Shown piece by piece: positions 1 to 64,000 of a stretch of DNA of 64,000 nucleotides (the stretch's first letter is position 1; every line of letters starts with the position of its first letter). Source of the stretch: Phascolarctobacterium sp. (GTDB lineage Bacteria; Bacillota; Negativicutes; Acidaminococcales; Acidaminococcaceae); NCBI GenBank assembly GCA_017467905.1, contig JAFUKD010000023.1:1-64000 (forward strand). The letters run 5' to 3'. Below the pieces are notes generated by a model. That model saw nothing but the letters and a program-made list of their open reading frames with translations, was not told the origin of the DNA and searched no databases. The translations under genes and the position numbers were made by a program.

Positions 1-523
1 TAGAATCAAGACCAAGTTTGTTTTTTGCAACTGTCAGTATTGCTCCATACCACTTTTTTGTGTCTTTTCTACGCCAAACAGCATTGTCGGGAAATTTCTT
101 CCAAAGATACTCTAGCTCATCACCATATCTATCACGAACATAAGAAATAACCTCTTTTGATTGTGGTGATTTGAAAATTTCTATGTCATAGCAATTATTT
201 GCAACCTGCATAAGCACATCTTCAATATGCTTTCTAATTTCTCCGACAAATGAGCCAACTGCATTTGTTTTGTACAGTATATATTCTTCTCCTGTATCAC
301 TTTCAATCAAGTTTGTATCTACACTACCAGCAAAAGAAATAACTACTTGAAGATGAAACATGCCCTCAAGTATATCAGTTTCATATTTATAATTGCATTC
401 ACCTTTTCCAAAGCCAAACAATAATGCTTTTTCGACATTCAAGGTCTTTCTAACAAATAAATCATCAAACATATTGTTTACCTCGTCAAATTCAAGTTTA
501 TTTAACTCTATTATAAAGAACAT
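1..523 (-). CDS. MmcQ/YjbR-family protein, C-terminus beyond the window
   Basis: This is an open frame on the minus strand from an ATG at 523 to the window edge, about 174 codons with no stop. The C-terminal part reads DRYGDELEYLWKKFP followed by a WRRKDTKKWYG stretch, which matches the MmcQ/YjbR fold (a small double-wing DNA-binding-like domain). The N-terminal ~100 residues (LLFGFGKGECNYKYE, GSFVGEIRKHIEDVL) resemble the front part of longer members of that family. The biochemical role is unknown. The end lies to the left of the window. Confidence 0.7.
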   Translation of the reverse strand, partial: MFFIIELNKLEFDEVNNMFDDLFVRKTLNVEKALLFGFGKGECNYKYETDILEGMFHLQVVISFAGSVDTNLIESDTGEEYILYKTNAVGSFVGEIRKHIEDVLMQVANNCYDIEIFKSPQSKEVISYVRDRYGDELEYLWKKFPDNAVWRRKDTKKWYGAILTVAKNKLGLDS

Positions 524-640
524 TTTTATTCTTTTCCATAAAGAAATTTCTAATACAGGTAATCCACATAATCAACAGTTTATACACAACCATTTGTGGA
601 AGTCATTAAGCAGGACTACTATATAATGGAAGAAAGTTGT

Positions 641-1633
641 TTAGTTTTTAATATACCTTTGATTTTTGCTGTTAGGCTTATCTGGAATTGACATGCGAAG
701 TAAACCTAATTCAATTGCAGGGCGCAGGTAATTTCTGCGGAAACCATCTCTGGATTTTAGTCCTAATTTATCCATAAGTTCTGTACTTGTGTAAGGAATA
801 TCATATTCCATTACGTCAAGAAGCTTTTTAATATGGAAAGTATTGTCCTCGCTGTTCTCATTTATCTGTTGAGCTACTTCGTCAAGGATTCTTTCTATTT
901 GAGTAAGCATAAACTCAATAAAGATTGTAGATTCACCTGCGGCGTGGCACTGAGCTATTGCATTATAATATTCATCTTGGAATTTTTCGATTTGACTTTC
1001 GATGGGGATATATTCAAAGATGGGTTTCCATTTGGATAAAATAGCAGTATGCCATAGACGAGCCATTCTACCGTTTCCATCTGAGAATGGGTGAATGAAA
1101 ACAAATTCATAATGGAAAATGCTGCTTAAAATTAAAGGGTGAATAGAATTTTTGGCAGAGTTCATCCATTGAAAGAGCATATTCATTAAATCCAGAACAA
1201 GTCTAACTGGTGGGCAGACAAAGATGCATCTATCATTGTGAAAAACTCCTTCTTCGCCTTTACGGAAATCACCAGATTCTTCATCAAGATATTTTGTCAT
1301 AATACCATGAAAGCTTTTCAAATCTTCGATACTAAATGGATTGATATCAGATAGTTTTTCGTAGCAAGCATAAGCATTTTTAACCTCTTGTATTTCTTTT
1401 TGCTCACCAAGTACTATTTTACCGTTGATTACATCTCTAACTTGTCCTAAAGAAAGAGAGTTGGCTTCAATTCTCAAAGAAGCATGTATTGATTTAATGC
1501 GATTATTCTTTCTAAGATGTGGTTTTGCTTCTAAATTACTTGTTGCTGTAATATGACCAAGCTTTTCTGAAATAGAAGATACCAGTGCTAAAATGTTATT
1601 TGTTATTGTAAAAGGCGGTTTGTAGGATTCCAT
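641..1633 (-). CDS. Fic/Fido-domain protein with C-terminal winged helix
   Basis: Fic proteins usually transfer AMP from ATP to a target hydroxyl. The Fic core motif HPFSDGNGR is at residues 181-189, preceded by the family N-terminal stretch YKPPFTITNNIL and followed by a C-terminal winged-helix segment (YTSTELMDKLGLKSRDGFRR). I place the start at ATG 1633, about 330 residues, because an AGGTGAT ribosome site lies just upstream (1640-1646). The frame stays open further to a TTG at 1693, which would add a repeated SVQD peptide. That TTG overlaps a good -10 box, so the SVQD codons are more likely 5' untranslated DNA. The target is not apparent. The protein may regulate itself through its winged helix (inference). 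Confidence 0.85.
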   Translation of the reverse strand: MESYKPPFTITNNILALVSSISEKLGHITATSNLEAKPHLRKNNRIKSIHASLRIEANSLSLGQVRDVINGKIVLGEQKEIQEVKNAYACYEKLSDINPFSIEDLKSFHGIMTKYLDEESGDFRKGEEGVFHNDRCIFVCPPVRLVLDLMNMLFQWMNSAKNSIHPLILSSIFHYEFVFIHPFSDGNGRMARLWHTAILSKWKPIFEYIPIESQIEKFQDEYYNAIAQCHAAGESTIFIEFMLTQIERILDEVAQQINENSEDNTFHIKKLLDVMEYDIPYTSTELMDKLGLKSRDGFRRNYLRPAIELGLLRMSIPDKPNSKNQRYIKN

Positions 1634-1645
1634 AAGTATCACCTC

Positions 1646-1712
1646 ATCTTGCACACTATCTTGCACACTATCTTGCACACTTACATTATACAATAAGAAC
1701 AGTAATTTTCAA
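1646..1712 (-). promoter_or_regulatory. Promoter and direct-repeat operator of the Fic gene
   Basis: On the minus strand, TTGAAA (1707-1712) and TATAAT (1685-1690) are separated by 16 bp. Directly downstream, three copies of an 11-bp word (ATCTTGCACAC on the plus strand) lie at 1646-1656, 1658-1668 and 1670-1680, with an exact 12-bp period. They end just before the ribosome site of the Fic gene. This layout fits an operator covering the transcription start. The assignment is inferred from position. Confidence 0.55.
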
Positions 1713-1740
1713 TAAGGTGTTATAAATCAATAAAAGTCAA

Positions 1741-1776
1741 AAAGTCAGAATGTTTCACGTGAAACATTCTGACTTT
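1741..1776. other. parS: parS centromere-like site 1 in a 36-bp perfect palindrome
   Basis: The 16-bp core TGTTTCACGTGAAACA is at 1751-1766 and matches the known ParB (Spo0J) parS consensus. It sits inside a perfect 36-bp palindrome with 18-bp arms, followed by a T-rich run, so it could also act as a terminator. The leader GTCAAAAAGTCAGA is shared with the two other parS sites in this window. It lies about 28 kb from parA-parB. Confidence 0.9.
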
Positions 1777-1851
1777 AGTTTTTGCTATGAAGTTGCAGTG
1801 GGGGAGGGGAGTGATGTTAAAGTTTTCGTACCCCAAATTACTGCTCCTCGC

Positions 1852-2045
1852 AACACTCAAACGCGAAAAATTAGAGAACTAATTTTTCTAGCGCTCCTTT
1901 TGGTTTGAAAATATCGTTGTCCACATATTCGCTTCGCAAGTGTCCAAAAGCTTTTAGAAAGTGCAGCTCAGGATGTGGACGGGCGCGCTATTTTCTTGAA
2001 CATGTGTCGCTGCTTATTTCGAATCGTTGCTACGGAGCAAATAAT
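1852..2045 (+). repeat. Dispersed ~190-bp repeat, copy A
   Basis: This is one of three related copies; the others are at about 27262-27480 (reverse) and 54899-55095. In order it has CACTCAAACGC, a hairpin with a nine-base-pair stem (1866-1887), the word CGCTCCTTTT, then GTCCACATATTCGCTTC, a variable part, CAGCTCAGGATGTGGA and a tail TCGCTGCTTATTTCGAATCG. GTCCACAT and ATGTGGAC can pair. A short frame starting KISLSTYSL is open in all copies, but the copies differ by many replacement changes, so coding is doubtful. Confidence 0.7.
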
Positions 2046-2058
2046 TTGGGGAGTGGAG

Positions 2059-3549
2059 TTAATGGTCTTTATATATGGGATGTGATTCAAGTAGCTCAAT
2101 TAAATCATCACGATCAATTAGTTGAACTTGATTGACGTGTGCCAATTCAATAGCTTTTTTAGTAAAGTAAGAATTGGTTACGACCATTGTTTCGTTACAA
2201 CCGTAATATGCTTTGGCTCCTAAAACTTCTTGAATAGGAGTATTATCTAATTTAGTATTGTAGCGTTTTGCTTGAACAGCAATTTTACGCCCAAGTTTAG
2301 ATAAAATTAAATCTGCACCTTGATCACCAGTTGATTGAGTAACTTCAGCATAGTAACCCATTTTAGTAAATAATTTTTGTAAGAATGATTCGAAATCAAT
2401 TCCATCCAGTACATCTATGTCTTCAATGGTGTAGTGCCGATTGAACATACCTGTATTGTCAGATAATCCTTGTTCAAGGTTTTCCATATGAGAGGCGATG
2501 GTAATTTCCTCGCGTATTTCATTGAGTTCAAAAGCAATCTCATTTATAGTTTCTATGGAATCCAATTTGAAGTCCATTGCAAAATTATCTAAGAAGTTTA
2601 TTAGATACGTAATATAAGAATTATTTTCTTGAAATATTGAAACATATAGAGACAAGCAACCTTTTTTAGTTATTTGACCATAAGAATTTCTAAGTTTTTC
2701 TGGATATATATCTAAAAAAGAATTATTGAACTTTTCTTGACATAATTCTTCTAATATGAGTTGAATTTCATCTTTAAATTCACTGAAAGTTAAAGTTACA
2801 TCCAAGTCTCCATTTTCTATAATAGTTTTTAATTCTAATGATTGTTCAGATAATCTTTTATCGGCTAATTTTCTAATAGCTTTTATATCTAAAACTGATA
2901 ATGTCGGAATTGACGGCCATGTTTCGTTCGTATTTATAAATTGTACTAGAATATCCTTTAGTAAACTATAATAAACTTTACTTATTTCTTGTTTATTATC
3001 AATGAATAATTTGAATGCATCGACAAAAGAATTATAAGGCATATCATAATCTAAAAAGTTTTTTTCCAATAGATATTTCTTTAGAAAAATTAGGTATTTT
3101 CGTGCCGAACCATATTTAGAATAATATACTTGAAAAAAGAATGCTAGTGGATCTTTTTGATAGTAATCATTACTTGTAAAGTATTCACTAAATTCTTCAT
3201 CCATAGTTCTCATTACATCTTTGTAGCATGCATCTCTATAACTTTTATATAAACTTATAACTTCGTCATGGCTGAAACATAGTTCAGGTTTTATATCATG
3301 TGCAATTATACTTATATATTTTAAAATATGAGGTGGTTGTTCTTGTTGATATAACTCTTGGAAACAGTCAAGAAAAGCAAGTTTTGCTTCTAAATCATCT
3401 TCAAATTCTAGATTGTTGCAGTTAGCGTTATATTTGGGTAGAAAATCATTTATAAATTCATCATAGTTAGATGGTGCAAAAAGGTCATCTTCTTTCTTAC
3501 CAAAAATTGAAGCTAAACTACAATCAAATTGTTCTTGAGACGAGATTTG
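2059..3549 (-). pseudogene. Mrr-like restriction endonuclease, 5'-truncated
   Basis: The C-terminus carries the Mrr/restriction-endonuclease catalytic core: FESFLQKLFTKMGYYAEV, then TGDQGADLIL and KIAVQAKRY, i.e. the D...QxK arrangement typical of type IV enzymes that cut modified DNA. The N-terminal ~380 residues are not recognised. The frame stays open and coding-like upstream of the first ATG (3213) up to an in-frame stop at 3550-3552. No ATG, GTG or TTG occurs in that 336-bp stretch, so the original start appears to be lost. A shortened product from ATG 3213 (384 residues) is possible. The break lies at the left edge of the accessory island, which suggests an insertion or deletion removed the 5' end. 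Confidence 0.65.
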
Positions 3550-3599
3550 TCAAGGGTAATTTCTGCGAAAGAGTTTTATAGGCAAAAAAAGTAAAAAGG

Positions 3600-3640
3600 G
3601 AAGCTAACTGACTAATAGAAACCAGTTAGCTTCTTTCTTG
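3600..3640 (+). terminator. Hairpin terminator
   Basis: An 11-bp stem (GAAGCTAACTG at 3600-3610 with its complement at 3623-3633) is followed by TTTCTT. It lies in the relic sequence between the truncated nuclease and the BREX regulator. Confidence 0.6.
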
Positions 3641-3748
3641 TAAAACCTATGGCGGGCGGTGTGCTCAGTATGTGGAGCTGGCGATAGAGAAAAGGAAGCT
3701 CATACTCTATTTTTCAGCTGCATTCTCGCATAAAATTGCGAAAATCTC

Positions 3749-3776
3749 TTGAAAAAACGACAGTTTATGATAGAAT
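3749..3776 (+). promoter_or_regulatory. Predicted promoter for the XRE regulator and BREX operon
   Basis: TTGAAA (3749-3754) and TAGAAT (3771-3776) are 16 bp apart, about 80 bp before the regulator start. The other bases of 3650-3856 show no gene. Confidence 0.4.
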
Positions 3777-3856
3777 AGAAATCAAAACGTTGTATTATGC
3801 GTTTTTGAGAATTGTCGTACGAAATGCCTTTGATACTTGAAAGAAGGAGAGAATGC

Positions 3857-4066
3857 ATGGCTCTATCTTATAACCGTATGTGGAAGTTACTTGTAGATAA
3901 GAAAATGAGCAAAGCGGATCTGAGAAAGGCCGCAGATATTGCGCCAAATACGATGACAAAACTAAGACGAGATGAATCGGTAAATCTCGCTATTTTAGGT
4001 CGTATATGTGAGACCCTCGATTGTGATTTTGGCGATATTATGGAATATGTAAAAGAGCCAAAATAA
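3857..4066 (+). CDS. XRE-family helix-turn-helix regulator of the BREX locus
   Basis: This is a 69-residue protein, essentially one Cro/CI-type helix-turn-helix. The helices are visible as MSKADLRKAADIAPNTMTKL and VNLAILGRICETLDC. I chose ATG 3857 because AAGAAGGAGAG lies directly upstream; a TTG at 3812 would add 15 residues with no family match. It is the first gene of the defence cluster and points the same way. Small regulators of this kind often sit at the head of restriction or BREX loci and hold expression down (inference). No clear operator was identified. Confidence 0.8.
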   Translation: MALSYNRMWKLLVDKKMSKADLRKAADIAPNTMTKLRRDESVNLAILGRICETLDCDFGDIMEYVKEPK

Positions 4067-4113
4067 AACAATGCAACTAAGAAATCCGAACATCTTTAAG
4101 GGAGTAGTTATGT

Positions 4114-7100
4114 ATGGCAGAGAGGTAGCCGTCCTGGGATAAATATGAAGCAGCCATCCTATTAGAAGGGCTTCTTGCCTCTATAAAAGGCGAACTCACA
4201 CGCTCGGACGCAATTAAGGCAGTATCTCGTGACTTACGGGCAATGGCACTTCATCGAGGTATGGAAATTGATGAAGTGTATCGCAATACAAATGGTATTT
4301 CATTTCAAATGAAAAGCATGGAGTCAGCGTATCTCGGTCACACGGTTTTCAAACCAGCCACCAAACTTTTTGCAGATGTTACAGATTTGTATCACGAATC
4401 CTATGATGAGTACCAAAAATTACTGAAGGAGGCAAGGGCAATGATAAGCGATAGAAAAACCGTTGAAGACGACTTTATGCGATATCTTGCTGAACGAGTG
4501 TCTCCTGTACAGCTTTCGGAGCTTTATAGATGTTATTCTGAAATAGAAACTTTTTGTCAGAAAATAAAAGTCCTACAAAATCCACTGTTCGAGACAACAG
4601 ATTTTGAAACCATTAAAAAAGTGCAACGCACCATCGAACAGAACAAAATCTTCAGAATAACCCGTAGACGGCAAATAAATAAGATTGTTGATGCGGGACG
4701 ACATTACTATAACTACATAAAAGAAGGTTTTTACGCTCACATTACTGATGGAAAGACCGTTGAAGATCGTAGCAGCATCGATCATGAAATGTCCAACCAA
4801 AGCCCGCCCGATGTAGAGATGGCCAAGGCAGAATCTCCTATTACTGCATACACAAAAACCCAGCAAGACGAAAGATTGTTGCAAAAACACCCTGCTGTAT
4901 ATAATCAAATCTATAATGCACTAAAAGCCTCTCACGAAAGCCAGAGAGTCACAATTCGAGAACTATGTGAGGCCATTAACCATACCGCTCGTCCCGCTGT
5001 TGTTGAGGAGATTCTCGATAATGTGAGCTGGGTATCAAATATCGGAGATTCCTACATCTTTTCAGAAAACACTCCTGCGATCGAACCAGATACCTCCAAT
5101 ACGGAGAGCTCACATAGTCAGGACCCAACTTTTGAAATTGATTTTCATGTGGACTTTGACTTGGCGTACACTAAGCCAGAGCGGTTCAGTTACTTTGGTG
5201 AGAGAAAAGCGTGTGGCGATTCGTGGACAGCTCTCTATGTTGCTGTGATGACTTCTGTGATTGAAGATTATCCGCACATATTCAAGCCGGGAATGTCTTT
5301 TGCACAAAAATCTGGCCGAATCGAACTTGCGAGTGATGATAATTACAGTTTTATGATTGCCCCCAAACCTATACCAGGAACAGCATATATGCTGGAAACC
5401 AATTTGAGTGCAAACGATATTGCGGCAAAAATTCGCTATGTCTTGGACTTGTGTAATGTGGACTGCGAAAATATTGTTATCACATATAGAAAAAAAGAGA
5501 AGGAAACTTTTGAACAAGTCCATCAGAGAAAGTCGTTTGAAAACGATGCGATTTGTGAGATAAATAGCAGAAGCTTCTCTCGCTTTCTTTCTGAAACTTT
5601 GAACATGGCTGATGCCACCTGCCGGAGCTATTCTTCTGCGATAAACAATTGTGAGGCATTTGCCCGAGAACACCAACTGGCCTCCTGGCAGCTTTACGCA
5701 ACGGACAAACAAACGGCACAGGAGACAATTCAGTTGCTCTTAAGCAATGCGGAATTTCTTTCCTACAATGCAAGGCAGCACAATCGTTTCCGTGCAGCCA
5801 TACAGAAATTTCTCGGATTTATTGGCTCGGGCCTGACTTGGACTGTACCTGCAAAGGACGATTCGGAACCGTCAGAAACCTACAGAGATGAAAGCTATGA
5901 GGAGGTTCTTAGGCAATACTTCAAGAAGGGATTCCGCATAGATTCGCCTCTTGAGATACGCAAATTCAAGAGGTATTACACGGCAACCCATGATAGGGAG
6001 CTAACTGATCCTGATGATGACATTAGCAAAAAAATTAAGCAGCTCTGCATTATTTACGAGGGAAAAGCATTTCTCCCGGATGTCATGTTGAGCGAAGAAC
6101 TAAAGGACGAATTGCTGAATTACATCGAGACCGCCTTTGTGGACGGTAAAGTCGCTATCTATTATCAAGCGATTTTTGCCGAATTTTCCGATGAGTTCTT
6201 GGACTACCATATCCACGATGCCGATATGCTGAAGTCGTATCTGACTTTTATAGGAAACGGCAGATTCTTCATCAACAGAAGTTTTATATCGAAGACGCCA
6301 GATGTCAATATGGACCCGCTATCTGAAGTTCGTTCTTGCTTGCAAGACTATGGCAGACCGGCGACTTATGATGAGCTTTTCACTGCTCTGCCGCATCTCC
6401 CGCAAAGCAAGATAAAGTTTATTCTTGCCAGCAATGTTGAATTCGTCAACAACGGCCGCAGCGAATACTTTCACGAAAGTATCGTCCATTTGTCCGATGA
6501 AGAACTGGACGGAATTGCCGAAATTATCCAGAGAACCATTGACGAGAAAGATTTTATTGGCGGCAATGAGCTCTATGACGCAATCAGTGCGAAATATCCC
6601 TATATCATAGACGAGAATCACACCCTCTCTATGTATGGATGCCGGGATGCGCTAAAGGCAAAATTAGGCGATAAATTTTCCTTCAAGGGGAATATTATCA
6701 GCCGCTCGGGCCAGGAACTTTCGATGGCAGATGTGTTTGCAAAATATGCGAGAAGTCATGATACTTTCACACTGTCCGAGCTTCAGAGTTTGGCAAATAA
6801 CCTCGCAACTCCCATATACTTTGAGGCGATTTACGAAAATAGCCTGCGAATCAGCCGAGATCAGTTTGTAGCAAAAACTGCCGCTCATTTTCCCGTTGAA
6901 GCAATGGATGAAGCTTTGGATTGTATCTGCATGGGAAAGTATATTCCTCTGCCGGAAGCGACAAACTTCGGCGCATTTCCCTATGTAGGATTCCCTTGGA
7001 ACATCTTCCTGTTGGAGCATTATGTGGCGAGCTACAGTCAAAAATATATACTTTTACACAGCAGCTTTAATGGGACCGAATGTGCTGGCGCAATCGTCAA

Positions 7101-7293
7101 GCGTTCTGCAGGCATTGACAGCTTCGATGACTTAATTGTTGACTTATTGGCAAACAATCAAATAGAGATGAAAAAAGCCCCTGTGCTTCAATTTTTGAGT
7201 GACAAAGGGTATCTTGCCCGCCGTAGATACTCAGAAATAGAATCGCTCATTATCAAGGCGAACGCACAAAGGCAAAGGAAGGACACCGACTAA
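4114..7293 (+). CDS. Large winged-helix protein at the head of the BREX operon, nonsense codon near the start
   Basis: From ATG 4243 the product has 1016 residues. The same frame runs back to ATG 4114, which has a good ribosome site (AAGGGAG, 4098-4104), but is broken at codon 5 by TAG (4126-4128). The codons after the stop (SWDKYEAAILLEGLL, ELTRSDAIKAVSRDLR) continue smoothly into the body and resemble the N-terminal module of many Firmicute defence proteins. So TAG probably replaced a CAG Gln codon, leaving a weak restart at 4243. The middle has a segment like the core-binding domain of tyrosine recombinases (RSFSRFLSETLNMADATCRS). Several winged-helix-like repeats lie before and after it (VRSCLQDYGRPATYDELF). 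There is no catalytic motif. It may supply DNA recognition (inference). The next gene starts one base after its stop. Confidence 0.7.
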
Positions 7294-7294
7294 T

Positions 7295-9655
7295 ATGTAC
7301 TCATACACTTGGGATGCCGAGACGGGCGGATTACTGCTAAACAGTTCCCCACTTTCCTTTAGCAAGGAACCCCGTCCGGTGTATTATAAAGAACTGGATA
7401 TTCTGGGGTTTGACCGGTATTGGAATTATGCAAAGAATGACTCCTACCCATATATGTGGGCGGAGGCTAACAATTATTTCTACCGGGGCTGGCAGGTTGC
7501 CAAGACAAAAGGAGGTAGTCTTTACACGGCACCTGAAATCGTCATTTTGGATGACCCAGAACCAAATGGACAACCTCTCCGCTTTGTTGACATCCCTGCA
7601 ATGGTTGAAAAGAACCGGGATCTGTTAGAGAAACTGGCAGCAGAAACAATTAAAAAAATATACAACACTTATGTAGAATACTTGGACCGAGTCGATGTCT
7701 TCTATGTGGCGTTCAGTGGTGGTAAGGATAGTGTAGTAGCCCTCGATCTGGTGCAGCGGGCTTTGCCGCACAACAAGTTCAAGGTGCTATTCGGTGATAC
7801 GGGAATGGAATTCCCAGATACATACAAAATAGTTGAGCAAGTTGAACGGAACTGTACTGAATCTAAAATTGAATTTTTAAGAGCAAAGTCTGATTTTGAC
7901 CCGGAATTTACATGGAGACAATTTGGCCCACCAGCACAAACAATGCGTTGGTGTTGTAGTGTGCATAAAACTACACCTCAAATTATCTTACTCAGGGAGT
8001 ATACCAATAATCCTCATTTTAGAGGAATGGCGTTCACGGGCGTTCGTGGAGATGAAAGTTCATCTCGGAGTGAATACGAGGGTGTTAGCCACGGAGAGAA
8101 AGTGCGTGGACAGTATAGTTGTCACCCAATCCTTGAATGGAACTCCGCCGAATTGTTTTCCTATATCTATGAGAGACAACTCTTGATAAATGATGCTTAT
8201 AAAAAAGGAAATAGCCGTGCAGGATGTCTTGTGTGCCCGTTAGCCGCATCGAAGAATATGTATTTTAAGGAACAAGCATACAGCTGTAGTGACAAGGGAT
8301 ATCGGACAACCACAACATTCAATAACATTATTCTGGAAACAACTTCCAAAGAACTGTCTGATCCGAGTGCCGTCAAGGAATTTATGGACATTGGCGGATG
8401 GAAAGCACGAAGAAGTGGAAAAGAATTATCATTCGCCAAAAGTTATACAAATGAATCATTTGAACAAGGTGTACTTACAATTCAAGTATCACGTATAGGA
8501 ACTGATTGGAAGCAGTGGATTAAAACAATTGGCAATGTAACATTTCTGGAGAATGGTAATGTCGAAGTGCTTTACAGAGATAAGTTGTATCACATTGAGA
8601 TTGCCGAAAATACCAACGGACTAACTGCCACAGTTGTTATAGGGACGAATACCCAGAAAGACATTTATTTTATGTCCGAATTGAAGACTGTGTTCAGAAA
8701 AACCGCATATTGCATTGGCTGTAGAGTATGCGAGGCGAATTGTCCGCATGGGTTTATTTCTATGAAGGATGGGCATGTAACAATCGATGACCGATGTGTA
8801 AAATGCAAAAAATGTCACGATGTATTCCATGGTTGCTTAGTAGCCAACTCGTTGCGATTACCGAAAGGAGAAAAGAAAATGGGGAGTATTGACAGGTATG
8901 GAAATATGGGTATTGAACTCGATTGGGTTAGGTCGTATTTCAAATTAAAGGATGAATTTTGGACTTCTCCTCACAGCCTTGGGACCAACATGGTTAAAAA
9001 CCTCAAGAGCTTCTTGAACGATGCCGAAGTTACTGTTAAATCAAAATTTGCACCCTTTGGTAAAGTTATTGATAATATTGGAATAGAGAGTTCCGATGCT
9101 TGGGCGTTGATGCTTTGCAATTTGACATACACATCGGAGTTTAATTGGTGGGTCAAAAACATTGATTTTTCTACAACGCACACCCCCGATACCATTTATG
9201 CAATGCTGGATGACTCAATGAGTAAAAATTCTCGTTCACACATTGTCTCCGCATATAAGAATATCCTGATTTCTATTCCTCAATTAAGCAACGAAATTGG
9301 CCTGGGTGTCTGTGACTACACTCTAAAAAACGGAAAGCGTTTTTGGAATAGCGTGGTTCGCATCCCCTGGAAAAATCCGAATCCGCTTGTCATTCTTTAC
9401 AGCTTATATAAGTTTGCAGAGGCTTGCGGGGATTATCACCAGTTCACCTTGTCCCGGCTCTTGAATCATGACATCGAGAGCGATGGTGTTAGTCCTACTG
9501 AGATTTTCGGACTGGATCGCAATCAGATGGAAAAGATTCTCAACGGCCTGACTATCAACTATCCAGACTTTATCAATGCCAGCTTTACGCTTGATCTGGA
9601 TAATATCACACTCAACAGCGAAAAGACATCCCAGGATGTGCTGAGTCTGTTCTAA
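7295..9655 (+). CDS. brxP: BrxP: PP-loop PAPS-reductase-family protein with ferredoxin-type cysteines
   Basis: This is a 786-residue protein and the signature component of type 4 BREX. The PP-loop ATP-pyrophosphatase motif SGGKDS is at residues 141-146. Cysteines typical of the DndC/SspD and PAPS-reductase group follow: CC at 220-221 and CLVC at 311-314. A dicluster ferredoxin-like part follows with C473-x2-C476-x2-C479-x3-C483 and C501-x2-C504-x2-C507-x6-C514. In relatives the PP-loop enzyme activates DNA or another substrate with ATP and sulfur is then added. By family, it could place sulfur on DNA, fed by the desulfurase at 17877 (inference). The last ~270 residues are not recognised. It is transcribed with the genes on either side, with one-base and 13-bp gaps. 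Confidence 0.85.
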   Translation: MYSYTWDAETGGLLLNSSPLSFSKEPRPVYYKELDILGFDRYWNYAKNDSYPYMWAEANNYFYRGWQVAKTKGGSLYTAPEIVILDDPEPNGQPLRFVDIPAMVEKNRDLLEKLAAETIKKIYNTYVEYLDRVDVFYVAFSGGKDSVVALDLVQRALPHNKFKVLFGDTGMEFPDTYKIVEQVERNCTESKIEFLRAKSDFDPEFTWRQFGPPAQTMRWCCSVHKTTPQIILLREYTNNPHFRGMAFTGVRGDESSSRSEYEGVSHGEKVRGQYSCHPILEWNSAELFSYIYERQLLINDAYKKGNSRAGCLVCPLAASKNMYFKEQAYSCSDKGYRTTTTFNNIILETTSKELSDPSAVKEFMDIGGWKARRSGKELSFAKSYTNESFEQGVLTIQVSRIGTDWKQWIKTIGNVTFLENGNVEVLYRDKLYHIEIAENTNGLTATVVIGTNTQKDIYFMSELKTVFRKTAYCIGCRVCEANCPHGFISMKDGHVTIDDRCVKCKKCHDVFHGCLVANSLRLPKGEKKMGSIDRYGNMGIELDWVRSYFKLKDEFWTSPHSLGTNMVKNLKSFLNDAEVTVKSKFAPFGKVIDNIGIESSDAWALMLCNLTYTSEFNWWVKNIDFSTTHTPDTIYAMLDDSMSKNSRSHIVSAYKNILISIPQLSNEIGLGVCDYTLKNGKRFWNSVVRIPWKNPNPLVILYSLYKFAEACGDYHQFTLSRLLNHDIESDGVSPTEIFGLDRNQMEKILNGLTINYPDFINASFTLDLDNITLNSEKTSQDVLSLF

Positions 9656-9668
9656 GGAGGAAGAAGCA

Positions 9669-12600
9669 ATGCCGATGTTGGAAAAATACCGTCATTATTT
9701 CGATATTGACCCAGATTATTTTCCTGCCGTAAATGAAGCGGTCATTACGAAGAACCCAGAAGTGTGGAAAAAATTCTTCCCCCATGAGACCTTTGTGAAA
9801 CTTCTGAAGAACACAATCAGTGTCCTTGAGCGTAAGCAGAAACTCTGCCTGTGGGTGGAGGGAGCCTACGGTACAGGCAAATCTCACGCTGTCCACACCC
9901 TGAAGAAATTGCTGGACTCCAGTGAGGAAGAAACTCGTGAATACTTCCAAAGGCACAAGTTGGATAATGATCTGTGCAACCGCTTCCAGGCTGTGAAATC
10001 CAGTGGTCGCATTTTGACGGTCCATCGCTACGGCTCTGCTACCATTCGTAGCGACCACAATCTTGTTTTTGCTATCCAGGAGAGCATAGAAAAAGCACTT
10101 GTCGATGCGGGAATTGAAAACAAGGGCGGAAACGCACTAAAAGAGGCCACTATCACATGGCTTTCCGACAAGGACAACAGAAATTATTTCAACGGCTTGA
10201 TTACGGGTACATACTCTAACCTGTTCGGTGGAGATGATGCCGATACTGTAATTGAAAAATTACGCACTTTTTCTGGCGATGCGCTGGCGAAGGTTATGGA
10301 CAATATCTTTAAGGTGGCCGATGAGCGTCAAGTAAAAGCGCTCTCGCTGAGCGTGACTGATTTGAGCAACTGGATTCGTGAAGTGATTCGGGCAAACAGC
10401 TTGAAAGCTATTGTCTTTATGTGGGATGAGTTTACTGAATACTTTTACAACAATGCTCGCAATCTCACCGGATTCCAGGAGCTTTGTGAAATCAGCGAAA
10501 CCGATCCCTTCTATTTCGTGCTGGTCACCCATGTTACCCAAGGTTTGTTCCATGAGCGTGACCAGGACTTCATTAAGCTGAACGGACGCTTTGTCAGTCC
10601 GCACAGCTTAATCAGTCTGCCTGAAAATATCGCATTTCAGCTCATGGGTGCAGCTATGGAGAAAAACAAGGATGAAGCCGTGCTCGAAGATTGGGAGCTT
10701 GCTCTCGGAGACCTTACCGCCAGAACACAGGAATCCCGCAAGCTGGTGAAGTCGGTAGCACGCATTACCGACAAAGAGATGGTGGATATCCTCCCGATAC
10801 ACCCCTATGCTGCCCTGCTCTTGAAACACATCTCCTCTGCGTTTGATTCCAACCAGCGCAGTATGTTTGACTTTATCAAGAATGACCGTGGCGATGAAAT
10901 CAAGGGCTTCCAATGGTTTATTGACAATTTCGGGCCGGAGGATGATAACCCGCTACTCTCTGTTGATATGCTTTGGGAATTCTTCTATGACAAAGGCAAG
11001 GAATATCTGGCGCATGATATTCGCTCTATTCTCGACTACTATAACCGTGCCGGGAATCAACGACTTGATTCTGACCAAAAACGAGTTCTGAAGACGGTTC
11101 TTCTGTTGCAGGCAATTTCCCAATACGCCGGCGACTCTGTTGAACTGTTTATTCCCAATGAAAAAAATCTCGACAATGCTTTTGAAGGAACCGACATGGA
11201 AGGCTCCGCAGCGAGATGCGCTGAGCAGCTTGTTCGAGAGAAGGTGCTATTCTCCAAATCCCTCGGTGGCGGAAAATTCCAGTATGCAGCCTACAACTAT
11301 GAAGACGAAATTGATGTAACGCCTTTTGAGGAGCAAATTGACCGAAAAAGCACTTCTGCTTTTATTACGGAGGAACTCGCTGATAGAACTCGAATCGTTG
11401 ACGCTATTACCCTCGGAGGTGCCCTTAGGCTCCGCTATGAGCTGCGCTTTGTTTCTGCTTCCGACTTCGACTCTACGATCAAGCAACTTCGCAACACGGA
11501 AGAAAAGTATGAAAACAAGATTGTTGCCGTAGTATGTTTCGCAAAAGATGATGCCGAAAGTGTTGTCCTAGGCAAGAAAATCCACGATGCCCTTTCTGCC
11601 GGAACTTACAACATGGTTTTTATTGATGCCAGCCGAACCCCGTTGGGTGCGGATGGATACGGCGTATATCGTCACGATATGGCGTTATCTATGTCCCAGC
11701 AAGGAAAAGACCCTGCATTAGTTACTCAGTATGCCAATAATGCAAAGGATTCGTTGAAAAAATGGAAAACCCGCATTGCCGCTGGTGAGTTCATGGTTCA
11801 CACCGCCGATAAGCCAGATGGTGAGCGGGCTACTACGCTTGATGCTCTGTACGGACTTCTCGCAGAAATCAATAAGAAAAAATTTGTGTCCTGTCTTGAG
11901 GGTTCTTACAATGTAATCGCTAATATGTATACACCAAGCAGCCTGAAGCAAGGTGTTGAGTGTGCTTTCAACGAGAAAACTGCCGGAACCTTCCTGTCCG
12001 GCAGTCCTGCCACAAAGTTGGAAACTGCTCTTGATGGCGCATGGAAAGTGCCTCAATACTGGATTTCCAGACCCCATCTTTTGATTTCTAAAATCAAGGT
12101 GTGCGTTGATGAAATCATAAATGATGGCTTCCAGAACGGCGGTGGCCGTGTATCCATTAAGAAAATTTATGATGTTTTGAAGACTGCACCCTACGGTTTC
12201 ATGCCGTGTAATCTGTCGGCGTTTATTCTGGGCTTTGTGCTTAAAGAGTACGCTTCCGGGACATATAGCTGGAGTGACGGACTCACCAACGATGTTTTGA
12301 ATGTCAATAAGCTCAAAGAAATGATTGATGAGGTCATTCGTCTCGAAATTACACCGAATCCTCGTTACAAGGACAAGTATATTGTTGCGATGACCCCTGC
12401 AGAGAAGGCTTTCAACGAAATCACTTCTGTAGCATTTGGTATTCCGCTCAATATGTGTACCTCTGTTCCAAACACAAGAGAACGCATCCGCAGTAAGATG
12501 AAGGAGTTCTCGTTCCCGATTTGGACTTTGATGTACATTCTTGAGAAAGAGACGCTTCAAACAGAAACCGCTGTGCTGTCTGAAATCATCGATTCTTTCT

Positions 12601-13874
12601 GCGGGATTGCCAACAGTAATAACATGGGAGCCGGGACGACTGACAGCGATATTGCCATGGCAATCGGGAATCTTGCCCTCGCCAACGGAAATGCTGCAAA
12701 TGATTTGCAAAGCATTTTGACCAAAGAAAAGTGTACCCAGGGCATGGCTGCCTACCTTGGAACTTTTGAAAATGGTACTCTTGTCTCCCTTGCTGAAACG
12801 GTCGGCGATGGAGGTCAATACATCAATGTCCTTCGCAAAAAGTTCGATGCAGATGCAGCAAACTGGGTGTGGAATGTCGAAACCGCACAACAGAAGATCC
12901 GTGAGGTTATTCTGGAGTATCAAATCATTGTAGAAAGCAATAAGATTACCTCCAAAAGCATCTCTTATGATGCGACCATACGGGAATGGTGTGACAAGTG
13001 TGGGTATATTCGCATCTCCTATGCGGCCGCAAAAAACTATTTCGATGAGTTGGGACCATTCCTCGGGATGCTCTATACCCTGAAAAAAGCCGGAACTCTG
13101 TTGGATTCCCAGAAGCAAACCTTCTTGGAACTTGTTCAGGCTAATGAAAGCACATTCCGCAATTTCTATAATAACCAGGTTGATTTGTTTAAGCGTGTAT
13201 GCGGATACTATCTTGATGATCTGTCGGACGATGAAATTAATGAAGTATTTTCTACAATGCCTGCCGGTTCGTTCACCTGCGAAAAAGCGGAATATTTGAG
13301 CCAAGTCGAGTCCAAAGTTGCCGCCTACAAAGAGGGACAGAAAAATACGCAGTTAAAGAAGTTGTGGAGAGAGAAAACCCGAACAGAGTCTCCCGGGGAT
13401 TGGTCGAAAAAACATAAGATGCCCATTTTGTGCCTTGTTCCAGACAGCGAAGTGGCGAAGGCAAAAGCTGCATTCGGTGCTGTCAATCGTCCAAAGGCCG
13501 ATGAGCAGTCGATTGACCGTGCAATGGAGTACTTTGCTTCTGCAAAATTCTTTGACTTGCTGGATGATGCCGCAGCTTTGGATAAAGCGTTCCAGAGCAG
13601 CATTATTGGAAGCTATTCCGTCATGCTGACGGATGTTCAAGAAGTGAAAGATTACCTTGACTCTCACATCACAGCAGAGCCGTTTGATTGGTTTGGACTT
13701 CCTGAAATTGAAAAGAAGCTTCGCCAGATGGCGGAAGCAAAATACAATCAGGGCGGTTGTGACCGTGCCCTTGCCAAAATTGATGAAATGGATATTGCTG
13801 ATGTGAAGAAGTATCTAAAGGATCTCATTCGGGATAACATGGTTGTTGGCATGGAGATCATCAAAGGGAATTAA
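9669..13874 (+). CDS. brxC: BrxC/PglY-like large P-loop ATPase of BREX
   Basis: This is a 1401-residue ATPase. The Walker A motif GAYGTGKS is at residues 65-72, and the Walker B-like segment is at 247-254 ending in WDE (D253, E254). Length, N-terminal ATPase position and location between brxP and pglZ match BrxC/PglY (BrxC4 type). BrxC is an essential BREX component thought to form a DNA-bound assembly with PglZ; its exact job is unknown. The ribosome site AAGGAGGAAG lies just before the start. No disruption is seen in the frame. Confidence 0.85.
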   Translation: MPMLEKYRHYFDIDPDYFPAVNEAVITKNPEVWKKFFPHETFVKLLKNTISVLERKQKLCLWVEGAYGTGKSHAVHTLKKLLDSSEEETREYFQRHKLDNDLCNRFQAVKSSGRILTVHRYGSATIRSDHNLVFAIQESIEKALVDAGIENKGGNALKEATITWLSDKDNRNYFNGLITGTYSNLFGGDDADTVIEKLRTFSGDALAKVMDNIFKVADERQVKALSLSVTDLSNWIREVIRANSLKAIVFMWDEFTEYFYNNARNLTGFQELCEISETDPFYFVLVTHVTQGLFHERDQDFIKLNGRFVSPHSLISLPENIAFQLMGAAMEKNKDEAVLEDWELALGDLTARTQESRKLVKSVARITDKEMVDILPIHPYAALLLKHISSAFDSNQRSMFDFIKNDRGDEIKGFQWFIDNFGPEDDNPLLSVDMLWEFFYDKGKEYLAHDIRSILDYYNRAGNQRLDSDQKRVLKTVLLLQAISQYAGDSVELFIPNEKNLDNAFEGTDMEGSAARCAEQLVREKVLFSKSLGGGKFQYAAYNYEDEIDVTPFEEQIDRKSTSAFITEELADRTRIVDAITLGGALRLRYELRFVSASDFDSTIKQLRNTEEKYENKIVAVVCFAKDDAESVVLGKKIHDALSAGTYNMVFIDASRTPLGADGYGVYRHDMALSMSQQGKDPALVTQYANNAKDSLKKWKTRIAAGEFMVHTADKPDGERATTLDALYGLLAEINKKKFVSCLEGSYNVIANMYTPSSLKQGVECAFNEKTAGTFLSGSPATKLETALDGAWKVPQYWISRPHLLISKIKVCVDEIINDGFQNGGGRVSIKKIYDVLKTAPYGFMPCNLSAFILGFVLKEYASGTYSWSDGLTNDVLNVNKLKEMIDEVIRLEITPNPRYKDKYIVAMTPAEKAFNEITSVAFGIPLNMCTSVPNTRERIRSKMKEFSFPIWTLMYILEKETLQTETAVLSEIIDSFCGIANSNNMGAGTTDSDIAMAIGNLALANGNAANDLQSILTKEKCTQGMAAYLGTFENGTLVSLAETVGDGGQYINVLRKKFDADAANWVWNVETAQQKIREVILEYQIIVESNKITSKSISYDATIREWCDKCGYIRISYAAAKNYFDELGPFLGMLYTLKKAGTLLDSQKQTFLELVQANESTFRNFYNNQVDLFKRVCGYYLDDLSDDEINEVFSTMPAGSFTCEKAEYLSQVESKVAAYKEGQKNTQLKKLWREKTRTESPGDWSKKHKMPILCLVPDSEVAKAKAAFGAVNRPKADEQSIDRAMEYFASAKFFDLLDDAAALDKAFQSSIIGSYSVMLTDVQEVKDYLDSHITAEPFDWFGLPEIEKKLRQMAEAKYNQGGCDRALAKIDEMDIADVKKYLKDLIRDNMVVGMEIIKGN

Positions 13875-13885
13875 GGAGGTGCAAA

Positions 13886-14233
13886 ATGACCATCCAAGAA
13901 GTCATTAAAAAAATTGACCGTTATCTGAAGAAGGATAATGTCGAACCTCTTATTGTCGATGTTCAAAACAAGGCAGATTTGGACGCTATCATGCTCCATT
14001 ACAAATTACCCCAGAATGTCTTTTTGTGTGCTTCCGACACAGAGTTTTGTAAAGCAGACGAATTTCCTATAATCCCGAACATTCTCGAGCGCCTTACCAA
14101 CGAAAATAGTAGCTTTTTTGTTAGTGAAATTTCGAGTTTCTTCATGTTAAAAGGCGAAAAGGCATTGGTGCAAGAATTAAAAGAACTTCTATCTATGAGT
14201 ATTGCCGGTCATGCGGTAATTCTCACCTTTTAA
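13886..14233 (+). CDS. pglZ: PglZ N-terminal fragment, cut by an in-frame TAA
   Basis: This is a 115-codon frame with a strong ribosome site (AAGGAGGTG) 12 bp after brxC. It ends at TAA 14231-14233, but the same frame continues without interruption into the PglZ body (CAEYLRTLIKNDRRVDSRV...). The sequence across the stop (AVILTF, stop, CAEYLR) reads naturally if TAA was CAA (Gln). I therefore treat this as the first part of pglZ rather than a separate small gene. The restored frame 13886-16216 would have 776 codons. Readthrough or a very recent mutation cannot be told apart from sequence alone. Confidence 0.7.
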   Translation: MTIQEVIKKIDRYLKKDNVEPLIVDVQNKADLDAIMLHYKLPQNVFLCASDTEFCKADEFPIIPNILERLTNENSSFFVSEISSFFMLKGEKALVQELKELLSMSIAGHAVILTF

Positions 14234-14275
14234 TGTGCCGAATATCTGCGCACCCTTATCAAAAATGACCGGCGT

Positions 14276-16216
14276 GTGGATAGCAGAGTTTGTATTTTGG
14301 ATGGAGTACGATCCGTTCGGCCAAGACTTGTTTTTACTGAAGAAGGTATCAAACTCACGGGCACAAGTCCGGCGGTAAAAGGGCTTCGAGGTATGGCTAA
14401 AGCGGTGGAATCAACCACCGCAGAAGTGCTATACATCGAAACCCACAAAAGTAAGGACAGCTACCCATTTTCTCTCTATTCAATCTCAGACCTGAAGAAT
14501 CCTTACGAGATTTTGTGCCACCTGGATGGAATGACAGCTGGATTGGTAGAAGGTTATGGCAGCAAAGAAGAATGGCAGTATGCCCTGGCAGAATTTCAAG
14601 AATACCCTTCGTGGCAACAGCTCATTTCTGCAAAAATAGGGAGTATTTACAATCTGGATATTGTTATCTCTACCTACCAGCAGAATAGTGCAGATAAAAA
14701 ATGGCTTTGGTTGTACTTTATTGGGCTCAAACTGTTCTATGCGGGCAACGACTCGTACTTAAACAAGGCAATAGAGGCAGCTTCTTCCCCGGGGGAGCTC
14801 GTTCACAATTTGTATCGCACTATTTTAGAAGTCGAGCCAACTGATAGCATATTTGCGTCCATATATGAACGCAGAAAAGCACATTTGAATGCCATTGGCA
14901 ACCCGCTCGATGAAGTTAATAATTTCTGCAAGATTGTCCAAAGCAAGGGAAAGTATGCGCTCTGCTATCTAACAGATAATACCATTCAGGAAAAAGAGCT
15001 TATTTTCAAGTTGCTGGATAGGTACAGTGAAGACTTTGAAAGAGCTGAACTTTTTAGTATATTGGAGCGCATCTATCCTGACCTCCGTGCTTACCTGACA
15101 CCATACCGTTTCAAAAACGAATTGCTTGACAGCTATTTCCAAGAGTACAAATATCAAAAGGTTGTCAACAAGATTTTTCCGAACTTCATGGAGGTCGTTG
15201 CGAAGCAAGCAGTCAATAGAGATTACAATATTATTCTTCCGCCCCGGAGTTCTGTGATCGAGAAAATTGATGTAACAAACGCTCAGACTTATTTCACTGA
15301 CGCAATGGGCGTTGAATATCTTGGCTACATTATGTCCAGATGTCACGCCCTTAAGTTGATGGCGAAAATCACAGTATGCAGATGTGAGCTTCCATCCATC
15401 ACGAGCAGAAACAAGGAATTTTGGGATGTGTTATCCACAGAACGGTTCCCGATTATTACCGTTGACAAAATAGATAAAATCAAGCATCACGGTGAAGAAG
15501 GATATGATTATAGTCGTGAGGATAGAAAGCTCCCGATTTATTTGATTCGTGAATTGGAGCTGATTGATGAACTTCTAAAGAAAATCAAAACAAACCTCAC
15601 AAACGGGGACTACCAAAAGGCCATCTTAATCGCAGACCATGGTGCCAGTAGACTTGCAGTCATTCATGAGACTGAAAATCTGTGGGAAATGGAATCAAAC
15701 GGAAAGCACTCTGGAAGATGCTGCCCTAAAAGCGAGGTCGATGAAAGACCAGACAGTGCTACTGATGCGGAAGATTTCTGGGCGCTTGCTAATTATGACC
15801 GTTTCAAGGGAAGCCGGAAAGCTAATGTTGAGGTTCATGGTGGCGCAACATTGGAGGAAATCGCTGTTCCAATTATTGAGATTTCGTATCTTAACGCTGC
15901 CATTGAAGTAAAGATAATGCCGGTTGATTCGACGGCGCTGTTTGTCGGCATCCCCGAAATCACCGTCAGCTTCCGCAAAAAAGCTGCAATTAAAATATTT
16001 GCTACAGAAAAGTTGGTGGATGTCAGCGTTGTAATAGATGGTCATGTCTATGAAGCGAATCCGATTGATGATAATTTCTATGTTGTAGAGGAGATGGCCG
16101 AAATTCGCCGTGCCAAAACATACAGCGTAGATGTATTTGCTAGTGGAATGCCTGTGGCCACTGCCCTTCCTCTGAGAGTAAAGAAGGAAAGCGGCAGCGA
16201 AAAGAGCATTCTGTAA
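14276..16216 (+). CDS. pglZ: PglZ body: alkaline-phosphatase-superfamily protein of BREX
   Basis: This frame covers 646 codons from a GTG at 14276 to the stop. It is in phase with 13886-14233 and separated from it by the single TAA. The PglZ metal-site segment ILIADHGASRLAV is visible, with the Asp at codon 584 of the restored frame (454 of this fragment). It is followed by the late-domain motifs NYDRFKGSR and EVHGGATLEEIAVPIIE typical of the family's C-terminal end. PglZ proteins are phosphatase-fold partners required for BREX. No ribosome site precedes GTG 14276, so this part may not be made alone. BrxL follows 12 bp later. Confidence 0.8.
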   Translation: MDSRVCILDGVRSVRPRLVFTEEGIKLTGTSPAVKGLRGMAKAVESTTAEVLYIETHKSKDSYPFSLYSISDLKNPYEILCHLDGMTAGLVEGYGSKEEWQYALAEFQEYPSWQQLISAKIGSIYNLDIVISTYQQNSADKKWLWLYFIGLKLFYAGNDSYLNKAIEAASSPGELVHNLYRTILEVEPTDSIFASIYERRKAHLNAIGNPLDEVNNFCKIVQSKGKYALCYLTDNTIQEKELIFKLLDRYSEDFERAELFSILERIYPDLRAYLTPYRFKNELLDSYFQEYKYQKVVNKIFPNFMEVVAKQAVNRDYNIILPPRSSVIEKIDVTNAQTYFTDAMGVEYLGYIMSRCHALKLMAKITVCRCELPSITSRNKEFWDVLSTERFPIITVDKIDKIKHHGEEGYDYSREDRKLPIYLIRELELIDELLKKIKTNLTNGDYQKAILIADHGASRLAVIHETENLWEMESNGKHSGRCCPKSEVDERPDSATDAEDFWALANYDRFKGSRKANVEVHGGATLEEIAVPIIEISYLNAAIEVKIMPVDSTALFVGIPEITVSFRKKAAIKIFATEKLVDVSVVIDGHVYEANPIDDNFYVVEEMAEIRRAKTYSVDVFASGMPVATALPLRVKKESGSEKSIL

Positions 16217-16228
16217 GGAGGGATACTC

Positions 16229-17680
16229 GTGACAGAAAAACTTAGAGATTGTTTCGATGAAATGGTTGTCTACAAGGATTTGAAGAAAAGCAATTTCTTT
16301 TCTGCGCTGGGCTTACCATCATTCTTGAGAGATTGGCTACTTAAAAAGTTTGCCGATGATGAAGGGAATCTGGATATAGACGAGCTCACGGATTTCATCC
16401 ACACCTATCTTCCAAATAAAGAAGAATGGATCAGGATTAAAGATAGAATTATTAACGAAAATGAGCGTGTCAAAATTCTCACGAAAATTTCAGTGGATAT
16501 TAGCATCAAAACAGGAGAAATAACATTTTCGCTGCCCGACTTTGGGTTAACAAACAAGGAAACCATGATTGATGTGTCTGTATGGTACCAATACCGTGGA
16601 GAACTGGTCAGCGGACAGGAGGTTTGGGGCGTAGTTGAACTTGGCTATCGTCCTCCTGATGATACTGTGAAGCCTAAAATTCCAGGGAAAATTCGTCTTA
16701 CAGGATTTACAAATTTCTGCCCTTATACCATTGATCTTGATTACTATAAGGATGTGCGAAATGAATTTACAACTTCCGAATGGATAGATGTACTGTTGGG
16801 TGCAATTGACTACAATGCCGGTGGATACGAAAGTGAAGAACAAAAGCTTTCGATGCTAACTCGCATCCTGCCTTTTGTCGAAAAGCGTCTTAATCTAATT
16901 GAGCTGGCTCCGAAAGGAACTGGCAAGTCTTATGTGTTTGGTCATGTGAGTAAATATGGGCTTCTAACAGATGGCGGAAAAGTAACTCGGGCGAAAATGT
17001 TTTATGATACCGCTCGGAAGACTCCCGGTTTTGTTACCGGACATGACTTTATTGCAATCGATGAGGTAAAGCTGGTGCAGTTCGGCGATGTGAATGAAAT
17101 GCGCTCCATCATGCAGGGATATATGGAGTATGGTCAGTTTAACATTGGTGGCTATGAGGGGAAATCTGATGCAGGCATAATCTTTTTGGGAAATATCGCA
17201 CAGGATAATATGGATGAGTATCAGAATATGTTCTCTGAGCTCCCCTCTTTATTCCAAGAAAGTGCATTGGTAGACCGAATCCATGGCTTTATCAAGGGCT
17301 GGGATATACCGAGAATGAATGATGATTTGAAGCTTTCTGGCTGGGCGCTAAACTCTGAATACTTCTGCACGATTCTGCATGAACTCCGCAATGATGTCAG
17401 TTACAGAGCTATCGTAGATCAAATCGTTGATGTTCCAGATAGGGCAGACACTCGTGACACAGAAGCCGTAAAGCGGATTGCTACAGCATATCTGAAGCTT
17501 TTGTTCCCGAATGTGCGGAGCGCACAGGATATCAATCCCAAGAGATTCCAGCAGTATTGCCTCCGGCCCGCTGTTCGTATGCGGAAAATCATTAAACGGC
17601 AACTTGGGATTCTTGATATAGAGTTCAAGGGTAAGGACGTGCCTTCCTTCTCGCTGAAGGAGATTTCATATGAGAGTTGA
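16229..17680 (+). CDS. brxL: BrxL: AAA+ Lon-like protein of BREX (short form)
   Basis: This is a 483-residue protein starting at GTG after AAGGAGGG. Walker A GTGKS is at residues 230-234 (context LAPKGTGKSYVFGHVSKYG) and Walker B AIDE ends at D278-E279. The sequence matches the short BrxL group; longer BrxL proteins carry an extra Lon-type C-terminal region not seen here. BrxL is a ring-forming AAA+ protein of BREX that contacts DNA. The small zinc-ribbon gene overlaps its last 11 bp. Confidence 0.88.
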   Translation: MTEKLRDCFDEMVVYKDLKKSNFFSALGLPSFLRDWLLKKFADDEGNLDIDELTDFIHTYLPNKEEWIRIKDRIINENERVKILTKISVDISIKTGEITFSLPDFGLTNKETMIDVSVWYQYRGELVSGQEVWGVVELGYRPPDDTVKPKIPGKIRLTGFTNFCPYTIDLDYYKDVRNEFTTSEWIDVLLGAIDYNAGGYESEEQKLSMLTRILPFVEKRLNLIELAPKGTGKSYVFGHVSKYGLLTDGGKVTRAKMFYDTARKTPGFVTGHDFIAIDEVKLVQFGDVNEMRSIMQGYMEYGQFNIGGYEGKSDAGIIFLGNIAQDNMDEYQNMFSELPSLFQESALVDRIHGFIKGWDIPRMNDDLKLSGWALNSEYFCTILHELRNDVSYRAIVDQIVDVPDRADTRDTEAVKRIATAYLKLLFPNVRSAQDINPKRFQQYCLRPAVRMRKIIKRQLGILDIEFKGKDVPSFSLKEISYES

Positions 17681-17867
17681 TTGCATTATTTGTGGACAAA
17701 AGAACCTCGACAGAAATACCGCTGGCATCAACAAAAAACTATTAGGTGAAGATATAGAGAATTTCTACTGTATGGATTGCCTTGCTGAGTATCTGGGATG
17801 TACTGTCGAGGAGCTCCTTGAGAAAATTGAGGAGTTCAAAGAAGAAGGATGTAAATTGTTTGAGTGA
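17670..17867 (+). CDS. Small zinc-ribbon protein between brxL and the desulfurase
   Basis: This 65-residue protein has two cysteine pairs, C5-x2-C8 and C34-x2-C37, which fit one zinc site, followed by an acidic helix (VEELLEKIEEFKEEG). It overlaps the end of brxL and lies 9 bp before the cysteine desulfurase, so it is almost certainly co-translated with them. It has no named family that I recognise. A role as a sulfur carrier or an adaptor for the desulfurase is only a guess from position; the extra cysteines C44 and C61 would be candidates. Confidence 0.65.
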   Translation: MRVDCIICGQKNLDRNTAGINKKLLGEDIENFYCMDCLAEYLGCTVEELLEKIEEFKEEGCKLFE

Positions 17868-17876
17868 GGTGGGATT

Positions 17877-19001
17877 GTGAAGCGATTCATTTATGCTGAC
17901 AATGCAGCTACAACACAATTAGATATGGATGCTTTTGAGGCAATGAAGCCATATCTTTTAGGAGAGTATGGTAATGCTTCACAACCCTACTCATTTGCGA
18001 GAACGGCGAAAAAAGCACTGAAGAACTCGAGAGAAACAATTGCTCAGTGCATTGGCGCTGAACCCGAAGAAATATTTTTCACCTCGGGTGGTACAGAGAG
18101 TAACAACTGGGCCATAAAAGGAACTGCATTTTCAGGCTCTACCAAACGCGCTTTCATAACTTCAGTCATTGAACATCATGCAATTCTGCGTCCGTGTGCT
18201 GATATAGAAAGTATGGGGTATCCTGTATCCTATCTCCCTGTTGATTGTACTGGCACAGTGAATGTCGGAACTCTGTCAGAATATATCAATTCTGACACTC
18301 GATTAGTTTCCATCATGACAGCAAACAACGAGATTGGCTCTATTCAGGACATTTCTGCTTTAGCTGCTATTGCACATTCCTGTGGTGCCATCTTTCATAC
18401 AGACGCTGTTCAGGCAGTTGGGCATATTGAAATAAATGTGAATTTGCTTGGTGTAGATATGCTTTCCGCTTCTGCTCATAAGTTTAATGGCCCAAAAGGG
18501 ATAGGTTTCCTGTATGTCCGAAAAGGGACGCCACTGATGTCATACGCAAGCGGAGGTGGCCAGGAACACCACATGAGAGCCGGAACGGAGAATGTTGCAT
18601 CTATAGTTGGTATGGCTACTGCACTAAAAAAGAATGTATCTGCAATGAAAGATACAGCGTCGCATTTAGCTTTGCTAGAAAACAGATTGCTTGTAGGGTT
18701 GTCTAATGCAAATATACGATTCTCCCGAAATGGGAGCGAGGTGCATATTCCCGGAAATTTAAGCCTTTCCTTCCCTGGCTATAGCGGCGAAGCCCTTTTG
18801 CACCGATTAGATTTAATGGGAATTTGTGTTTCTACCGGCTCTGCTTGTAATAGCAAAGAAACTCAGATATCTCACGTATTACAGGCTATTGGTCTGAAAC
18901 CAGATCTGGCAAAGGGAACTATACGATTGTCGTTTGGAAGAAACAATTCTGAAAATGATGTCGATATAATTGTTGAATCACTTCAGCGAATTTTTAGATA
19001 A
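17877..19001 (+). CDS. Cysteine desulfurase (NifS/IscS/DndA class) in the BREX operon
   Basis: This is a 374-residue class V aminotransferase-fold enzyme that takes sulfur from L-cysteine as a persulfide. PLP-binding Lys is K202 in SAHKFNGPKG, and the persulfide Cys is C324 in STGSACNSKET, the spacing expected of NifS/IscS-group I enzymes. FTSGGTESNNWAIKG and GGGQEHHMRAGTENV are also conserved. GTG start after GTGAGGTGGG. It closes the BREX operon on the left side of the IS256 element. Its presence beside BrxP mirrors DndA-DndC and SspA-SspD pairings in DNA phosphorothioation systems, so it probably supplies sulfur to BrxP. A general Fe-S role for BrxP's clusters is the alternative. Confidence 0.88.
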   Translation: MKRFIYADNAATTQLDMDAFEAMKPYLLGEYGNASQPYSFARTAKKALKNSRETIAQCIGAEPEEIFFTSGGTESNNWAIKGTAFSGSTKRAFITSVIEHHAILRPCADIESMGYPVSYLPVDCTGTVNVGTLSEYINSDTRLVSIMTANNEIGSIQDISALAAIAHSCGAIFHTDAVQAVGHIEINVNLLGVDMLSASAHKFNGPKGIGFLYVRKGTPLMSYASGGGQEHHMRAGTENVASIVGMATALKKNVSAMKDTASHLALLENRLLVGLSNANIRFSRNGSEVHIPGNLSLSFPGYSGEALLHRLDLMGICVSTGSACNSKETQISHVLQAIGLKPDLAKGTIRLSFGRNNSENDVDIIVESLQRIFR

Positions 19002-19151
19002 CATGGTCTATGGAGGACGCTCTTTAACGAGATGGGCATGAAAAAAATAGGAGAGTGTAAAATAAAGTGTGTAAGTTACCGGTAACAAAAACTTACGCAC
19101 TTTATTTTTATTTTAAAGTGCGGTACACTAAACGAAAGGATGAAAGGATTT

Positions 19152-20410
19152 ATGAGTACAGCACTTATAGCACCAAGGAAAAAACGTAATACCAAAGGAG
19201 CAGCGATTGCCCAGGCAATCTTAGAACAGTACCAGCCAAAAAACAGAGAGGAAATGCAGGCTGCCATTAAGGATACTTCGGCCCCATGTTTGAAGCCATG
19301 CTGCAAGGGGAGATGGATGCCCATCTGGGCTATGAGTCCAACGACCATGGGTACAAAGAAACCGATAACCGCCGGAATGGCTATATAGCAAAAAACGTAA
19401 AGACTTCTTACGGAGAGATTCCTGTGGAAGTTCCACGGGATCGCCAGGCTACTTTTGAGCCGCAGGTTATTCCCAAAAGGACACGGGATATCAGCGGAAT
19501 TGAGGATAAAGTCATGTCCATGTACGCCCGGGGCATGAGCCAGCGGGACATTGCGGATACCATAGAGGATATCTATGGGGTTGAGATATCTCATGAAACT
19601 ATTTCCAGCATTACGGACCGAGTCATTGAGACCGCAGAGGAATGGCAAAATCGTCCGCTCAAAAAGTTTTACACTTTTTTATTTGTGGATTGCCTGTATG
19701 TTTCTATCCGCAAGGAAATGGAGACAAAAAGTTGCGCAGTCTATGTAATTCTGGGGTATGATGTAAATGGCATCAAGGATGTCCTGGGTTTATGGATAGG
19801 AGAGGCAGAAGGGAAACACTATTGGATGCAGATATTTGACGAGATCAAAGCCCGGGGCGTGGAAGACGTACTGTTTATCAGCATGGATGGAGTATCCGGT
19901 CTGGAGGAAGGTGCAAAATCCTTTTTTAAAGATGTCACTGTACAGCGCTGTATCGTGCACTTGATCCGCAACTCCATTAAATACATTCCTTCCAAAGACT
20001 ACAAGGCCTATACGGCACAGCTACGGAAAGTCTATGGAGCCGCCAGCCTGAAGGCTGCAGAGGCTGAATTTGAGCGTTTCAAGCAGGCGTGGAGCCAGTA
20101 TCCGGGAGCTGTAGACGTATGGGTACGGAACTGGAAATATGTGGAGCAACTGTTCAATTACGGGAGCGCGGTGAGAAAAGTCATGTATACGACCAATGCC
20201 ATAGAAGCAGTCAATTCCAGTTTCAGGAAAGTTACTAAAAAAGGTTCCTTCCCCAGCGAGGAGGCAGTGAGGAAGGCTCTGTATCTGCGGATCACAGAGC
20301 TTTACAAAAAATGGAATAGCCGCCCGGTATCTAACTGGTCCATGGTGCGCAACCAGCTTTCCATGGATGACAAGATGCAGGCCCGGATCATGAAATATGA
20401 AAATTTTTAA
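19152..20410 (+). pseudogene. IS256-family transposase with a single-base frameshift
   Basis: The first part (from ATG 19152: MSTALIAPRKKRN ... EEMQAAIKDT) and the main part (from 19286: MFEAMLQGEMDAHLGYE ...) are adjacent regions of one mutator-type transposase of about 420 residues. They are in different frames. One missing T near 19278-19281 explains the switch, as an added base restores a natural DTFGPMFEAML joint. The rest, including the catalytic region (VLFISMDGVSGLEEG) and the C-terminal TTNAIEAVNSSFRK motif, is intact. It is therefore inactive unless the missing base is a consensus error or frameshifting occurs. Confidence 0.8.
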
Positions 20411-20432
20411 CAATACCACACAGGAGGTCTCT

Positions 20433-20685
20433 ATGAATTACTATGATTATTTTGAGGAAGAGGAACATGTAAACGGAGAAGTTTCCATGGACGAATTTAT
20501 TGCAGAAGCAACCCGTAAAGACTTAAAGTTCAGAACGTTAGCGGAAGAACTAACTCCAGTATCTGCGAACATCCAGAATCACGCTGATCAATGAGCTTTT
20601 CACCTGCTATGAGTATCTCGGGGGACGAGACCTTCTGGAATTATACCAGGCTTATCGCAACGGTGAAGAATTGCCCTTTAACTAA
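20433..20685 (+). pseudogene. Small IS passenger ORF, frameshifted
   Basis: An ATG at 20433 after AGGAGG opens a short acidic protein (MNYYDYFEEEEH). The expected ending (LINELFTCYEYLGGRDLLELYQ ... ELPFN) is found in another frame from about 20566 to the stop at 20685, so a frameshift splits it. Such short frames often follow IS256-type transposases. The function is unknown. Confidence 0.5.
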
Positions 20686-20760
20686 GCAAATCGGCGGCCA
20701 TAATGGCCGCCGATAAAAAATCAAAAAAACTTACACATTTTACTTGACAAACTCAACTCA

Positions 20761-21201
20761 AAAAAAAGCCGCAGCGGTGACGATGTTCCTCTTGATTACG
20801 GTGCATCTGCCAATGAACTCTTTTTCCCGGATACGCTGAATGATGTTCTGGAAAAGCAGATACGCAATGGCGATTTCATTGACGCAATTTTCTATTGCCC
20901 TTACGATATACACGAGCTTGTGACGGAGGAATATCTGTCTGAAATCCTGTCGGAACTGAAAGAGGATCACAAAGAGCTGTTGTTTCTGTGGGCTGTCCGG
21001 TTGTTCAGTTCCACAAGGATCGCCGCTATACGGCAGCAGAGTGACCGCAACATCCGAAAGGTACGCAATACAATGATGAAAAAGATACGAAAAGAGCTGC
21101 TTTCCGCCCTTACGGATAAGGCGGAAAAGCAGCAGCCGATGACTTTAATGGAAAAGGCTTTTTTATCAGACAATGGAAAAGCGGTTGATACAGAAGGATA
21201 G
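20761..21201 (+). pseudogene. 3' part of an integrative-element gene, cut by the IS
   Basis: The frame is open directly from the right end of the IS (KKSRSGDDVPLDYGASANELFF...) to a stop at 21201, with no start codon near the IS end. It resembles a helix-rich backbone protein of Firmicute integrative elements (EEYLSEILSELKEDHKELLFLWAV; RKVRNTMMKKIRKELL). The 5' part is missing, evidently removed by the IS256 insertion or later deletion. The function is unknown. Confidence 0.5.
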
Positions 21202-21267
21202 AAATAGTATAATGCTAATATGAATTAGAGTTATTCGGGTTACAATACATAGCGGAGGGTTTTGTAT

Positions 21268-22160
21268 ATGAAACACCTTTTTGAACGCACCAGTTCCAAC
21301 TGGGTGCGATATAGCGAATATGAATGGAAAGAGGCGGCAGACGGCACATTGTATCTCACGCCCACAAAGACAGCGCAGCCGAGCATCTATGACCCGCTGG
21401 CGGAGTATCAGCGGATCGTCCTGGATGCTATCAATATCGGGCGCATGGGCATGGGTGAGAAGCCGGATGCGGAAATCCAAAAGGCGATCCAGCAGTTTGC
21501 CGTAAAGTACGGTCTGTTCGGTTTGATGACTGCACTGCCGACTACGCCTAGCTTTATGGACTATGAAGCGGTGTACCTGCCGAAAAACCATTTCATCAAA
21601 GAGGAAACCATGTCCACGGAGGATTATCTGGATTTATTCTTCCCCTTTGACAAACTGGATGTCATCAAGCGTGGAGTGGAATCCATGTGGAATATCCAGA
21701 ATGACCGCATTATGATGGCGCTGGCCATGACCATGACAGATAAGCCTATGGCGGTCAATATGAGCTTTCAGCGGGAGTATGCCGAGCGCTACGACTGGAT
21801 GAAGCAGCAGTTTATTGATTTGGCATTTACCTATGTCAACAGCTTTCTTTATTATGAGGACCACGATAAGCTGAACGAGGACACCCGGCAGATCATGCAG
21901 GAGAGCATGGCGGCATAGCACCGACCTACCATATTCTCCTGCTGGACAAGCCGACAATCGTATGGGATTTCCACTCGCTGCTGCTTGGCGTACAGATGAT
22001 GTTCAGCTTTATGCTGACCGACAGCGAGAATCCGATCCGCCTGTGCCGACATTGCACCAAAGCCTTTGTCGCAAGCAGACCGAGCGCCGTATTTTGCAGT
22101 CCTCAGTGCAAAAACAAGCACAATGTTTACAAGAGCAGGGCGAAGGATAAAAAGGAATGA
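21268..22160 (+). pseudogene. Zinc-finger protein of an integrative element, frameshifted
   Basis: ATG 21268 follows GGAGGG and gives 216 residues to a stop at 21918. Immediately after, another frame continues the protein with IAPTYHILLLDKPTIVW and a CGNR-like zinc finger (LCRHCTKAFVASRPS, then FCSPQCKNK) to TGA 22158-22160. A single missing G in a G run near 21912-21914 accounts for the break. The intact protein would be about 297 residues. The function is unknown, and such proteins travel with integrative elements. Confidence 0.65.
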
Positions 22161-22179
22161 AGGGAAAGGAATTGAATTT

Positions 22180-23646
22180 ATGATAGACAGATGGATTGCA
22201 GAAGCAACGGAATGTGATTTCAAGGTTGCTCTGGAAGTAAAGAAGCCGAAAAGCTGGCTCAAAAGTGTCAGCGCTTTTGCTAATGGGATCGGCGGTACAC
22301 TCTTTTTCGGCATTGATAATGACAGAAATGTAATCGGATTGGATGATGCACAGACCGATGCGGAAACGATCAGCCGCTTGATTAAAGAACGCATTACACC
22401 GTACCCCAACTTTATCCTTGCTCCCGAAAGAGAGAATGGAAAGGATCTGCTTGTGCTGACCGTTTCCTCTGGACGCACCACGCCTTATTATTATAAGGCC
22501 GATGGCGTGATGGAGGCATATATCCGTATTGGCAACGAAAGTGTAATTGCTCCCGATTATGTACTGAATCAGCTTATTCTAAAGGGCATGAACCGTACCT
22601 ATGATGCCCTGACCTCTGAATATGACTTCAAAGATTACTCCTTTTCCAAGCTGCGTGAGAGATATAAGGTCTGGACGAGCAACAGCATGGAAGATAAGCT
22701 GTTCGATTCCTTTGACATAAGGGACAATCATGGCAAGCTGACCAATGCGGGCGCTTTGCTTGCGGACGATTCCCCGGTCAGACATTCCCGCCTGTTCTGC
22801 ACACGATGGAACGGATTGGATAAAAGCGGTGGTATGGTAGATGCGCTGGACAGCGCAGAACACTCCGGCAGCTTGATTATCCTGCTCAACGAGGGCGTGG
22901 GATTTGTAAAGCGGAACATGAAAACCCGCTGGAAAAAAACCGCCAACTCCCGTATTGAAATGCCTGACTACTGTGAGCGAAGTGTTTTTGAAGCACTTGT
23001 CAATGCGTTGATTCACCGTGACTACCCCATTTTAGGCAGCGAAGTTCATATCGACATTTATGATGACCGCCTTACCATCTATTCCCCCGGCGGCATGGCA
23101 GACGGCACACGGATACAGGAAAGGGATATTTCCAGCATTTCCTCCACACGCCGCAATCCTGTTCTTGCCGATATTTTCGGTCGGTTGGGTTATATGGAGC
23201 GTCAGGGCAGCGGATTCAAGAAAATTACGGAAGCTTACCATGCCGCCCACAATTTCCGTACGGAATTGGAGCCTAAGTTCTATTCCGATGGCACTTCGTT
23301 CCAAGTTACTCTGTATAACTTGAATTATGGGCAACCAACTGTCGAAACAGGTCTTGCGGATGAAAAACAGGCCTTCGATAACGAAAAAACAGGCCTTCAA
23401 ATCAAAAAACAGGCCTTTGAAAGCCTGTTAGCAGGCCTTGGGGCCAGCGCACCCACAAAAGAAAATATTTTGAAATTGTTTCAGCATTTTGGTTTCGATA
23501 CAGTTTTCGCACGAGCTGATGTTATGCAAGTAATAGGAATTACATCAACTCCGGCAACAGAGTTGATGCGAAAAATGAAAGATGCTAAACTGATTGAAAG
23601 CGCAAAAGGCCGGGGCGAATATATGTTTGTTGAGCCGAAAGAGTGA
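22180..23646 (+). CDS. AlbA_2/Schlafen-like ATP-binding regulator (RecG-like annotation group)
   Basis: This protein has 488 residues from ATG 22180, chosen for the AAAGG site upstream. The N-terminal AlbA_2 (Schlafen-type) segment is visible as LEVKKPKSWLKSVSAFANG and GTLFFGIDNDRNV. The middle has a GHKL-ATPase-like region (FEALVNALIHRDYP ... GGMADGTRI) and the C-terminus a winged helix. Members are often annotated as helicase-related or transcriptional regulators; the role is unknown. A linker near residues 388-420 is built on repeated KQAF units encoded by repeated ACAGGCCTT words. Confidence 0.75.
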   Translation: MIDRWIAEATECDFKVALEVKKPKSWLKSVSAFANGIGGTLFFGIDNDRNVIGLDDAQTDAETISRLIKERITPYPNFILAPERENGKDLLVLTVSSGRTTPYYYKADGVMEAYIRIGNESVIAPDYVLNQLILKGMNRTYDALTSEYDFKDYSFSKLRERYKVWTSNSMEDKLFDSFDIRDNHGKLTNAGALLADDSPVRHSRLFCTRWNGLDKSGGMVDALDSAEHSGSLIILLNEGVGFVKRNMKTRWKKTANSRIEMPDYCERSVFEALVNALIHRDYPILGSEVHIDIYDDRLTIYSPGGMADGTRIQERDISSISSTRRNPVLADIFGRLGYMERQGSGFKKITEAYHAAHNFRTELEPKFYSDGTSFQVTLYNLNYGQPTVETGLADEKQAFDNEKTGLQIKKQAFESLLAGLGASAPTKENILKLFQHFGFDTVFARADVMQVIGITSTPATELMRKMKDAKLIESAKGRGEYMFVEPKE

Positions 23647-23685
23647 TTCTTGTATCAGTCTCCCCCAAAGGTGACAGAAAAGTTA

Positions 23686-23722
23686 ATGCCCGTTATCAGC
23701 CATACAGCCGATAACGGGCATT
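23686..23722. terminator. Hairpin terminator
   Basis: A 10-bp stem (GCCCGTTATC at 23688-23697 with its complement at 23710-23719) lies between the converging AlbA_2 and TnpV genes. It can serve both strands. Confidence 0.5.
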
Positions 23723-23758
23723 CGATTAAGCATATACAAGTTCAGCCAGCACAATTTC

Positions 23759-24097
23759 CTATGCACAGTTGTGGATGCTGTTTTTACGACGCACCCATTC
23801 CATTTGGTCAGCCGCTTTCAGTGTATCAGTTACACCCTCCTGTTTCTCCATGGCGGATATGATGATTTCCATACGGTTTTTGCAGGCTTGGTCGATCTCA
23901 GCCAAATGCTTGAATATCGTCCCGTCAAGGATCATGATGTTATAAATTATTGAACAATGTTCTTTCAAGTAGATGCGGCGCATACGCCCATATTTACCGA
24001 TTCGGTAGTCTCCGGTATCCGGCAGAATAAGGTTGGGGATAAGATAATCTCCCTCTTGACGATATGTGCCGCCCATTTCCTCAAATAGAGATTTCAT
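23759..24097 (-). CDS. tnpV: TnpV transposon protein, slightly shortened
   Basis: This is a 112-residue TnpV-like protein (MKSLFEEMGGTYRQEGDYL ... AEIDQACKNRMEIIISAM ... ADQMEWVRRKNSI). ATG 24097 follows AGGGAGC. TAG at 23759-23761 ends it early: the same frame continues with EIVLAELVYA to TAA at 23726, the usual family ending. The stop therefore removes about 12 residues and may come from a GAG codon. It is a marker of transposon or integrative-element debris. The function is unknown. Confidence 0.75.
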   Translation of the reverse strand: MKSLFEEMGGTYRQEGDYLIPNLILPDTGDYRIGKYGRMRRIYLKEHCSIIYNIMILDGTIFKHLAEIDQACKNRMEIIISAMEKQEGVTDTLKAADQMEWVRRKNSIHNCA

Positions 24098-24323
24098 AGG
24101 CAAAAGCTCCCTTCTGTGTGAATTTAAGCGGTTATGCAGATTTTTTACTCCTTTCCTATAACTGCTTTTCAATTCACCACAAATGAGCCGCAGTCATATG
24201 TATTAGGTAGCAGAAACTACCCTTTACATATTAACTCTTGGTAATCGCTCATTTTAAAATCCCCTAACAAAAGTAAATAAGAAAGCTAAGAGTTTAGTTA
24301 AATTTTTCACATCAATTGCTCCT

Positions 24324-25044
24324 TTAAATCGTCATCGATTCTTTTTCGCTACCATCGGGGTTTGTGAAATACAAAGTGCTACGACCATTAAAAAGTATGT
24401 AAACAGCTTTAACTTTTCTAGTCAACCTATCTTTATACATAATTTTATAATAGTCATCTTTTACAAAATATATGTATAGATTTTGACCACTACTTTGTCT
24501 TTTGAAACAAAAAGCTGCATGTATAATATTTTCTTTACTTTGATCATCAAGACGAATAGCCAAAGAATATAATCTTTCACCAACTACTACATCTATATCT
24601 TTAAAAGGTGGCATATGAAAACCACGTTCCAAAGATTTTTGGTAATAATAGTCTGTAATTTTCTTACTCGCAACTAATTCAGCGACGTCGGAGTCAAAAC
24701 TATCTAATTTTTTTGAACTTTTGCTAATAAGTTAGCGTCTCTTCCGTTATTTAAAATATACTGATATTTCTTTTTAGCAGCATCATATAATCCGCTATCA
24801 AATTGTTTTTTGTTAATTCAAAATATTCTTCAAACATATTGTCTGGATTAGAAACTGCTTTTTTGAGTATTTTTTTATCATCACAATTTTGAATGACATA
24901 TTGATAAAGTTGTTGTGCTGCAACATAATCACCTTTTTTAGATAAATTATTTGCGTCTTTTAAATCGTTTTCATAAGAATGGCAGCCAGTGATAAGTAGC
25001 ATGGATAATGTGGTTAGAATAATACATATCTTTTTAAATAGCAT
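24324..25044 (-). pseudogene. Lipoprotein gene with two poly-A frameshifts
   Basis: The start at 25044 gives a lipoprotein signal with lipobox LITGC (C21). Its frame ends near 24751. Adding one A to the A run after ELTK restores EYFELTKKQFDSGLYDAAKKKYQYILNN. Adding one more A after AKVQ restores a frame through KKITDYYYQKSLERG into the C-terminal part (from about 24632: MPPFKDIDVVVGERLYSLAI). The restored protein would have about 240 residues with repeat-like helical units in the first half. The function is unknown. Both lesions are single-base losses in A tracts (6 and 7 A remaining), so either decay or consensus error is possible. Confidence 0.65.
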
Positions 25045-25073
25045 ACAAGCATCTCCTTAAAATCTTTATGCTC

Positions 25074-25118
25074 ACACGAAACGTGTTGTCTTGAAGTTGT
25101 TATAACACTATTCGTGTT
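25074..25118. promoter_or_regulatory. Two operator-like dyads in the divergent region
   Basis: ACAC-N5-GTGT occurs twice: 25074-25086 (ACACGAAACGTGT) and 25104-25118 (AACAC-TATTC-GTGTT). They lie between the lipoprotein gene (leftward) and the XRE regulator (rightward), so they are good candidates for that regulator's binding sites. Confidence 0.5.
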
Positions 25119-25203
25119 CACAATCAATTCAAAACACCTTTTGCGGTAATACACAGAATTTAAAATCAGATGTGTTAATATCAAAAGCAGAAAGGTGTTA
25201 GCT

Positions 25204-25515
25204 ATGAGGTTTGTGAGAATTTTACAGGATTTAAGAGAAGATAGAGATATAACTAGAAAAGATTTAGCAAATGCTTTGAATATTTCAATTAGTGCATTAG
25301 GAATGTATGAGCAGGGTAGGAGAGAGCCAAATATTGATATGCTTATCAAAATGGCTGACTACTTCGATGTGCCTATTGATTTACTTGTTGGAAGGTCTTA
25401 TAAAAATGATAATAACCAACTTTTGATTGAAGCACTGCACCTAAAAAATAAAATAGATAAACTTCCGCAAGGGTATAAAGATATAGTAAACTTTATGTTA
25501 GAAACTCAGGAATAA
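25204..25515 (+). CDS. XRE-family transcriptional regulator
   Basis: This is a 103-residue protein with a Cro/CI helix-turn-helix at residues ~5-60 (ITRKDLANALNISISALGMYEQGRREPNIDMLIKMADYF read in segments) and a short C-terminal helix. ATG 25204 follows AAAGGTG. It is divergent from the broken lipoprotein gene and flanked on the right by an ISL3 IS. It probably represses itself and the divergent gene through the paired dyads upstream (inference). Confidence 0.85.
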   Translation: MRFVRILQDLREDRDITRKDLANALNISISALGMYEQGRREPNIDMLIKMADYFDVPIDLLVGRSYKNDNNQLLIEALHLKNKIDKLPQGYKDIVNFMLETQE

Positions 25516-25525
25516 TTAAAGGGTG

Positions 25526-27234
25526 TCTGTCATAATTTGAGCCCGTCGCTTTGTCAATTTTGGGGCTGGCGCTATACCGTTTTGGGGTTTCGCTATGTCA
25601 TAGTTTGAGCCCAGTGCTATACCATTTTGGGGTCAAGCATTATAAAGATTAATGGTCAAGAGGAGATTAGCAGTTAACTAATCAATCTCTTGACCATTTT
25701 CGCATCTAAAACTTGAATGTATCACTTGGATTAAGGCAGTAGAGAATTCTATTACGAGTTCTTTTGAAGTTTTTAAATCCGTTAGCGTTGTATATGAGTT
25801 TGGCAACAAGCCGGTTCTTGGATTCCATGAAGCTGTTATTAATTCTCTTATCTTCTATAACGTTAAATGAGTTTATTATTTCTTCGCGCCAGTTTATTAG
25901 CAATAGATGAAATTCTTCATATTCACTAATACCACAATTTCCAAATATTGAAATAGCTTCATCAATTCTTACTGGAGCTGTTTGTAATGTAGATTGCTTA
26001 TTCAGGTCAATGTAATATTCCTTTAGTTCAAATGCAACCTTAAGTGCAGGAAAGCTTTCAAATAAGAAATCTCTTATACCTCGGTAATTTATATACTGCC
26101 CAAGTTTCTTGTTATATCTAGGTTCGTTGTCTAAAAAATCTTGGTATTTATGGTCAAATGCTCTACGGAATTTAATTAAAAGATACTTCAAGGTAGGATT
26201 TTCTGTAGAATTTTGGCATCTTATCCTCACCTTACGGAAATCATCCGTAAGGTGTTTCAACACATGGAAACTGTCAGCGCAGACTTTTGCCTTAGGAAAG
26301 AATATCCTGGCAATATCTCTGAAGTTTTCATACATATCTATGGAAATAAATCTAACATTGTCAAGTTCACTCTTGTTAGTCGTGAAGTTAAAAGTATTGT
26401 GTTTAAGCATAGAAAAGTATTGTATTAGATAAGTTTTCTTTCTGTCCGGCAACACGTCTACCATCTCGCCAGTCTCAAAGTTCATAAGTAAGCAACAGTA
26501 TTTGGCGCTGTGATCTGAGGAGGGGAAGTAGTGTTCGTCTATTGAAAGCACGGTTGGTAGCTTTTTCCTTGGAATCTCGACGTGTTTGTCGAATATACGC
26601 AGTACTTTGTTTGGAGAAGTATTGTATCTTTGAGCTACAGAGGTATAAGTCTCTTCAGGATGTTTGAGGTCTTTTAGAATATTTATTTTTGTTTCATAGG
26701 TAAGTTTTTCTCTTGAAGCAGAAAAGTGATTACTTTCGTTAAAGGAACAGCTGCAATTTTTGCAAAGATATCTGCGTTGCTCATAGATAATGTAGCAGAA
26801 TCGATTAGCGAAAGTGGAATGAGTAAGTTTTCTGTCATAATAGGCTTTTACTTTCACATTACCGTTACAGTAAGGACAGAGAACAGATTTCTTAGATAGT
26901 CTAATTCTAATAAAAACAGAACCATCTGAGCCTGTCGAAGTAGAAATCTTGGATAGGTCAGATGGTTTAATATTGAGGAAATCTGTGATAAACTTTTCGT
27001 AAGACATAAGGTCTACCTCCTTGTTGGATAGAGATTAGGGTTAACTCTATTTTAACGAGGAGGTTTTTGTATTTACAGGTAATTTTAGTGGGCTCAAATT
27101 ATGACATAGCACTGGGCTCGTAAATGTGAAAGGTACCGTCCCAAAAAATGACAAAGCGAAACCCCAAAAAGGTATAGCGGAAATGGGCTCAAATTATGAC
27201 ATAGGGGCGGGCACAGCCCAAAAGATGACATATA
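25526..27234 (-). mobile_element. ISL3-family insertion sequence
   Basis: Both ends carry several copies of a related block (TGTCATAATTTGAGCCC and TTTTGGGG...CGCTATACC on the plus strand at the left, inverted at the right). It surrounds an intact transposase. Such repeated subterminal blocks are usual for transposase-binding ends. Exact tips are uncertain by several bases. Confidence 0.7.
25706..27007 (-). CDS. ISL3-family transposase
   Basis: This is a 433-residue transposase with no frame disruption. The N-terminal zinc-ribbon has CPYCNGNVKVKAYYDRKLTHS and CKNCSCSF; the helix-turn-helix is at EETYTSVAQRYNTSPNKVLR. The DDE-type core follows (VLSIDEHYF, FISIDMYENF, CADSFHVLKHL) and ends with the family's C-terminal INNSFMESKNRLVAKL and NGFKNFKRTRNRILY. 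Mobility looks intact. Confidence 0.92.
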   Translation of the reverse strand: MSYEKFITDFLNIKPSDLSKISTSTGSDGSVFIRIRLSKKSVLCPYCNGNVKVKAYYDRKLTHSTFANRFCYIIYEQRRYLCKNCSCSFNESNHFSASREKLTYETKINILKDLKHPEETYTSVAQRYNTSPNKVLRIFDKHVEIPRKKLPTVLSIDEHYFPSSDHSAKYCCLLMNFETGEMVDVLPDRKKTYLIQYFSMLKHNTFNFTTNKSELDNVRFISIDMYENFRDIARIFFPKAKVCADSFHVLKHLTDDFRKVRIRCQNSTENPTLKYLLIKFRRAFDHKYQDFLDNEPRYNKKLGQYINYRGIRDFLFESFPALKVAFELKEYYIDLNKQSTLQTAPVRIDEAISIFGNCGISEYEEFHLLLINWREEIINSFNVIEDKRINNSFMESKNRLVAKLIYNANGFKNFKRTRNRILYCLNPSDTFKF

Positions 27235-27261
27235 TCTTTATAAAACGTATTAAGGATAGCA

Positions 27262-27480
27262 GAGAAACCTTCCAAAATAAAATTTACCTGTTTCCAAACA
27301 GCTAATAGCAAAACATAGCGACATGTATTCAAGAAAATATCGCGACGTTCCACATCCTGAGCTGTAGTTTCTAAAAGTTTTGGAATACTTACGAAGCGAA
27401 TATGTGGACAGCGATATTTTCAAACTAAAAGGAGCGTAGAAATTTGCTTGCAAATTTTGGTATGTTTTGCGTGCTGGGGA
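27262..27480 (-). repeat. Dispersed ~190-bp repeat, copy B (reverse)
   Basis: This is a reverse-oriented copy of the element at 1852. It keeps GTCCACATATTCGCTTCG, CAGCTCAGGATGTGGA and the CGCTCCTTTT word. The upstream hairpin is at 27440-27457 but has a different stem sequence (AAATTTG/CAAATTT) from copies A and C, so the pairing is kept while the letters change. No gene is seen in 27240-27590 apart from this. Confidence 0.65.
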
Positions 27481-27591
27481 AACAGGAAATTTTATAAATA
27501 AATTCTTCTAAAAAATGAGACGCTTCATATAAATATTGCTATATTTCATCTTATGTTGTAATCTTAGAATAGTAGCGGAGGTGGTATAGAA

Positions 27592-27861
27592 ATGAAAGTT
27601 ACTTATCCTGCTTGTTTCTATAAAGAATCTGATGGTAGTTATACTGTTATTTTTCCAGATTTAAATCATTTGGCAACTTGTGGAGATAGTTTGGAAGATG
27701 CCATGGCTATGGCTAATGATTGTTTGGTTGGATACTTATGTGAATGTAAGCAAAGTAATGATATTATAAATACTCCTTCTAAATTACAAGATATAAATCC
27801 TAATGATGAGTATAATGATTATGAGGAAGTTTTCGTAAATATTTTGACGGTGGATATTTAG
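27592..27861 (+). CDS. hicB: HicB-family antitoxin, no HicA partner seen
   Basis: This 89-residue protein has the HicB partial RNase-H-like fold (YPACFYKESDGSYTVIFPDLNHLATCGDSLEDAM). RBS GGAGGTG lies ~8 bp before ATG. In usual pairs a ~60-residue HicA toxin lies directly beside it; none is found in the flanking 27480-27591 or 27862-28028 bases. The C-terminus (EDYNDYEEVF type) lacks a recognisable helix-turn-helix. It may be a relic or may act with a HicA elsewhere. Confidence 0.8.
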   Translation: MKVTYPACFYKESDGSYTVIFPDLNHLATCGDSLEDAMAMANDCLVGYLCECKQSNDIINTPSKLQDINPNDEYNDYEEVFVNILTVDI

Positions 27862-27875
27862 GGTTTTGGTTTTCA

Positions 27876-27905
27876 AGCGATGCTCAGGCGGGCATCGCTT
27901 TTTCT
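27876..27905 (+). terminator. Terminator of hicB
   Basis: A GCGATGC stem, loop, GCATCGC, then TTTTTCT. Confidence 0.75.
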
Positions 27906-28028
27906 ATCTTAAAAGAAGGGTAGAAATTTGCTTGCAAATTTTCTTACGCCTTTTCCGCTAAAATACTATATAATAGGAAGAAAGTTGCAGATATACTTGT
28001 AGGTATGTAAAAATTTTAGGAGTACACA

Positions 28029-28532
28029 ATGAAATTATTAAAAGTCTTAGTTCTGCTTGTGGCGCTTGCCCTAAGTATCGCAGGCTGTAAAAATATAGAA
28101 GTTGAAGAGCCCGTCGCTGCCGTTGCAGGCAAGGTGGTGAAAGTCGTTGATGGGGACACCTTACATGTTTACAACAAAAAGGGAACCTACAAAATTCGTT
28201 TGTCCGGCATTGATGCGCCGGAGCGGGGGCAGGCCTATGGCAAACGCGCCAGGGAGCATTTGCAGGAGCTGGTTGCAGGCAAGCAGGTTATTGCCATTGT
28301 AGAAAGCAAGGATAGGTACGGACGCTACGTTGCCAATGTGAAATGCCAAAGCAGGGATGTGTGCGCCGAGATGCTGCAGGCAGGTTACGCCTGGCACTAC
28401 ACCCAGTATAGCAGCAATAAATATTACGCAGATCTGCAGCGAGAGGCAAAACGTGCAAGGCGAGGTCTGTGGGTGGACAAGAAGCCCCAAGCTCCGTGGG
28501 ATTATCGCAAAGAAAAAAGAGCAGGGGAGTAA
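28029..28532 (+). CDS. SNase-family (thermonuclease-like) lipoprotein
   Basis: This is a 167-residue lipoprotein: signal peptide 1-19, lipobox SIAGC with C20, then a staphylococcal-nuclease fold. VKVVDGDTLHV and RLSGIDAPERGQ carry the Asp/Arg calcium-and-catalytic region. DRYGRYVANV supplies the second Arg, and the usual ending LWVDKKPQAPWDYRK follows. It is a likely surface nuclease on the outer face of the inner membrane, degrading DNA or RNA. A parS site begins 17 bp after its stop. Confidence 0.88.
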   Translation: MKLLKVLVLLVALALSIAGCKNIEVEEPVAAVAGKVVKVVDGDTLHVYNKKGTYKIRLSGIDAPERGQAYGKRAREHLQELVAGKQVIAIVESKDRYGRYVANVKCQSRDVCAEMLQAGYAWHYTQYSSNKYYADLQREAKRARRGLWVDKKPQAPWDYRKEKRAGE

Positions 28533-28548
28533 AGTCAAAAAGTCAGAT

Positions 28549-28564
28549 TGTTTCACGTGAAACA
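28549..28564. other. parS: parS site 2
   Basis: A perfect 16-bp TGTTTCACGTGAAACA core, preceded by the same GTCAAAAAGTCAGA leader as sites 1 and 3. Located between the nuclease gene and a terminator, about 1.6 kb before parA. Confidence 0.93.
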
Positions 28565-28589
28565 ATTTTAAAATGTACAGTGATAAGAT

Positions 28590-28622
28590 TAAAGGCGATG
28601 CCAATTTGGGCACCGCCTTTCT
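28590..28622. terminator. Bidirectional terminator
   Basis: AAAGGCGATGCC, loop, GGGCACCGCCTTT, with a run of T on the right and A on the left. It serves the nuclease gene and the converging hydrolase gene. Confidence 0.6.
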
Positions 28623-28710
28623 AAATTTAGGGTGGGGTATTAAATTTTGTTAAGTCTTGACCAAATTAACTTATTCTAATTTTTAGAAGCGGTTTGGAAT
28701 AAACCTGTAC

Positions 28711-29694
28711 CTAATTTTGAAAGTTAATTCTTACCGTTTTGTCCAAGGGATATTTAATGAGGGCAGTGCCGTCCAAATTTTCCTTGTGCATATCCACTGC
28801 ACTGATTTGGCTGTTTTCGTAGGTGGTGTAATAGTAAATGCCGCGAGTAGTATTACAGCAGGAGCTATAAACCGTAATCTCGTACAGGTCTTTGCCTAAA
28901 TGCACACTGCCCTTGGGCATTTCCACAGATTTCAGGATATGGAAGAATTGGCTGATGCTTTCTGCTTCGGAGGTGCCTACCACAGAATTTAGTTTTACAA
29001 AGGTTGCCTTGACGAATCTTGAAAGGGAGGAAGTGTCTCCGGGTAAGCCAAGGCCTCCCATGCCGCGAGAATACAAATCTAATTTTAAGGTTCCGTTCTT
29101 GCCGGCGAAGGTGTTTTGCGGGTTATCCTTAGTAAGCTGCATATAGTTGTTCAGGTTGAACATATGGTAATCAAAGGTGGGGTTATTGGTGAGTACCCCA
29201 ACAGGATTATCATAAATTTTCAAGCCGTCCTGCAGTGCTTCAACGGTAATGGAACGCTTTTCATCTGCAATTAGCCAATGAACAGGGGTGAGGGTAAGCT
29301 GGTCGCTAAAATTTTCGTTGAGGATATTAATTTTTTTCAGCTGGGCTTCTACTTCATCAACGGTGGCGCATTGTCCTAAAAGCCAGGGGATTAGTTCAAA
29401 GGGAGGAATATTATCCTTGCCCTCGCAATAGGGATTGTAGTGAGCGTTGTCCGGAAAGTTTAAGCCAGCTATGCTTAATCCTTTTTCGTTGGTGGCGTCG
29501 TAATAAAGAGGGTAGTCATCTGCAACGTAAGCCATGCCAATGATGGCGAAGTGGTTTGCTACGGTTCCTATCTTGCGAAAATTAAATTTATAGTTGCGGG
29601 GAGTAATGGTGATGGTTTCGTTTAAGGAGTATTCTAAATCCAAGTTTCTGCCAAAATAATGGTCCTGTGTTTTATAAGTGATTGCTGTACACAT
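28711..29694 (-). CDS. Choloylglycine hydrolase family protein (bile salt hydrolase or penicillin V acylase)
   Basis: This is a 327-residue Ntn-hydrolase. Cys2 becomes the N-terminal nucleophile when Met1 is removed (MCTAITYKTQDHYFGRNLDLEY). R16 and D19 correspond to the conserved pocket residues, and MYYYDATNEKGLSIAGLNFP-like and PVGVLTNNPTFDYH segments follow. Such enzymes split amide bonds of conjugated bile acids or acyl-amides; the substrate cannot be told from sequence alone. No signal peptide is seen, so it is cytoplasmic. It lies alone between two parS sites, with its own upstream region 29695-29930. Confidence 0.88.
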   Translation of the reverse strand: MCTAITYKTQDHYFGRNLDLEYSLNETITITPRNYKFNFRKIGTVANHFAIIGMAYVADDYPLYYDATNEKGLSIAGLNFPDNAHYNPYCEGKDNIPPFELIPWLLGQCATVDEVEAQLKKINILNENFSDQLTLTPVHWLIADEKRSITVEALQDGLKIYDNPVGVLTNNPTFDYHMFNLNNYMQLTKDNPQNTFAGKNGTLKLDLYSRGMGGLGLPGDTSSLSRFVKATFVKLNSVVGTSEAESISQFFHILKSVEMPKGSVHLGKDLYEITVYSSCCNTTRGIYYYTTYENSQISAVDMHKENLDGTALIKYPLDKTVRINFQN

Positions 29695-29931
29695 TTTATA
29701 CGCTCCTTCTATTTTGGATTGCTAATTTTCACAGTCAACCTTTGCGTTACTGTAATGCTTGTAAAATTTTAGATAGTTCCCAAGGAAATTTTCATAAGGC
29801 TTTTCTTCATTATATACCTTATCAAAAATAGGAAGGTGAATTATTGGTTGCAGGTGTAGGGCATAATATTGAAATAAAATTTGTCCAATCAAAGCAGAGA
29901 TGTTTTTACACTAAAGGTCAAAAAGTCAGAT

Positions 29932-29947
29932 TGTTTCACGTGAAACA
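29932..29947. other. parS: parS site 3
   Basis: TGTTTCACGTGAAACA, again with GTCAAAAAGTCAGA before it, and a downstream TTTTTGACTTT that partly mirrors the leader. About 215 bp before the parA start. Confidence 0.93.
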
Positions 29948-30160
29948 TTTTTGACTTTCGGGTAAATTTTAGTATTAGAAACAGGCAAGATGTGTTAAAA
30001 TAAAAACACTGAAATTATGATAAATTACTTCTAAGAGAGCGAGTGCTTGGTAAAAATTAGAAGTAGCTACTGAATGAGCTTAGAAGAAAACACAGGAACA
30101 GTAAGATTTAGGCGAAGAAAGACGTTTTCGGAAGAAAGACTAAAGAACGAGGTGAGTTTT

Positions 30161-30922
30161 GTGGTAAAAGTAATTGCTATTGCAAACCAAAAGGGCGGCG
30201 TAGGTAAGACTACTACTGCGGTAAACTTAGCTGCTTGTTTGGCAAAGGAAGGACGTAAGGTGCTTTTGATTGATAGCGACCCTCAGGGCAACGCTACCAG
30301 CGGCTTGGGCTTTGACAAAAGGGACGTTAAGAAATGTATTTACGACGCTCTGATTAATGACGTTCCCATGGCAGAAACCTTGAAGCATACTGCTTATGAA
30401 AATTTAGATGTTATTCCTGCTACCATTCAATTAGCAGGGGCAGAGATTGAGCTTGTTTCCCTGATGAACCGTGAAGGCAGATTAAAGAATGCTTTGGAGC
30501 GTGTTAAGCACGATTATGATTATGTGATTATTGACTGCCCTCCTTCTTTGGGCTTGTTAACTGTTAACGCTCTTACTGCGGCAAGCAGTGTTATGATTCC
30601 GGTGCAATGTGAGTTTTACGCTTTGGAAGGTATTACCATGCTGATGAACACCATTCAGCTGGTGCAAAGGAATTTGAACCCTGCTTTGAAATTGGAAGGC
30701 GTTGTTATGACTATGTTCGACAGCCGTACCAATCTGGCGCAGGATGTAGTAGAGGAAGTAAAAAAATACTTTAAGACCAAAATGTATAAGACCATTATTC
30801 CCCGCAATGTACGTTTAAGCGAAGCGCCCAGCCATGGTATGCCGGTTATTGATTACGATGGCAAGTCTAAAGGTGCTCAGGTTTATATGGAGCTGGCACA
30901 AGAGGTGATTGATGATGAGTAA
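30161..30922 (+). CDS. parA: ParA/Soj chromosome-partitioning ATPase
   Basis: This is a 253-residue ATPase. The deviant Walker A motif KGGVGKTTT starts at residue 11 and is followed by LLIDSDPQGNATSG (the ParA-specific motif). I chose GTG 30161 with GAGGTG upstream over an earlier in-frame ATG at 30074, because the product then has the usual Soj length and N-terminus; the first 29 residues of the longer form look unrelated to the family. It works with ParB on parS sites in origin segregation. ParB overlaps its end. Confidence 0.93.
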   Translation: MVKVIAIANQKGGVGKTTTAVNLAACLAKEGRKVLLIDSDPQGNATSGLGFDKRDVKKCIYDALINDVPMAETLKHTAYENLDVIPATIQLAGAEIELVSLMNREGRLKNALERVKHDYDYVIIDCPPSLGLLTVNALTAASSVMIPVQCEFYALEGITMLMNTIQLVQRNLNPALKLEGVVMTMFDSRTNLAQDVVEEVKKYFKTKMYKTIIPRNVRLSEAPSHGMPVIDYDGKSKGAQVYMELAQEVIDDE

Positions 30923-31913
30923 GAAGGCTGGCTTAGGTAAGGGCTTGGGTGCAATTTTTGTGGAGAACGATGCTCCGGCAGTGGAACGACCGGAAGTAAA
31001 GGAAGTTGTGGAAGGCACTCCCCAAGAGGTTGCTGTAAATGATATTGTTGCCAATCCCTACCAACCCCGCAAGGTGTTTGATGAAGAAAAGTTAGAGGAG
31101 CTGGCAGCCTCCATTAAAGAATACGGCGTGGTGCAGCCCTTGGTGGTGCGCAAGAGCGGTAAGCGCTACGAGCTGGTTGCAGGCGAACGTCGCTTGCGCG
31201 CTTCTAAGCTGGCAGGCTTGAAGCAGGTTCCCGTGGTTATTCGCGAATACGACGAAACCGAGATGATGGAGATTGCCCTGATTGAAAACATCCAGCGCCA
31301 CGACCTGAACGCCATTGAAGAAGCTTTGGGTATTAAGCGTTTGATGGAAGAATGTAAATTGACTCAGGAGCAGGTGGCAGTGAAGGTTGGCAGAAGCCGT
31401 ACTGCAGTTGCCAATATTTTACGTTTGCTAAACCTTGCCCAAGAGGTACAGGATTTAATAAGCCAGGACAAGCTGACCATGGGGCAGGCAAAACAGATTG
31501 CTACCTTGCGCAGCGAGGAAGAGCAGATTAGCGTGGCGAAGGCTGCTGTGGAGCAGGGCTGGACTGCCCGCACTACGGAAGAGGTTGTGCGCGAACTGCT
31601 TGAGGGCAAAAAGGTAAAGGTTGTACGCGAAACCGTTAAGACTATTTTTGATAAGCCTGCTAAAGCAGAAAAGAAGGTGGAGAAAAAGGAAGCGCCTACT
31701 GGCGACCTGTTCCACAAGGATTTTGAAAGCAAGCTGGTGGAGCTGTTGGGTACTAAGGTAAAGGTGATGCCCAATGCTGATGCGAAAAAGGGCGGCACTA
31801 TTCACATAGAGTACTATTCACCGGAAGATTTAGAAAGAATTTACGAAGCCTTGCAGCCGAAGGTGGAGCTTAAACCTGTAGAGGTGCAGGCTGCCCGCAA
31901 GCTGCACGTTTAA
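30912..31913 (+). CDS. parB: ParB/Spo0J chromosome-partitioning protein
   Basis: The protein has 332-333 residues and starts inside the end of parA. GLGKGLGAIF N-terminus, then IVANPYQPRKVFDEEKLEEL and the CTP-binding box AGERRLRASK. A helix-turn-helix lies at LTQEQVAVKVGRSRTAVANILRL, with a C-terminal dimer domain. It recognises the three parS sites in this window and slides on DNA using CTP (family knowledge). The start could be ATG 30912 or 30915; GAGGTG precedes both. Confidence 0.93.
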   Translation: MMSKKAGLGKGLGAIFVENDAPAVERPEVKEVVEGTPQEVAVNDIVANPYQPRKVFDEEKLEELAASIKEYGVVQPLVVRKSGKRYELVAGERRLRASKLAGLKQVPVVIREYDETEMMEIALIENIQRHDLNAIEEALGIKRLMEECKLTQEQVAVKVGRSRTAVANILRLLNLAQEVQDLISQDKLTMGQAKQIATLRSEEEQISVAKAAVEQGWTARTTEEVVRELLEGKKVKVVRETVKTIFDKPAKAEKKVEKKEAPTGDLFHKDFESKLVELLGTKVKVMPNADAKKGGTIHIEYYSPEDLERIYEALQPKVELKPVEVQAARKLHV

Positions 31914-31938
31914 TTTATTTTAATGAGGGGGCAGGGTA

Positions 31939-32634
31939 ATGCCTGGTTTAGGAACGATAATGAACTGCGTTGCCATTGTCATTGGCTCGCTGGTGGGCGT
32001 GGTCTTAAAGCGCGGCTTACCGGAGAAATGGCAGCAAACCATGATGGGCGGCATTGCCTTGTGCATTGTGGTAATTGGTTTGCAGATGGCATTGAAAACC
32101 AATAATATTATCATTACGATTATCAGCTTAGTGATTGGTGCCATGCTTGGCGAGGCCATTGATATTGAAGCCTTAATGACCCGCTTGGGAGATTGGATAG
32201 GCGGCAAGATTGCCAAGGGAGACGCTTCCATAGCGGCGAAGATTGCTGAAGGCTTTGTGAATGCTTCTATTTTGTTCTGTACCGGAGCCATGGCGATTGT
32301 TGGCAGTATTCAGGACGGTATTTTAGGAGACCATACTACACTTTTTGCTAAGGGAACCTTGGACGGAATCATCAGCCTGATTTTGGCGGCGAACATGGGG
32401 ATTGGCGTAATGCTTTCTGCTATCAGCGTGGGCATTTACCAAGGAAGCATTACCATGCTGGCGGGCGTAGTGGAGCCCTATGTAACACCGGTGATTTTGG
32501 CAGAGGTTACTGCTGCCGGCGGCGTGATGATTATGGCGATTGGAACCAATATGCTGAACATAACCAAGATTAGAATTGCCAACCTGCTTCCGGGAATGAT
32601 TCCTGCGGCGATTTTGGCAGCTTATTTTGGTTGA
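31939..32634 (+). CDS. DUF554 membrane protein
   Basis: This 231-residue protein has about seven hydrophobic helices. It fits DUF554 (MPGLGTIMNCVAIVIGSLVG start; GDWIGGKIAKG; FCTGAMAIVGSIQDG). It follows parB by 25 bp with the ribosome site GAGGGGGCAGGG. Members often sit near parAB in Firmicutes. Transport or channel-like function is only presumed. Confidence 0.85.
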   Translation: MPGLGTIMNCVAIVIGSLVGVVLKRGLPEKWQQTMMGGIALCIVVIGLQMALKTNNIIITIISLVIGAMLGEAIDIEALMTRLGDWIGGKIAKGDASIAAKIAEGFVNASILFCTGAMAIVGSIQDGILGDHTTLFAKGTLDGIISLILAANMGIGVMLSAISVGIYQGSITMLAGVVEPYVTPVILAEVTAAGGVMIMAIGTNMLNITKIRIANLLPGMIPAAILAAYFG

Positions 32635-32668
32635 GCAAAGGCTACATATAATATGAAGGCAAAATAAA

Positions 32669-32708
32669 AAGGCTATGCGTTGTACTTATGCGCATAGCCT
32701 TAAATTTT
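32669..32708. terminator. Bidirectional terminator
   Basis: A 9-10 bp stem (GGCTATGCG / CGCATAGCC) with A run left and T run right. It separates converging genes. Confidence 0.75.
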
Positions 32709-32717
32709 TAGCAGGTT

Positions 32718-33128
32718 TTAAATTTCAAAAAGCTCCAGCAAAATGAAGAGGGACATGCCCGTCATCAGGTGACGGAACCACATACTGGAATAAACGAAGC
32801 CAAGCTTGTCCTTGACATAGGTTCCGTAGATGCGTGCCCGTAAAGCGTAGGCTTCCATGGCAGAAATAGACAGAAGAAGAAAGCCGGGCTTCCAGGTGCT
32901 TTCGTCGGAAAGCAGGTAAAGACAATATAATAGGAAGAGAATATCCGTAGCAAGATAAAAAATAAAACGCAAACCGGTTTTGTCCATGTAAATGATTTGC
33001 TTAGAGCCGGGGTTTTCACGGCGGTGTCTTAAAATATTGGCGAAGTTATGTAAAAAATAGGCAAGCTCTCGTGCGTTGATGAAGGCGTACATTTTGATAC
33101 ATATAAAAAATAAAGGGAAGAAGCTCAT
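32718..33128 (-). CDS. Small membrane protein of unknown function
   Basis: This is a 136-residue protein with two to three hydrophobic segments (FIFYLATDILFLLYCLYLL, FLLLSISAMEAYAL, GMSLFILLELF) and a basic N-terminal half with FANILRHRRENPGSKQIIY. I do not recognise a family. It converges on DUF554. The region 33129-33320 upstream has no gene. Confidence 0.6.
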   Translation of the reverse strand: MSFFPLFFICIKMYAFINARELAYFLHNFANILRHRRENPGSKQIIYMDKTGLRFIFYLATDILFLLYCLYLLSDESTWKPGFLLLSISAMEAYALRARIYGTYVKDKLGFVYSSMWFRHLMTGMSLFILLELFEI

Positions 33129-33322
33129 TTATATACCTCGTAAAAATTAGTCTTAATCATTATACAATAAACAAGTAATTTGCGCCAGTTGGAAAAACTT
33201 AAAAAAGAGTACATTTCAAAATATAAATGTGTTGTGAAAAAAGACAAGCAAAGTAATTTTATAAAAAATGTAGCACTTCAAGAACGAAAGGGAAAAGAGA
33301 TATAACATTTCTGAAAATTTTG

Positions 33323-33352
33323 TTGACAAAAGTGTGAATGTGTAGCTATAAT
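33323..33352 (+). promoter_or_regulatory. Promoter of the liv operon
   Basis: TTGACA (33323-33328) and TATAAT (33347-33352), 18 bp apart. The ~90-bp leader to the start codon is AT-rich and could hold regulatory sites; no clear operator is visible. Confidence 0.7.
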
Positions 33353-33440
33353 GAGAAACATAAGTTATTATAGTGGGGTTAAGTGTAGGATGACCACTAT
33401 ATAATAAGAAAAATTTTCACCAGAAAAGGGGATTTTCAAA

Positions 33441-34613
33441 ATGAGAAAGTGGAAAAAAATTGCATCTGCAGCTTTGGCTGCAATGGTTTTCGCATCTGTT
33501 ATGGCAGGTTGCGGCGGTAAAAAAGAAGAAGCAAAAAGCGATACCGTTAAAATTGGTGCTTCCTTCGAATTGACCGGTAACGTAGCTAACTACGGCAAGG
33601 CTATTTTGTCCGGCGCTAAAATGGCTTTTGACGAAGCAAACGCTAAAGGCGGCGTGCTTGGCAAAAAAATTGTTGTTGTTGAATCCGATAACAAATCCGA
33701 GCCTTCTGAATCCGGTAACTCCATTACCAAATTGGTAACTCAAGATAAAGTAGTTGCAATCGTTGGCCCTGCTACCTCCGGCTGCGTAGCTGCTGGCGCT
33801 CCCATTACCGAAGCTAACAAAATTCCTCACATTGCTCCCAGTGCTACTGCTCCTGGCATCACTGTTGACAACAATGGTAAAGTTAGACCCTTCATGTTCC
33901 GCGCTTGCTTCATCGACCCGTTCCAAGGTCAAGTTATGGCAACCTTTGCTTCCAACTCCTTGAAAGTTAAAAATGTAGCAATCCTGCTGGATTCTTCCTC
34001 TGACTATTCCAAAGGCTTGGCTCAAGTATTCCAAGAAACCTTGGAAAAAGCTGGCGGCAATATCGTAGTTAAAGAAGCTTTCCTTTCTAAAGACTTGGAC
34101 TTCAAAGCTTCCTTGACCAAAATCAAAGCTACCAATCCGGAAGCAGTTTATGTTCCCGGCTACTATGAAGAAGTTTCCAAAATCATTAAACAAGCTCGTG
34201 AAATCGGTTTAGACGTTCCGATGCTGGGCTGCGACGGTTGGGAATCTCCGAAACTGGCTGAAATCGCCGGCAAAGACGCTTTGAAAAACTGCTACTATGT
34301 ATCTGCATTCTCTGCACAAGATACTGACCCGTCTGTACAAGCATTCATCAAAGCTTACAAAGAAAAATATCAAAAAGAACCGGACATTTTCGCAATGCAA
34401 GGCTACAATGGCGGCTTAGTAGTAATTGACGCTATCAAACGCGCTGGCTCCACTGATGGCACCGCAATCGCTAAAGCTATGGCAGAAACCAAAGACCTGC
34501 CGGTTGCTAGCGGTAAATTGACCTATGACGCTAACCACAACCCGATTATGAGTGCATTGATTATCTCCTTGGACGGCGGCGTTCCTTCCTTGAAAGAAAA
34601 AATCAGCCTGTAA
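33441..34613 (+). CDS. livK: Branched-chain amino acid binding lipoprotein 1 (LivJ/LivK type)
   Basis: This 390-residue lipoprotein has lipobox VMAGC with C24, then a periplasmic-binding-protein type I fold (SFELTGNVANYGKAILSGAKMAF; VVESDNKSEPSESGN; NKIPHIAPSATAPG). It probably captures Leu/Ile/Val or related ligands for the LivHMGF permease. A terminator lies between it and the second binding protein, suggesting that it is made in excess as a separate short message. It shares the SBP1/SBP2 pattern ACFIDPFQG with its paralog. Confidence 0.92.
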   Translation: MRKWKKIASAALAAMVFASVMAGCGGKKEEAKSDTVKIGASFELTGNVANYGKAILSGAKMAFDEANAKGGVLGKKIVVVESDNKSEPSESGNSITKLVTQDKVVAIVGPATSGCVAAGAPITEANKIPHIAPSATAPGITVDNNGKVRPFMFRACFIDPFQGQVMATFASNSLKVKNVAILLDSSSDYSKGLAQVFQETLEKAGGNIVVKEAFLSKDLDFKASLTKIKATNPEAVYVPGYYEEVSKIIKQAREIGLDVPMLGCDGWESPKLAEIAGKDALKNCYYVSAFSAQDTDPSVQAFIKAYKEKYQKEPDIFAMQGYNGGLVVIDAIKRAGSTDGTAIAKAMAETKDLPVASGKLTYDANHNPIMSALIISLDGGVPSLKEKISL

Positions 34614-34659
34614 TCCTAAGTTAGTTTAGGAAAGTCAAAATAAACCTTGGTTTCATCTA

Positions 34660-34692
34660 TAAAAGGCATGCGTAACAACACATGCCTTTTAT
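34660..34692 (+). terminator. Attenuator-like terminator between the two binding-protein genes
   Basis: AAAAGGCATG hairpin with T run. Transcription that passes it continues into the second binding protein and permease genes. Confidence 0.7.
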
Positions 34693-34719
34693 AATAAATA
34701 TTTTGAGGGGGATTTTATT

Positions 34720-35892
34720 ATGAAAAGAGTGAACAAATTATTATCAGTTCTTACTGCTGGCGTATTATTCGCAGGTGCATTGGCTGGCTGTGGCGGCTCC
34801 AAGGAAGCTAAAAGCGATGTAATCAAAATTGGCGGCAACTTGGAAATGACCGGCGGCAGCGCAAGCTTTGGTATTTCCAGTAAAAACGGTATTGAACTGG
34901 CTCTGAAAACTGTTAACCAAAAAGGTGTGCTGGGCGGCAAAAAAGTAGAACTGGTTGTTGCAGATAATAAATCTGAAGCATCCGAAGCTTTGAACAGCAT
35001 GCAAAAATTGATTTCTCAAGACAAGGTTGTTGCTGTTATCGGTCCTAACCTGTCTTCCGCAGCAATTGCTTCCAGTGCTATCAACAATGCTGCAAAGGTT
35101 ACTGCCATCACTCCGATGGGTACTAACCCGGACGTTACCGTGAATCCGGAAAACGGAAAGACTAGAGAATATAACTTCCGTGCCTGCTTCATCGACCCGT
35201 TCCAAGGTACTGTAATGGCTAACTTTGCTGCTAAGGAAATGGGCTTCAAACGTGCAGCAATCATGATTGATAACACCAGTGACTATTCCAAAGGCTTGGC
35301 TACCTTCTTTAAAGAAAACTTCTTGAAAAATGGTTGCGAGGTTGTTGCTGAAGAAGCTTATCTGCAAAAAGACACTGACTTTAAATCTACTTTGACCAAA
35401 ATCAAAGCTGTTAACCCCGATTTCATTTATGTTCCGGGTTACTACCAAGAAGTTGGTCTGATTATTAAACAAGCTCGTGAAATCGGCTTGGAAGTAGCTA
35501 TCGCTGGCGGCGATGGTTGGGATAGCGCGAAGCTTCCTGAAATCGCAGGTAAAGAAGCTCTGAACGGTACCTTCTTCTCCAGCTTGTATTCTCCGGATGA
35601 TACCTCTGAATTGAACAAAAACTTTGTTGCTGAATACCAAAAAACCTACAACGCTAAACCGGACGTATTCGCTGCTTTGGCGCATGATGCTACTTTGGTA
35701 ATCGCAAAAGGTATTGAAGATTCTCAATCTGCTGAACCTGCAAAGGTGGCAGCTGCCATTGCAAAGGTTAAAGATTTGAACGGTGTTTCCGGCGCAATTG
35801 CTTTTGATGATAAACACAACCCGATTAAGAGTGCAGTTATCATCGAACACATTGATGGTAAACAAACCTTCAAAACAAAAATTAATCCTTGA
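34720..35892 (+). CDS. livK: Branched-chain amino acid binding lipoprotein 2
   Basis: This is a 390-residue paralog of the upstream protein: lipobox ALAGC with C24, GGNLEMTGGSASFG, VVADNKSEASEALNS, then CFIDPFQGTVMANF. The pocket segment differs (NLSSAAIASSAINN in place of ATSGCVAAGAPITE), so ligand preference may differ. It ends 30 bp before another hairpin and the permease genes. Its ribosome site is the GAGGGGG run just before the start. Confidence 0.92.
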   Translation: MKRVNKLLSVLTAGVLFAGALAGCGGSKEAKSDVIKIGGNLEMTGGSASFGISSKNGIELALKTVNQKGVLGGKKVELVVADNKSEASEALNSMQKLISQDKVVAVIGPNLSSAAIASSAINNAAKVTAITPMGTNPDVTVNPENGKTREYNFRACFIDPFQGTVMANFAAKEMGFKRAAIMIDNTSDYSKGLATFFKENFLKNGCEVVAEEAYLQKDTDFKSTLTKIKAVNPDFIYVPGYYQEVGLIIKQAREIGLEVAIAGGDGWDSAKLPEIAGKEALNGTFFSSLYSPDDTSELNKNFVAEYQKTYNAKPDVFAALAHDATLVIAKGIEDSQSAEPAKVAAAIAKVKDLNGVSGAIAFDDKHNPIKSAVIIEHIDGKQTFKTKINP

Positions 35893-35920
35893 TAACTACA
35901 ACACTTAAACTTTAAAAATA

Positions 35921-35952
35921 AGGCTGTTGTTTAAATGGCAACAGCCTTTTCT
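35921..35952 (+). terminator. Terminator before livH
   Basis: GGCTGTTG / CAACAGCC hairpin with TTTTCT. As at 34660, it probably lowers permease expression relative to the binding proteins. Confidence 0.7.
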
Positions 35953-35974
35953 ATCATTCTTAGGGAGGGTAATT

Positions 35975-36865
35975 ATGGATACCTTATTGCAGCAGTTTTT
36001 CCAACAGCTGATAAACGGTATTTCCTTGGGCAGTATTTATGCTTTGATTGCATTAGGTTATACCATGATTTACGGCATCATCAAGCTGATTAACTTCGCC
36101 CATGGTGATATCTATATGATTGGCGCTTACTTCGGTTTCTTTGCTACTACACAATTGGGCTTGGGCTTTATCCCGGCAATTATTTTATCCATGGCAGGTG
36201 CCGCAATCGTAGGCATCATTATCGAACGCGTTGCCTATCGTCCAATGCGTAACGCTCCGCGTATCGCAATCCTGATCACCGCTATCGGTGTATCTTTCTT
36301 CCTTGAATACAGCATGATTTTGTTAGTATCTCCGCAACCGCGTACTTTCCCCGCTGTATTTACTCCGACTGTATATCATTTTGGTCCTTTGGTTGCAAAT
36401 AGCCAACAGCTGGTTATTTTGATTAGCGCCCTCATTTTGATGGTTGCTTTGTCTTACATTGTAAATAGCACTAAAGCAGGCAAGGCTATGCGTGCCGTTT
36501 CCTTCGACGCTGACGCAGCGAGACTCATGGGCATCAACATCGACAGAGTTATTTCCATGACCTTCGCATTGGGCAGTGCTTTGGCAGCAGCTGGCGGCGT
36601 GCTGGTTGGTGTTTACTATAACTCCATCGACCCGCTTATGGGTATGATGCCTGGTCTTAAAGCCTTCGTTGCAGCGGTACTTGGTGGTATCGGTATTATC
36701 CCCGGTGCAATGATGGGTGGCATTATCCTTGGTGTTGTAGAAGCTATGGTAAGTGGCTTCTTGTCTTCCACCTTCCGTGATGCCGCAGCCTTTGGCATTT
36801 TGATTTTGATTTTGCTCTACAAACCTGCTGGCTTGCTGGGCAAGAATGTACGCGAGAAAGTGTAG
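35975..36865 (+). CDS. livH: LivH: branched-chain amino acid permease
   Basis: This 296-residue inner-membrane permease has eight or so hydrophobic segments and the family signature GTIYALIALGYTMIYGIIKLINFAHGD (read in segments). ATG 35975 is chosen for the GGGAGGG site just upstream. It forms a channel with LivM, energised by LivG and LivF. livM starts 10 bp after its stop. Confidence 0.93.
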   Translation: MDTLLQQFFQQLINGISLGSIYALIALGYTMIYGIIKLINFAHGDIYMIGAYFGFFATTQLGLGFIPAIILSMAGAAIVGIIIERVAYRPMRNAPRIAILITAIGVSFFLEYSMILLVSPQPRTFPAVFTPTVYHFGPLVANSQQLVILISALILMVALSYIVNSTKAGKAMRAVSFDADAARLMGINIDRVISMTFALGSALAAAGGVLVGVYYNSIDPLMGMMPGLKAFVAAVLGGIGIIPGAMMGGIILGVVEAMVSGFLSSTFRDAAAFGILILILLYKPAGLLGKNVREKV

Positions 36866-36874
36866 GTGGGCAGT

Positions 36875-37816
36875 ATGAATCGAGTAAGAAAATTCGACTT
36901 AAGTGTTTTAGCTGCTAGCATCGCTATCTTCGCAGCTTTGCAGGGAATGATCTTTACCGGTATCATTGGTCCTTTCTGGGAACTGAACATCATTCTTATC
37001 TGCATCAACATTATTCTGGCTGTAAGCTTGAACCTTATCAATGGCTACACCGGTCAATTCTCCATTGGTCACGCAGGCTTTATGGCAGTTGGCGCTTACA
37101 CCAGTGCTGTTATTACTGTAAAGCTTGGCTTGCCTTATGAGCTTGGCTTGGTAGTTGCAACTATTTCCGCAGGCTTCTTAGGCTTCCTCATTGGTTTGCC
37201 CACTCTGCGCCTGAATGGTGACTATCTTGCTATTGCAACCTTGGGCTTGGGCGAAATCATCCGTATCTGCATCCTGAATATTGATTACGTTGGCGGCGCT
37301 TCCGGTTTGATGGGTATTCCCCGTTTGACCACCTTCGCTTATGTGTTCTGGATTATGATAGGTGTAATCTTTTTCATCAAAAACTTTAAGAACTCTGCTC
37401 CCGGTCGCTGCTGCCTGGCTATCCGTGAAAACGAAATCGCAGCAGATACTATGGGCATTAACACTACTAAATATAAAGTATTGGCTTTCACCTTGGGTGC
37501 TTCCTTCGCTGGTACTGCAGGTGCACTTTTTAGTCACTACTTCTTCCTGGCGCATCCCGCGTCCTTCACCTTCATGCGTTCCTTCGATATTTTAACCATG
37601 GTTGTACTGGGCGGTTTGGGTTCCATGACCGGTTCCATCACTGGCGCAATCCTTTTGACCTTTATTTCCGCTTTCTTGTCCGACTTCCCCGAATGGCGTA
37701 TGATTATCTATTCTGTTACCATGATTATCCTCATGCTGTATCGTCCCCAAGGCTTGTTTGGCAACAAAGAGCTTAGCTTGAAAATGTTTGGTTTAGGAGG
37801 TAAGGGCAATGGCTGA
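36875..37816 (+). CDS. livM: LivM: branched-chain amino acid permease
   Basis: This 313-residue permease shares the liv family pattern NLINGYTGQFSIGHAGFMAVGAY and the LGGLGSMTGSITGA loop. ATG 36875 follows AGGTGGG. livG overlaps its end by 8 bp, a sign of translational coupling. Confidence 0.93.
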   Translation: MNRVRKFDLSVLAASIAIFAALQGMIFTGIIGPFWELNIILICINIILAVSLNLINGYTGQFSIGHAGFMAVGAYTSAVITVKLGLPYELGLVVATISAGFLGFLIGLPTLRLNGDYLAIATLGLGEIIRICILNIDYVGGASGLMGIPRLTTFAYVFWIMIGVIFFIKNFKNSAPGRCCLAIRENEIAADTMGINTTKYKVLAFTLGASFAGTAGALFSHYFFLAHPASFTFMRSFDILTMVVLGGLGSMTGSITGAILLTFISAFLSDFPEWRMIIYSVTMIILMLYRPQGLFGNKELSLKMFGLGGKGNG

Positions 37817-38582
37817 ACTGTTAAAAGTAAATGACATTTCCATGGTCTTTGGTGGCTTGCGTGCAGTTTCCAACCTTACCATGCATATTGACAAGGGCGA
37901 GCTGATTGGTCTTATCGGTCCTAACGGCGCAGGCAAGACTACCGCCTTCAATATGATTACCGGCGTGTACACTCCTACCGAAGGCGAAATCTATTTCGCC
38001 GGAGAAAAGAGCAGCGGTAAAAAATCTTATCAGGTTACCCAAATGGGTATGGCACGTACCTTCCAAAACATCCGTCTGTTTTCTGAGCTGAGCGTTATTG
38101 ATAACGTAAAGATTGCTTACAATATGCACGTTTCCTACGGCTTGGTAAGCGCTATAGTCCGCAATGGCAAGTACATCAGCGAAGAAGAAATGATTACCCA
38201 AAAGGCATTGGAGCTTTTAAAAATCTTCCATTTGGAAGAAAAGGCTTACGAAGTGGCGAAGAACCTGCCCTACGGCGAACAACGCCGTTTGGAAATTGCC
38301 CGCGCACTTGCAACCGAACCTAAGCTTTTGCTTTTGGACGAACCGGCTGCAGGCATGAACCCTCAGGAAACTAAAGAGCTGATGGAAATGATTCGCTGGA
38401 TTCGCGACAAATTTGATTTGTCCATTCTGCTGATTGAACATGACATGGGCTTGGTAATGGGCGTTTGCGAGCGCATTTACGTTTTGGAATACGGCTGCCT
38501 TATTGCAGAAGGTACTCCTGACGAAATTAAAAATAACAAACGCGTTATTGAAGCTTATTTGGGCGAGGAGGTAATCAACTAA
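37809..38582 (+). CDS. livG: LivG: ABC ATPase for branched-chain amino acids
   Basis: This 257-residue ATPase has Walker A GPNGAGKTT, the signature segment LPYGEQRRLEIARAL and Walker B LLLLDEPAAGMNP, with the LivG-type C-terminal EAYLGEE. Its stop codon overlaps the livF start. It pairs with LivF on the cytoplasmic side. Confidence 0.95.
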   Translation: MAELLKVNDISMVFGGLRAVSNLTMHIDKGELIGLIGPNGAGKTTAFNMITGVYTPTEGEIYFAGEKSSGKKSYQVTQMGMARTFQNIRLFSELSVIDNVKIAYNMHVSYGLVSAIVRNGKYISEEEMITQKALELLKIFHLEEKAYEVAKNLPYGEQRRLEIARALATEPKLLLLDEPAAGMNPQETKELMEMIRWIRDKFDLSILLIEHDMGLVMGVCERIYVLEYGCLIAEGTPDEIKNNKRVIEAYLGEEVIN

Positions 38583-39286
38583 TGTTAAGAGTTGAAGATA
38601 TCAATGTATATTACGGTGCCATCCACGCCATTAAAGGTATTAGCCTGGATGTTCCCGATGGAGAAATTGTTGCCCTCATCGGTTCCAACGGCGCAGGTAA
38701 ATCTACAACCTTGCGTACCATCTCCGGTTTGATGAGACCTAAAACCGGCAGAATCATGTATGACGGTGAAGATATTACCGGTGTACCTGCTCATAAAATT
38801 GTAGGCAAGGGCTTGTGCCAAGTTCCCGAAGGCCGTCACGTATTTGCAAACATGACCGTTATGGAAAACTTGGAGCTGGGCGCATACCTGCGTAGCGATA
38901 AAGATGGCATTGCCAAGGATATGGAAGCTGTATTTGAAAAATTCCCCCGCTTGTTAGAGCGTAAGGATCAAATTTCCGGTACTCTTTCCGGTGGCGAACA
39001 ACAAATGCTGGCTATGGCACGCGCTTTGATGAGCCGTCCTAAATTATTGCTTTTGGACGAACCCTCCATGGGTTTGGCACCATTGCTTGTTAAAGAAATT
39101 TTTAATATAATTAAAGAGATTAATGCTGGCGGCACCACTGTTCTGCTGGTAGAACAAAACGCAAATATGGCTTTGTCCATTGCTGATAAGGCATACGTGC
39201 TGGAAACCGGACGTATTACCTTGAGCGGTACTGCTGCAGAGCTGGCAAGCAGTGAAGAAGTACGCAAAGCATATCTTGGTGGTTAA
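38582..39286 (+). CDS. livF: LivF: ABC ATPase for branched-chain amino acids
   Basis: This 234-residue ATPase has Walker A GSNGAGKST, signature LSGGEQQMLAMARAL and Walker B LLLLDEPSMGLAP, the LivF type. It overlaps livG by one base. The CBS-ACT gene follows 25 bp later with its own ribosome site. Confidence 0.95.
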   Translation: MLRVEDINVYYGAIHAIKGISLDVPDGEIVALIGSNGAGKSTTLRTISGLMRPKTGRIMYDGEDITGVPAHKIVGKGLCQVPEGRHVFANMTVMENLELGAYLRSDKDGIAKDMEAVFEKFPRLLERKDQISGTLSGGEQQMLAMARALMSRPKLLLLDEPSMGLAPLLVKEIFNIIKEINAGGTTVLLVEQNANMALSIADKAYVLETGRITLSGTAAELASSEEVRKAYLGG

Positions 39287-39311
39287 TAGTTTAAGGAGCG
39301 TGTTTTAAAGA

Positions 39312-39971
39312 ATGTTAGTAAAAGCTTTTATGACTCCCGTTGTTGTTACTGTACGTGAAGACCAATCCATGTTGGAAGCACGTGAAACTATGCGTGGCAA
39401 GAACCTTAACAGCTTGCCGGTTGTTGACGATTTGAAACGTGTACGCGGTATCATCACCGCTGAAGATATCGGTAAGGCTTCTCCCAGTGATGCAAGCACC
39501 CTGTCCCGTTACGAAGCAAACTACCTGCTGGGTCGTTTGAAAGTTCGCGACATTATGAGCCGCACTGTTATCACCGTTGATGCAGAAGATACCATTGAAT
39601 ATGTAGCTTACAAGCTGTATAAACACAGAGTAAATGCTCTGCCTGTTGTTGACGAAAACAATAAATTGGTTGGCATTATCTCCCAAACCGATATCTTCCG
39701 TGCGTTCGTAGAAATTATGTCCATGGACCGCAGCTGTACCCGTATCACCTTCAACTCCGGTGATAAGGTAGGTGTTGTTGCAGAAGTTTCCAACCTGTTC
39801 AGAGAAGCAGGCATTAACATTATCTCTATCGTTAGCCGCAACATGGGTGAAGCTGGCGCAGAAATCGTAGTTCGCGCTGACCTGTCCAATCACGGCATGG
39901 CTATTATCGAAAGCATCCGCGAAGCTGGCTACGAAATCAGCGATATCGTAACCTACGAAGGGATAGAATAA
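39312..39971 (+). CDS. CBS-CBS-ACT sensor protein at the end of the liv operon
   Basis: This 219-residue protein carries two CBS domains (MTPVVVTVREDQSMLEAR; RDIMSRTVITVDAEDTIEY) that commonly bind adenine nucleotides. A C-terminal ACT domain (VGVVAEVSNLFREAGINIISI) of the amino-acid-binding type follows. It resembles AcuB-like proteins. Sitting directly after livF, it could read amino acid and energy status for transport control (inference). No DNA-binding or enzyme domain is seen. Confidence 0.85.
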   Translation: MLVKAFMTPVVVTVREDQSMLEARETMRGKNLNSLPVVDDLKRVRGIITAEDIGKASPSDASTLSRYEANYLLGRLKVRDIMSRTVITVDAEDTIEYVAYKLYKHRVNALPVVDENNKLVGIISQTDIFRAFVEIMSMDRSCTRITFNSGDKVGVVAEVSNLFREAGINIISIVSRNMGEAGAEIVVRADLSNHGMAIIESIREAGYEISDIVTYEGIE

Positions 39972-39972
39972 A

Positions 39973-40167
39973 ATGCTGAAAGGCGTTACCTTTCATGTGG
40001 GGGATAGGGTAATTATGAAGAAACCTCATCCCTGCGGCAGTAACCAATGGGAAATTACCAGAACAGGTATGGATTTTGGGATTAAATGCTGTGGCTGCGG
40101 GCATTTCGTAATGCTTCCCCGTGTGAAATTTGAAAAGGCTGTTAAAGTCATTGTGCCTAAAGAGTAA
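39973..40167 (+). CDS. DUF951 small zinc-site protein
   Basis: This 64-residue protein begins one base after the CBS-ACT stop. It fits DUF951: GDRVIMKKPHPCGSNQWEI and IKCCGCGHFVMLPRVKFEK, with C22 and the C-C-x-C group able to hold a metal. The role is unknown. In Firmicutes DUF951 genes often lie near ychF, as here 1.6 kb away. Confidence 0.85.
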   Translation: MLKGVTFHVGDRVIMKKPHPCGSNQWEITRTGMDFGIKCCGCGHFVMLPRVKFEKAVKVIVPKE

Positions 40168-40202
40168 AAAAATCGCGGTTCCGTTTGGAACTGCGATTTT
40201 TT
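40168..40202 (+). terminator. Terminator of the liv operon
   Basis: AAATCGC-GTTCC stem, loop GTTT, GGAAC-GCGATTTTTT. Confidence 0.8.
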
Positions 40203-40244
40203 ATGTTATAATGAAGATATATTATAGCTCGTGAGGTGAAGTTT

Positions 40245-40955
40245 ATGAGAAAATCCCTGCTGGTATTAATGTTAGCTTGCATCTTTACTTTGATTAATGC
40301 TGTGGCTGCCTTGGCGTACAACCCCGGACAACGCACCATTCAGCTTTTGGGCAGCACCTTGAACAGTGACAAGCAGCCTGTGCATTTGGTAGTAACTCAA
40401 AAAATTGACATGGCAGAAATCCTTACTCCTGAAGCTTACAACAAGCTTACAACTGCGCAAAAGGTACGTTACAGCCGCACTGAATATAATGAAGCCAATG
40501 GCATCAACGCAGAACGCAACACTATGACCGATGGCGAAGGTAAGGTTATCAGCGATACCAACACCTTCATTAAAGGTGGCTACTGGTACACCATTGATTA
40601 CGTTAACAAAACCTATGACCGTTTGCCGGAGCTTCCTGGTATGAGCATGCCCTTTGCAGAAACCTTGATTAGCTGGTTTGGCGTAAGACCGGAAGGCGGC
40701 GTGGATGCCGTTACCGGTTATGATTATGACAAAATGACCAAGGGCAGCAACTCCCTGTACTTCTATTATGAAAAGGACACTGCCAACTGGAAAGGCTACG
40801 AAGTTAGCTACCTGCCTATGTTCAAGGTAGAAGAGGTTAGCAATGTAGTAAATGCAGAAGCTGCTTTTGCACTGCCTCCTGCTGATTTCAAACAGAAGGC
40901 TAACGAGGGGATGCGTAATTTTGCTAATCGCTTAATGGGTGCTGGAAAGAAATAA
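40245..40955 (+). CDS. Secreted protein of unknown function
   Basis: This 236-residue protein has an N-terminal signal peptide (MRKSLLVLMLACIFTLINAV, then AALA). The body (RTIQLLGSTLNSDKQPVHLV; DTNTFIKGGYWYTIDYVNKTYDRLP) looks like a small beta-rich envelope protein. ATG 40245 follows GTGAGGTGAAG. No family recognised; it stands alone between two terminators. Confidence 0.6.
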   Translation: MRKSLLVLMLACIFTLINAVAALAYNPGQRTIQLLGSTLNSDKQPVHLVVTQKIDMAEILTPEAYNKLTTAQKVRYSRTEYNEANGINAERNTMTDGEGKVISDTNTFIKGGYWYTIDYVNKTYDRLPELPGMSMPFAETLISWFGVRPEGGVDAVTGYDYDKMTKGSNSLYFYYEKDTANWKGYEVSYLPMFKVEEVSNVVNAEAAFALPPADFKQKANEGMRNFANRLMGAGKK

Positions 40956-40976
40956 TCCCAAATGTTTTAATGCTTT

Positions 40977-41032
40977 AAAAACCACTTACTTGTCATATGT
41001 ATAATACATAGTGCGACGTAAGTGGTTTTTTA
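40977..41032 (+). terminator. Long hairpin terminator
   Basis: AACCACTTAC ... GTAAGTGGTTTTTT with an inner AT-rich loop. Confidence 0.7.
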
Positions 41033-41183
41033 CATAAAAATATAAGCTCTTAAATGTTTGTAGAAGAAAGCAGGGACACATAATCTTAACATTGCTCACA
41101 AAGTGTTTTCTGTACAAGTGGAGTGGCGAGGCATAGAATAAAAGTGCAAAAAGAATTTTAGATTCTTTAAGGAGGTTTTATAT

Positions 41184-41660
41184 ATGCTTAAAAAATTATT
41201 TGTAGCTACTGCCGCTTTGGGCGTAATGTTATTTTCTACCAGTGCCTTTGCAGCCGTAAGAGGCAATGATGCTGTGGAAGCAGCAAAAACAAAATTGCCG
41301 GAATCCATTGTGGTTATGGGTTATGACGAAGGGCAGGACACTGCCATTGTCAACTTCCGCGATACTGATAGTCTGCTTGACTACGCAGTGGAAGTTTCCC
41401 TTGAAACCGGCAAGGTTTTGAAGATGGATGTAGAAGGCGCTTCCATTCATGGCAGTACCATTATCACCAAAAGCTTCGAAGATATTGAAGCCATTGTTTT
41501 GAGCGAATACCCTGACGCTCAAGAAATGATTATCACCACTGGTCAAGACGGCAACAACACTTATTATGATGTAGTGTTCGCTACTGACGAATACGCAGCA
41601 GAACTGAAAGTGAACCCGGTAACCGGTGCGTTCTCTGAAAGAGAATATGTTTTCTTCTGA
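41184..41660 (+). CDS. Secreted PepSY-like protein
   Basis: This 158-residue protein has a signal peptide (to AFA, ~23 residues) followed by two PepSY-like beta units (NDAVEAAKTKLPESIVVMG ... VEVSLETGKVLKMDVEG; KSFEDIEAIVLSEYPDA ... AELKVNPVTGAFSERE). PepSY domains often restrain peptidases or sense metal or acid; the role here is unknown. A good AAGGAGGTTT site precedes the start. Confidence 0.65.
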   Translation: MLKKLFVATAALGVMLFSTSAFAAVRGNDAVEAAKTKLPESIVVMGYDEGQDTAIVNFRDTDSLLDYAVEVSLETGKVLKMDVEGASIHGSTIITKSFEDIEAIVLSEYPDAQEMIITTGQDGNNTYYDVVFATDEYAAELKVNPVTGAFSEREYVFF

Positions 41661-41679
41661 TAAAGTAGGTTAGAACACG

Positions 41680-41709
41680 AGGCGAGCGTAACTGCTCGCC
41701 TTATTTTAT
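41680..41709 (+). terminator. Terminator
   Basis: GGCGAGC stem with loop GTAACT and a T-rich run. Confidence 0.75.
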
Positions 41710-41812
41710 TTGTAGGAACAGAGCAAATCATTGCAATAACACTCCTTTTAAGATAAAATAATATAGATATAAAAGGTTACAATCTGTAAATATAAATTAA
41801 GGAGAGATTATT

Positions 41813-42919
41813 GTGAGCACTAATTTAGAAGTAGGTATCGTAGGCTTGCCTAACGTTGGCAAAAGCACTTTGTTTAACGCAATCACCAAAGCTGGCGCAG
41901 AAGCAGCTAACTATCCCTTCTGTACTATTGAACCCAACGTAGGTATTGTTGATGTTCCTGATAAAAGATTGGATGTTTTAAGCGAAATGTTCAAGTCTAA
42001 AAGAATTGTTCCTGCGGCAATGCGCTTTGTTGATATTGCAGGCTTGGTAAAGGGCGCTTCCAAGGGTGAAGGCTTGGGTAATAAATTCTTGGCACACATC
42101 CGCGAGGTGGACGCTGTTGCTCAAGTAGTACGCTGCTTTGAAGATAGCAACATTACCCACGTTGAAGGCAGCATTGACCCTTTGCGTGATATTGAAATCA
42201 TTAATACTGAGCTGTGCCTTGCTGATATGGAATCTGTGGAAAAAAGAATGGAACGCCTTGTTAAGCTGTTAAAGACTGGCGACAAGAAAGCTCCTCTGGA
42301 AAAGGCTTGCCTGGAAAAAGTTTTGGAAGGCTTGGGCGATGCAGTTCCCGCTCGTCGTATGGGCTTGACCGATGACGAAAAAGATTTCCTGAAAGAATTG
42401 CATCTCTTGACCATGAAGCCTGTACTTTACATCACCAATGTTGCTGAAGGTGAAGTAGCAGATACCTCTGACAACCAGCATGTACAAGCAGTGGTTAAGT
42501 ATGCTGAAGAAGAGGGTGCAGAAGTTATTGTGGTTTCTGCAAAAATGGAAAGCGAAATTGCTGAATTGGATGATGAATCCGCAAAAGAATTCTTGGAAAT
42601 GGCAGGCCTTTCCGAAACCGGTTTGGATAGACTTATCAAAGCTGGCTTTAAGCTTTTGGGTTTGCAAACCTACCTGACTGCTGGCGAAATGGAATCCCGT
42701 GCTTGGACCATTACTCGTGGTACTAAAGCTCCCCAGGCTGCAGGCAAAATTCATACGGATTTTGAACGTGGCTTCATTCGCGCAGAGATTGTTTCCTACG
42801 ACGACCTTGTTACCTGCGGTTCTAAGGCAGCTGCCCGCGAAAAGGGACTTGTTCGCCTTGAGGGTAAGGAGTATGTTATGCAGGATGGGGACGTAGTAGA
42901 GTTCCGTTTTAACGTATAA
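41813..42919 (+). CDS. ychF: YchF/OLA1-type GTPase-like ATPase
   Basis: This 368-residue Obg-related P-loop protein has the motif [12 protein letters not shown] (residues 10-21), followed by the switch region and the C-terminal TGS-like domain ([13 protein letters not shown] ... [15 protein letters not shown]). It starts at GTG after GGAGAG. YchF proteins bind ribosomes and prefer ATP in many species. A structured repeat lies directly after the stop. Confidence 0.95.
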
Positions 42920-43042
42920 AAATTGCTATAAGCACCATTATGCTTTGTCGCAGTTTGTTTACTCGCTCGACGTACGTTTAGTACGCCGTCGCTTCATAAA
43001 CTTCACTGCTTCGCGCCTTCTGGCACTTCTAACAATTTTTGG
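42917..43042. repeat. ~120-bp palindromic repeat, copy 1
   Basis: This intergenic element follows ychF. It contains ATAAGCACCATTATGCTTTG, a central hairpin (CGACGTAC, loop, GTACGCCGTCG) and CACTGCTTCGCGCCTTC-TGGCACTTCTAA. Related copies are at 46695-46814, 59308-59431 and 63676-63786, always in the spacer next to a gene end. Confidence 0.7.
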
Positions 43043-43050
43043 AAAAAGGA

Positions 43051-43094
43051 AGGCTCCCTCCTGGGGGAGCTGTCAGCGTAGCTGACTGAAGGAG
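43051..43094. repeat. Short GC-rich repeat with two hairpins
   Basis: AGGCTCCCTCCTGGGGGAGC followed by TGTCAGCGTAGCTGACTGAA and GGAG. This motif type recurs in many gut Firmicute genomes as a short interspersed repeat. Its last bases provide the AAGGAG ribosome site for the next gene. Confidence 0.55.
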
Positions 43095-43099
43095 TTTAT

Positions 43100-43876
43100 A
43101 TGATTTTCGATACTCACATGCATTGCGACTTCTCCACCGATAGCAGTATGACCTTAGAAGAAGCAATAGCAGCCGCTGAAAAAGAAAATATTGGTATGAT
43201 TGTTACGGAGCATTGGGATTACGATTACCCAACTAACCCCAGCGAGTTTATCTTTGACCTGAATGCCTACTACGCTAAGATTAGCAAGCTGCGTAGCGAC
43301 AGGGTGCTTATCGGTATTGAGATTGGTATGCAGGTTCATACCTTGGAACTGGATAAGAATGTTTCGGCAAGCCAAAAGTTCGATTATGTGCTTGGCTCCA
43401 TCCATTGTATGAAGCGTAAGGATTTGTACGAAGAATATTGTTACGAAGGCTTGACCAGGCAGGAAGCGGTGCGTCAATTTTTAGAGGACAGTATTTACTG
43501 TGTAACCAATAATACTGATTTTGATTCCTTCGCCCACATTGATTACCTTACCCGTTACTGGATTTACAAGGATGAATACCTTTATTATGCAGATGCGCCT
43601 GAACTTTTTGACGAGCTGTTCAAAGTTTTAATTGCAGAGAACAAGGCTATTGAAATTAACACTCGCCGTTTGGATGACCAAAAGGCTATTGATGCTCTCG
43701 TAGTTTTGTACAAGCGCTTCCGCGAGCTTGGCGGCAAGTACTGTACTTTGGGCAGTGATGCTCATTACGCAGAGCATGTGGGCAGGCGTATGGATGTTGC
43801 TCTTGCTATCGCCAAAGAGTGCGGACTTACTCCTGTTTACTTTAAAAACAGAAAAATGCAAATTATGGATATATAA
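43100..43876 (+). CDS. PHP-domain histidinol-phosphatase-like protein
   Basis: This 258-residue PHP metal-phosphoesterase starts MIFDTHMHCDFSTDSS with metal-binding HxH (H6, H8). It continues IVTEHWDYDYP, YVLGSIHCM, and GSDAHYAEHVGRR near the C-terminus. Relatives include HisK histidinol-phosphate phosphatases; substrate is not certain. The ribosome site AAGGAG is the end of the upstream repeat, with 5 bp spacing. Confidence 0.8.
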   Translation: MIFDTHMHCDFSTDSSMTLEEAIAAAEKENIGMIVTEHWDYDYPTNPSEFIFDLNAYYAKISKLRSDRVLIGIEIGMQVHTLELDKNVSASQKFDYVLGSIHCMKRKDLYEEYCYEGLTRQEAVRQFLEDSIYCVTNNTDFDSFAHIDYLTRYWIYKDEYLYYADAPELFDELFKVLIAENKAIEINTRRLDDQKAIDALVVLYKRFRELGGKYCTLGSDAHYAEHVGRRMDVALAIAKECGLTPVYFKNRKMQIMDI

Positions 43877-43881
43877 TTTAT

Positions 43882-43915
43882 GGCTCCGATGTTCCTTTGA
43901 ATATCGGAGCTTTGC
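43882..43915 (+). terminator. Terminator
   Basis: GCTCCGAT ... ATCGGAGC stem with a T-rich tail. Confidence 0.7.
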
Positions 43916-44083
43916 TAATATTGTTTCATAATAGAAGGGCGTTAGAAAAATTAGTGTACCAAATTTTCGCTTTGGAGTGTTGCTGTAATATAGATATTTT
44001 TCATTTATTTAGTACACATTATGTTATAATAAATAAGTGACTACTTAGTCAAAACATTTTTCGCAGGAGGGGAGGTTCAGAAA

Positions 44084-45430
44084 ATGCTTCAAAATATGAC
44101 CGAAGGTAAACCCTTAAAGTTGATTTTACCCTTTATGGTTCCGCTACTCATAGGCAATATTTTCCAACAATTATATAATATTGCAGATATCATTATTGTT
44201 GGGCGTACTATTGGCGTAGCTGCTTTGGCTGCTGTTGGTGCGGTGTCACCGCTTTTTATGATGCAGGTTGTTATTACCATTGGTTTGGGAAATGGTTTTA
44301 CTGTTGTTACGGGACAACGCTACGGCGCAGGAGATATGGAAGGTATGCGGCGCAGTATTGCTACGGGCGTAGTCCTAAGCCTGCTGTTTGTTTTCATCAT
44401 TATGGGGTTAACATATTCTTCCATTGATTATGTAATAGCATTGATGAACATTCCCGCAGAGCTTATTAGTGATGCGCGTAGTTATGTGCTGATTATTACC
44501 GACGGCTTGATTGCCATGATGGGTTATAATTTTCTTTCTGCAGTGATGCGTTCCTTGGGCGATAGCAAAACGCCCTTGTACTTTTTGATAGTTGCAACCA
44601 TTGCCAATATTATTTTGGCGCTGGTGTTCATCATCTGGTTTGGTTGGGGGGTACCGGGTAGTGCAGTTGCTTTGGTTATTGCCCAGGCAATATCGGCAAT
44701 TTTATGCTTAGCTTACATTTATAAACGCTTTCCTCAGCTGCATATAAGAAAAAAAGATATTTGCCTGACTAAGGCAGAGCTGTGGGAGCATTTACGAATG
44801 GGCTTGCCCATGGCGGTGCAGTTTGCTGTGCTTAGCTTGAGCATTATCTTTATGCAGTCCATCTGTAATAAATTTGGTGCCAACACTATTGCAGGCTTCA
44901 CTACTGCTATGCGCGTAGAACAGCTTGCCGTACAACCTATGATTTCCTTTGGCTTGGCGATAGCGGTTTTTACAGCGCAAAACTTTGGCGCGCGCCGCTT
45001 CGATAGAATTCGCGAAGCCATCAAAAAATGTTCCCTGATTATTTTAGTGTTCAGCTGCTTTGCCGCAGCGTTGATGTTCCTTTTCGGCAAGGATATTATT
45101 GGTATCTTCCTTGACAATCCGGAAGCAGAAGTTTTGCAGGCGGCATATTTGTATATTACCTATTCCGTACCCTTTTACTTTTTCTTTAGCCAGATGTTTA
45201 TTTATCGTAATGCTTGTCAGGGAATGGGTATTGCCATGATTCCCATGATGACCGGTATTGTAGAACTGTTCGTGCGCACGGGGGTAGCGGTGTTCCTGAC
45301 AGATAGTCATGGTTATTTGGGGATTTGTCTTGCTTCGCCCATTGCTTGGGTGAGCAGCTTTAGCGTAGCTTATTTTAGCTATCGTTATTTTATTAGGGTG
45401 TTAGAACGTACTACGCAGTTGAAGGCGTAA
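44084..45430 (+). CDS. MATE-family efflux transporter
   Basis: This is a 448-residue protein with 12 predicted membrane segments, MATE type (LQPLKLILPFMVPLLIGNIFQQ-like start, LYNIADIIIVGRTIGVAALAAVG, YRNACQGMGIAMIPMMTGIVE). It exports drugs or metabolites against Na+ or H+. Strong GGAGGGGAGG ribosome site. The EamA exporter gene follows 32 bp later, likely in the same operon. Confidence 0.92.
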   Translation: MLQNMTEGKPLKLILPFMVPLLIGNIFQQLYNIADIIIVGRTIGVAALAAVGAVSPLFMMQVVITIGLGNGFTVVTGQRYGAGDMEGMRRSIATGVVLSLLFVFIIMGLTYSSIDYVIALMNIPAELISDARSYVLIITDGLIAMMGYNFLSAVMRSLGDSKTPLYFLIVATIANIILALVFIIWFGWGVPGSAVALVIAQAISAILCLAYIYKRFPQLHIRKKDICLTKAELWEHLRMGLPMAVQFAVLSLSIIFMQSICNKFGANTIAGFTTAMRVEQLAVQPMISFGLAIAVFTAQNFGARRFDRIREAIKKCSLIILVFSCFAAALMFLFGKDIIGIFLDNPEAEVLQAAYLYITYSVPFYFFFSQMFIYRNACQGMGIAMIPMMTGIVELFVRTGVAVFLTDSHGYLGICLASPIAWVSSFSVAYFSYRYFIRVLERTTQLKA

Positions 45431-45462
45431 GCTAAGAAAAATATTGAGAGGAAAGTTTTGTT

Positions 45463-46338
45463 ATGATGAAAGCCTTTAACCCCCGCCTTATGCTTGTGGC
45501 ATCTATGACCATCTTTGGTACCCTGGGAATCTTTGTACGCAACATTCCCGTTGCTTCCGGAGAATTAGCTCTGTACAGAGCAGTGCTTGCCGCTACGCTG
45601 ATAGCAGCGTTCTTATTTGTAACGAAGCAAAAAATTCCCTTTGCCAATATTCGGAAGGAAGTTCCCTTGCTGCTGGCATCCGGTGTTGCCATGGGTATTA
45701 ACTGGATTCTGCTTTTCGAAGCTTATAAGTACACTACTGTTTCCCTTGCTACTTTAAGCTATTATTTTGCTCCGGTAATCGTAACGGTGGTTTGCCCCAT
45801 TCTTTTTAAGGAGAAGTTGACCAGTAAGCAAATCATTTGCTTTGTAATGTCCACCTTAGGTTTGGTAATGATTACCGGTATTGGAGACGTAGGGGGTAGC
45901 AGTGATTTTCTGGGCATACTGTTTGGCTTAGGGGCAGCAGTGTTCTACGCCACAGTAATTCTTTTGAATAAGTTTATCAAAAACGTGGATGGTATTCACA
46001 GAACCTTTCTGCAGTTTATCTCTGCGATTGTAACTTTGTTGCCCTACGTTTTGCTCACCAGTGGGGTGAGTTTAATTGGTATGAATTGTCTTGGCTGGGT
46101 TAACCTGCTCATCGTAGGCTTTATTCATACGGGTGTAACCTACTGTATGTATTTTTCTTCGCTGAAGGAATTGCCCGGACAAAAGGCGGCAATTCTTAGC
46201 TATATTGACCCGCTGGTAGCAGTGTTGATTTCTGTTACTGTTTTAGGTGAAAGCATGACCCTGTGGCAGGTGGTTGGCGGTATGTTAATTTTAGGCTTTA
46301 CCCTTTGGAACGAGATTTCTCCTAAAGCGGAGGAGTAG
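45463..46338 (+). CDS. EamA/DMT-family transporter
   Basis: This 291-residue protein has ten membrane helices in two EamA repeats (first FGTLGIFVRNIPVASGELALYRA; second FGLGAAVFYATVILLNKFI to ESMTLWQVVGGMLILGFTL). It probably exports metabolites or amino acids. It ends near a bidirectional terminator facing copZ. Confidence 0.9.
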   Translation: MMKAFNPRLMLVASMTIFGTLGIFVRNIPVASGELALYRAVLAATLIAAFLFVTKQKIPFANIRKEVPLLLASGVAMGINWILLFEAYKYTTVSLATLSYYFAPVIVTVVCPILFKEKLTSKQIICFVMSTLGLVMITGIGDVGGSSDFLGILFGLGAAVFYATVILLNKFIKNVDGIHRTFLQFISAIVTLLPYVLLTSGVSLIGMNCLGWVNLLIVGFIHTGVTYCMYFSSLKELPGQKAAILSYIDPLVAVLISVTVLGESMTLWQVVGGMLILGFTLWNEISPKAEE

Positions 46339-46388
46339 GGTAAAAACAAAAGACGCCTTGTGATTTGCAAGGGCTCTACAAAAAATAA

Positions 46389-46440
46389 AAAGCAGATGAA
46401 TTTTAGCTTTACACTAAAGTTTCATCTGCTTTCTTTTTTA
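46389..46440. terminator. Bidirectional terminator
   Basis: A 12-bp stem (AAAGCAGATGAA / TTCATCTGCTTT) with T runs on both strands. Confidence 0.75.
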
Positions 46441-46462
46441 TAGAGGGCTTACTCTATAAAGC

Positions 46463-46669
46463 TTATTTAATTTCTACAACGTCGAAGCCAATATCTTCAA
46501 TTACTTCGCGCAATGCTTCGTCAGAAATAGCTTCTGCTTCAACAAGAGCGCGTGCTTCGTCAAGACTTACTTCGACTTTGGTTACGCCTGCCAAATTTTC
46601 TAAAGCAGTTTTTACTGCGCCTACGCAGTGCATGCAGTGCATGCCGTCGATACGAATTTGCTTAACCAT
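46463..46669 (-). CDS. copZ: CopZ-like copper chaperone
   Basis: This 68-residue heavy-metal-associated domain has GMHCMHC with C12 and C15 as the copper ligands. It has the ferredoxin-like fold with VKTALENLAGVTKVEVSLDEA. It likely hands Cu(I) to the ATPase transcribed just upstream. A palindromic repeat separates the two genes. Confidence 0.9.
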   Translation of the reverse strand: MVKQIRIDGMHCMHCVGAVKTALENLAGVTKVEVSLDEARALVEAEAISDEALREVIEDIGFDVVEIK

Positions 46670-46694
46670 TGTGTTTTAACTTCCCTCCTTTACG

Positions 46695-46814
46695 AAACGC
46701 GTGATAAGCACCATCTAACCATGTTGTCATAAAATTGCTTGCTCGACGTACACCAAGTACGCCTTCGCGACACAATTTTATTCCGCCTTGTTATATGGTA
46801 TTTCTGACGCGTTT
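46695..46814. repeat. ~120-bp palindromic repeat, copy 2
   Basis: This lies between copA and copZ. AAACGCGT at the left pairs with ACGCGTTT at the right; AAAATTG and CAATTTT pair inside, and CGACGTAC/GTACGCC form the centre. It is closest to copy 4 at 63676. Confidence 0.7.
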
Positions 46815-46862
46815 TGGTTGTGTCTTATATTAAAAATTACAAACTAACTTTTTAGAAAGCAG

Positions 46863-49127
46863 TTATTTGTAAGTCCAGAAACGAAGTCGTAATGCGTTGG
46901 TGACTACGCTTACGGAGCTAAAGCTCATGGCAGCCGCTGCAATCATGGGGCTCAGCAAGATTTCGAAGTGGGGGTAAAGCATACCTGCTGCAATGGGAAT
47001 ACCAATGGCGTTATAGAAGAATGCCCAAAAAAGATTTTGCTTGATGTTGCTCATTACAGCCTTGCTCAAACTAATTGCCTTTGGAACGTCCAGCAAATCA
47101 CTTCTCATCAAGACAATATCCGCAGATTCAATGGCAATGTCTGTACCTGCGCCAATGGCAATACCAACATTTGCACGGGCGAGAGCGGGAGCATCGTTGA
47201 TGCCGTCGCCAACCATGGCTACCTTATGACCCTGTTCTTGCAGGCGGCGCACAGTGCGTTCCTTATCTTCGGGGAGCAGTTCTGCAATGACCTCATCCAT
47301 GCCAACCTGACGGTGAATGGCTTCTGCAGTAATTTTATTGTCGCCTGTAAGCATAATAACCTTTATTCCAAGCTTACGCAGTTTGGCGATTGCTTCTGCG
47401 CTGGAAGGTTTAACCGTATCTGCTACGGCAATGATTCCTAAAAGCTGCTCGCCTTGGGCAAAATACAAAGGAGTTTTGCCGTCGTGAGCAAGTTTAGCGG
47501 TTACGTCCGCAAATTCACTTACATCTATGTTAGCTGCTTGCATTAGCTTGGCATTACCTGCGTAACAAAGCTTGCCTTCAACTAAAGCTTCCAAGCCTTT
47601 GCCGGGAAGCAGGCGATAGCCAGAGGCAGCAGGTAGTTCTAAGTGACGTTCTTCTGCGGCGTTGATAATGGGTTCAGCCAAGGGATGCTCCGAAAGCTTT
47701 TCTATGGCAGCAGCAATGCTCAGCAGCTGGGACTCTGTAATTTTATTGGTAAGGATATCCGTTACTACGGGCTTGCCTTCTGTAACAGTGCCTGTCTTAT
47801 CTAAAATTACTGTATCAATATTGTGGGCAGCTTCCAACGCGCTGGCAGATTTAATCAAAATTCCGTTGGCAGCTCCACGTCCGGTTCCTACCATAATGGC
47901 GGTGGGGGTAGCGAGCCCCAGGGCGCAGGGACAGGAGATTACTAAAACAGAAATTCCAATGACAAGGGCAAATTCCACATTGTAACCCAGGCAAATCCAA
48001 GTCGCAGCGGCAAAGACAGCGATGGTAATAACTACGGGAACAAAAATGCCGCTAATCCTATCTGCCATTTTAGCAATGGGAGCTTTGGAAGAAGTGGCTT
48101 CGTCAACAAGAGCAATGATTTTGGAAAGAGTTGTATCTTCACCTACGGCAGTGGCACGCATTTTAAAATAACCGCTTTTGTTAATAGTACCGCCTGTAAC
48201 CGTATCTTCCACGTATTTTTCTACGGGTATGCTTTCACCGGTAATGGCTGCTTCGTCCAAGGCGCCGTTCCCTTCAATGATAACACCATCCACAGGAACA
48301 GTCGCACCGGATTTTACAATTAGAATGTCACCGGTAACAACCTCTTCTATGGGAATTTCCCCTTGCATTCCGTGGCGTTCTACAAGAGCAATTTTAGGAG
48401 CTAAGTTCATTAGCTTGGTGATGGCTTCGCTAGTACGGTTCTTAGCCCTTGCTTCCATAAATTTTCCCAAGGTGATGAGGGTTAAAATCATAGCAGCAGA
48501 TTCAAAATATAAATCATGGGAGAAGCGGTGTACTAAATTCATATCACCATGACCAAAGCCGTAAGCAATTTTGTAAACAGCATACACACCATAAACAAAA
48601 GCTGCACTGCTACCGATGGCGATAAGAGAGTCCATATTGGGAGCCTTGTTCCACAAATTCTTGAAGCCATGTTCAAAATACTTGCTGCCAATTAGTATAA
48701 CAGGAATTGTTAAAAGCAGTTGGGTTAAGCCGTTGATTAAAGAGTTTTCCATGCCAAGGAAAATTTCCGGCAAAGGCCAGTTCATCATTTTACCCATGGA
48801 AATATAAAATAAAGGCAGGGTAAAAATTACAGACCAGATAAGCCTTCGCTTCATGGCTTGCATTTCTTGGGCAGCAGTATCCACAGGCTTAGCCTTGCTT
48901 TGGTTTTGCTGTTGTAAATGTAGGCTTGCACCAAAGCCAAGCTTTTCCACCTTGGCAATGATTGCTTCTGCAGAAATTACTTTTTCGTCGTAAGTAACGT
49001 GCATATTATTTTTTAAAAGGTTGACACTGATTTGCTCAACTCCCTGCTGCTTGCCTATAACCTTTTCGATACGGGAAGAGCAGGCGGAGCAGGACATACC
49101 AGCAATATTAAATTGTTCTTTCTTCAT
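46863..49127 (-). CDS. copA: CopA-type copper-transporting P1B ATPase
   Basis: This 754-residue P-type ATPase has one N-terminal metal domain (GMSCSACSSRIE). Eight membrane segments include the ion-binding CPC (C399-P400-C401). The phosphorylation motif DKTGT has D443, with GDGINDAPALA late in the chain. It pumps Cu(I) out of the cytoplasm. I start at ATG 49127; a GTG 9 bp upstream is possible. copZ is downstream on the same strand. Confidence 0.94.
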   Translation of the reverse strand: MKKEQFNIAGMSCSACSSRIEKVIGKQQGVEQISVNLLKNNMHVTYDEKVISAEAIIAKVEKLGFGASLHLQQQNQSKAKPVDTAAQEMQAMKRRLIWSVIFTLPLFYISMGKMMNWPLPEIFLGMENSLINGLTQLLLTIPVILIGSKYFEHGFKNLWNKAPNMDSLIAIGSSAAFVYGVYAVYKIAYGFGHGDMNLVHRFSHDLYFESAAMILTLITLGKFMEARAKNRTSEAITKLMNLAPKIALVERHGMQGEIPIEEVVTGDILIVKSGATVPVDGVIIEGNGALDEAAITGESIPVEKYVEDTVTGGTINKSGYFKMRATAVGEDTTLSKIIALVDEATSSKAPIAKMADRISGIFVPVVITIAVFAAATWICLGYNVEFALVIGISVLVISCPCALGLATPTAIMVGTGRGAANGILIKSASALEAAHNIDTVILDKTGTVTEGKPVVTDILTNKITESQLLSIAAAIEKLSEHPLAEPIINAAEERHLELPAASGYRLLPGKGLEALVEGKLCYAGNAKLMQAANIDVSEFADVTAKLAHDGKTPLYFAQGEQLLGIIAVADTVKPSSAEAIAKLRKLGIKVIMLTGDNKITAEAIHRQVGMDEVIAELLPEDKERTVRRLQEQGHKVAMVGDGINDAPALARANVGIAIGAGTDIAIESADIVLMRSDLLDVPKAISLSKAVMSNIKQNLFWAFFYNAIGIPIAAGMLYPHFEILLSPMIAAAAMSFSSVSVVTNALRLRFWTYK

Positions 49128-49209
49128 ATATATCACCCTAAACGCGTGCTAAGTATCATTCATCAGTGGAATCATAACATTGTCTGCGATTTGACAAGTA
49201 TATTACTGA

Positions 49210-49231
49210 AATGTTAGCTTCTGCTAACATT
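49210..49231. promoter_or_regulatory. Inverted repeat upstream of copA
   Basis: A 9-bp arm AATGTTAGC and its perfect complement are separated by TTCT. It lies 83 bp upstream of copA, between divergent genes. It could be an operator of a copper or stress regulator, or a simple hairpin. Confidence 0.35.
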
Positions 49232-49382
49232 ATAGCACAAAAAGATGACGAAGGAAAAAGCCTTGTGTGAATTTTTGGTAGCAGGAGAAAAGTTCTTGCC
49301 GCAGAATTATCTAAGTAGGCAATTATAGGCAGAAGGCTGCCTTCTAAAAGAGGAGAAGCTAAAAAGGACTGGAGGATTTTTT

Positions 49383-49979
49383 ATGAATTGTGCGTTTTGT
49401 AAACATCATAACTGTTATGTGAAAGAACAAAATTGTACTCGTTACAGCAAGGAAGAAGCTGTTGCTATGTATAATGAAGAGGACGTTAAAATAATGCAGG
49501 CTGCCGCTGCGACTGAAACCCGTAATTATTTGAAGATGACTCGCTTGGAGGAAAGCCTTTTCTTTGCACAGCAGTTGGGCGTAACAAAAATTGGTATTGC
49601 GTTTTGTATTGGCTTGGCAAATGAAGCTAAGTTCTGTGCGCAATATTTTAAGAACGCAGGCTTGCAGGTGGAAAGTGTTTGCTGCAAGAATTGTTCCATT
49701 GATAAAGATATCTTAGCGCTGGAAAAGATTAAACCTGGTCAGCACGAAGCAATGTGCAATCCTAAAATGCAGGCGCAGCTGATGAACGAGGCAAAAACGG
49801 AGCTGAATTTTGTTGTGGGCTTATGTGTTGGGCACGATATGATTTTTACCAAGTACAGTGAAGCTCCTGTTTCCAGTCTTATTACCAAGGATAGAGTGCT
49901 TGCCAATAACCCTGCAGGCGTAGTTTATTCCAGATATTGGAGAAGAAAGCTGGGTATCTTAGAAGACGGTACTGTGTAA
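49383..49979 (+). CDS. DUF1847 cysteine-rich protein
   Basis: This 198-residue protein begins CAFCKHHNC and contains VGLCVGHD, FCIGLANEA, CCKNCSIDKD and C-terminal GVVYSRYWRRKLG. This is the DUF1847 pattern with several conserved cysteines that probably bind metal. The function is unknown. crcB follows 8 bp later. Confidence 0.85.
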   Translation: MNCAFCKHHNCYVKEQNCTRYSKEEAVAMYNEEDVKIMQAAAATETRNYLKMTRLEESLFFAQQLGVTKIGIAFCIGLANEAKFCAQYFKNAGLQVESVCCKNCSIDKDILALEKIKPGQHEAMCNPKMQAQLMNEAKTELNFVVGLCVGHDMIFTKYSEAPVSSLITKDRVLANNPAGVVYSRYWRRKLGILEDGTV

Positions 49980-49990
49980 AAGTGTGAGTG

Positions 49991-50371
49991 ATGATGTTGG
50001 ATCTTGTAGTTGTAGCAATAGGTGGAGCCATTGGCTCTGTTTTTAGATATTTGCTTGGTAATTTTCTTAGCAAAAATTATCAGGGCAAGTTTTCGCTGGG
50101 AAGCTTCGCGATAAATATTTTGGGTTGCTTTCTGATGGGCATGTTTATGTCCGGACTTATCCAAAGAGAATTGGAAGAAACAACTTGGAAGCTTTACTTA
50201 TGTATAGGACTTTTAGGTGGCTTCACTACCTTTTCTTCTTTTGGGTATGATGCACTGACTATGCTATCCAAGGGCAAAACCATGATGGCAGGCATGTACG
50301 CAGGCTGCAGTGTTGTGGCTGGGCTGTTCGCAGCTATAACCGGAATGCTTGTGGCGAAGTTGGTGTTTTAG
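49991..50371 (+). CDS. crcB: CrcB/FluC fluoride channel
   Basis: This ~126-residue protein has four membrane helices, GGAIGSVFRYLLGNFL near the N-terminus and GLLGGFTTFSSFGYDAL in the third helix, the Fluc signature. It works as an antiparallel dimer that exports fluoride. Start may be ATG 49991 or 49994. Confidence 0.92.
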   Translation: MMLDLVVVAIGGAIGSVFRYLLGNFLSKNYQGKFSLGSFAINILGCFLMGMFMSGLIQRELEETTWKLYLCIGLLGGFTTFSSFGYDALTMLSKGKTMMAGMYAGCSVVAGLFAAITGMLVAKLVF

Positions 50372-50383
50372 AACTAAAAAATT

Positions 50384-50417
50384 TAAGCAGCTCTCCTGAT
50401 GGCGGGCTGCTTTTTGC
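50384..50417 (+). terminator. Terminator
   Basis: GCAGC stem with a GC-rich loop and TTTTT. Confidence 0.55.
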
Positions 50418-50487
50418 ATGAGAATGGCAATAATTTTGGTTATATGATAAAATTAAAGAAAGTTATCGTGAGATTGGAGGTTATAAG

Positions 50488-50769
50488 ATGGATATCGAGA
50501 CTATGAAAAAAATTATATATCCTATTGCGATTGCGTATCCGATTAAAAAGATAACCCTCTTTGGATCTCGTGCAGATAATACTAATCGTCCTGACAGTGA
50601 TGTGGATTTAATTATAGAGTTTTCTGAACCGATATCGTTGCTGACCTTATCAAAGATTAGGATTCAGTTAGAGGAATTGCTTGGTTTAGATGTTGATGTT
50701 GTTCATGGACCGTTACTAAATAGCGATTTGATTGAAGTGAATAAAGAGGTGGAGTTGTATGTCGCGTAG
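50488..50769 (+). CDS. mntA: MNT-type nucleotidyltransferase antitoxin
   Basis: This 93-residue minimal nucleotidyltransferase has GSR at 26-28 and the catalytic acid pair D38 and D40 (SDVDLIIEF). In MNT-HEPN pairs this protein neutralises the HEPN toxin by adding AMP units. Its last 11 bp overlap the HEPN gene. Confidence 0.88.
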   Translation: MDIETMKKIIYPIAIAYPIKKITLFGSRADNTNRPDSDVDLIIEFSEPISLLTLSKIRIQLEELLGLDVDVVHGPLLNSDLIEVNKEVELYVA

Positions 50770-51106
50770 GGATAAGGTGATTTTACAAAAGGTAATCTCT
50801 GAAATTGATATTGGTGCAGGAATGATAGGTAATGCTCCCTACGAGGATTTTGTCGCTGATGAAAAATTGAAGCGTGCTATATGTATGACGGTTATAAATA
50901 TAGGTGAGCTTATAAAAAATATTACGAATGAAACAAGGGGGAAGTATTCGTATATTCCTTGGAAAGCTGTTGCCGGCATGCGGGATTTGACTGCACATAA
51001 GTATCAAACACTGCGGATGGAAGATGTATATAGTACAGTAAAGCAGGACTTCCCAAAATTAAAAGCTGATTTAGAAAAAGTTTTGATTGAATTGACAAGT
51101 GTGTAA
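50759..51106 (+). CDS. hepT: HEPN (DUF86) RNase-like toxin
   Basis: This 115-residue HEPN protein has the R-x4-H-x-Y motif with R75, H80 and Y82 (RDLTAHKY), the expected catalytic and modification site. It overlaps its MNT partner. In known pairs HepT cleaves RNA and the tyrosine is AMPylated by MntA. Confidence 0.88.
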   Translation: MSRRDKVILQKVISEIDIGAGMIGNAPYEDFVADEKLKRAICMTVINIGELIKNITNETRGKYSYIPWKAVAGMRDLTAHKYQTLRMEDVYSTVKQDFPKLKADLEKVLIELTSV

Positions 51107-51118
51107 GTGAAAATGAAT

Positions 51119-51154
51119 TAAAGCAGTTGTTTCAAGAGGAGCAGCTGCTTTTCT
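51119..51154 (+). terminator. Terminator of the MNT-HEPN pair
   Basis: AGCAGTTG / CAGCTGCT stem with TTTT. Confidence 0.55.
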
Positions 51155-51257
51155 GCTATTCTTCCGCCATTTCTGCAAACCTTTTGTGAATAGGTAAGCT
51201 TTTCATATATTTGAAGCTTCTTTGTGCTACAATTAATTTAGTAGAGGAGGTGCCTTT

Positions 51258-51812
51258 ATGCTTAAACTTTTATTTATAGTAGGTTCTTTACGCAAGGATT
51301 CATTTAATTTACAATTAGCCCAAGCTGCGGCAAAATATTTGGACGGCAAGGTAGAAGTTAAATTTTTAGATTATAAGGATGTACCCTTCTTCAATCAAGA
51401 TATAGAGTTTCCCGCTCCGCCTGCAGTTATGGCTGTTCGCAAGGAAGTGTTTGCTGCTGACGGCATTTGGATTTTTTCGCCGGAGTATAACCATTATTTC
51501 CCAGGTGTATTAAAAAATTTATTGGACTGGCTTTCTAGACCAATTAGTGCGACGGAGGGGAATGTTCTTGGTGGCAAGCCTGTTGCTTTAAGTGGTATTA
51601 CTCCTGGGATGAGCGGAACCTGCATGGCGCAGGATCATCTTGTAACTTTGCTAAGCTTTCTTAATATGAAGATAATGAATGTGCCGCGTCTTATCATCCC
51701 CAATGCGCTGACACAGCTTGATGAAGCAGGCAAGTTACGCCTGACAACCAGTGAACCCTTCTTGAAAGCTCAGGCAGCTTCCTTTGTGAAGTTTGTAGAA
51801 GGAAACAATTAA
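51258..51812 (+). CDS. NADPH-dependent FMN reductase-like protein
   Basis: This 184-residue flavodoxin-fold protein of the FMN_red group has GSLRKDSFNLQLA near the start for FMN phosphate, and FSPEYNHYFPGVLKNLLDWLSRP. It probably reduces flavin or quinones in the cytoplasm. It stands alone with an own ribosome site (GGAGGTG). Confidence 0.88.
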   Translation: MLKLLFIVGSLRKDSFNLQLAQAAAKYLDGKVEVKFLDYKDVPFFNQDIEFPAPPAVMAVRKEVFAADGIWIFSPEYNHYFPGVLKNLLDWLSRPISATEGNVLGGKPVALSGITPGMSGTCMAQDHLVTLLSFLNMKIMNVPRLIIPNALTQLDEAGKLRLTTSEPFLKAQAASFVKFVEGNN

Positions 51813-51825
51813 AGTAAGTTACATA

Positions 51826-51864
51826 AAAAGACCGTAGCGTTCGTTTAAAGAGCGTTACGGTCTT
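51826..51864. terminator. Bidirectional terminator
   Basis: AAAGACCGTA / TACGGTCTTT stem with A and T runs. Separates the reductase and converging clcA. Confidence 0.75.
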
Positions 51865-51883
51865 TGTGTGTTGTTCTGTAATT

Positions 51884-53452
51884 TTAATTTTCTTTTTCCG
51901 ACGCAAGCTTTTGCAGCTGCACTACGTTCTCATTATAGCTAAGGACGTAGATGAAATCTCCCGCCATGATTTTAGTATCACCTGCGGGAACAAGCTGTTC
52001 TTCGCCACGCTTGATATCAACAAGCAAGGTGTTGGGAGGCCATTTGATTTCTTTGACCAGTTTGTTTTCAATGGGGCTACCGCTGCAAACAGCAAGCTCT
52101 GTAATATTGCGCTGCTCCATTAGCTTGGGTTCTGCAGGAGCTTTGTTCAAAGTGCGGTTAAGCAGTTCTTCGTAAATGGGCTTGCTCTTGCACAGCTCCG
52201 CAACTACGAAGGCAACCATGGCGGCGATTGATAAAGCAAGTAAATGCTGGTAGGAGGAAGTCATTTCCATAATGAGGACTGTGCCGGTGATGGGAGCGCG
52301 TACAGAAGAGGAAAACAGTGCTGCCATTCCGATAACAATAATATTGGAAGCGTAGGCAGGCTCAATCCAGCCAAGGCTAATCAAAATATTACTGCAAATA
52401 CTTCCGCAAAGAGCGCCGATAACCAGCATGGGCAGGAAGAAGCCACCGGGAACACCGCAACCATAGCTTATAAGGGTAAAAAGCAATTTGCCAACTAAGA
52501 GTAAGAGCAAAAGCTGCAAAGAAACCGGTGTGCCGGAAATATGGTTGATAAGCTGATTGCCACCGCCCAAAACTTCGGGGAGGAAGTAACCAAGAACCCC
52601 TGCGGTTAAGAGAGCAAAAGTAATTTTATGAACAGGTTTCTTGAAAATGGGCAAGGCGTAAAATTTAGGAACGCTAAGCAAGCCTTTGTTAAAGATTACC
52701 CCGCCCAACCCAACAACCAACGCAACGATAACTACAATGCCGTAATAGTTGATGGGCAAAAGAGGAAGGTCGGTAAATTCGAAGATGGATGCTCTTCCGA
52801 ACAGAGCGCGGGACACTACTGTTGCCGTCATTGCTGCTGCCATACAGGGAAGCAGTACAACGATGGAAAAGTTGCGGTGCAGCTCTTCCAAAGCAAAGAT
52901 GACACCTGCAAGGGGAGCATTGAAGGCTGCTGCCAAGCCTGCGCTGGCACCACTTGTCATCAGGTAACGTTCTTCCATACGGGTACGCTTTAGCATACGG
53001 CTTACACCCTGGGCTGCAACGGCGCCTAACTGAATGGACGGTCCTTCGCGCCCCAGTGACAAGCCTGCGCCAATACCCAAGATGCCTGCGGTAAGTTTTA
53101 CCCACAGGATGTTAAGCCAGCGCATTTTAATCAAGCCAAGGATGGCGCCCTTAACTTGGGGGATGCCACTGCCTGCGGCTAAAGGCTCGATGCGGTTAAG
53201 CTTGTCCAAAACGTAGGCAAGGGTTACTAAGCAGCAGAACCAAGCGGCACTGTAAGTCCAATCGGCAGTGGTAAGGTATTGATAAAAAATGCTACGATGA
53301 TGCTCTACTTCGTGCAAGGCGTAGCGAAAGAAGCAAATCACCAGACCGCTGAAGATACCAATCAGGATGCCTTCGGCAAATAGGCGCAAGCGAAAGTTGT
53401 GCCAATCGCTCAAGGATTTATAGGTGTTTATAACTTGATATTTAGGGTTCAT
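51884..53452 (-). CDS. clcA: ClC-type chloride channel or H+/Cl- exchanger with TrkA-C domain
   Basis: This 522-residue ClC protein shows GSGIPQVKG, GREGPSIQLG (the gate Glu) and GGFFLPMLVIGAL, the three chloride-pathway motifs. A C-terminal TrkA-C/RCK ligand-binding domain (NKLVKEIKWPPNTLLVDIKRG) follows. The gate Glu supports proton coupling. Its ATG overlaps the hydE stop (ATGA), so the two are translationally coupled. Confidence 0.92.
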   Translation of the reverse strand: MNPKYQVINTYKSLSDWHNFRLRLFAEGILIGIFSGLVICFFRYALHEVEHHRSIFYQYLTTADWTYSAAWFCCLVTLAYVLDKLNRIEPLAAGSGIPQVKGAILGLIKMRWLNILWVKLTAGILGIGAGLSLGREGPSIQLGAVAAQGVSRMLKRTRMEERYLMTSGASAGLAAAFNAPLAGVIFALEELHRNFSIVVLLPCMAAAMTATVVSRALFGRASIFEFTDLPLLPINYYGIVVIVALVVGLGGVIFNKGLLSVPKFYALPIFKKPVHKITFALLTAGVLGYFLPEVLGGGNQLINHISGTPVSLQLLLLLLVGKLLFTLISYGCGVPGGFFLPMLVIGALCGSICSNILISLGWIEPAYASNIIVIGMAALFSSSVRAPITGTVLIMEMTSSYQHLLALSIAAMVAFVVAELCKSKPIYEELLNRTLNKAPAEPKLMEQRNITELAVCSGSPIENKLVKEIKWPPNTLLVDIKRGEEQLVPAGDTKIMAGDFIYVLSYNENVVQLQKLASEKEN

Positions 53453-54504
53453 CTAATCACATCCGGATAATCACCGCGGCTGATAGGGTTCTCGTAACCA
53501 ATTTCTGCCAGCAGCTTGCGGAGAAAGGCTACGCCTTCCGCTGCTTCGCTGCCGCTGTGTTTCTTGTTATCGTAAAGAGTATATTTATCGCGCACGTTTT
53601 GTGGAGAAAGGTTGGGCATAATTACATTGGCGCCTGCCAAAATTCCCTGTTGATGTCCATTGGGCAAGAGGGTGTTGAGGGCGGTGGTGGCAGGCAAATT
53701 TGCTTTGGGCAGGAGCAATCTTAAAATAGAAATCAATTTTAGGGTGAGTTGTCCGCTGCCAGCATCTTCTTCTCCAAAGGGAGTGTCCTTGTGGGGAATG
53801 AAGGGACCGGTGCCAACCATGTGAGGGTTAAAGCCTTTAATGAAAAGCAAGTCTTCTACCAAATTTTCCACCGTCTGATAAGGGGAGCCTACCATAAAGC
53901 CTGTCCCAACTTGGTAGCCAATTTCCTTTAAGCTTCGCAAGCACTCCAAGCGGGTAGCTAATTTTAATTCTGCGGGGTGAAGCTTGGCGTAATGCTCCGG
54001 GTTAGCAGTTTCGTGACGCAGCAGGTAACGGTCTGCCCCCGCTTCGAACCACTGACGATAAATTTCCGGCTTGCGTTCTCCGGCGGATAGGGTTACTGCG
54101 CAATCGGGATACCGCCTTTTGATTTCCGCAACTACTTCTGCCAAACGCTTATCGTCGTAGGCGAAGTCCTCGCCGCCTTGCAGGACGAAGGTACGCAAAC
54201 CCAAAGCGTAGCCTGTGGCGCAACATTTCAAAATTTCTTGGGGTGTTAGGCGATAACGGCTTGCCTTACGATTACTGCGACGGATTCCGCAATAAAGGCA
54301 ATCGTTCTTACAAAAATTGCTGAACTCTATCAAGCCACGCAGGTAAACATTGTTGCCAAAGGTTTGCTGCGCTTGGGCTTGTGCCGCCTGGCGTAAGGCT
54401 TCTAAAATTTTAGCGTCATTGCATTGGAGCAGGGCAAGTAGCTCCGCAGCGCTTGCGTTATGTTCTATTTGTAATTTATGGATGATTTCAAAATAGTTTG
54501 TCAT
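53449..54504 (-). CDS. hydE: HydE: [FeFe]-hydrogenase H-cluster maturase (radical SAM)
   Basis: This 351-residue radical SAM enzyme has C65-x3-C69-x2-C72 for the 4Fe-4S cluster (CKNDCLYC). HydE-typical segments LQGGEDFAYDD, SAGERKPEIYRQWFEAGADRYLLRHET and MVGTGPFIPHKDTPF follow. HydE makes the thiolate-bridge precursor of the hydrogenase active site. No other hydrogenase gene is in this window. BioB-like or PylB-like enzymes are less likely because of the IPHKDTPF segment. Confidence 0.88.
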   Translation of the reverse strand: MTNYFEIIHKLQIEHNASAAELLALLQCNDAKILEALRQAAQAQAQQTFGNNVYLRGLIEFSNFCKNDCLYCGIRRSNRKASRYRLTPQEILKCCATGYALGLRTFVLQGGEDFAYDDKRLAEVVAEIKRRYPDCAVTLSAGERKPEIYRQWFEAGADRYLLRHETANPEHYAKLHPAELKLATRLECLRSLKEIGYQVGTGFMVGSPYQTVENLVEDLLFIKGFNPHMVGTGPFIPHKDTPFGEEDAGSGQLTLKLISILRLLLPKANLPATTALNTLLPNGHQQGILAGANVIMPNLSPQNVRDKYTLYDNKKHSGSEAAEGVAFLRKLLAEIGYENPISRGDYPDVIR

Positions 54505-54650
54505 GGGAACCTCAATCCTTTCCTGTGCAATATTATAGCACATTTGCTAAAAGGCAAAAGTATTTTGTAAGGACTTATGAAAATAATTATAAGGCGCTTG
54601 CTTGACAAGAGAGACCTGTGGTTTTACAATGGAGCTGTAATTGAATATTG

Positions 54651-54738
54651 TTGGGGAGCTTATGGATAGGCTGAGAGGAAGTTGTGAACTTCGACCCATG
54701 AACCTGATATGGGTAATGCCAACGTAGGGAAATGTTAA
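54651..54738 (+). ncRNA. TPP riboswitch (thi box)
   Basis: The core GGCTGAGA, ACCC, GAACCTGAT, GGGTAATGCC and AACGTAGGGAA motifs of the thiamine-pyrophosphate aptamer occur in order. It is followed by a hairpin with a T run at 54747-54772, the likely ligand-controlled terminator. The nearest downstream genes on the strand are thiS-thiF-thiG-thiH. Confidence 0.95.
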
Positions 54739-54746
54739 GAAATTCG

Positions 54747-54772
54747 GGAGCTGCGTTGTCAGCTTCTTTTTT
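54747..54772 (+). terminator. Riboswitch expression-platform terminator
   Basis: GAGCTG, loop, CAGCTTC followed by TTTTTT, directly after the TPP aptamer. Confidence 0.6.
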
Positions 54773-54803
54773 ATTCTGTATCAAGTTCTAAAGTGTGAGT
54801 GAG

Positions 54804-54860
54804 CTTAGGCGCACGAAGGGGTACACCACCGCGGGTGTAGTTTCTTCGTGTGCCTTTTTG
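54804..54860 (+). terminator. Strong two-tier hairpin
   Basis: GCACGAAG ... CTTCGTGTGCC with an inner TACACC/GGGTGTA stem, then TTTTTG. It lies between the TPP riboswitch and thiS. Confidence 0.6.
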
Positions 54861-54898
54861 CTTTCTTGTAGATGCGTATGCAAAATTTATTGTTTGCC

Positions 54899-55095
54899 GC
54901 AGCACTCAAACGCAAAAAATTAGTAAACTAATTTTTCTAACGCTCCTTTTAGTATGAAAATAGCGCTGTCCACATATTCGCTTCTAAATTTTCTGCAGGT
55001 TTTTAAAAATTACAGCTCAGGATGTGGATGGGCGCACTATTTTCTTGAATTTGTGTCGCTGCTTATTTCGAATCGTTGCTTGCAAACAGATAAAT
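54899..55095 (+). repeat. Dispersed ~190-bp repeat, copy C
   Basis: This forward copy of the element at 1852 keeps the hairpin at about 54915-54936, the CGCTCCTTTT word, GTCCACATATTCGCTTC and CAGCTCAGGATGTGGA. It lies in the spacer between the TPP riboswitch and thiS. Confidence 0.7.
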
Positions 55096-55170
55096 TTTGC
55101 TATCGACAGCAGGAAAAGAGAAATGAACACTTAGGCTCTGCGGAAGAACGAAGCAAAAAGGAGGAACATT

Positions 55171-55365
55171 ATGAAACTAAACGGAGAAACAGTAACGCTG
55201 ACGGAAGAAACTACACTGGTAAGCTTTCTGGAAAACAATGGCTACTCTTCCAATAAAATTGCAGTGGAGCTGAACGGAGATATCATTCCGAGAAGCAGGT
55301 ACGCTTCCGTAATTTTGACAGATGCTGATAAATTGGAAGTGGTCTGCTTCGTGGGAGGTGGTTAA
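55171..55365 (+). CDS. thiS: ThiS sulfur carrier protein
   Basis: This 64-residue ubiquitin-fold protein ends in Gly-Gly (VVCFVGGG), the site that is adenylated and loaded with sulfur. LNGETVTLTEETTLVSFLEN at the N-terminus fits ThiS. thiF starts one base after its stop. Ribosome site AAGGAGG. It lies ~430 bp after the TPP riboswitch. Confidence 0.92.
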   Translation: MKLNGETVTLTEETTLVSFLENNGYSSNKIAVELNGDIIPRSRYASVILTDADKLEVVCFVGGG

Positions 55366-55366
55366 G

Positions 55367-55996
55367 ATGCTTTTTACCGAAGAGGAATGGAAGCAACAGT
55401 TGGTTGCCCGTTGTGGTGAAGAGGTGGCAAGCAAAATACAACAGGCGCAGGTGGCTGTGGCAGGTCTGGGTGGCTTGGGGAGTAATATTGCTACTATGCT
55501 GGTGCGAATGGGTGTGGAGCATTTGATTCTGATTGATTTTGACAGGGTGGATTTTAGCAATCTGCACCGTCAGCAATATTTTGCGGAGCAAATAGGCGTG
55601 TACAAGACGGAAGCCTTGGCAGAAAATTTGCGGTGCATAAATCCCTACATTAAACTAAAGCTTTGCTGTGAAAGAGTAAGCGAAGAAAAATTGCCACAGC
55701 TTTTTGCAGATGCGGATATCATCTGTGAAGCCTTTGATAAACCCCAGGCGAAGGCGATGCTTGTTAACGGAGTACTGGAATATTTCCCGGGAAAAGTTAT
55801 CGTGGCGGCTTCCGGTATGGCAGGCTTGGGTGACGGCAATTTAATTAAGGCACGGAAGCTGAACAAAAGACTTTACCTTTGCGGTGATGGTGTGAGTGAT
55901 TGCGAAACCACCAGTGTTCACGCGGCAAGGGTTACCCTATGCGCAGCGCAGCAGGCACATTTAGTGCAAAGAATTATTTTAGGACTGGAGGGTTAA
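55367..55996 (+). CDS. thiF: ThiF-type adenylyltransferase for ThiS
   Basis: This 209-residue E1-like protein has [21 protein letters not shown] (nucleotide fold), [18 protein letters not shown] and GDGVSDCET-type C-terminal sequence. It activates the ThiS C-terminus. I use ATG 55367 after GGGAGGTGG. It is shorter than full ThiF/MoeB proteins, and the usual zinc CxxC pairs are not clear, which fits the ThiF family-2 forms of Firmicutes. Confidence 0.87.
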
Positions 55997-55998
55997 GG

Positions 55999-56760
55999 AT
56001 GGATAAGTTTATTTTAGGTGGTCATGAATTTCATTCACGTTTTATTTTGGGAAGCGGCAAATATTCCTTGGAGCTGATTAAGGCTGCGGTAGAGCAGGCT
56101 GGCGCAGAAATCATAACTCTTGCCTTAAGGCGTGCCAATGGGGGAAGCTTGGAAAATATTTTGGATTATCTGCCTAAAAATGTAGTGAAGCTTCCCAATA
56201 CGTCCGGAGCGCGCACTGCGGAGGAAGCAGTGCGTATCGCCCGACTGGCAAGGGAATTATGCCAAAGCGATTTTGTGAAGATAGAAGTTATCAAGGATAG
56301 CAAGTACCTGCTTCCGGACAATTACGCTACGGCAAAGGCAACGGAGGTTTTAGCGAAGGAAGGCTTCGTGGTAATGCCCTATATGTATCCGGATTTACAG
56401 GCGGCGCGGGATATGGCAAATGCAGGAGCGGCGTGCATCATGCCCTTGGGCGCACCCATCGGTAGTAATAAGGGGCTTTGCACTTTGGACTTCATTCAAA
56501 TTTTGATAGATGAAATTGACTTGCCCGTTATTGTTGATGCTGGGATTGGTAAGCCGTCCCAAGCTTGCCAAGCTATGGAGATGGGGGCTGCCGCCGTAAT
56601 GGTTAACACTGCCATCGCCAGCGCAGGCGATATTCCCCAAATGGCAGCTGCCTTTCGTGAAGCAGTAAGGGCAGGGCGCAGGGCGTATCTTGCCGGCTTG
56701 GGCGAGGTACGCAAGTTTGCCAATGCGTCTTCACCCTTGACAGGTTTCCTGCGTGATTAA
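55999..56760 (+). CDS. thiG: ThiG thiazole synthase
   Basis: This 253-residue TIM-barrel protein has the Schiff-base Lys in [10 protein letters not shown] (K94). Conserved [44 protein letters not shown] and NTAIASAGD segments follow. ThiG joins deoxyxylulose phosphate, ThiS-thiocarboxylate and dehydroglycine to make the thiazole phosphate. It starts 2 bp after thiF. Confidence 0.94.
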
Positions 56761-56772
56761 GAGGTATATATA

Positions 56773-57981
56773 ATGGAAGATAAATTTTTTAACACTACTA
56801 TATATAATGAAGAAAGTCGTTTGGCGGCGCAAAATCTTGTAGCAGATTACCTTGTTTACCAAGAGGGTATGGAGGTTTTGGAAAGCCAAATGCTGGAGCA
56901 GGTTTTAGACTTGCGTACTGCTTTTAACCCAGAAGCTTACGGTACGGAGGAGGTCTTGCGTGCTATCGAAAGTGACAAGCGGACAGTGGAAGATTTTGGC
57001 GCCCTGCTTTCGCCGGCGGCGTTACCCTTCTTGGAGCAAATTGCACAAGCCGCACAGAAGGAAAGGCAAAAATATTTTGGCAACAATGTGCATTTCTTCA
57101 CCCCTTTGTACCTTGCCAACTACTGTGAAAATTATTGTGTGTATTGTGGCTTTAACTGCCATAACCAAATTCACAGGGCAAGGCTGAATGCAGAGCAGAT
57201 GGAGCGCGAGATGCAAGTCATCTCCGCGACAGGTATGCAGGAGGTTTTACTTCTAACTGGCGAAAGCAGGAAGATGTCCAGCGTAGAATACATTGGCGAA
57301 GCCTGCAGGCTGGCGCGTAAATATTTTAAGGTGGTGGGTTTAGAGATTTACCCCGTCAATAGCGATGAGTATGCTTATTTGCATAGCTGTGGTGCGGATT
57401 ACGTTACTGTGTTCCAAGAAACCTATAACCCTGAAAAATATGGACAGCTCCATTTGGCGGGGCATAAGCGTTGTTTTCCCTATCGCTTTTACGCACAGGA
57501 GCGAGCGCTACGAGGTGGCATGCGTGGCGTAGGCTTGGCGGCGCTTTTAGGTTTGGACGATTTTCGTCGGGATGCTTTAGCTGTTGGCGTGCACGCAATG
57601 CTTTTACAAAAGCGATATCCTCACGCTGAAATCGCTCTGTCCTGTCCCCGCCTGCGACCCATCATCAATAATGAGAGGATTACTCCCTTGGACGTAGGGG
57701 AGCGTCAGCTTTTGCAGATTGTCTGTGCTTATCGTCTGTTTCTGCCCTACGCATCCATAACCGTTTCCAGTAGGGAGTGCGCTCGCGTGCGTGATAATCT
57801 GATGAGTATTTGCGCCAACAAAATTTCTGCAGGGGTTAGTACGGGTATTGGTGGTCATGGCGGTAGCGGACTGGGGGATGAGCAGTTTGAAATTGATGAT
57901 GGACGTAGCTTGGAAGAAATATTTGTAGCTATGAAAGGGCGAGGGCTGCAGCCTGTAATGGCAGATTACATATTTGTTTAG
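56773..57981 (+). CDS. thiH: ThiH radical SAM tyrosine lyase
   Basis: This 402-residue radical SAM enzyme has C118-x3-C122-x2-C125 (CENYCVYC), then LLLTGESRKMSSVEYI and VFQETYNPEKYGQLHLAGHK. It splits tyrosine to dehydroglycine for ThiG, the anaerobic route (aerobes use ThiO). No thiE or thiC is nearby. Confidence 0.94.
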   Translation: MEDKFFNTTIYNEESRLAAQNLVADYLVYQEGMEVLESQMLEQVLDLRTAFNPEAYGTEEVLRAIESDKRTVEDFGALLSPAALPFLEQIAQAAQKERQKYFGNNVHFFTPLYLANYCENYCVYCGFNCHNQIHRARLNAEQMEREMQVISATGMQEVLLLTGESRKMSSVEYIGEACRLARKYFKVVGLEIYPVNSDEYAYLHSCGADYVTVFQETYNPEKYGQLHLAGHKRCFPYRFYAQERALRGGMRGVGLAALLGLDDFRRDALAVGVHAMLLQKRYPHAEIALSCPRLRPIINNERITPLDVGERQLLQIVCAYRLFLPYASITVSSRECARVRDNLMSICANKISAGVSTGIGGHGGSGLGDEQFEIDDGRSLEEIFVAMKGRGLQPVMADYIFV

Positions 57982-58079
57982 CATTTACTACAAAACTTTT
58001 GGCAGGAGAAACTACTAACCTTAACGAATATAAGAGCATTATGAGTTTTTGAGAAAATATTTTACAAAGGAGTTCTGCC

Positions 58080-59306
58080 ATGAGAGAAACCATTAAAACT
58101 TATTTGCAAGAGCATTACGCTGATTATGTGAAGGATTTGGAAATCCTCACTAATATTGATTCCGGCAATGGAGACCGTGAAGGTACGGAAGCTGCCAATA
58201 AAGTTGTTGCTGAGCATATGGAAGCCTTGGGGGCTACTACTGAATTTAGATACAATGACCGCGCCTGCCATTTGATTTCACGCTTGCGTGGCGAGGGAGA
58301 GCTGACAGTTCTACTCGTGGCTCACGTTGATACTGTATTTAATCGTGGTGAAGCGGCAAAGCGTCCTTTCCGCGTAGATGAAAACGGTTTTGCCTGGGGT
58401 CCCGGTGTTGGCGATGACAAGGCAACTGTTATGGAAGTTATCTACGGTTTGAAAGCACTGCAGGCTGCCGGCTTCAAAAACTTTAAGGAAATTATCTACT
58501 ATACCAACGGCGAAGAAGAGGGCGGTTCCAAAACTGCAGAAGAAATTGTGGCAGAGCTTTCCCAACAGGCAGACTTCGCTATTATTATGGACGTTGCTCG
58601 CCCCAACTGGGGTATTGTTACCCAACGCAAGAGCAATGCTAAATATCGCGTGGAGGTTACCGGCATTGGCGGACATCATGGTAACGCTTCCCAACATTGT
58701 GCCAACGCAATTCATCAGCTAGCGTATACCATTACTGAAATTCACAAGCTGGCTAGCCCCATGCCCGGCAGTCCGGAAGATTTCACTGCAGAAGCCTTGA
58801 AGGCGCGTGGTATTGTGGATGCAGGACAATTCATTCCGCAAAACACCGTCAACGTTGGCGTGATTGGTTCTACTAACGATAAGATTAGTGTAATTCCCGG
58901 TGATGCCTTCTGCGAAGTAAATATCCGTTGCTTCTCCACTGCAGAGCAGGCTCGTATTGATAGGGAAGTAAAGGCTTTGGCAGACAAGGTTGTTATTGCA
59001 GGGACTAAGGTAAGTATTACCGGTGGTATGGTAACTGGTCCTATGGAAAAAACTCCCCAAGTACAAAAGATGGTGGATGTGTACAAGGCTGTTGTTAAGG
59101 AAGAGTTTGGCGGCGAGGTTAGCGAATGGGTAGCTGGTGGCTTGACTGACGGCAACCGTACTGCAAAATATATTCCTACTCTGGACGCTCTGGGCGTAGA
59201 AAATTACGATGAGCATACTGACCACGAATCTGTAGATTTGAAAACAGCTGTGCCGCGTACTGCAGCCTTTGCGATTACCTTAGCAGAGCTGACCAAGATT
59301 TTCTAA
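58080..59306 (+). CDS. M20-family metallopeptidase
   Basis: This 408-residue M20 peptidase has VAHVDTVF, GPGVGDDKATVMEV and NGEEEGGSKTAEE (metal-ligand and general-base region). The dimer domain (VEVTGIGGHHGNAS) follows, and a C-terminal TDHESVDLKT. It is like glutamate carboxypeptidases or PepT-type peptidases; substrate unknown. Cytoplasmic. RBS AAAGGAG is 7 bp upstream. Confidence 0.88.
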   Translation: MRETIKTYLQEHYADYVKDLEILTNIDSGNGDREGTEAANKVVAEHMEALGATTEFRYNDRACHLISRLRGEGELTVLLVAHVDTVFNRGEAAKRPFRVDENGFAWGPGVGDDKATVMEVIYGLKALQAAGFKNFKEIIYYTNGEEEGGSKTAEEIVAELSQQADFAIIMDVARPNWGIVTQRKSNAKYRVEVTGIGGHHGNASQHCANAIHQLAYTITEIHKLASPMPGSPEDFTAEALKARGIVDAGQFIPQNTVNVGVIGSTNDKISVIPGDAFCEVNIRCFSTAEQARIDREVKALADKVVIAGTKVSITGGMVTGPMEKTPQVQKMVDVYKAVVKEEFGGEVSEWVAGGLTDGNRTAKYIPTLDALGVENYDEHTDHESVDLKTAVPRTAAFAITLAELTKIF

Positions 59307-59307
59307 T

Positions 59308-59431
59308 AAAATTTTTATAAGCACTGTTATGCTTTGTCGCGGCTTGCTTATTTGCTCGACGTACTTCAAGTACGCTTTCTCGGCATAAGCTTCACTGCTT
59401 CGCGCCTTCCAGCACTTCTAAAGATTTTGGG
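59308..59431. repeat. ~120-bp palindromic repeat, copy 3
   Basis: It follows the M20 peptidase and is closest to copy 1 at 42917 (same CACTGCTTCGCGCCTTCC end). Confidence 0.7.
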
Positions 59432-59458
59432 CGTGAAAGAAATTTTATATCAATATGA

Positions 59459-59488
59459 AAATAAGACGGCTTACAGTCGTCTTATTTT
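59459..59488 (+). terminator. Terminator
   Basis: AATAAGACG stem, loop, CGTCTTATT TT. Confidence 0.7.
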
Positions 59489-59532
59489 GTGTTATAATAG
59501 TACATTATAAAATTCGAACGAGGGATGATGAA

Positions 59533-60408
59533 ATGGCAAAAAAGACTAATAAGTACGCAGGCTTTCAAGCTGTAGAAGATGTTACCGGTATTGGCGCTTA
59601 TATTGGATTGGGCAGACCTATCGATTTAGAAGACAACACTACTCGCATTGCCCTGGTTGGTGCGCTTCTGTCGATGGCAGCAGTAACCGCTTGGTTACTT
59701 ACCGGAAATATTGATGTGATGGATGCTGCTATGGGCGGCGTTGGTGTGGCATTAGCCTTTCTGTTTTCCTTTATGCTGGCGCAGGAGCTTGACCCTGACC
59801 GCAAACTGGGTGGCATTATTGGCGGCTTCCTGACTCTCGTTGCAACCTTGTATCTGGGCGAAGGCAATATTGTCGTAATGCTGTGGCTGCTCTTTGTAAT
59901 CCGTATGCTCAACAGAACCTCCGGTTCTCGTCATAAGATTGGTGACAATGTAATTATCATTGGTATTTCCGGTTGGTTGGGTTCCCAAGGCTTCTGGCTG
60001 TATCCTCTTATTACCGCTTCTGTTTACGCGCTGGAAACTCAAATCCCCGGCGGCTACTTCCGCAGCTGGTATTTGGCGGGCTTGGCACTTTGCACCTGCT
60101 TCTTCGCAGATTTTAACTTCTTGGTACAAAATCTGTCCATGGTTTACGTTTGGCTCATGTGCGCTACCTTCGTAATCTTCTTGCCGGAAATTCGTGCGGC
60201 AATGTTTACCGAAGCTAAAGGCGACAGAAACAATAAACGTATTAACCCCAGACGTTTACAAATGGCACAAGGGGTGTTCCTGATGATTATCGTTGCTTTG
60301 TCCTATCTTCACGGCGATAGTCAGGCGCAATCTTTGGTACCTGCCTTCATGGCGGCAATTGGCTGCGGCTTGTACCTGGTGCCTGCTTTAATGCAAAAGA
60401 AAAAATAA
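59533..60408 (+). CDS. Membrane protein of unknown function
   Basis: This 291-residue protein has an N-terminal cytoplasmic stretch (MAKKTNKYAGFQAVEDVTG) and about seven hydrophobic segments (ALVGALLSMAAVTAWLL; LGGIIGGFLTLVATLYLG; ITASVYALETQIPGG; GVFLMIIVALSYLHG). I do not recognise a family. The start ATG 59533 has GAGGGATGATG upstream. Confidence 0.6.
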   Translation: MAKKTNKYAGFQAVEDVTGIGAYIGLGRPIDLEDNTTRIALVGALLSMAAVTAWLLTGNIDVMDAAMGGVGVALAFLFSFMLAQELDPDRKLGGIIGGFLTLVATLYLGEGNIVVMLWLLFVIRMLNRTSGSRHKIGDNVIIIGISGWLGSQGFWLYPLITASVYALETQIPGGYFRSWYLAGLALCTCFFADFNFLVQNLSMVYVWLMCATFVIFLPEIRAAMFTEAKGDRNNKRINPRRLQMAQGVFLMIIVALSYLHGDSQAQSLVPAFMAAIGCGLYLVPALMQKKK

Positions 60409-60434
60409 TATAAAATATTTTGGAGGATGTAATT

Positions 60435-60905
60435 ATGGCTGAAAACAGAAAAATTAAATTTACTACCAACAAAGGCGTTTTCGTTGCAGAAATGTTCGAG
60501 GACAAAGCTCCCCTGACTTCCGGCAACTTCATTGAGCTTACTGAAAAAGGCTTCTATGATGGTTTGATCTTCCATCGTGTTATTGAAGACTTCATGATTC
60601 AAGGCGGTGACCCCACCGGTACCGGCTGTGGTGGTCCTGGCTACCATATTAAGGATGAATTTGGTGAAGGCTTGAAACATGATGACGAAGGTATTTTGTC
60701 CATGGCAAATGCTGGCCCCAATACCGGTGGCAGCCAATTCTTTATTACCCTGGCTCCTACTCCGTGGCTTAATGGTCATCACGCAATTTTTGGCAAGGTT
60801 GTTGAAGGCATGAACGTGGTTCGTCTTATTGGCGCAGTTGTTACTGATTTCCGTGATCGTCCTCGTGAAGCAGTTATCATGGAAAAAGTAGAGGTTGTAA
60901 AATAA
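60435..60905 (+). CDS. Cyclophilin-type peptidylprolyl isomerase
   Basis: This 156-residue cyclophilin has [31 protein letters not shown] and [14 protein letters not shown]. No signal peptide, so it is a cytoplasmic folding enzyme. ATG 60435 with GGAGG upstream. The GIY-YIG gene starts 1 bp after its stop. Confidence 0.94.
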
Positions 60906-60906
60906 G

Positions 60907-61176
60907 ATGCCTGCCTATGTATATATGCTCCGTTGCAAGGACGGAACCTTATATACCGGTTGGACCAATAATTTAGAGCACCGCCTTGCCCAACATCAAC
61001 AGGGCAAGGGTGCCAAATACACTCGCGGCCGCGCTCCCTTGGAGTTAGTTTATTACGAAGAGCTGGCAGACAAGGAAAGTGCTTTAAAACGAGAGTGTGC
61101 TATTAAAAAATTAACACGCCGAGAAAAACTACTGCTTGCAGAGGAAAATTCGGAAGTGCATAAAAAATATAAATAG
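60907..61176 (+). CDS. GIY-YIG endonuclease-domain protein
   Basis: This 89-residue protein has YVYMLRCKDGTLYTGWTNNLEHRL (the GIY-YIG nuclease core) and the family's RGRAPLELVYYE and SALKRECAIKKLTR. It belongs to the YhbQ/UPF0213 group of small nuclease-like proteins. Probable structure-specific nuclease; its cell role is not settled. Confidence 0.9.
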   Translation: MPAYVYMLRCKDGTLYTGWTNNLEHRLAQHQQGKGAKYTRGRAPLELVYYEELADKESALKRECAIKKLTRREKLLLAEENSEVHKKYK

Positions 61177-61188
61177 TCAGAAAATAAA

Positions 61189-61217
61189 TTGCTTTTCTAT
61201 CCGCTTTAGTCTATAAT
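61189..61217 (+). promoter_or_regulatory. Promoter of the cold-shock gene
   Basis: TTGCTT (61189-61194) and TATAAT (61212-61217), 17 bp apart; the leader to ATG 61273 is ~50 bp with AAGGAGG. Confidence 0.55.
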
Positions 61218-61272
61218 GTAATCAAAGCGGCACTCGCAGCTTTTTACGTCGTACCTACAAGGAGGAAAAGTA

Positions 61273-61482
61273 ATGACCGGCAAAGTAAAGTGGTTCAACG
61301 CTGAAAAGGGTTATGGCTTTATTGAGTGCGGTGATGGCAAAGATATTTTTGTTCATTATACTGCAATCAAGATGAATGGCTTTAGAACTCTTATTGAGGG
61401 TCGCAGCGTGAAGTTCGATCTTATTAACAATAGACTTGGACCAAAAGCCATTAACGTCATTCAGTTAGATCCATTGCGTTAA
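61273..61482 (+). CDS. Cold-shock-domain protein
   Basis: This 69-residue CSD protein has KWFNAEKGYGFIECGDGKDIFVHY with RNP1 and RNP2-like segments. It binds single-stranded RNA or DNA. Promoter and terminator make it a single-gene unit. Confidence 0.93.
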   Translation: MTGKVKWFNAEKGYGFIECGDGKDIFVHYTAIKMNGFRTLIEGRSVKFDLINNRLGPKAINVIQLDPLR

Positions 61483-61516
61483 TCAGTATGATACAAAATT
61501 TCAAAGCATTAAGTTA

Positions 61517-61548
61517 AAACGCTGCCCTTGTTTCGGCAGCGTTTTTCT
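61517..61548 (+). terminator. Terminator of the cold-shock gene
   Basis: AACGCTGCC stem, loop CTTGTTTC, GGCAGCGTTTTT. Confidence 0.8.
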
Positions 61549-61576
61549 TTTTATAATGTAAATAGTTTTACAAAAT

Positions 61577-61609
61577 GGCAGGCTTAATTTTTAGCTTGCC
61601 TTTCTTTTT
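61577..61609 (+). terminator. Second hairpin
   Basis: GGCAGGCT ... AGCTTGCC with TTTCTTTTT. Confidence 0.5.
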
Positions 61610-61630
61610 GGGGAATTTATTAGTTAGCAG

Positions 61631-61659
61631 TTGACAACTAAAAATATTTTTAGTATAGT
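61631..61659 (+). promoter_or_regulatory. Promoter of trmB-lysA
   Basis: TTGACA (61631-61636) and TATAGT (61654-61659), 17 bp apart, ~50 bp before the TrmB start. Confidence 0.65.
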
Positions 61660-61709
61660 GTTCTCAAACAGGAACAATAAAACAAGAAAGAAGAGCCAAA
61701 TGAGGGATT

Positions 61710-62417
61710 ATGGAGCTTATCGAAGGATTAACGCATTTTAATCTAACCAAACAGGAGGCAACCTTGTATGTGCTGCTTTTGAAGGAAGGTTATTTAACCG
61801 GCTACGAGGCAGCCAAGCAAACAGGCATCAGCCGTTCTAATACTTATACTGCTCTGGCAGGATTGGTAGATAAGGGCGCAGCTTATGTTTTGGAAGAAGG
61901 AAAGGTTACCCGCTACACTCCGGTACCGCCGGAGGAATTCTGCACTAATAAAATTGACAGGCTGCAAGAAATTAAGAAAAAGATTTTGAATCAGTTGCCT
62001 GCTTTGAAAAGTGATGCAGAGGGATACATTACCATTAAGGGTGAGCTGGAAATCATCAATAAATTAAAGAACACAGTTCGCCAAGCAGAAGCTCGCATTT
62101 ATGTTTCTGCTAATAAGAGGGTAATGGAGCTGCTGAAATCAGAATTGATGGACGCGCTTGACCGGGGATTAAAGGTGGTAATCATCAGCGATGAGCAATT
62201 TACTTTGCCACAGGCAATCTGCTACGGCACCGAAAAGCAAAATGAGCAGATTCGCCTCATTGCCGATTCACAAACTGTTGTAACCGGTGATTTAGAGGAC
62301 GAAGAGAATTCGACTTGTTTGTATTCCTGTAAGCGCAACCTTGTAGATTTATTCAAGGATGCGCTCAAAAATGAAATTAAGCTTATTGAATTGCAGAAAG
62401 GTGATAACCGTGGCTAA
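61710..62417 (+). CDS. TrmB-family transcriptional regulator
   Basis: This 235-residue protein has an N-terminal TrmB winged helix (LTKQEATLYVLLLKEGYLTGYEAAKQTGISRSNTYTAL, shown here in shorter segments) and a C-terminal PLD-like fold (ARIYVSANKRVMELLKSEL). It probably binds a small ligand and controls its own operon. The lysA-like gene overlaps its last 8 bp, so the two are coupled; a TrmB regulator in front of a decarboxylase is unusual. Confidence 0.85.
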   Translation: MELIEGLTHFNLTKQEATLYVLLLKEGYLTGYEAAKQTGISRSNTYTALAGLVDKGAAYVLEEGKVTRYTPVPPEEFCTNKIDRLQEIKKKILNQLPALKSDAEGYITIKGELEIINKLKNTVRQAEARIYVSANKRVMELLKSELMDALDRGLKVVIISDEQFTLPQAICYGTEKQNEQIRLIADSQTVVTGDLEDEENSTCLYSCKRNLVDLFKDALKNEIKLIELQKGDNRG

Positions 62418-63687
62418 GAAAATTCCGTTTGTTACAAAAGAACAACTTGAAAATATTGCGTCCCAATACGCAACACCCTTTTACCTGTATGATGAGGCAG
62501 GCATCCGCAGAACTGCCCGTCTGGTAAACCAAGCTTTTAGCTGGAACAAGGGCTTCAAAGAATATTTTGCAGTGAAGGCTACCCCCAATCCGTCTTTGCT
62601 TAACATTTTGCGCGAAGAGGGTTGCGGTGCGGACTGCTCTTCTTACACCGAGCTGTTGATGTCTGATGCAGTGGGCTTCAAGGAAAGCGAGATTATGTTT
62701 TCTTCCAACGCAACTCCTGCAGAAGATTTCCAGCTGGCGCGTAAATTGAATGTAACTATTAACCTGGACGATATTACTCATATTGACTTCTTGGAAAAGG
62801 TGGCTGACATTCCCGAAACCATTAGCTGCCGTTATAATCCCGGTGGTACTTTCGCTATCGCTAATAATATTATGGATAATCCTGGCGATGCTAAATATGG
62901 TTTGACTCGTCCCCAAATGACCGAAGCTTATAAAAAATTGTTGGCAAAGGGCGTTAAGCATTTTGGTATGCACGCTTTCTTGGCTTCCAACACTGTTACT
63001 AACGACTACTATCCGGAGCTGGCACGCATTTTGTTCAAGGTTGCTGTAGAGTTAAAGGAAGAAACCGGTGCGCATATCGAGTTCATCAATCTTTCCGGTG
63101 GCATTGGTATTGCTTACAAGCCTGACCAACCGGAAAACGATATTCTTGTTATTGGCGAAGGCGTGCGTAAAGCCTATGAAGAAATCCTCGTGCCGGCTGG
63201 TATGGGCGATGTGAAAATTTTTACAGAGCTGGGTAGATTCATGCTTGCTCCCTATGGTGCTTTAGTTGCGAAGGCTATTCACGAAAAGCATACTCACAAG
63301 GAATATATTGGTCTTGATGCTTGCGCAGCTAACCTGATGCGTCCTGCAATCTATGGTTCCTATCATCACATAACTGTTATGGGTAAGGAAGATGCTCCCT
63401 GCGACCACAAGTATGATGTAACCGGTGGTCTCTGCGAAAACAATGACAAATTTGCCATTGACCGTATGCTTCCGGAAATTGAAATGGGTGATTTGCTCTT
63501 CATTCATGATGCAGGTGCTCACGGTTTTGCCATGGGCTACAACTACAATGGCAAGCTGCGCAGTGCAGAGATTTTATTGAAGGAAGATGGCAGCACTCAA
63601 ATGATTAGACGTGCAGAAACTCCTGCAGATTACTTTGCTACCTTTGAAGGATGCGCCTTTGGTGATGCGTTACTGAAAAAAGCGTGA
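62410..63687 (+). CDS. lysA: Diaminopimelate decarboxylase-family enzyme
   Basis: This 425-residue fold-type III PLP enzyme has the PLP-Lys K56 in FAVKATPNPSLL, the glycine-rich NLSGGIGIAYKP and the second active site EGCAFGDALL at the end. It removes CO2 from meso-diaminopimelate to make lysine. I use GTG 62410; earlier in-frame starts lie inside trmB. A paralog with a different amino acid substrate is possible because the sequence (ELGRFMLAPYGALV; GLDACAANLMRPAIYG) is not the most typical LysA. Confidence 0.82.
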   Translation: MAKKIPFVTKEQLENIASQYATPFYLYDEAGIRRTARLVNQAFSWNKGFKEYFAVKATPNPSLLNILREEGCGADCSSYTELLMSDAVGFKESEIMFSSNATPAEDFQLARKLNVTINLDDITHIDFLEKVADIPETISCRYNPGGTFAIANNIMDNPGDAKYGLTRPQMTEAYKKLLAKGVKHFGMHAFLASNTVTNDYYPELARILFKVAVELKEETGAHIEFINLSGGIGIAYKPDQPENDILVIGEGVRKAYEEILVPAGMGDVKIFTELGRFMLAPYGALVAKAIHEKHTHKEYIGLDACAANLMRPAIYGSYHHITVMGKEDAPCDHKYDVTGGLCENNDKFAIDRMLPEIEMGDLLFIHDAGAHGFAMGYNYNGKLRSAEILLKEDGSTQMIRRAETPADYFATFEGCAFGDALLKKA

Positions 63688-63786
63688 TAAGCACTATTTG
63701 ACTGCGTTGTCATAAAATTGTTTGCTTGGCGTATCACCAGTACGCCGTCGCGTTACAATTTTATTTAGCCTTGTTATTGTATTCAA
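63676..63786. repeat. ~120-bp palindromic repeat, copy 4
   Basis: It begins at the lysA stop and contains GCGTGATAAGCAC, AAAATTG/CAATTTT and TACGCCGTCGCG. It is followed by a terminator hairpin at 63784-63816. Confidence 0.65.
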
Positions 63787-63816
63787 CAGCTCTCCGAAAT
63801 GGGGAGCTGTTTTTAC
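63784..63816 (+). terminator. Terminator
   Basis: AACAGCTC / GAGCTGTT hairpin with TTTTT. Confidence 0.7.
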
Positions 63817-63928
63817 ATGCAAAAAACTTGCGATTAAAGTTTTTTACGTGGAAGTATTCTTTAATGTAGAAATTGATAGTATAATTAACTTAGTTATTTT
63901 AGAAAAAACCATTATGAGGAAGATGCTT

Positions 63929-64000
63929 ATGTTAGAAGAACGTGTACCACCTCAAAGTATAGATGCTGAACAATCTGTACTTGGAGCAATGTTAATAGAT
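63929..64000 (+). CDS. dnaB: DnaB replicative helicase, N-terminus only
   Basis: ATG 63929, after an AGGAAG ribosome site, opens a frame reading MLEERVPPQSIDAEQSVLG to the window end, the standard N-terminus of DnaB (the helicase N-terminal domain). A second ATG at 63923 is too close to the ribosome site. The rest is outside the window. Its place next to parAB and parS fits an origin-proximal location. Confidence 0.88.
   Translation, partial: MLEERVPPQSIDAEQSVLGAMLID

What the first reader, a model, noticed from the sequence alone, without database searches (positions are those of the whole stretch)
3857..19001. Type 4 BREX operon with BrxP plus a cysteine desulfurase: possible sulfur-based DNA marking
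BrxP (PP-loop SGGKDS 141-146 and eight ferredoxin-type Cys) is co-transcribed with a desulfurase carrying K202 and C324. The layout parallels DndA-DndC and SspA-SspD, where the DNA backbone gains sulfur. No methyltransferase is in the operon. The combination of BrxP-BrxC-PglZ-BrxL with a dedicated zinc-ribbon and desulfurase pair is the most unusual system in the window.
Basis: partly seen in the sequence, partly recalled or inferred. Interest (0 to 1): 0.8.

Follow-up and report, generated by a model that had tools for sequence, protein, structure and literature searches.

The report
Broken copy of known sulfur-marking BREX
This is a gut-bacterial copy of type 4 BREX, an anti-phage system already known to put sulfur into the DNA backbone; it carries its own sulfur-supplying enzyme as most close relatives do, but this copy has stop codons in two of its genes and probably does not work, and comparing relatives shows that the middle of its sulfur-inserting protein is swapped as a block, like a target-recognition cartridge.

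Summary
The operon is real: regulator, large winged-helix protein 'U', brxP, brxC, pglZ, brxL, zinc ribbon, cysteine desulfurase (window 3857-19001). PP-loop SGGKDS at 141-146, eight ferredoxin cysteines, K202 and C324 are confirmed and invariant in relatives. Sulfur-based marking by type 4 BREX is already published, as are the desulfurase and zinc finger (NAR 2026, gkag035; Yuan et al. 2024, cited there), so the idea is right but not new. No suppressor tRNA was found and neither restart has a ribosome-binding site. Points I did not find in the papers I could read: U's winged-helix core lies upstream of brxP in all 51 assessable related loci, but in only half of type 4 loci at large; BrxP residues ~175-690 are exchanged as a cassette between otherwise near-identical operons (AU p = 2.8e-8), suggesting they set sequence specificity.

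The parts
3726..3741 (.). 16-bp palindrome TCGCATAAAATTGCGA upstream of the regulator; likely operator at the left end of the conserved cassette
   Evidence: identical 16 bp in L022, L024, L026 and L031 while the sequence to its left diverges; function inferred
3857..4066 (+). 69-aa Cro/C1-type HTH regulator
   Evidence: Pfam HTH_26 E = 9e-20; 97-99% identical in L022, L024, L026, L031
4114..7293 (+). gene U: large protein with conserved C-terminal winged-helix core; interrupted by TAG 4126-4128 at codon 5; ORF without a ribosome-binding site from ATG 4243
   Evidence: upstream of brxP in 51 of 51 related loci with an assessable ORF
5863..7290 (+). U conserved core (~455 aa), predicted chain of winged-helix domains
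   Evidence: AlphaFold2 mean pLDDT 92; Foldseek/VIA matches to winged-helix arrays (SelB 1lva) and single winged helices; no relevant Pfam or PDB sequence match
7295..9655 (+). brxP: PP-loop/PAPS-reductase domain, DUF1795-like region, 2[4Fe-4S] ferredoxin-type domain, DUF4007-like winged-helix C-terminus
   Evidence: PADLOC BrxP E = 1e-233; PAPS_reduct E = 7e-29; DUF4007 E = 6e-4, below Pfam's cut-off; model pLDDT 88 with PAPS/APS reductase, TtuA and LarE as fold matches; DUF1795-like label from NAR 2026
7815..9362 (+). exchangeable middle of brxP (about residues 175-690)
   Evidence: 36-64% DNA identity to L031 inside, 92-98% outside; trees conflict, AU p = 2.8e-8; same boundaries in L029; same core/flank mismatch in a Selenomonadaceae group
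9669..13874 (+). brxC AAA+ ATPase
   Evidence: PADLOC BrxC E = 3e-287; also matches SspC at E = 1e-17
13886..16216 (+). pglZ, interrupted by in-frame TAA at 14231-14233 (codon 116)
   Evidence: both halves match one Pfam family, DUF7864, in sequence; NF033445 match with 1 TAA inside; sense codon in 25 of 25 relatives
16229..17680 (+). brxL
   Evidence: PADLOC BrxL E = 1e-215; TIGR02688 E = 2e-125
17670..17867 (+). 65-aa zinc-ribbon protein, CxxC...CxxC plus a fifth invariant Cys61
   Evidence: present in 36 of 36 testable loci
17877..19001 (+). cysteine desulfurase, PLP Lys202, persulfide Cys324
   Evidence: DndA E = 1e-130 and SspA E = 6e-130, NifS 434 bits but below NCBI's equivalog cut-offs; separate clade from 28 housekeeping desulfurases

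Best explanation
A type 4 BREX cassette of the desulfurase-bearing lineage. In its working form the desulfurase takes sulfur from cysteine (persulfide on C324). The sulfur goes to BrxP, possibly through the co-encoded zinc-ribbon protein. BrxP uses its PP-loop to activate a DNA backbone phosphate and its iron-sulfur clusters (an APS-reductase-like CC/CxxC set and a ferredoxin-type set) to insert sulfur, giving a phosphorothioate. BrxC and the winged-helix domains of BrxP and U place the machinery on DNA, with the exchangeable middle of BrxP setting the target sequence. PglZ and BrxL act against unmarked phage DNA. The copy in this window has nonsense codons in pglZ and U and is probably not a working defence. 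Shown here: gene content, conserved catalytic residues, dedicated desulfurase clade, the nonsense codons, the BrxP exchange. Published elsewhere: phosphorothioate synthesis by type 4 BREX. Inferred: order of sulfur transfer, role of the zinc ribbon and U, specificity role of the exchanged block, inactivity of this copy.
For: Family matches; papers stating that type 4 BREX replaces methylation by phosphorothioation and that 255 of 457 taxa have a desulfurase, often with a small zinc finger, and listing brxPCZL among PT synthesis families; desulfurase in 33 of 36 and zinc ribbon in 36 of 36 related loci; BREX desulfurases one side of a 99/100 branch against 28 housekeeping copies, while the host keeps its own desulfurase at 44% identity; catalytic residues invariant; nonsense codons, no suppressor anticodon among the tRNAs found, no Shine-Dalgarno before the restarts while every other cassette gene has one; BrxP exchange.
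Against: Nothing here measures sulfur in DNA. The nonsense codons come from one assembly without reads. The rest of the operon (brxP, brxC, brxL, desulfurase) shows mostly synonymous changes on the window's branch, so inactivation, if real, is recent or partial. In 3 of 36 loci the zinc ribbon persists without the desulfurase, so the two are not a strict pair.
Confidence: 0.82

Rival explanations
1. The desulfurase mainly builds the iron-sulfur clusters of BrxP, and the sulfur put into DNA comes from another donor.
For: BrxP carries 12 invariant cysteines in cluster-type motifs; PP-loop sulfurtransferases with [4Fe-4S] clusters (TtuA, LarE) are among its fold matches; DndA is reported to assemble an Fe-S cluster on DndC (title of a reference listed).
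Against: The host already has a NifS/IscS-type desulfurase, yet a dedicated clade is kept in 33 of 36 loci. Both roles can coexist.
Confidence: 0.3
2. The operon in this genome is functional despite the stop codons, because they are assembly or consensus errors, or because PglZ works as two pieces.
For: Purifying-type substitution pattern in the rest of the operon; conserved PglZ residues all lie in the second half, which stays open.
Against: The U stop needs two base changes in one codon (CAA to TAG) and the pglZ stop is an independent change; no ribosome-binding site before GTG 14276 or ATG 4243; no suppressor tRNA found.
Confidence: 0.25
3. The desulfurase is an unrelated or housekeeping gene that happens to lie next to BREX.
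For: It scores nearly as well against NifS as against DndA/SspA, and 3 of 36 loci lack it.
Against: Same position in 33 of 36 loci across several phyla, one clade separate from housekeeping copies, short spacing and its own ribosome-binding site.
Confidence: 0.04
4. The mark is not a phosphorothioate but another sulfur adduct, for example a thiolated base.
For: PP-loop enzymes such as TtuA thiolate RNA bases (fold match).
Against: Type 4 BREX is listed as a phosphorothioate synthesis system in papers that cite experimental work.
Confidence: 0.05

Closest known systems
Type 4 BREX (brxPCZL); PT synthesis reported by Yuan et al. 2024 (cited in PMC12839542 and PMC11931770)
   Same: brxP-brxC-pglZ-brxL in the same order, no methyltransferase; BrxP with PAPS-reductase, ferredoxin-type and DUF4007-like parts; desulfurase plus zinc finger as described for 56% of taxa
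   Different: U is not named as a component in the text I could read; this copy has nonsense codons in pglZ and U
SspABCD phosphorothioation
   Same: desulfurase (SspA) plus PP-loop enzyme (SspD); BrxC matches SspC and BrxP matches SspD profiles
   Different: separate gene set; PglZ and BrxL instead of SspE/SspFGH; DUF4007 part fused to the PP-loop protein
DndABCDE phosphorothioation
   Same: DndA-like desulfurase; PP-loop protein with weak DndC match (E = 2e-6)
   Different: no dndB, dndD or dndE found among the cassette genes; BrxP far from DndC
Assimilatory APS reductase (2goy)
   Same: PP-loop fold and a CC ... CxxC cysteine set (220-221, 311-314) as in [4Fe-4S] APS reductases (cluster motif from general knowledge); best PDB sequence match E = 6e-6
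   Different: BrxP has added DUF1795-like, ferredoxin and winged-helix domains and a DNA substrate
HsdS/TRD exchange in type I restriction systems (from general knowledge)
   Same: block exchange between conserved flanks in an otherwise conserved operon
   Different: here the block includes half of the catalytic PP-loop domain and the ferredoxin domain; effect on specificity untested

Membership tests
Type 4 BREX | BrxP (PAPS-reductase-like) in place of a methyltransferase | tested here: met
   BrxP E = 1e-233; no cassette gene matched a methyltransferase
Type 4 BREX | BrxC, BREX-4-type PglZ and BrxL in one operon with BrxP | tested here: met
   E = 3e-287, 1e-112, 1e-215; pglZ recognisable but interrupted
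Type 4 BREX | all core genes intact (a test of function in this genome, not of descent) | tested here: not met
   TAA within pglZ, sense codon in 25 of 25 relatives. The locus is a member by descent; a working system in this genome is not claimed
Type 4 BREX | DUF4007 / BrxA-like DNA-binding part | tested here: met
   BrxP C-terminus matches PF13182 at E = 6e-4, below the curated cut-off, and PADLOC PDLC02511; winged-helix elements in the model
Type 4 BREX | phosphorothioate in host DNA | not testable with these tools
   needs mass spectrometry or PT-seq
DndA/SspA-like cysteine desulfurase | PLP lysine and persulfide cysteine | tested here: met
   K202 and C324, 36 of 36
DndA/SspA-like cysteine desulfurase | membership in the DndA equivalog | tested here: not met
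   337 bits against TIGR03235 cut-off 480; NifS 434 bits against 531: a DndA/NifS-like relative in its own BREX clade
Dnd system | dndB/C/D/E genes | tested here: not met
   no DndB/D/E match among the cassette proteins scanned
Ssp system | sspB, sspC, sspD with sspE or sspFGH | tested here: not met
   only cross-matches of BrxC and BrxP to SspC and SspD; best matches are BREX models

The most novel reading that the evidence does not exclude
The middle of BrxP (residues ~175-690: second half of the PP-loop domain, DUF1795-like region, ferredoxin domain and first winged-helix modules) is an exchangeable cassette that sets which DNA sequence receives sulfur, so that type 4 BREX changes specificity by swapping the catalytic protein's core, while U is an additional, unnamed DNA-handling component of about half of type 4 BREX loci.
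Probability: 0.5. Interest if true: 0.6.

Novelty: new member of a known kind. Interest (0 to 1): 0.35.

Why it matters
The headline idea is already established, so this locus adds little by itself. What would matter is the comparison around it: it offers natural allele swaps in otherwise near-identical operons, which would make the question of what sets the phosphorothioate target sequence in BREX directly testable; it points to a large winged-helix protein that sits next to brxP in every related locus that could be judged; and it warns that the window's own strain is probably unsuitable for a modification assay, naming intact isolates instead.

Tried and rejected
Alternative genetic code (TAA/TAG = Gln): rejected, because the cassette genes end with TAA or TGA at their expected ends and no suppressor anticodon was found among 45 of 46 tRNA hits. 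Spread of the cassette by plasmid or phage: no plasmid match to brxP DNA; phage records give only distant PAPS-reductase matches plus two unannotated faecal records with full-length but 32-44% identical BrxP; viral contigs gave only 36-48% identical desulfurases. U as a member of a known family: no significant Pfam or PDB sequence match; structure matches are generic winged helices, so no function is claimed from them. U as a universal type 4 component: rejected, 7 of 14 genomes with a BREX-4 PglZ over cut-off have it beside the system, and several loci lack it. Yuan et al. could not be read; its content is taken from papers that cite it.
Full report
What is there. ORF and family searches confirm an eight-gene cassette on the + strand of window 3857-19001: an HTH regulator, a large protein here called U, brxP, brxC, pglZ, brxL, a 65-residue zinc ribbon and a cysteine desulfurase. 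These residues are invariant among the relatives collected (52 BrxP, 36 desulfurases). No cassette gene matched a methyltransferase. BrxP also has an invariant Cys-Cys at 220-221 and CxxC at 311-314; that set resembles the cluster motif of APS reductases (general knowledge), and an APS reductase is its best PDB sequence match and among its top fold matches.

pglZ is one reading frame cut by TAA at 14231-14233. In 25 relatives the position is always a sense codon, Gln in about half of them and in all close ones. Among 45 loci (the window included) where PglZ could be judged, only the window and L034 show it split into two adjoining frames; I read the other low-coverage cases as shorter PglZ proteins of one lineage. 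U should start at ATG 4114 but has TAG at codon 5 (4126-4128), where L022, L031, L024 and L026 have CAA. The next usable start codons, GTG 14276 and ATG 4243, lack ribosome-binding sites, while every other cassette gene has one. Of 46 tRNA hits in the genome, 45 were typed and none reads a stop codon. On the window's branch brxP, brxC, brxL and the desulfurase changed mostly at synonymous sites (57/9, 61/21, 60/6, 17/2 synonymous/nonsynonymous codons), pglZ and U less so (31/19, 36/24), but those two also evolve faster in other lineages. I conclude that the copy is probably, and recently, disabled; this rests on one assembly.

Is the desulfurase part of the system? A genome scan with BrxP gave 56 related loci. 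Of 36 that extend at least 1.5 kb past brxL, 33 have the desulfurase and all 36 the zinc ribbon; L027, L052 and L058 keep the ribbon without the desulfurase. So the zinc ribbon goes with BREX more closely than with the desulfurase. A tree puts 34 BREX desulfurases, from Bacillota, Spirochaetota, Bacteroidota, Fibrobacterota, Verrucomicrobiota and Mycoplasmatota, on one side of a 99/100 branch, and 28 desulfurases from the host and its relatives on the other. The host has its own second desulfurase at 44% identity.

What is already known. The NAR 2026 survey (PMC12839542) states that type 4 BREX uses phosphorothioate modification in place of methylation, that BrxP carries PAPS-reductase, DUF1795-like, ferredoxin-type and DUF4007 parts, and that a DndA-like desulfurase occurs in 255 of 457 taxa, often with a small zinc finger. 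A 2025 paper (PMC11931770) lists brxPCZL among the PT synthesis families, citing Yuan et al. 2024, which I could not open. From memory, that work validated PT synthesis genetically in Bacteroides salyersiae.

U. The ~455-residue C-terminal core of U was found directly upstream of brxP in 51 of 51 related loci with an assessable ORF; the N-terminal part varies. AlphaFold2 predicts a string of winged-helix domains (mean pLDDT 92), with generic winged-helix matches including the SelB array. In a sample of 398 genomes of the phylum, 14 had a BREX-4 PglZ over the curated cut-off, and 7 of them had the U core beside it. In the loci without U that I examined the desulfurase was not found either, and one has a sigma-70 factor gene at that place. 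U is thus typical of one branch of type 4 BREX. I did not find it named in the main text of the NAR survey; supplements were not available.

Exchange in BrxP. The window and L031 (a Faecalibacterium assembly) are 92-98% identical over most of the cassette, but 36-64% from 7815 to 9362, that is BrxP residues about 175-690. The flanking parts of BrxP group L031 with the window's cassette (99/96); the middle groups it with L037 (100/100), and forcing the window's group together is rejected (AU p = 2.8e-8). L029 shows the same boundaries with a different source, and Selenomonadaceae loci show the same contrast, for example L067-L047: flanks 96%, middle 69%, BrxC 93%, BrxL 98%. In the model (pLDDT 88) the block begins inside the PP-loop domain and ends between the earlier and the last winged-helix elements. 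By analogy with specificity-subunit exchange in type I restriction systems, the simplest reading is that this block sets the target sequence. That is inference. U and BrxP vary independently: L024/L026 differ in U (4727-5556) while BrxP is 96% identical.

Mobility. The conserved unit runs from about 3722 to 18976-19033 with unrelated flanks. A 16-bp palindrome upstream of the regulator is identical in five cassettes. L024 and L026, from different genera, share flanking genes whose products look like relaxase and coupling proteins; L022 and L031 share genes whose products look like tyrosine recombinases (judged by eye from the sequences). No plasmid carried a similar brxP.

Verdict. A damaged member of a known kind. 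The interest lies in the natural BrxP swaps and in U, not in the sulfur hypothesis itself.

Noticed in passing
window 2059-3213 (-): Mrr-type restriction endonuclease gene (Mrr_cat E = 8e-30) upstream of the cassette on the opposite strand; Mrr-like enzymes can act on modified DNA, so the pairing may matter.
   Followed up: no
window 22066-23646 (+): Schlafen/AlbA_2 plus HATPase_c_4 protein about 3 kb past the desulfurase; the NAR 2026 survey reports Schlafen-type RNases linked to BREX loci.
   Followed up: no
window 19286-20410 (+): IS256-family transposase immediately after the desulfurase, at the right edge of the conserved cassette.
   Followed up: partly
L135:5532-13859 and L137:2834-11046: Proteins of 1156 and 1135 aa with U-like winged-helix repeats and a sigma-70 region 4 head similarly laid out operons; in L135 the next genes are a ResIII helicase and an SbcC-like AAA protein: looks like a defence-type operon I could not name.
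   Followed up: partly
L132:15626-17107 (-): A sigma-70 factor gene lies 28 bp upstream of brxP in a type 4 BREX locus without U.
   Followed up: no
window 17670-17867: The zinc-ribbon protein has a fifth invariant cysteine, C61 (43 of 43), outside the four ribbon cysteines; possible sulfur carrier.
   Followed up: no
L024, L023 and L034: U ends early near its C-terminus in L024 (the near-identical L026 is open), has stop codons in L023, and pglZ is split in L034: damage to U recurs among near-identical cassettes.
   Followed up: partly
record MT835511.1, 16015-18288: A faecal record labelled 'Bacteriophage sp.' encodes a full-length BrxP at 43.5% identity; phage-borne BREX or a mislabelled bacterial contig.
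   Followed up: no
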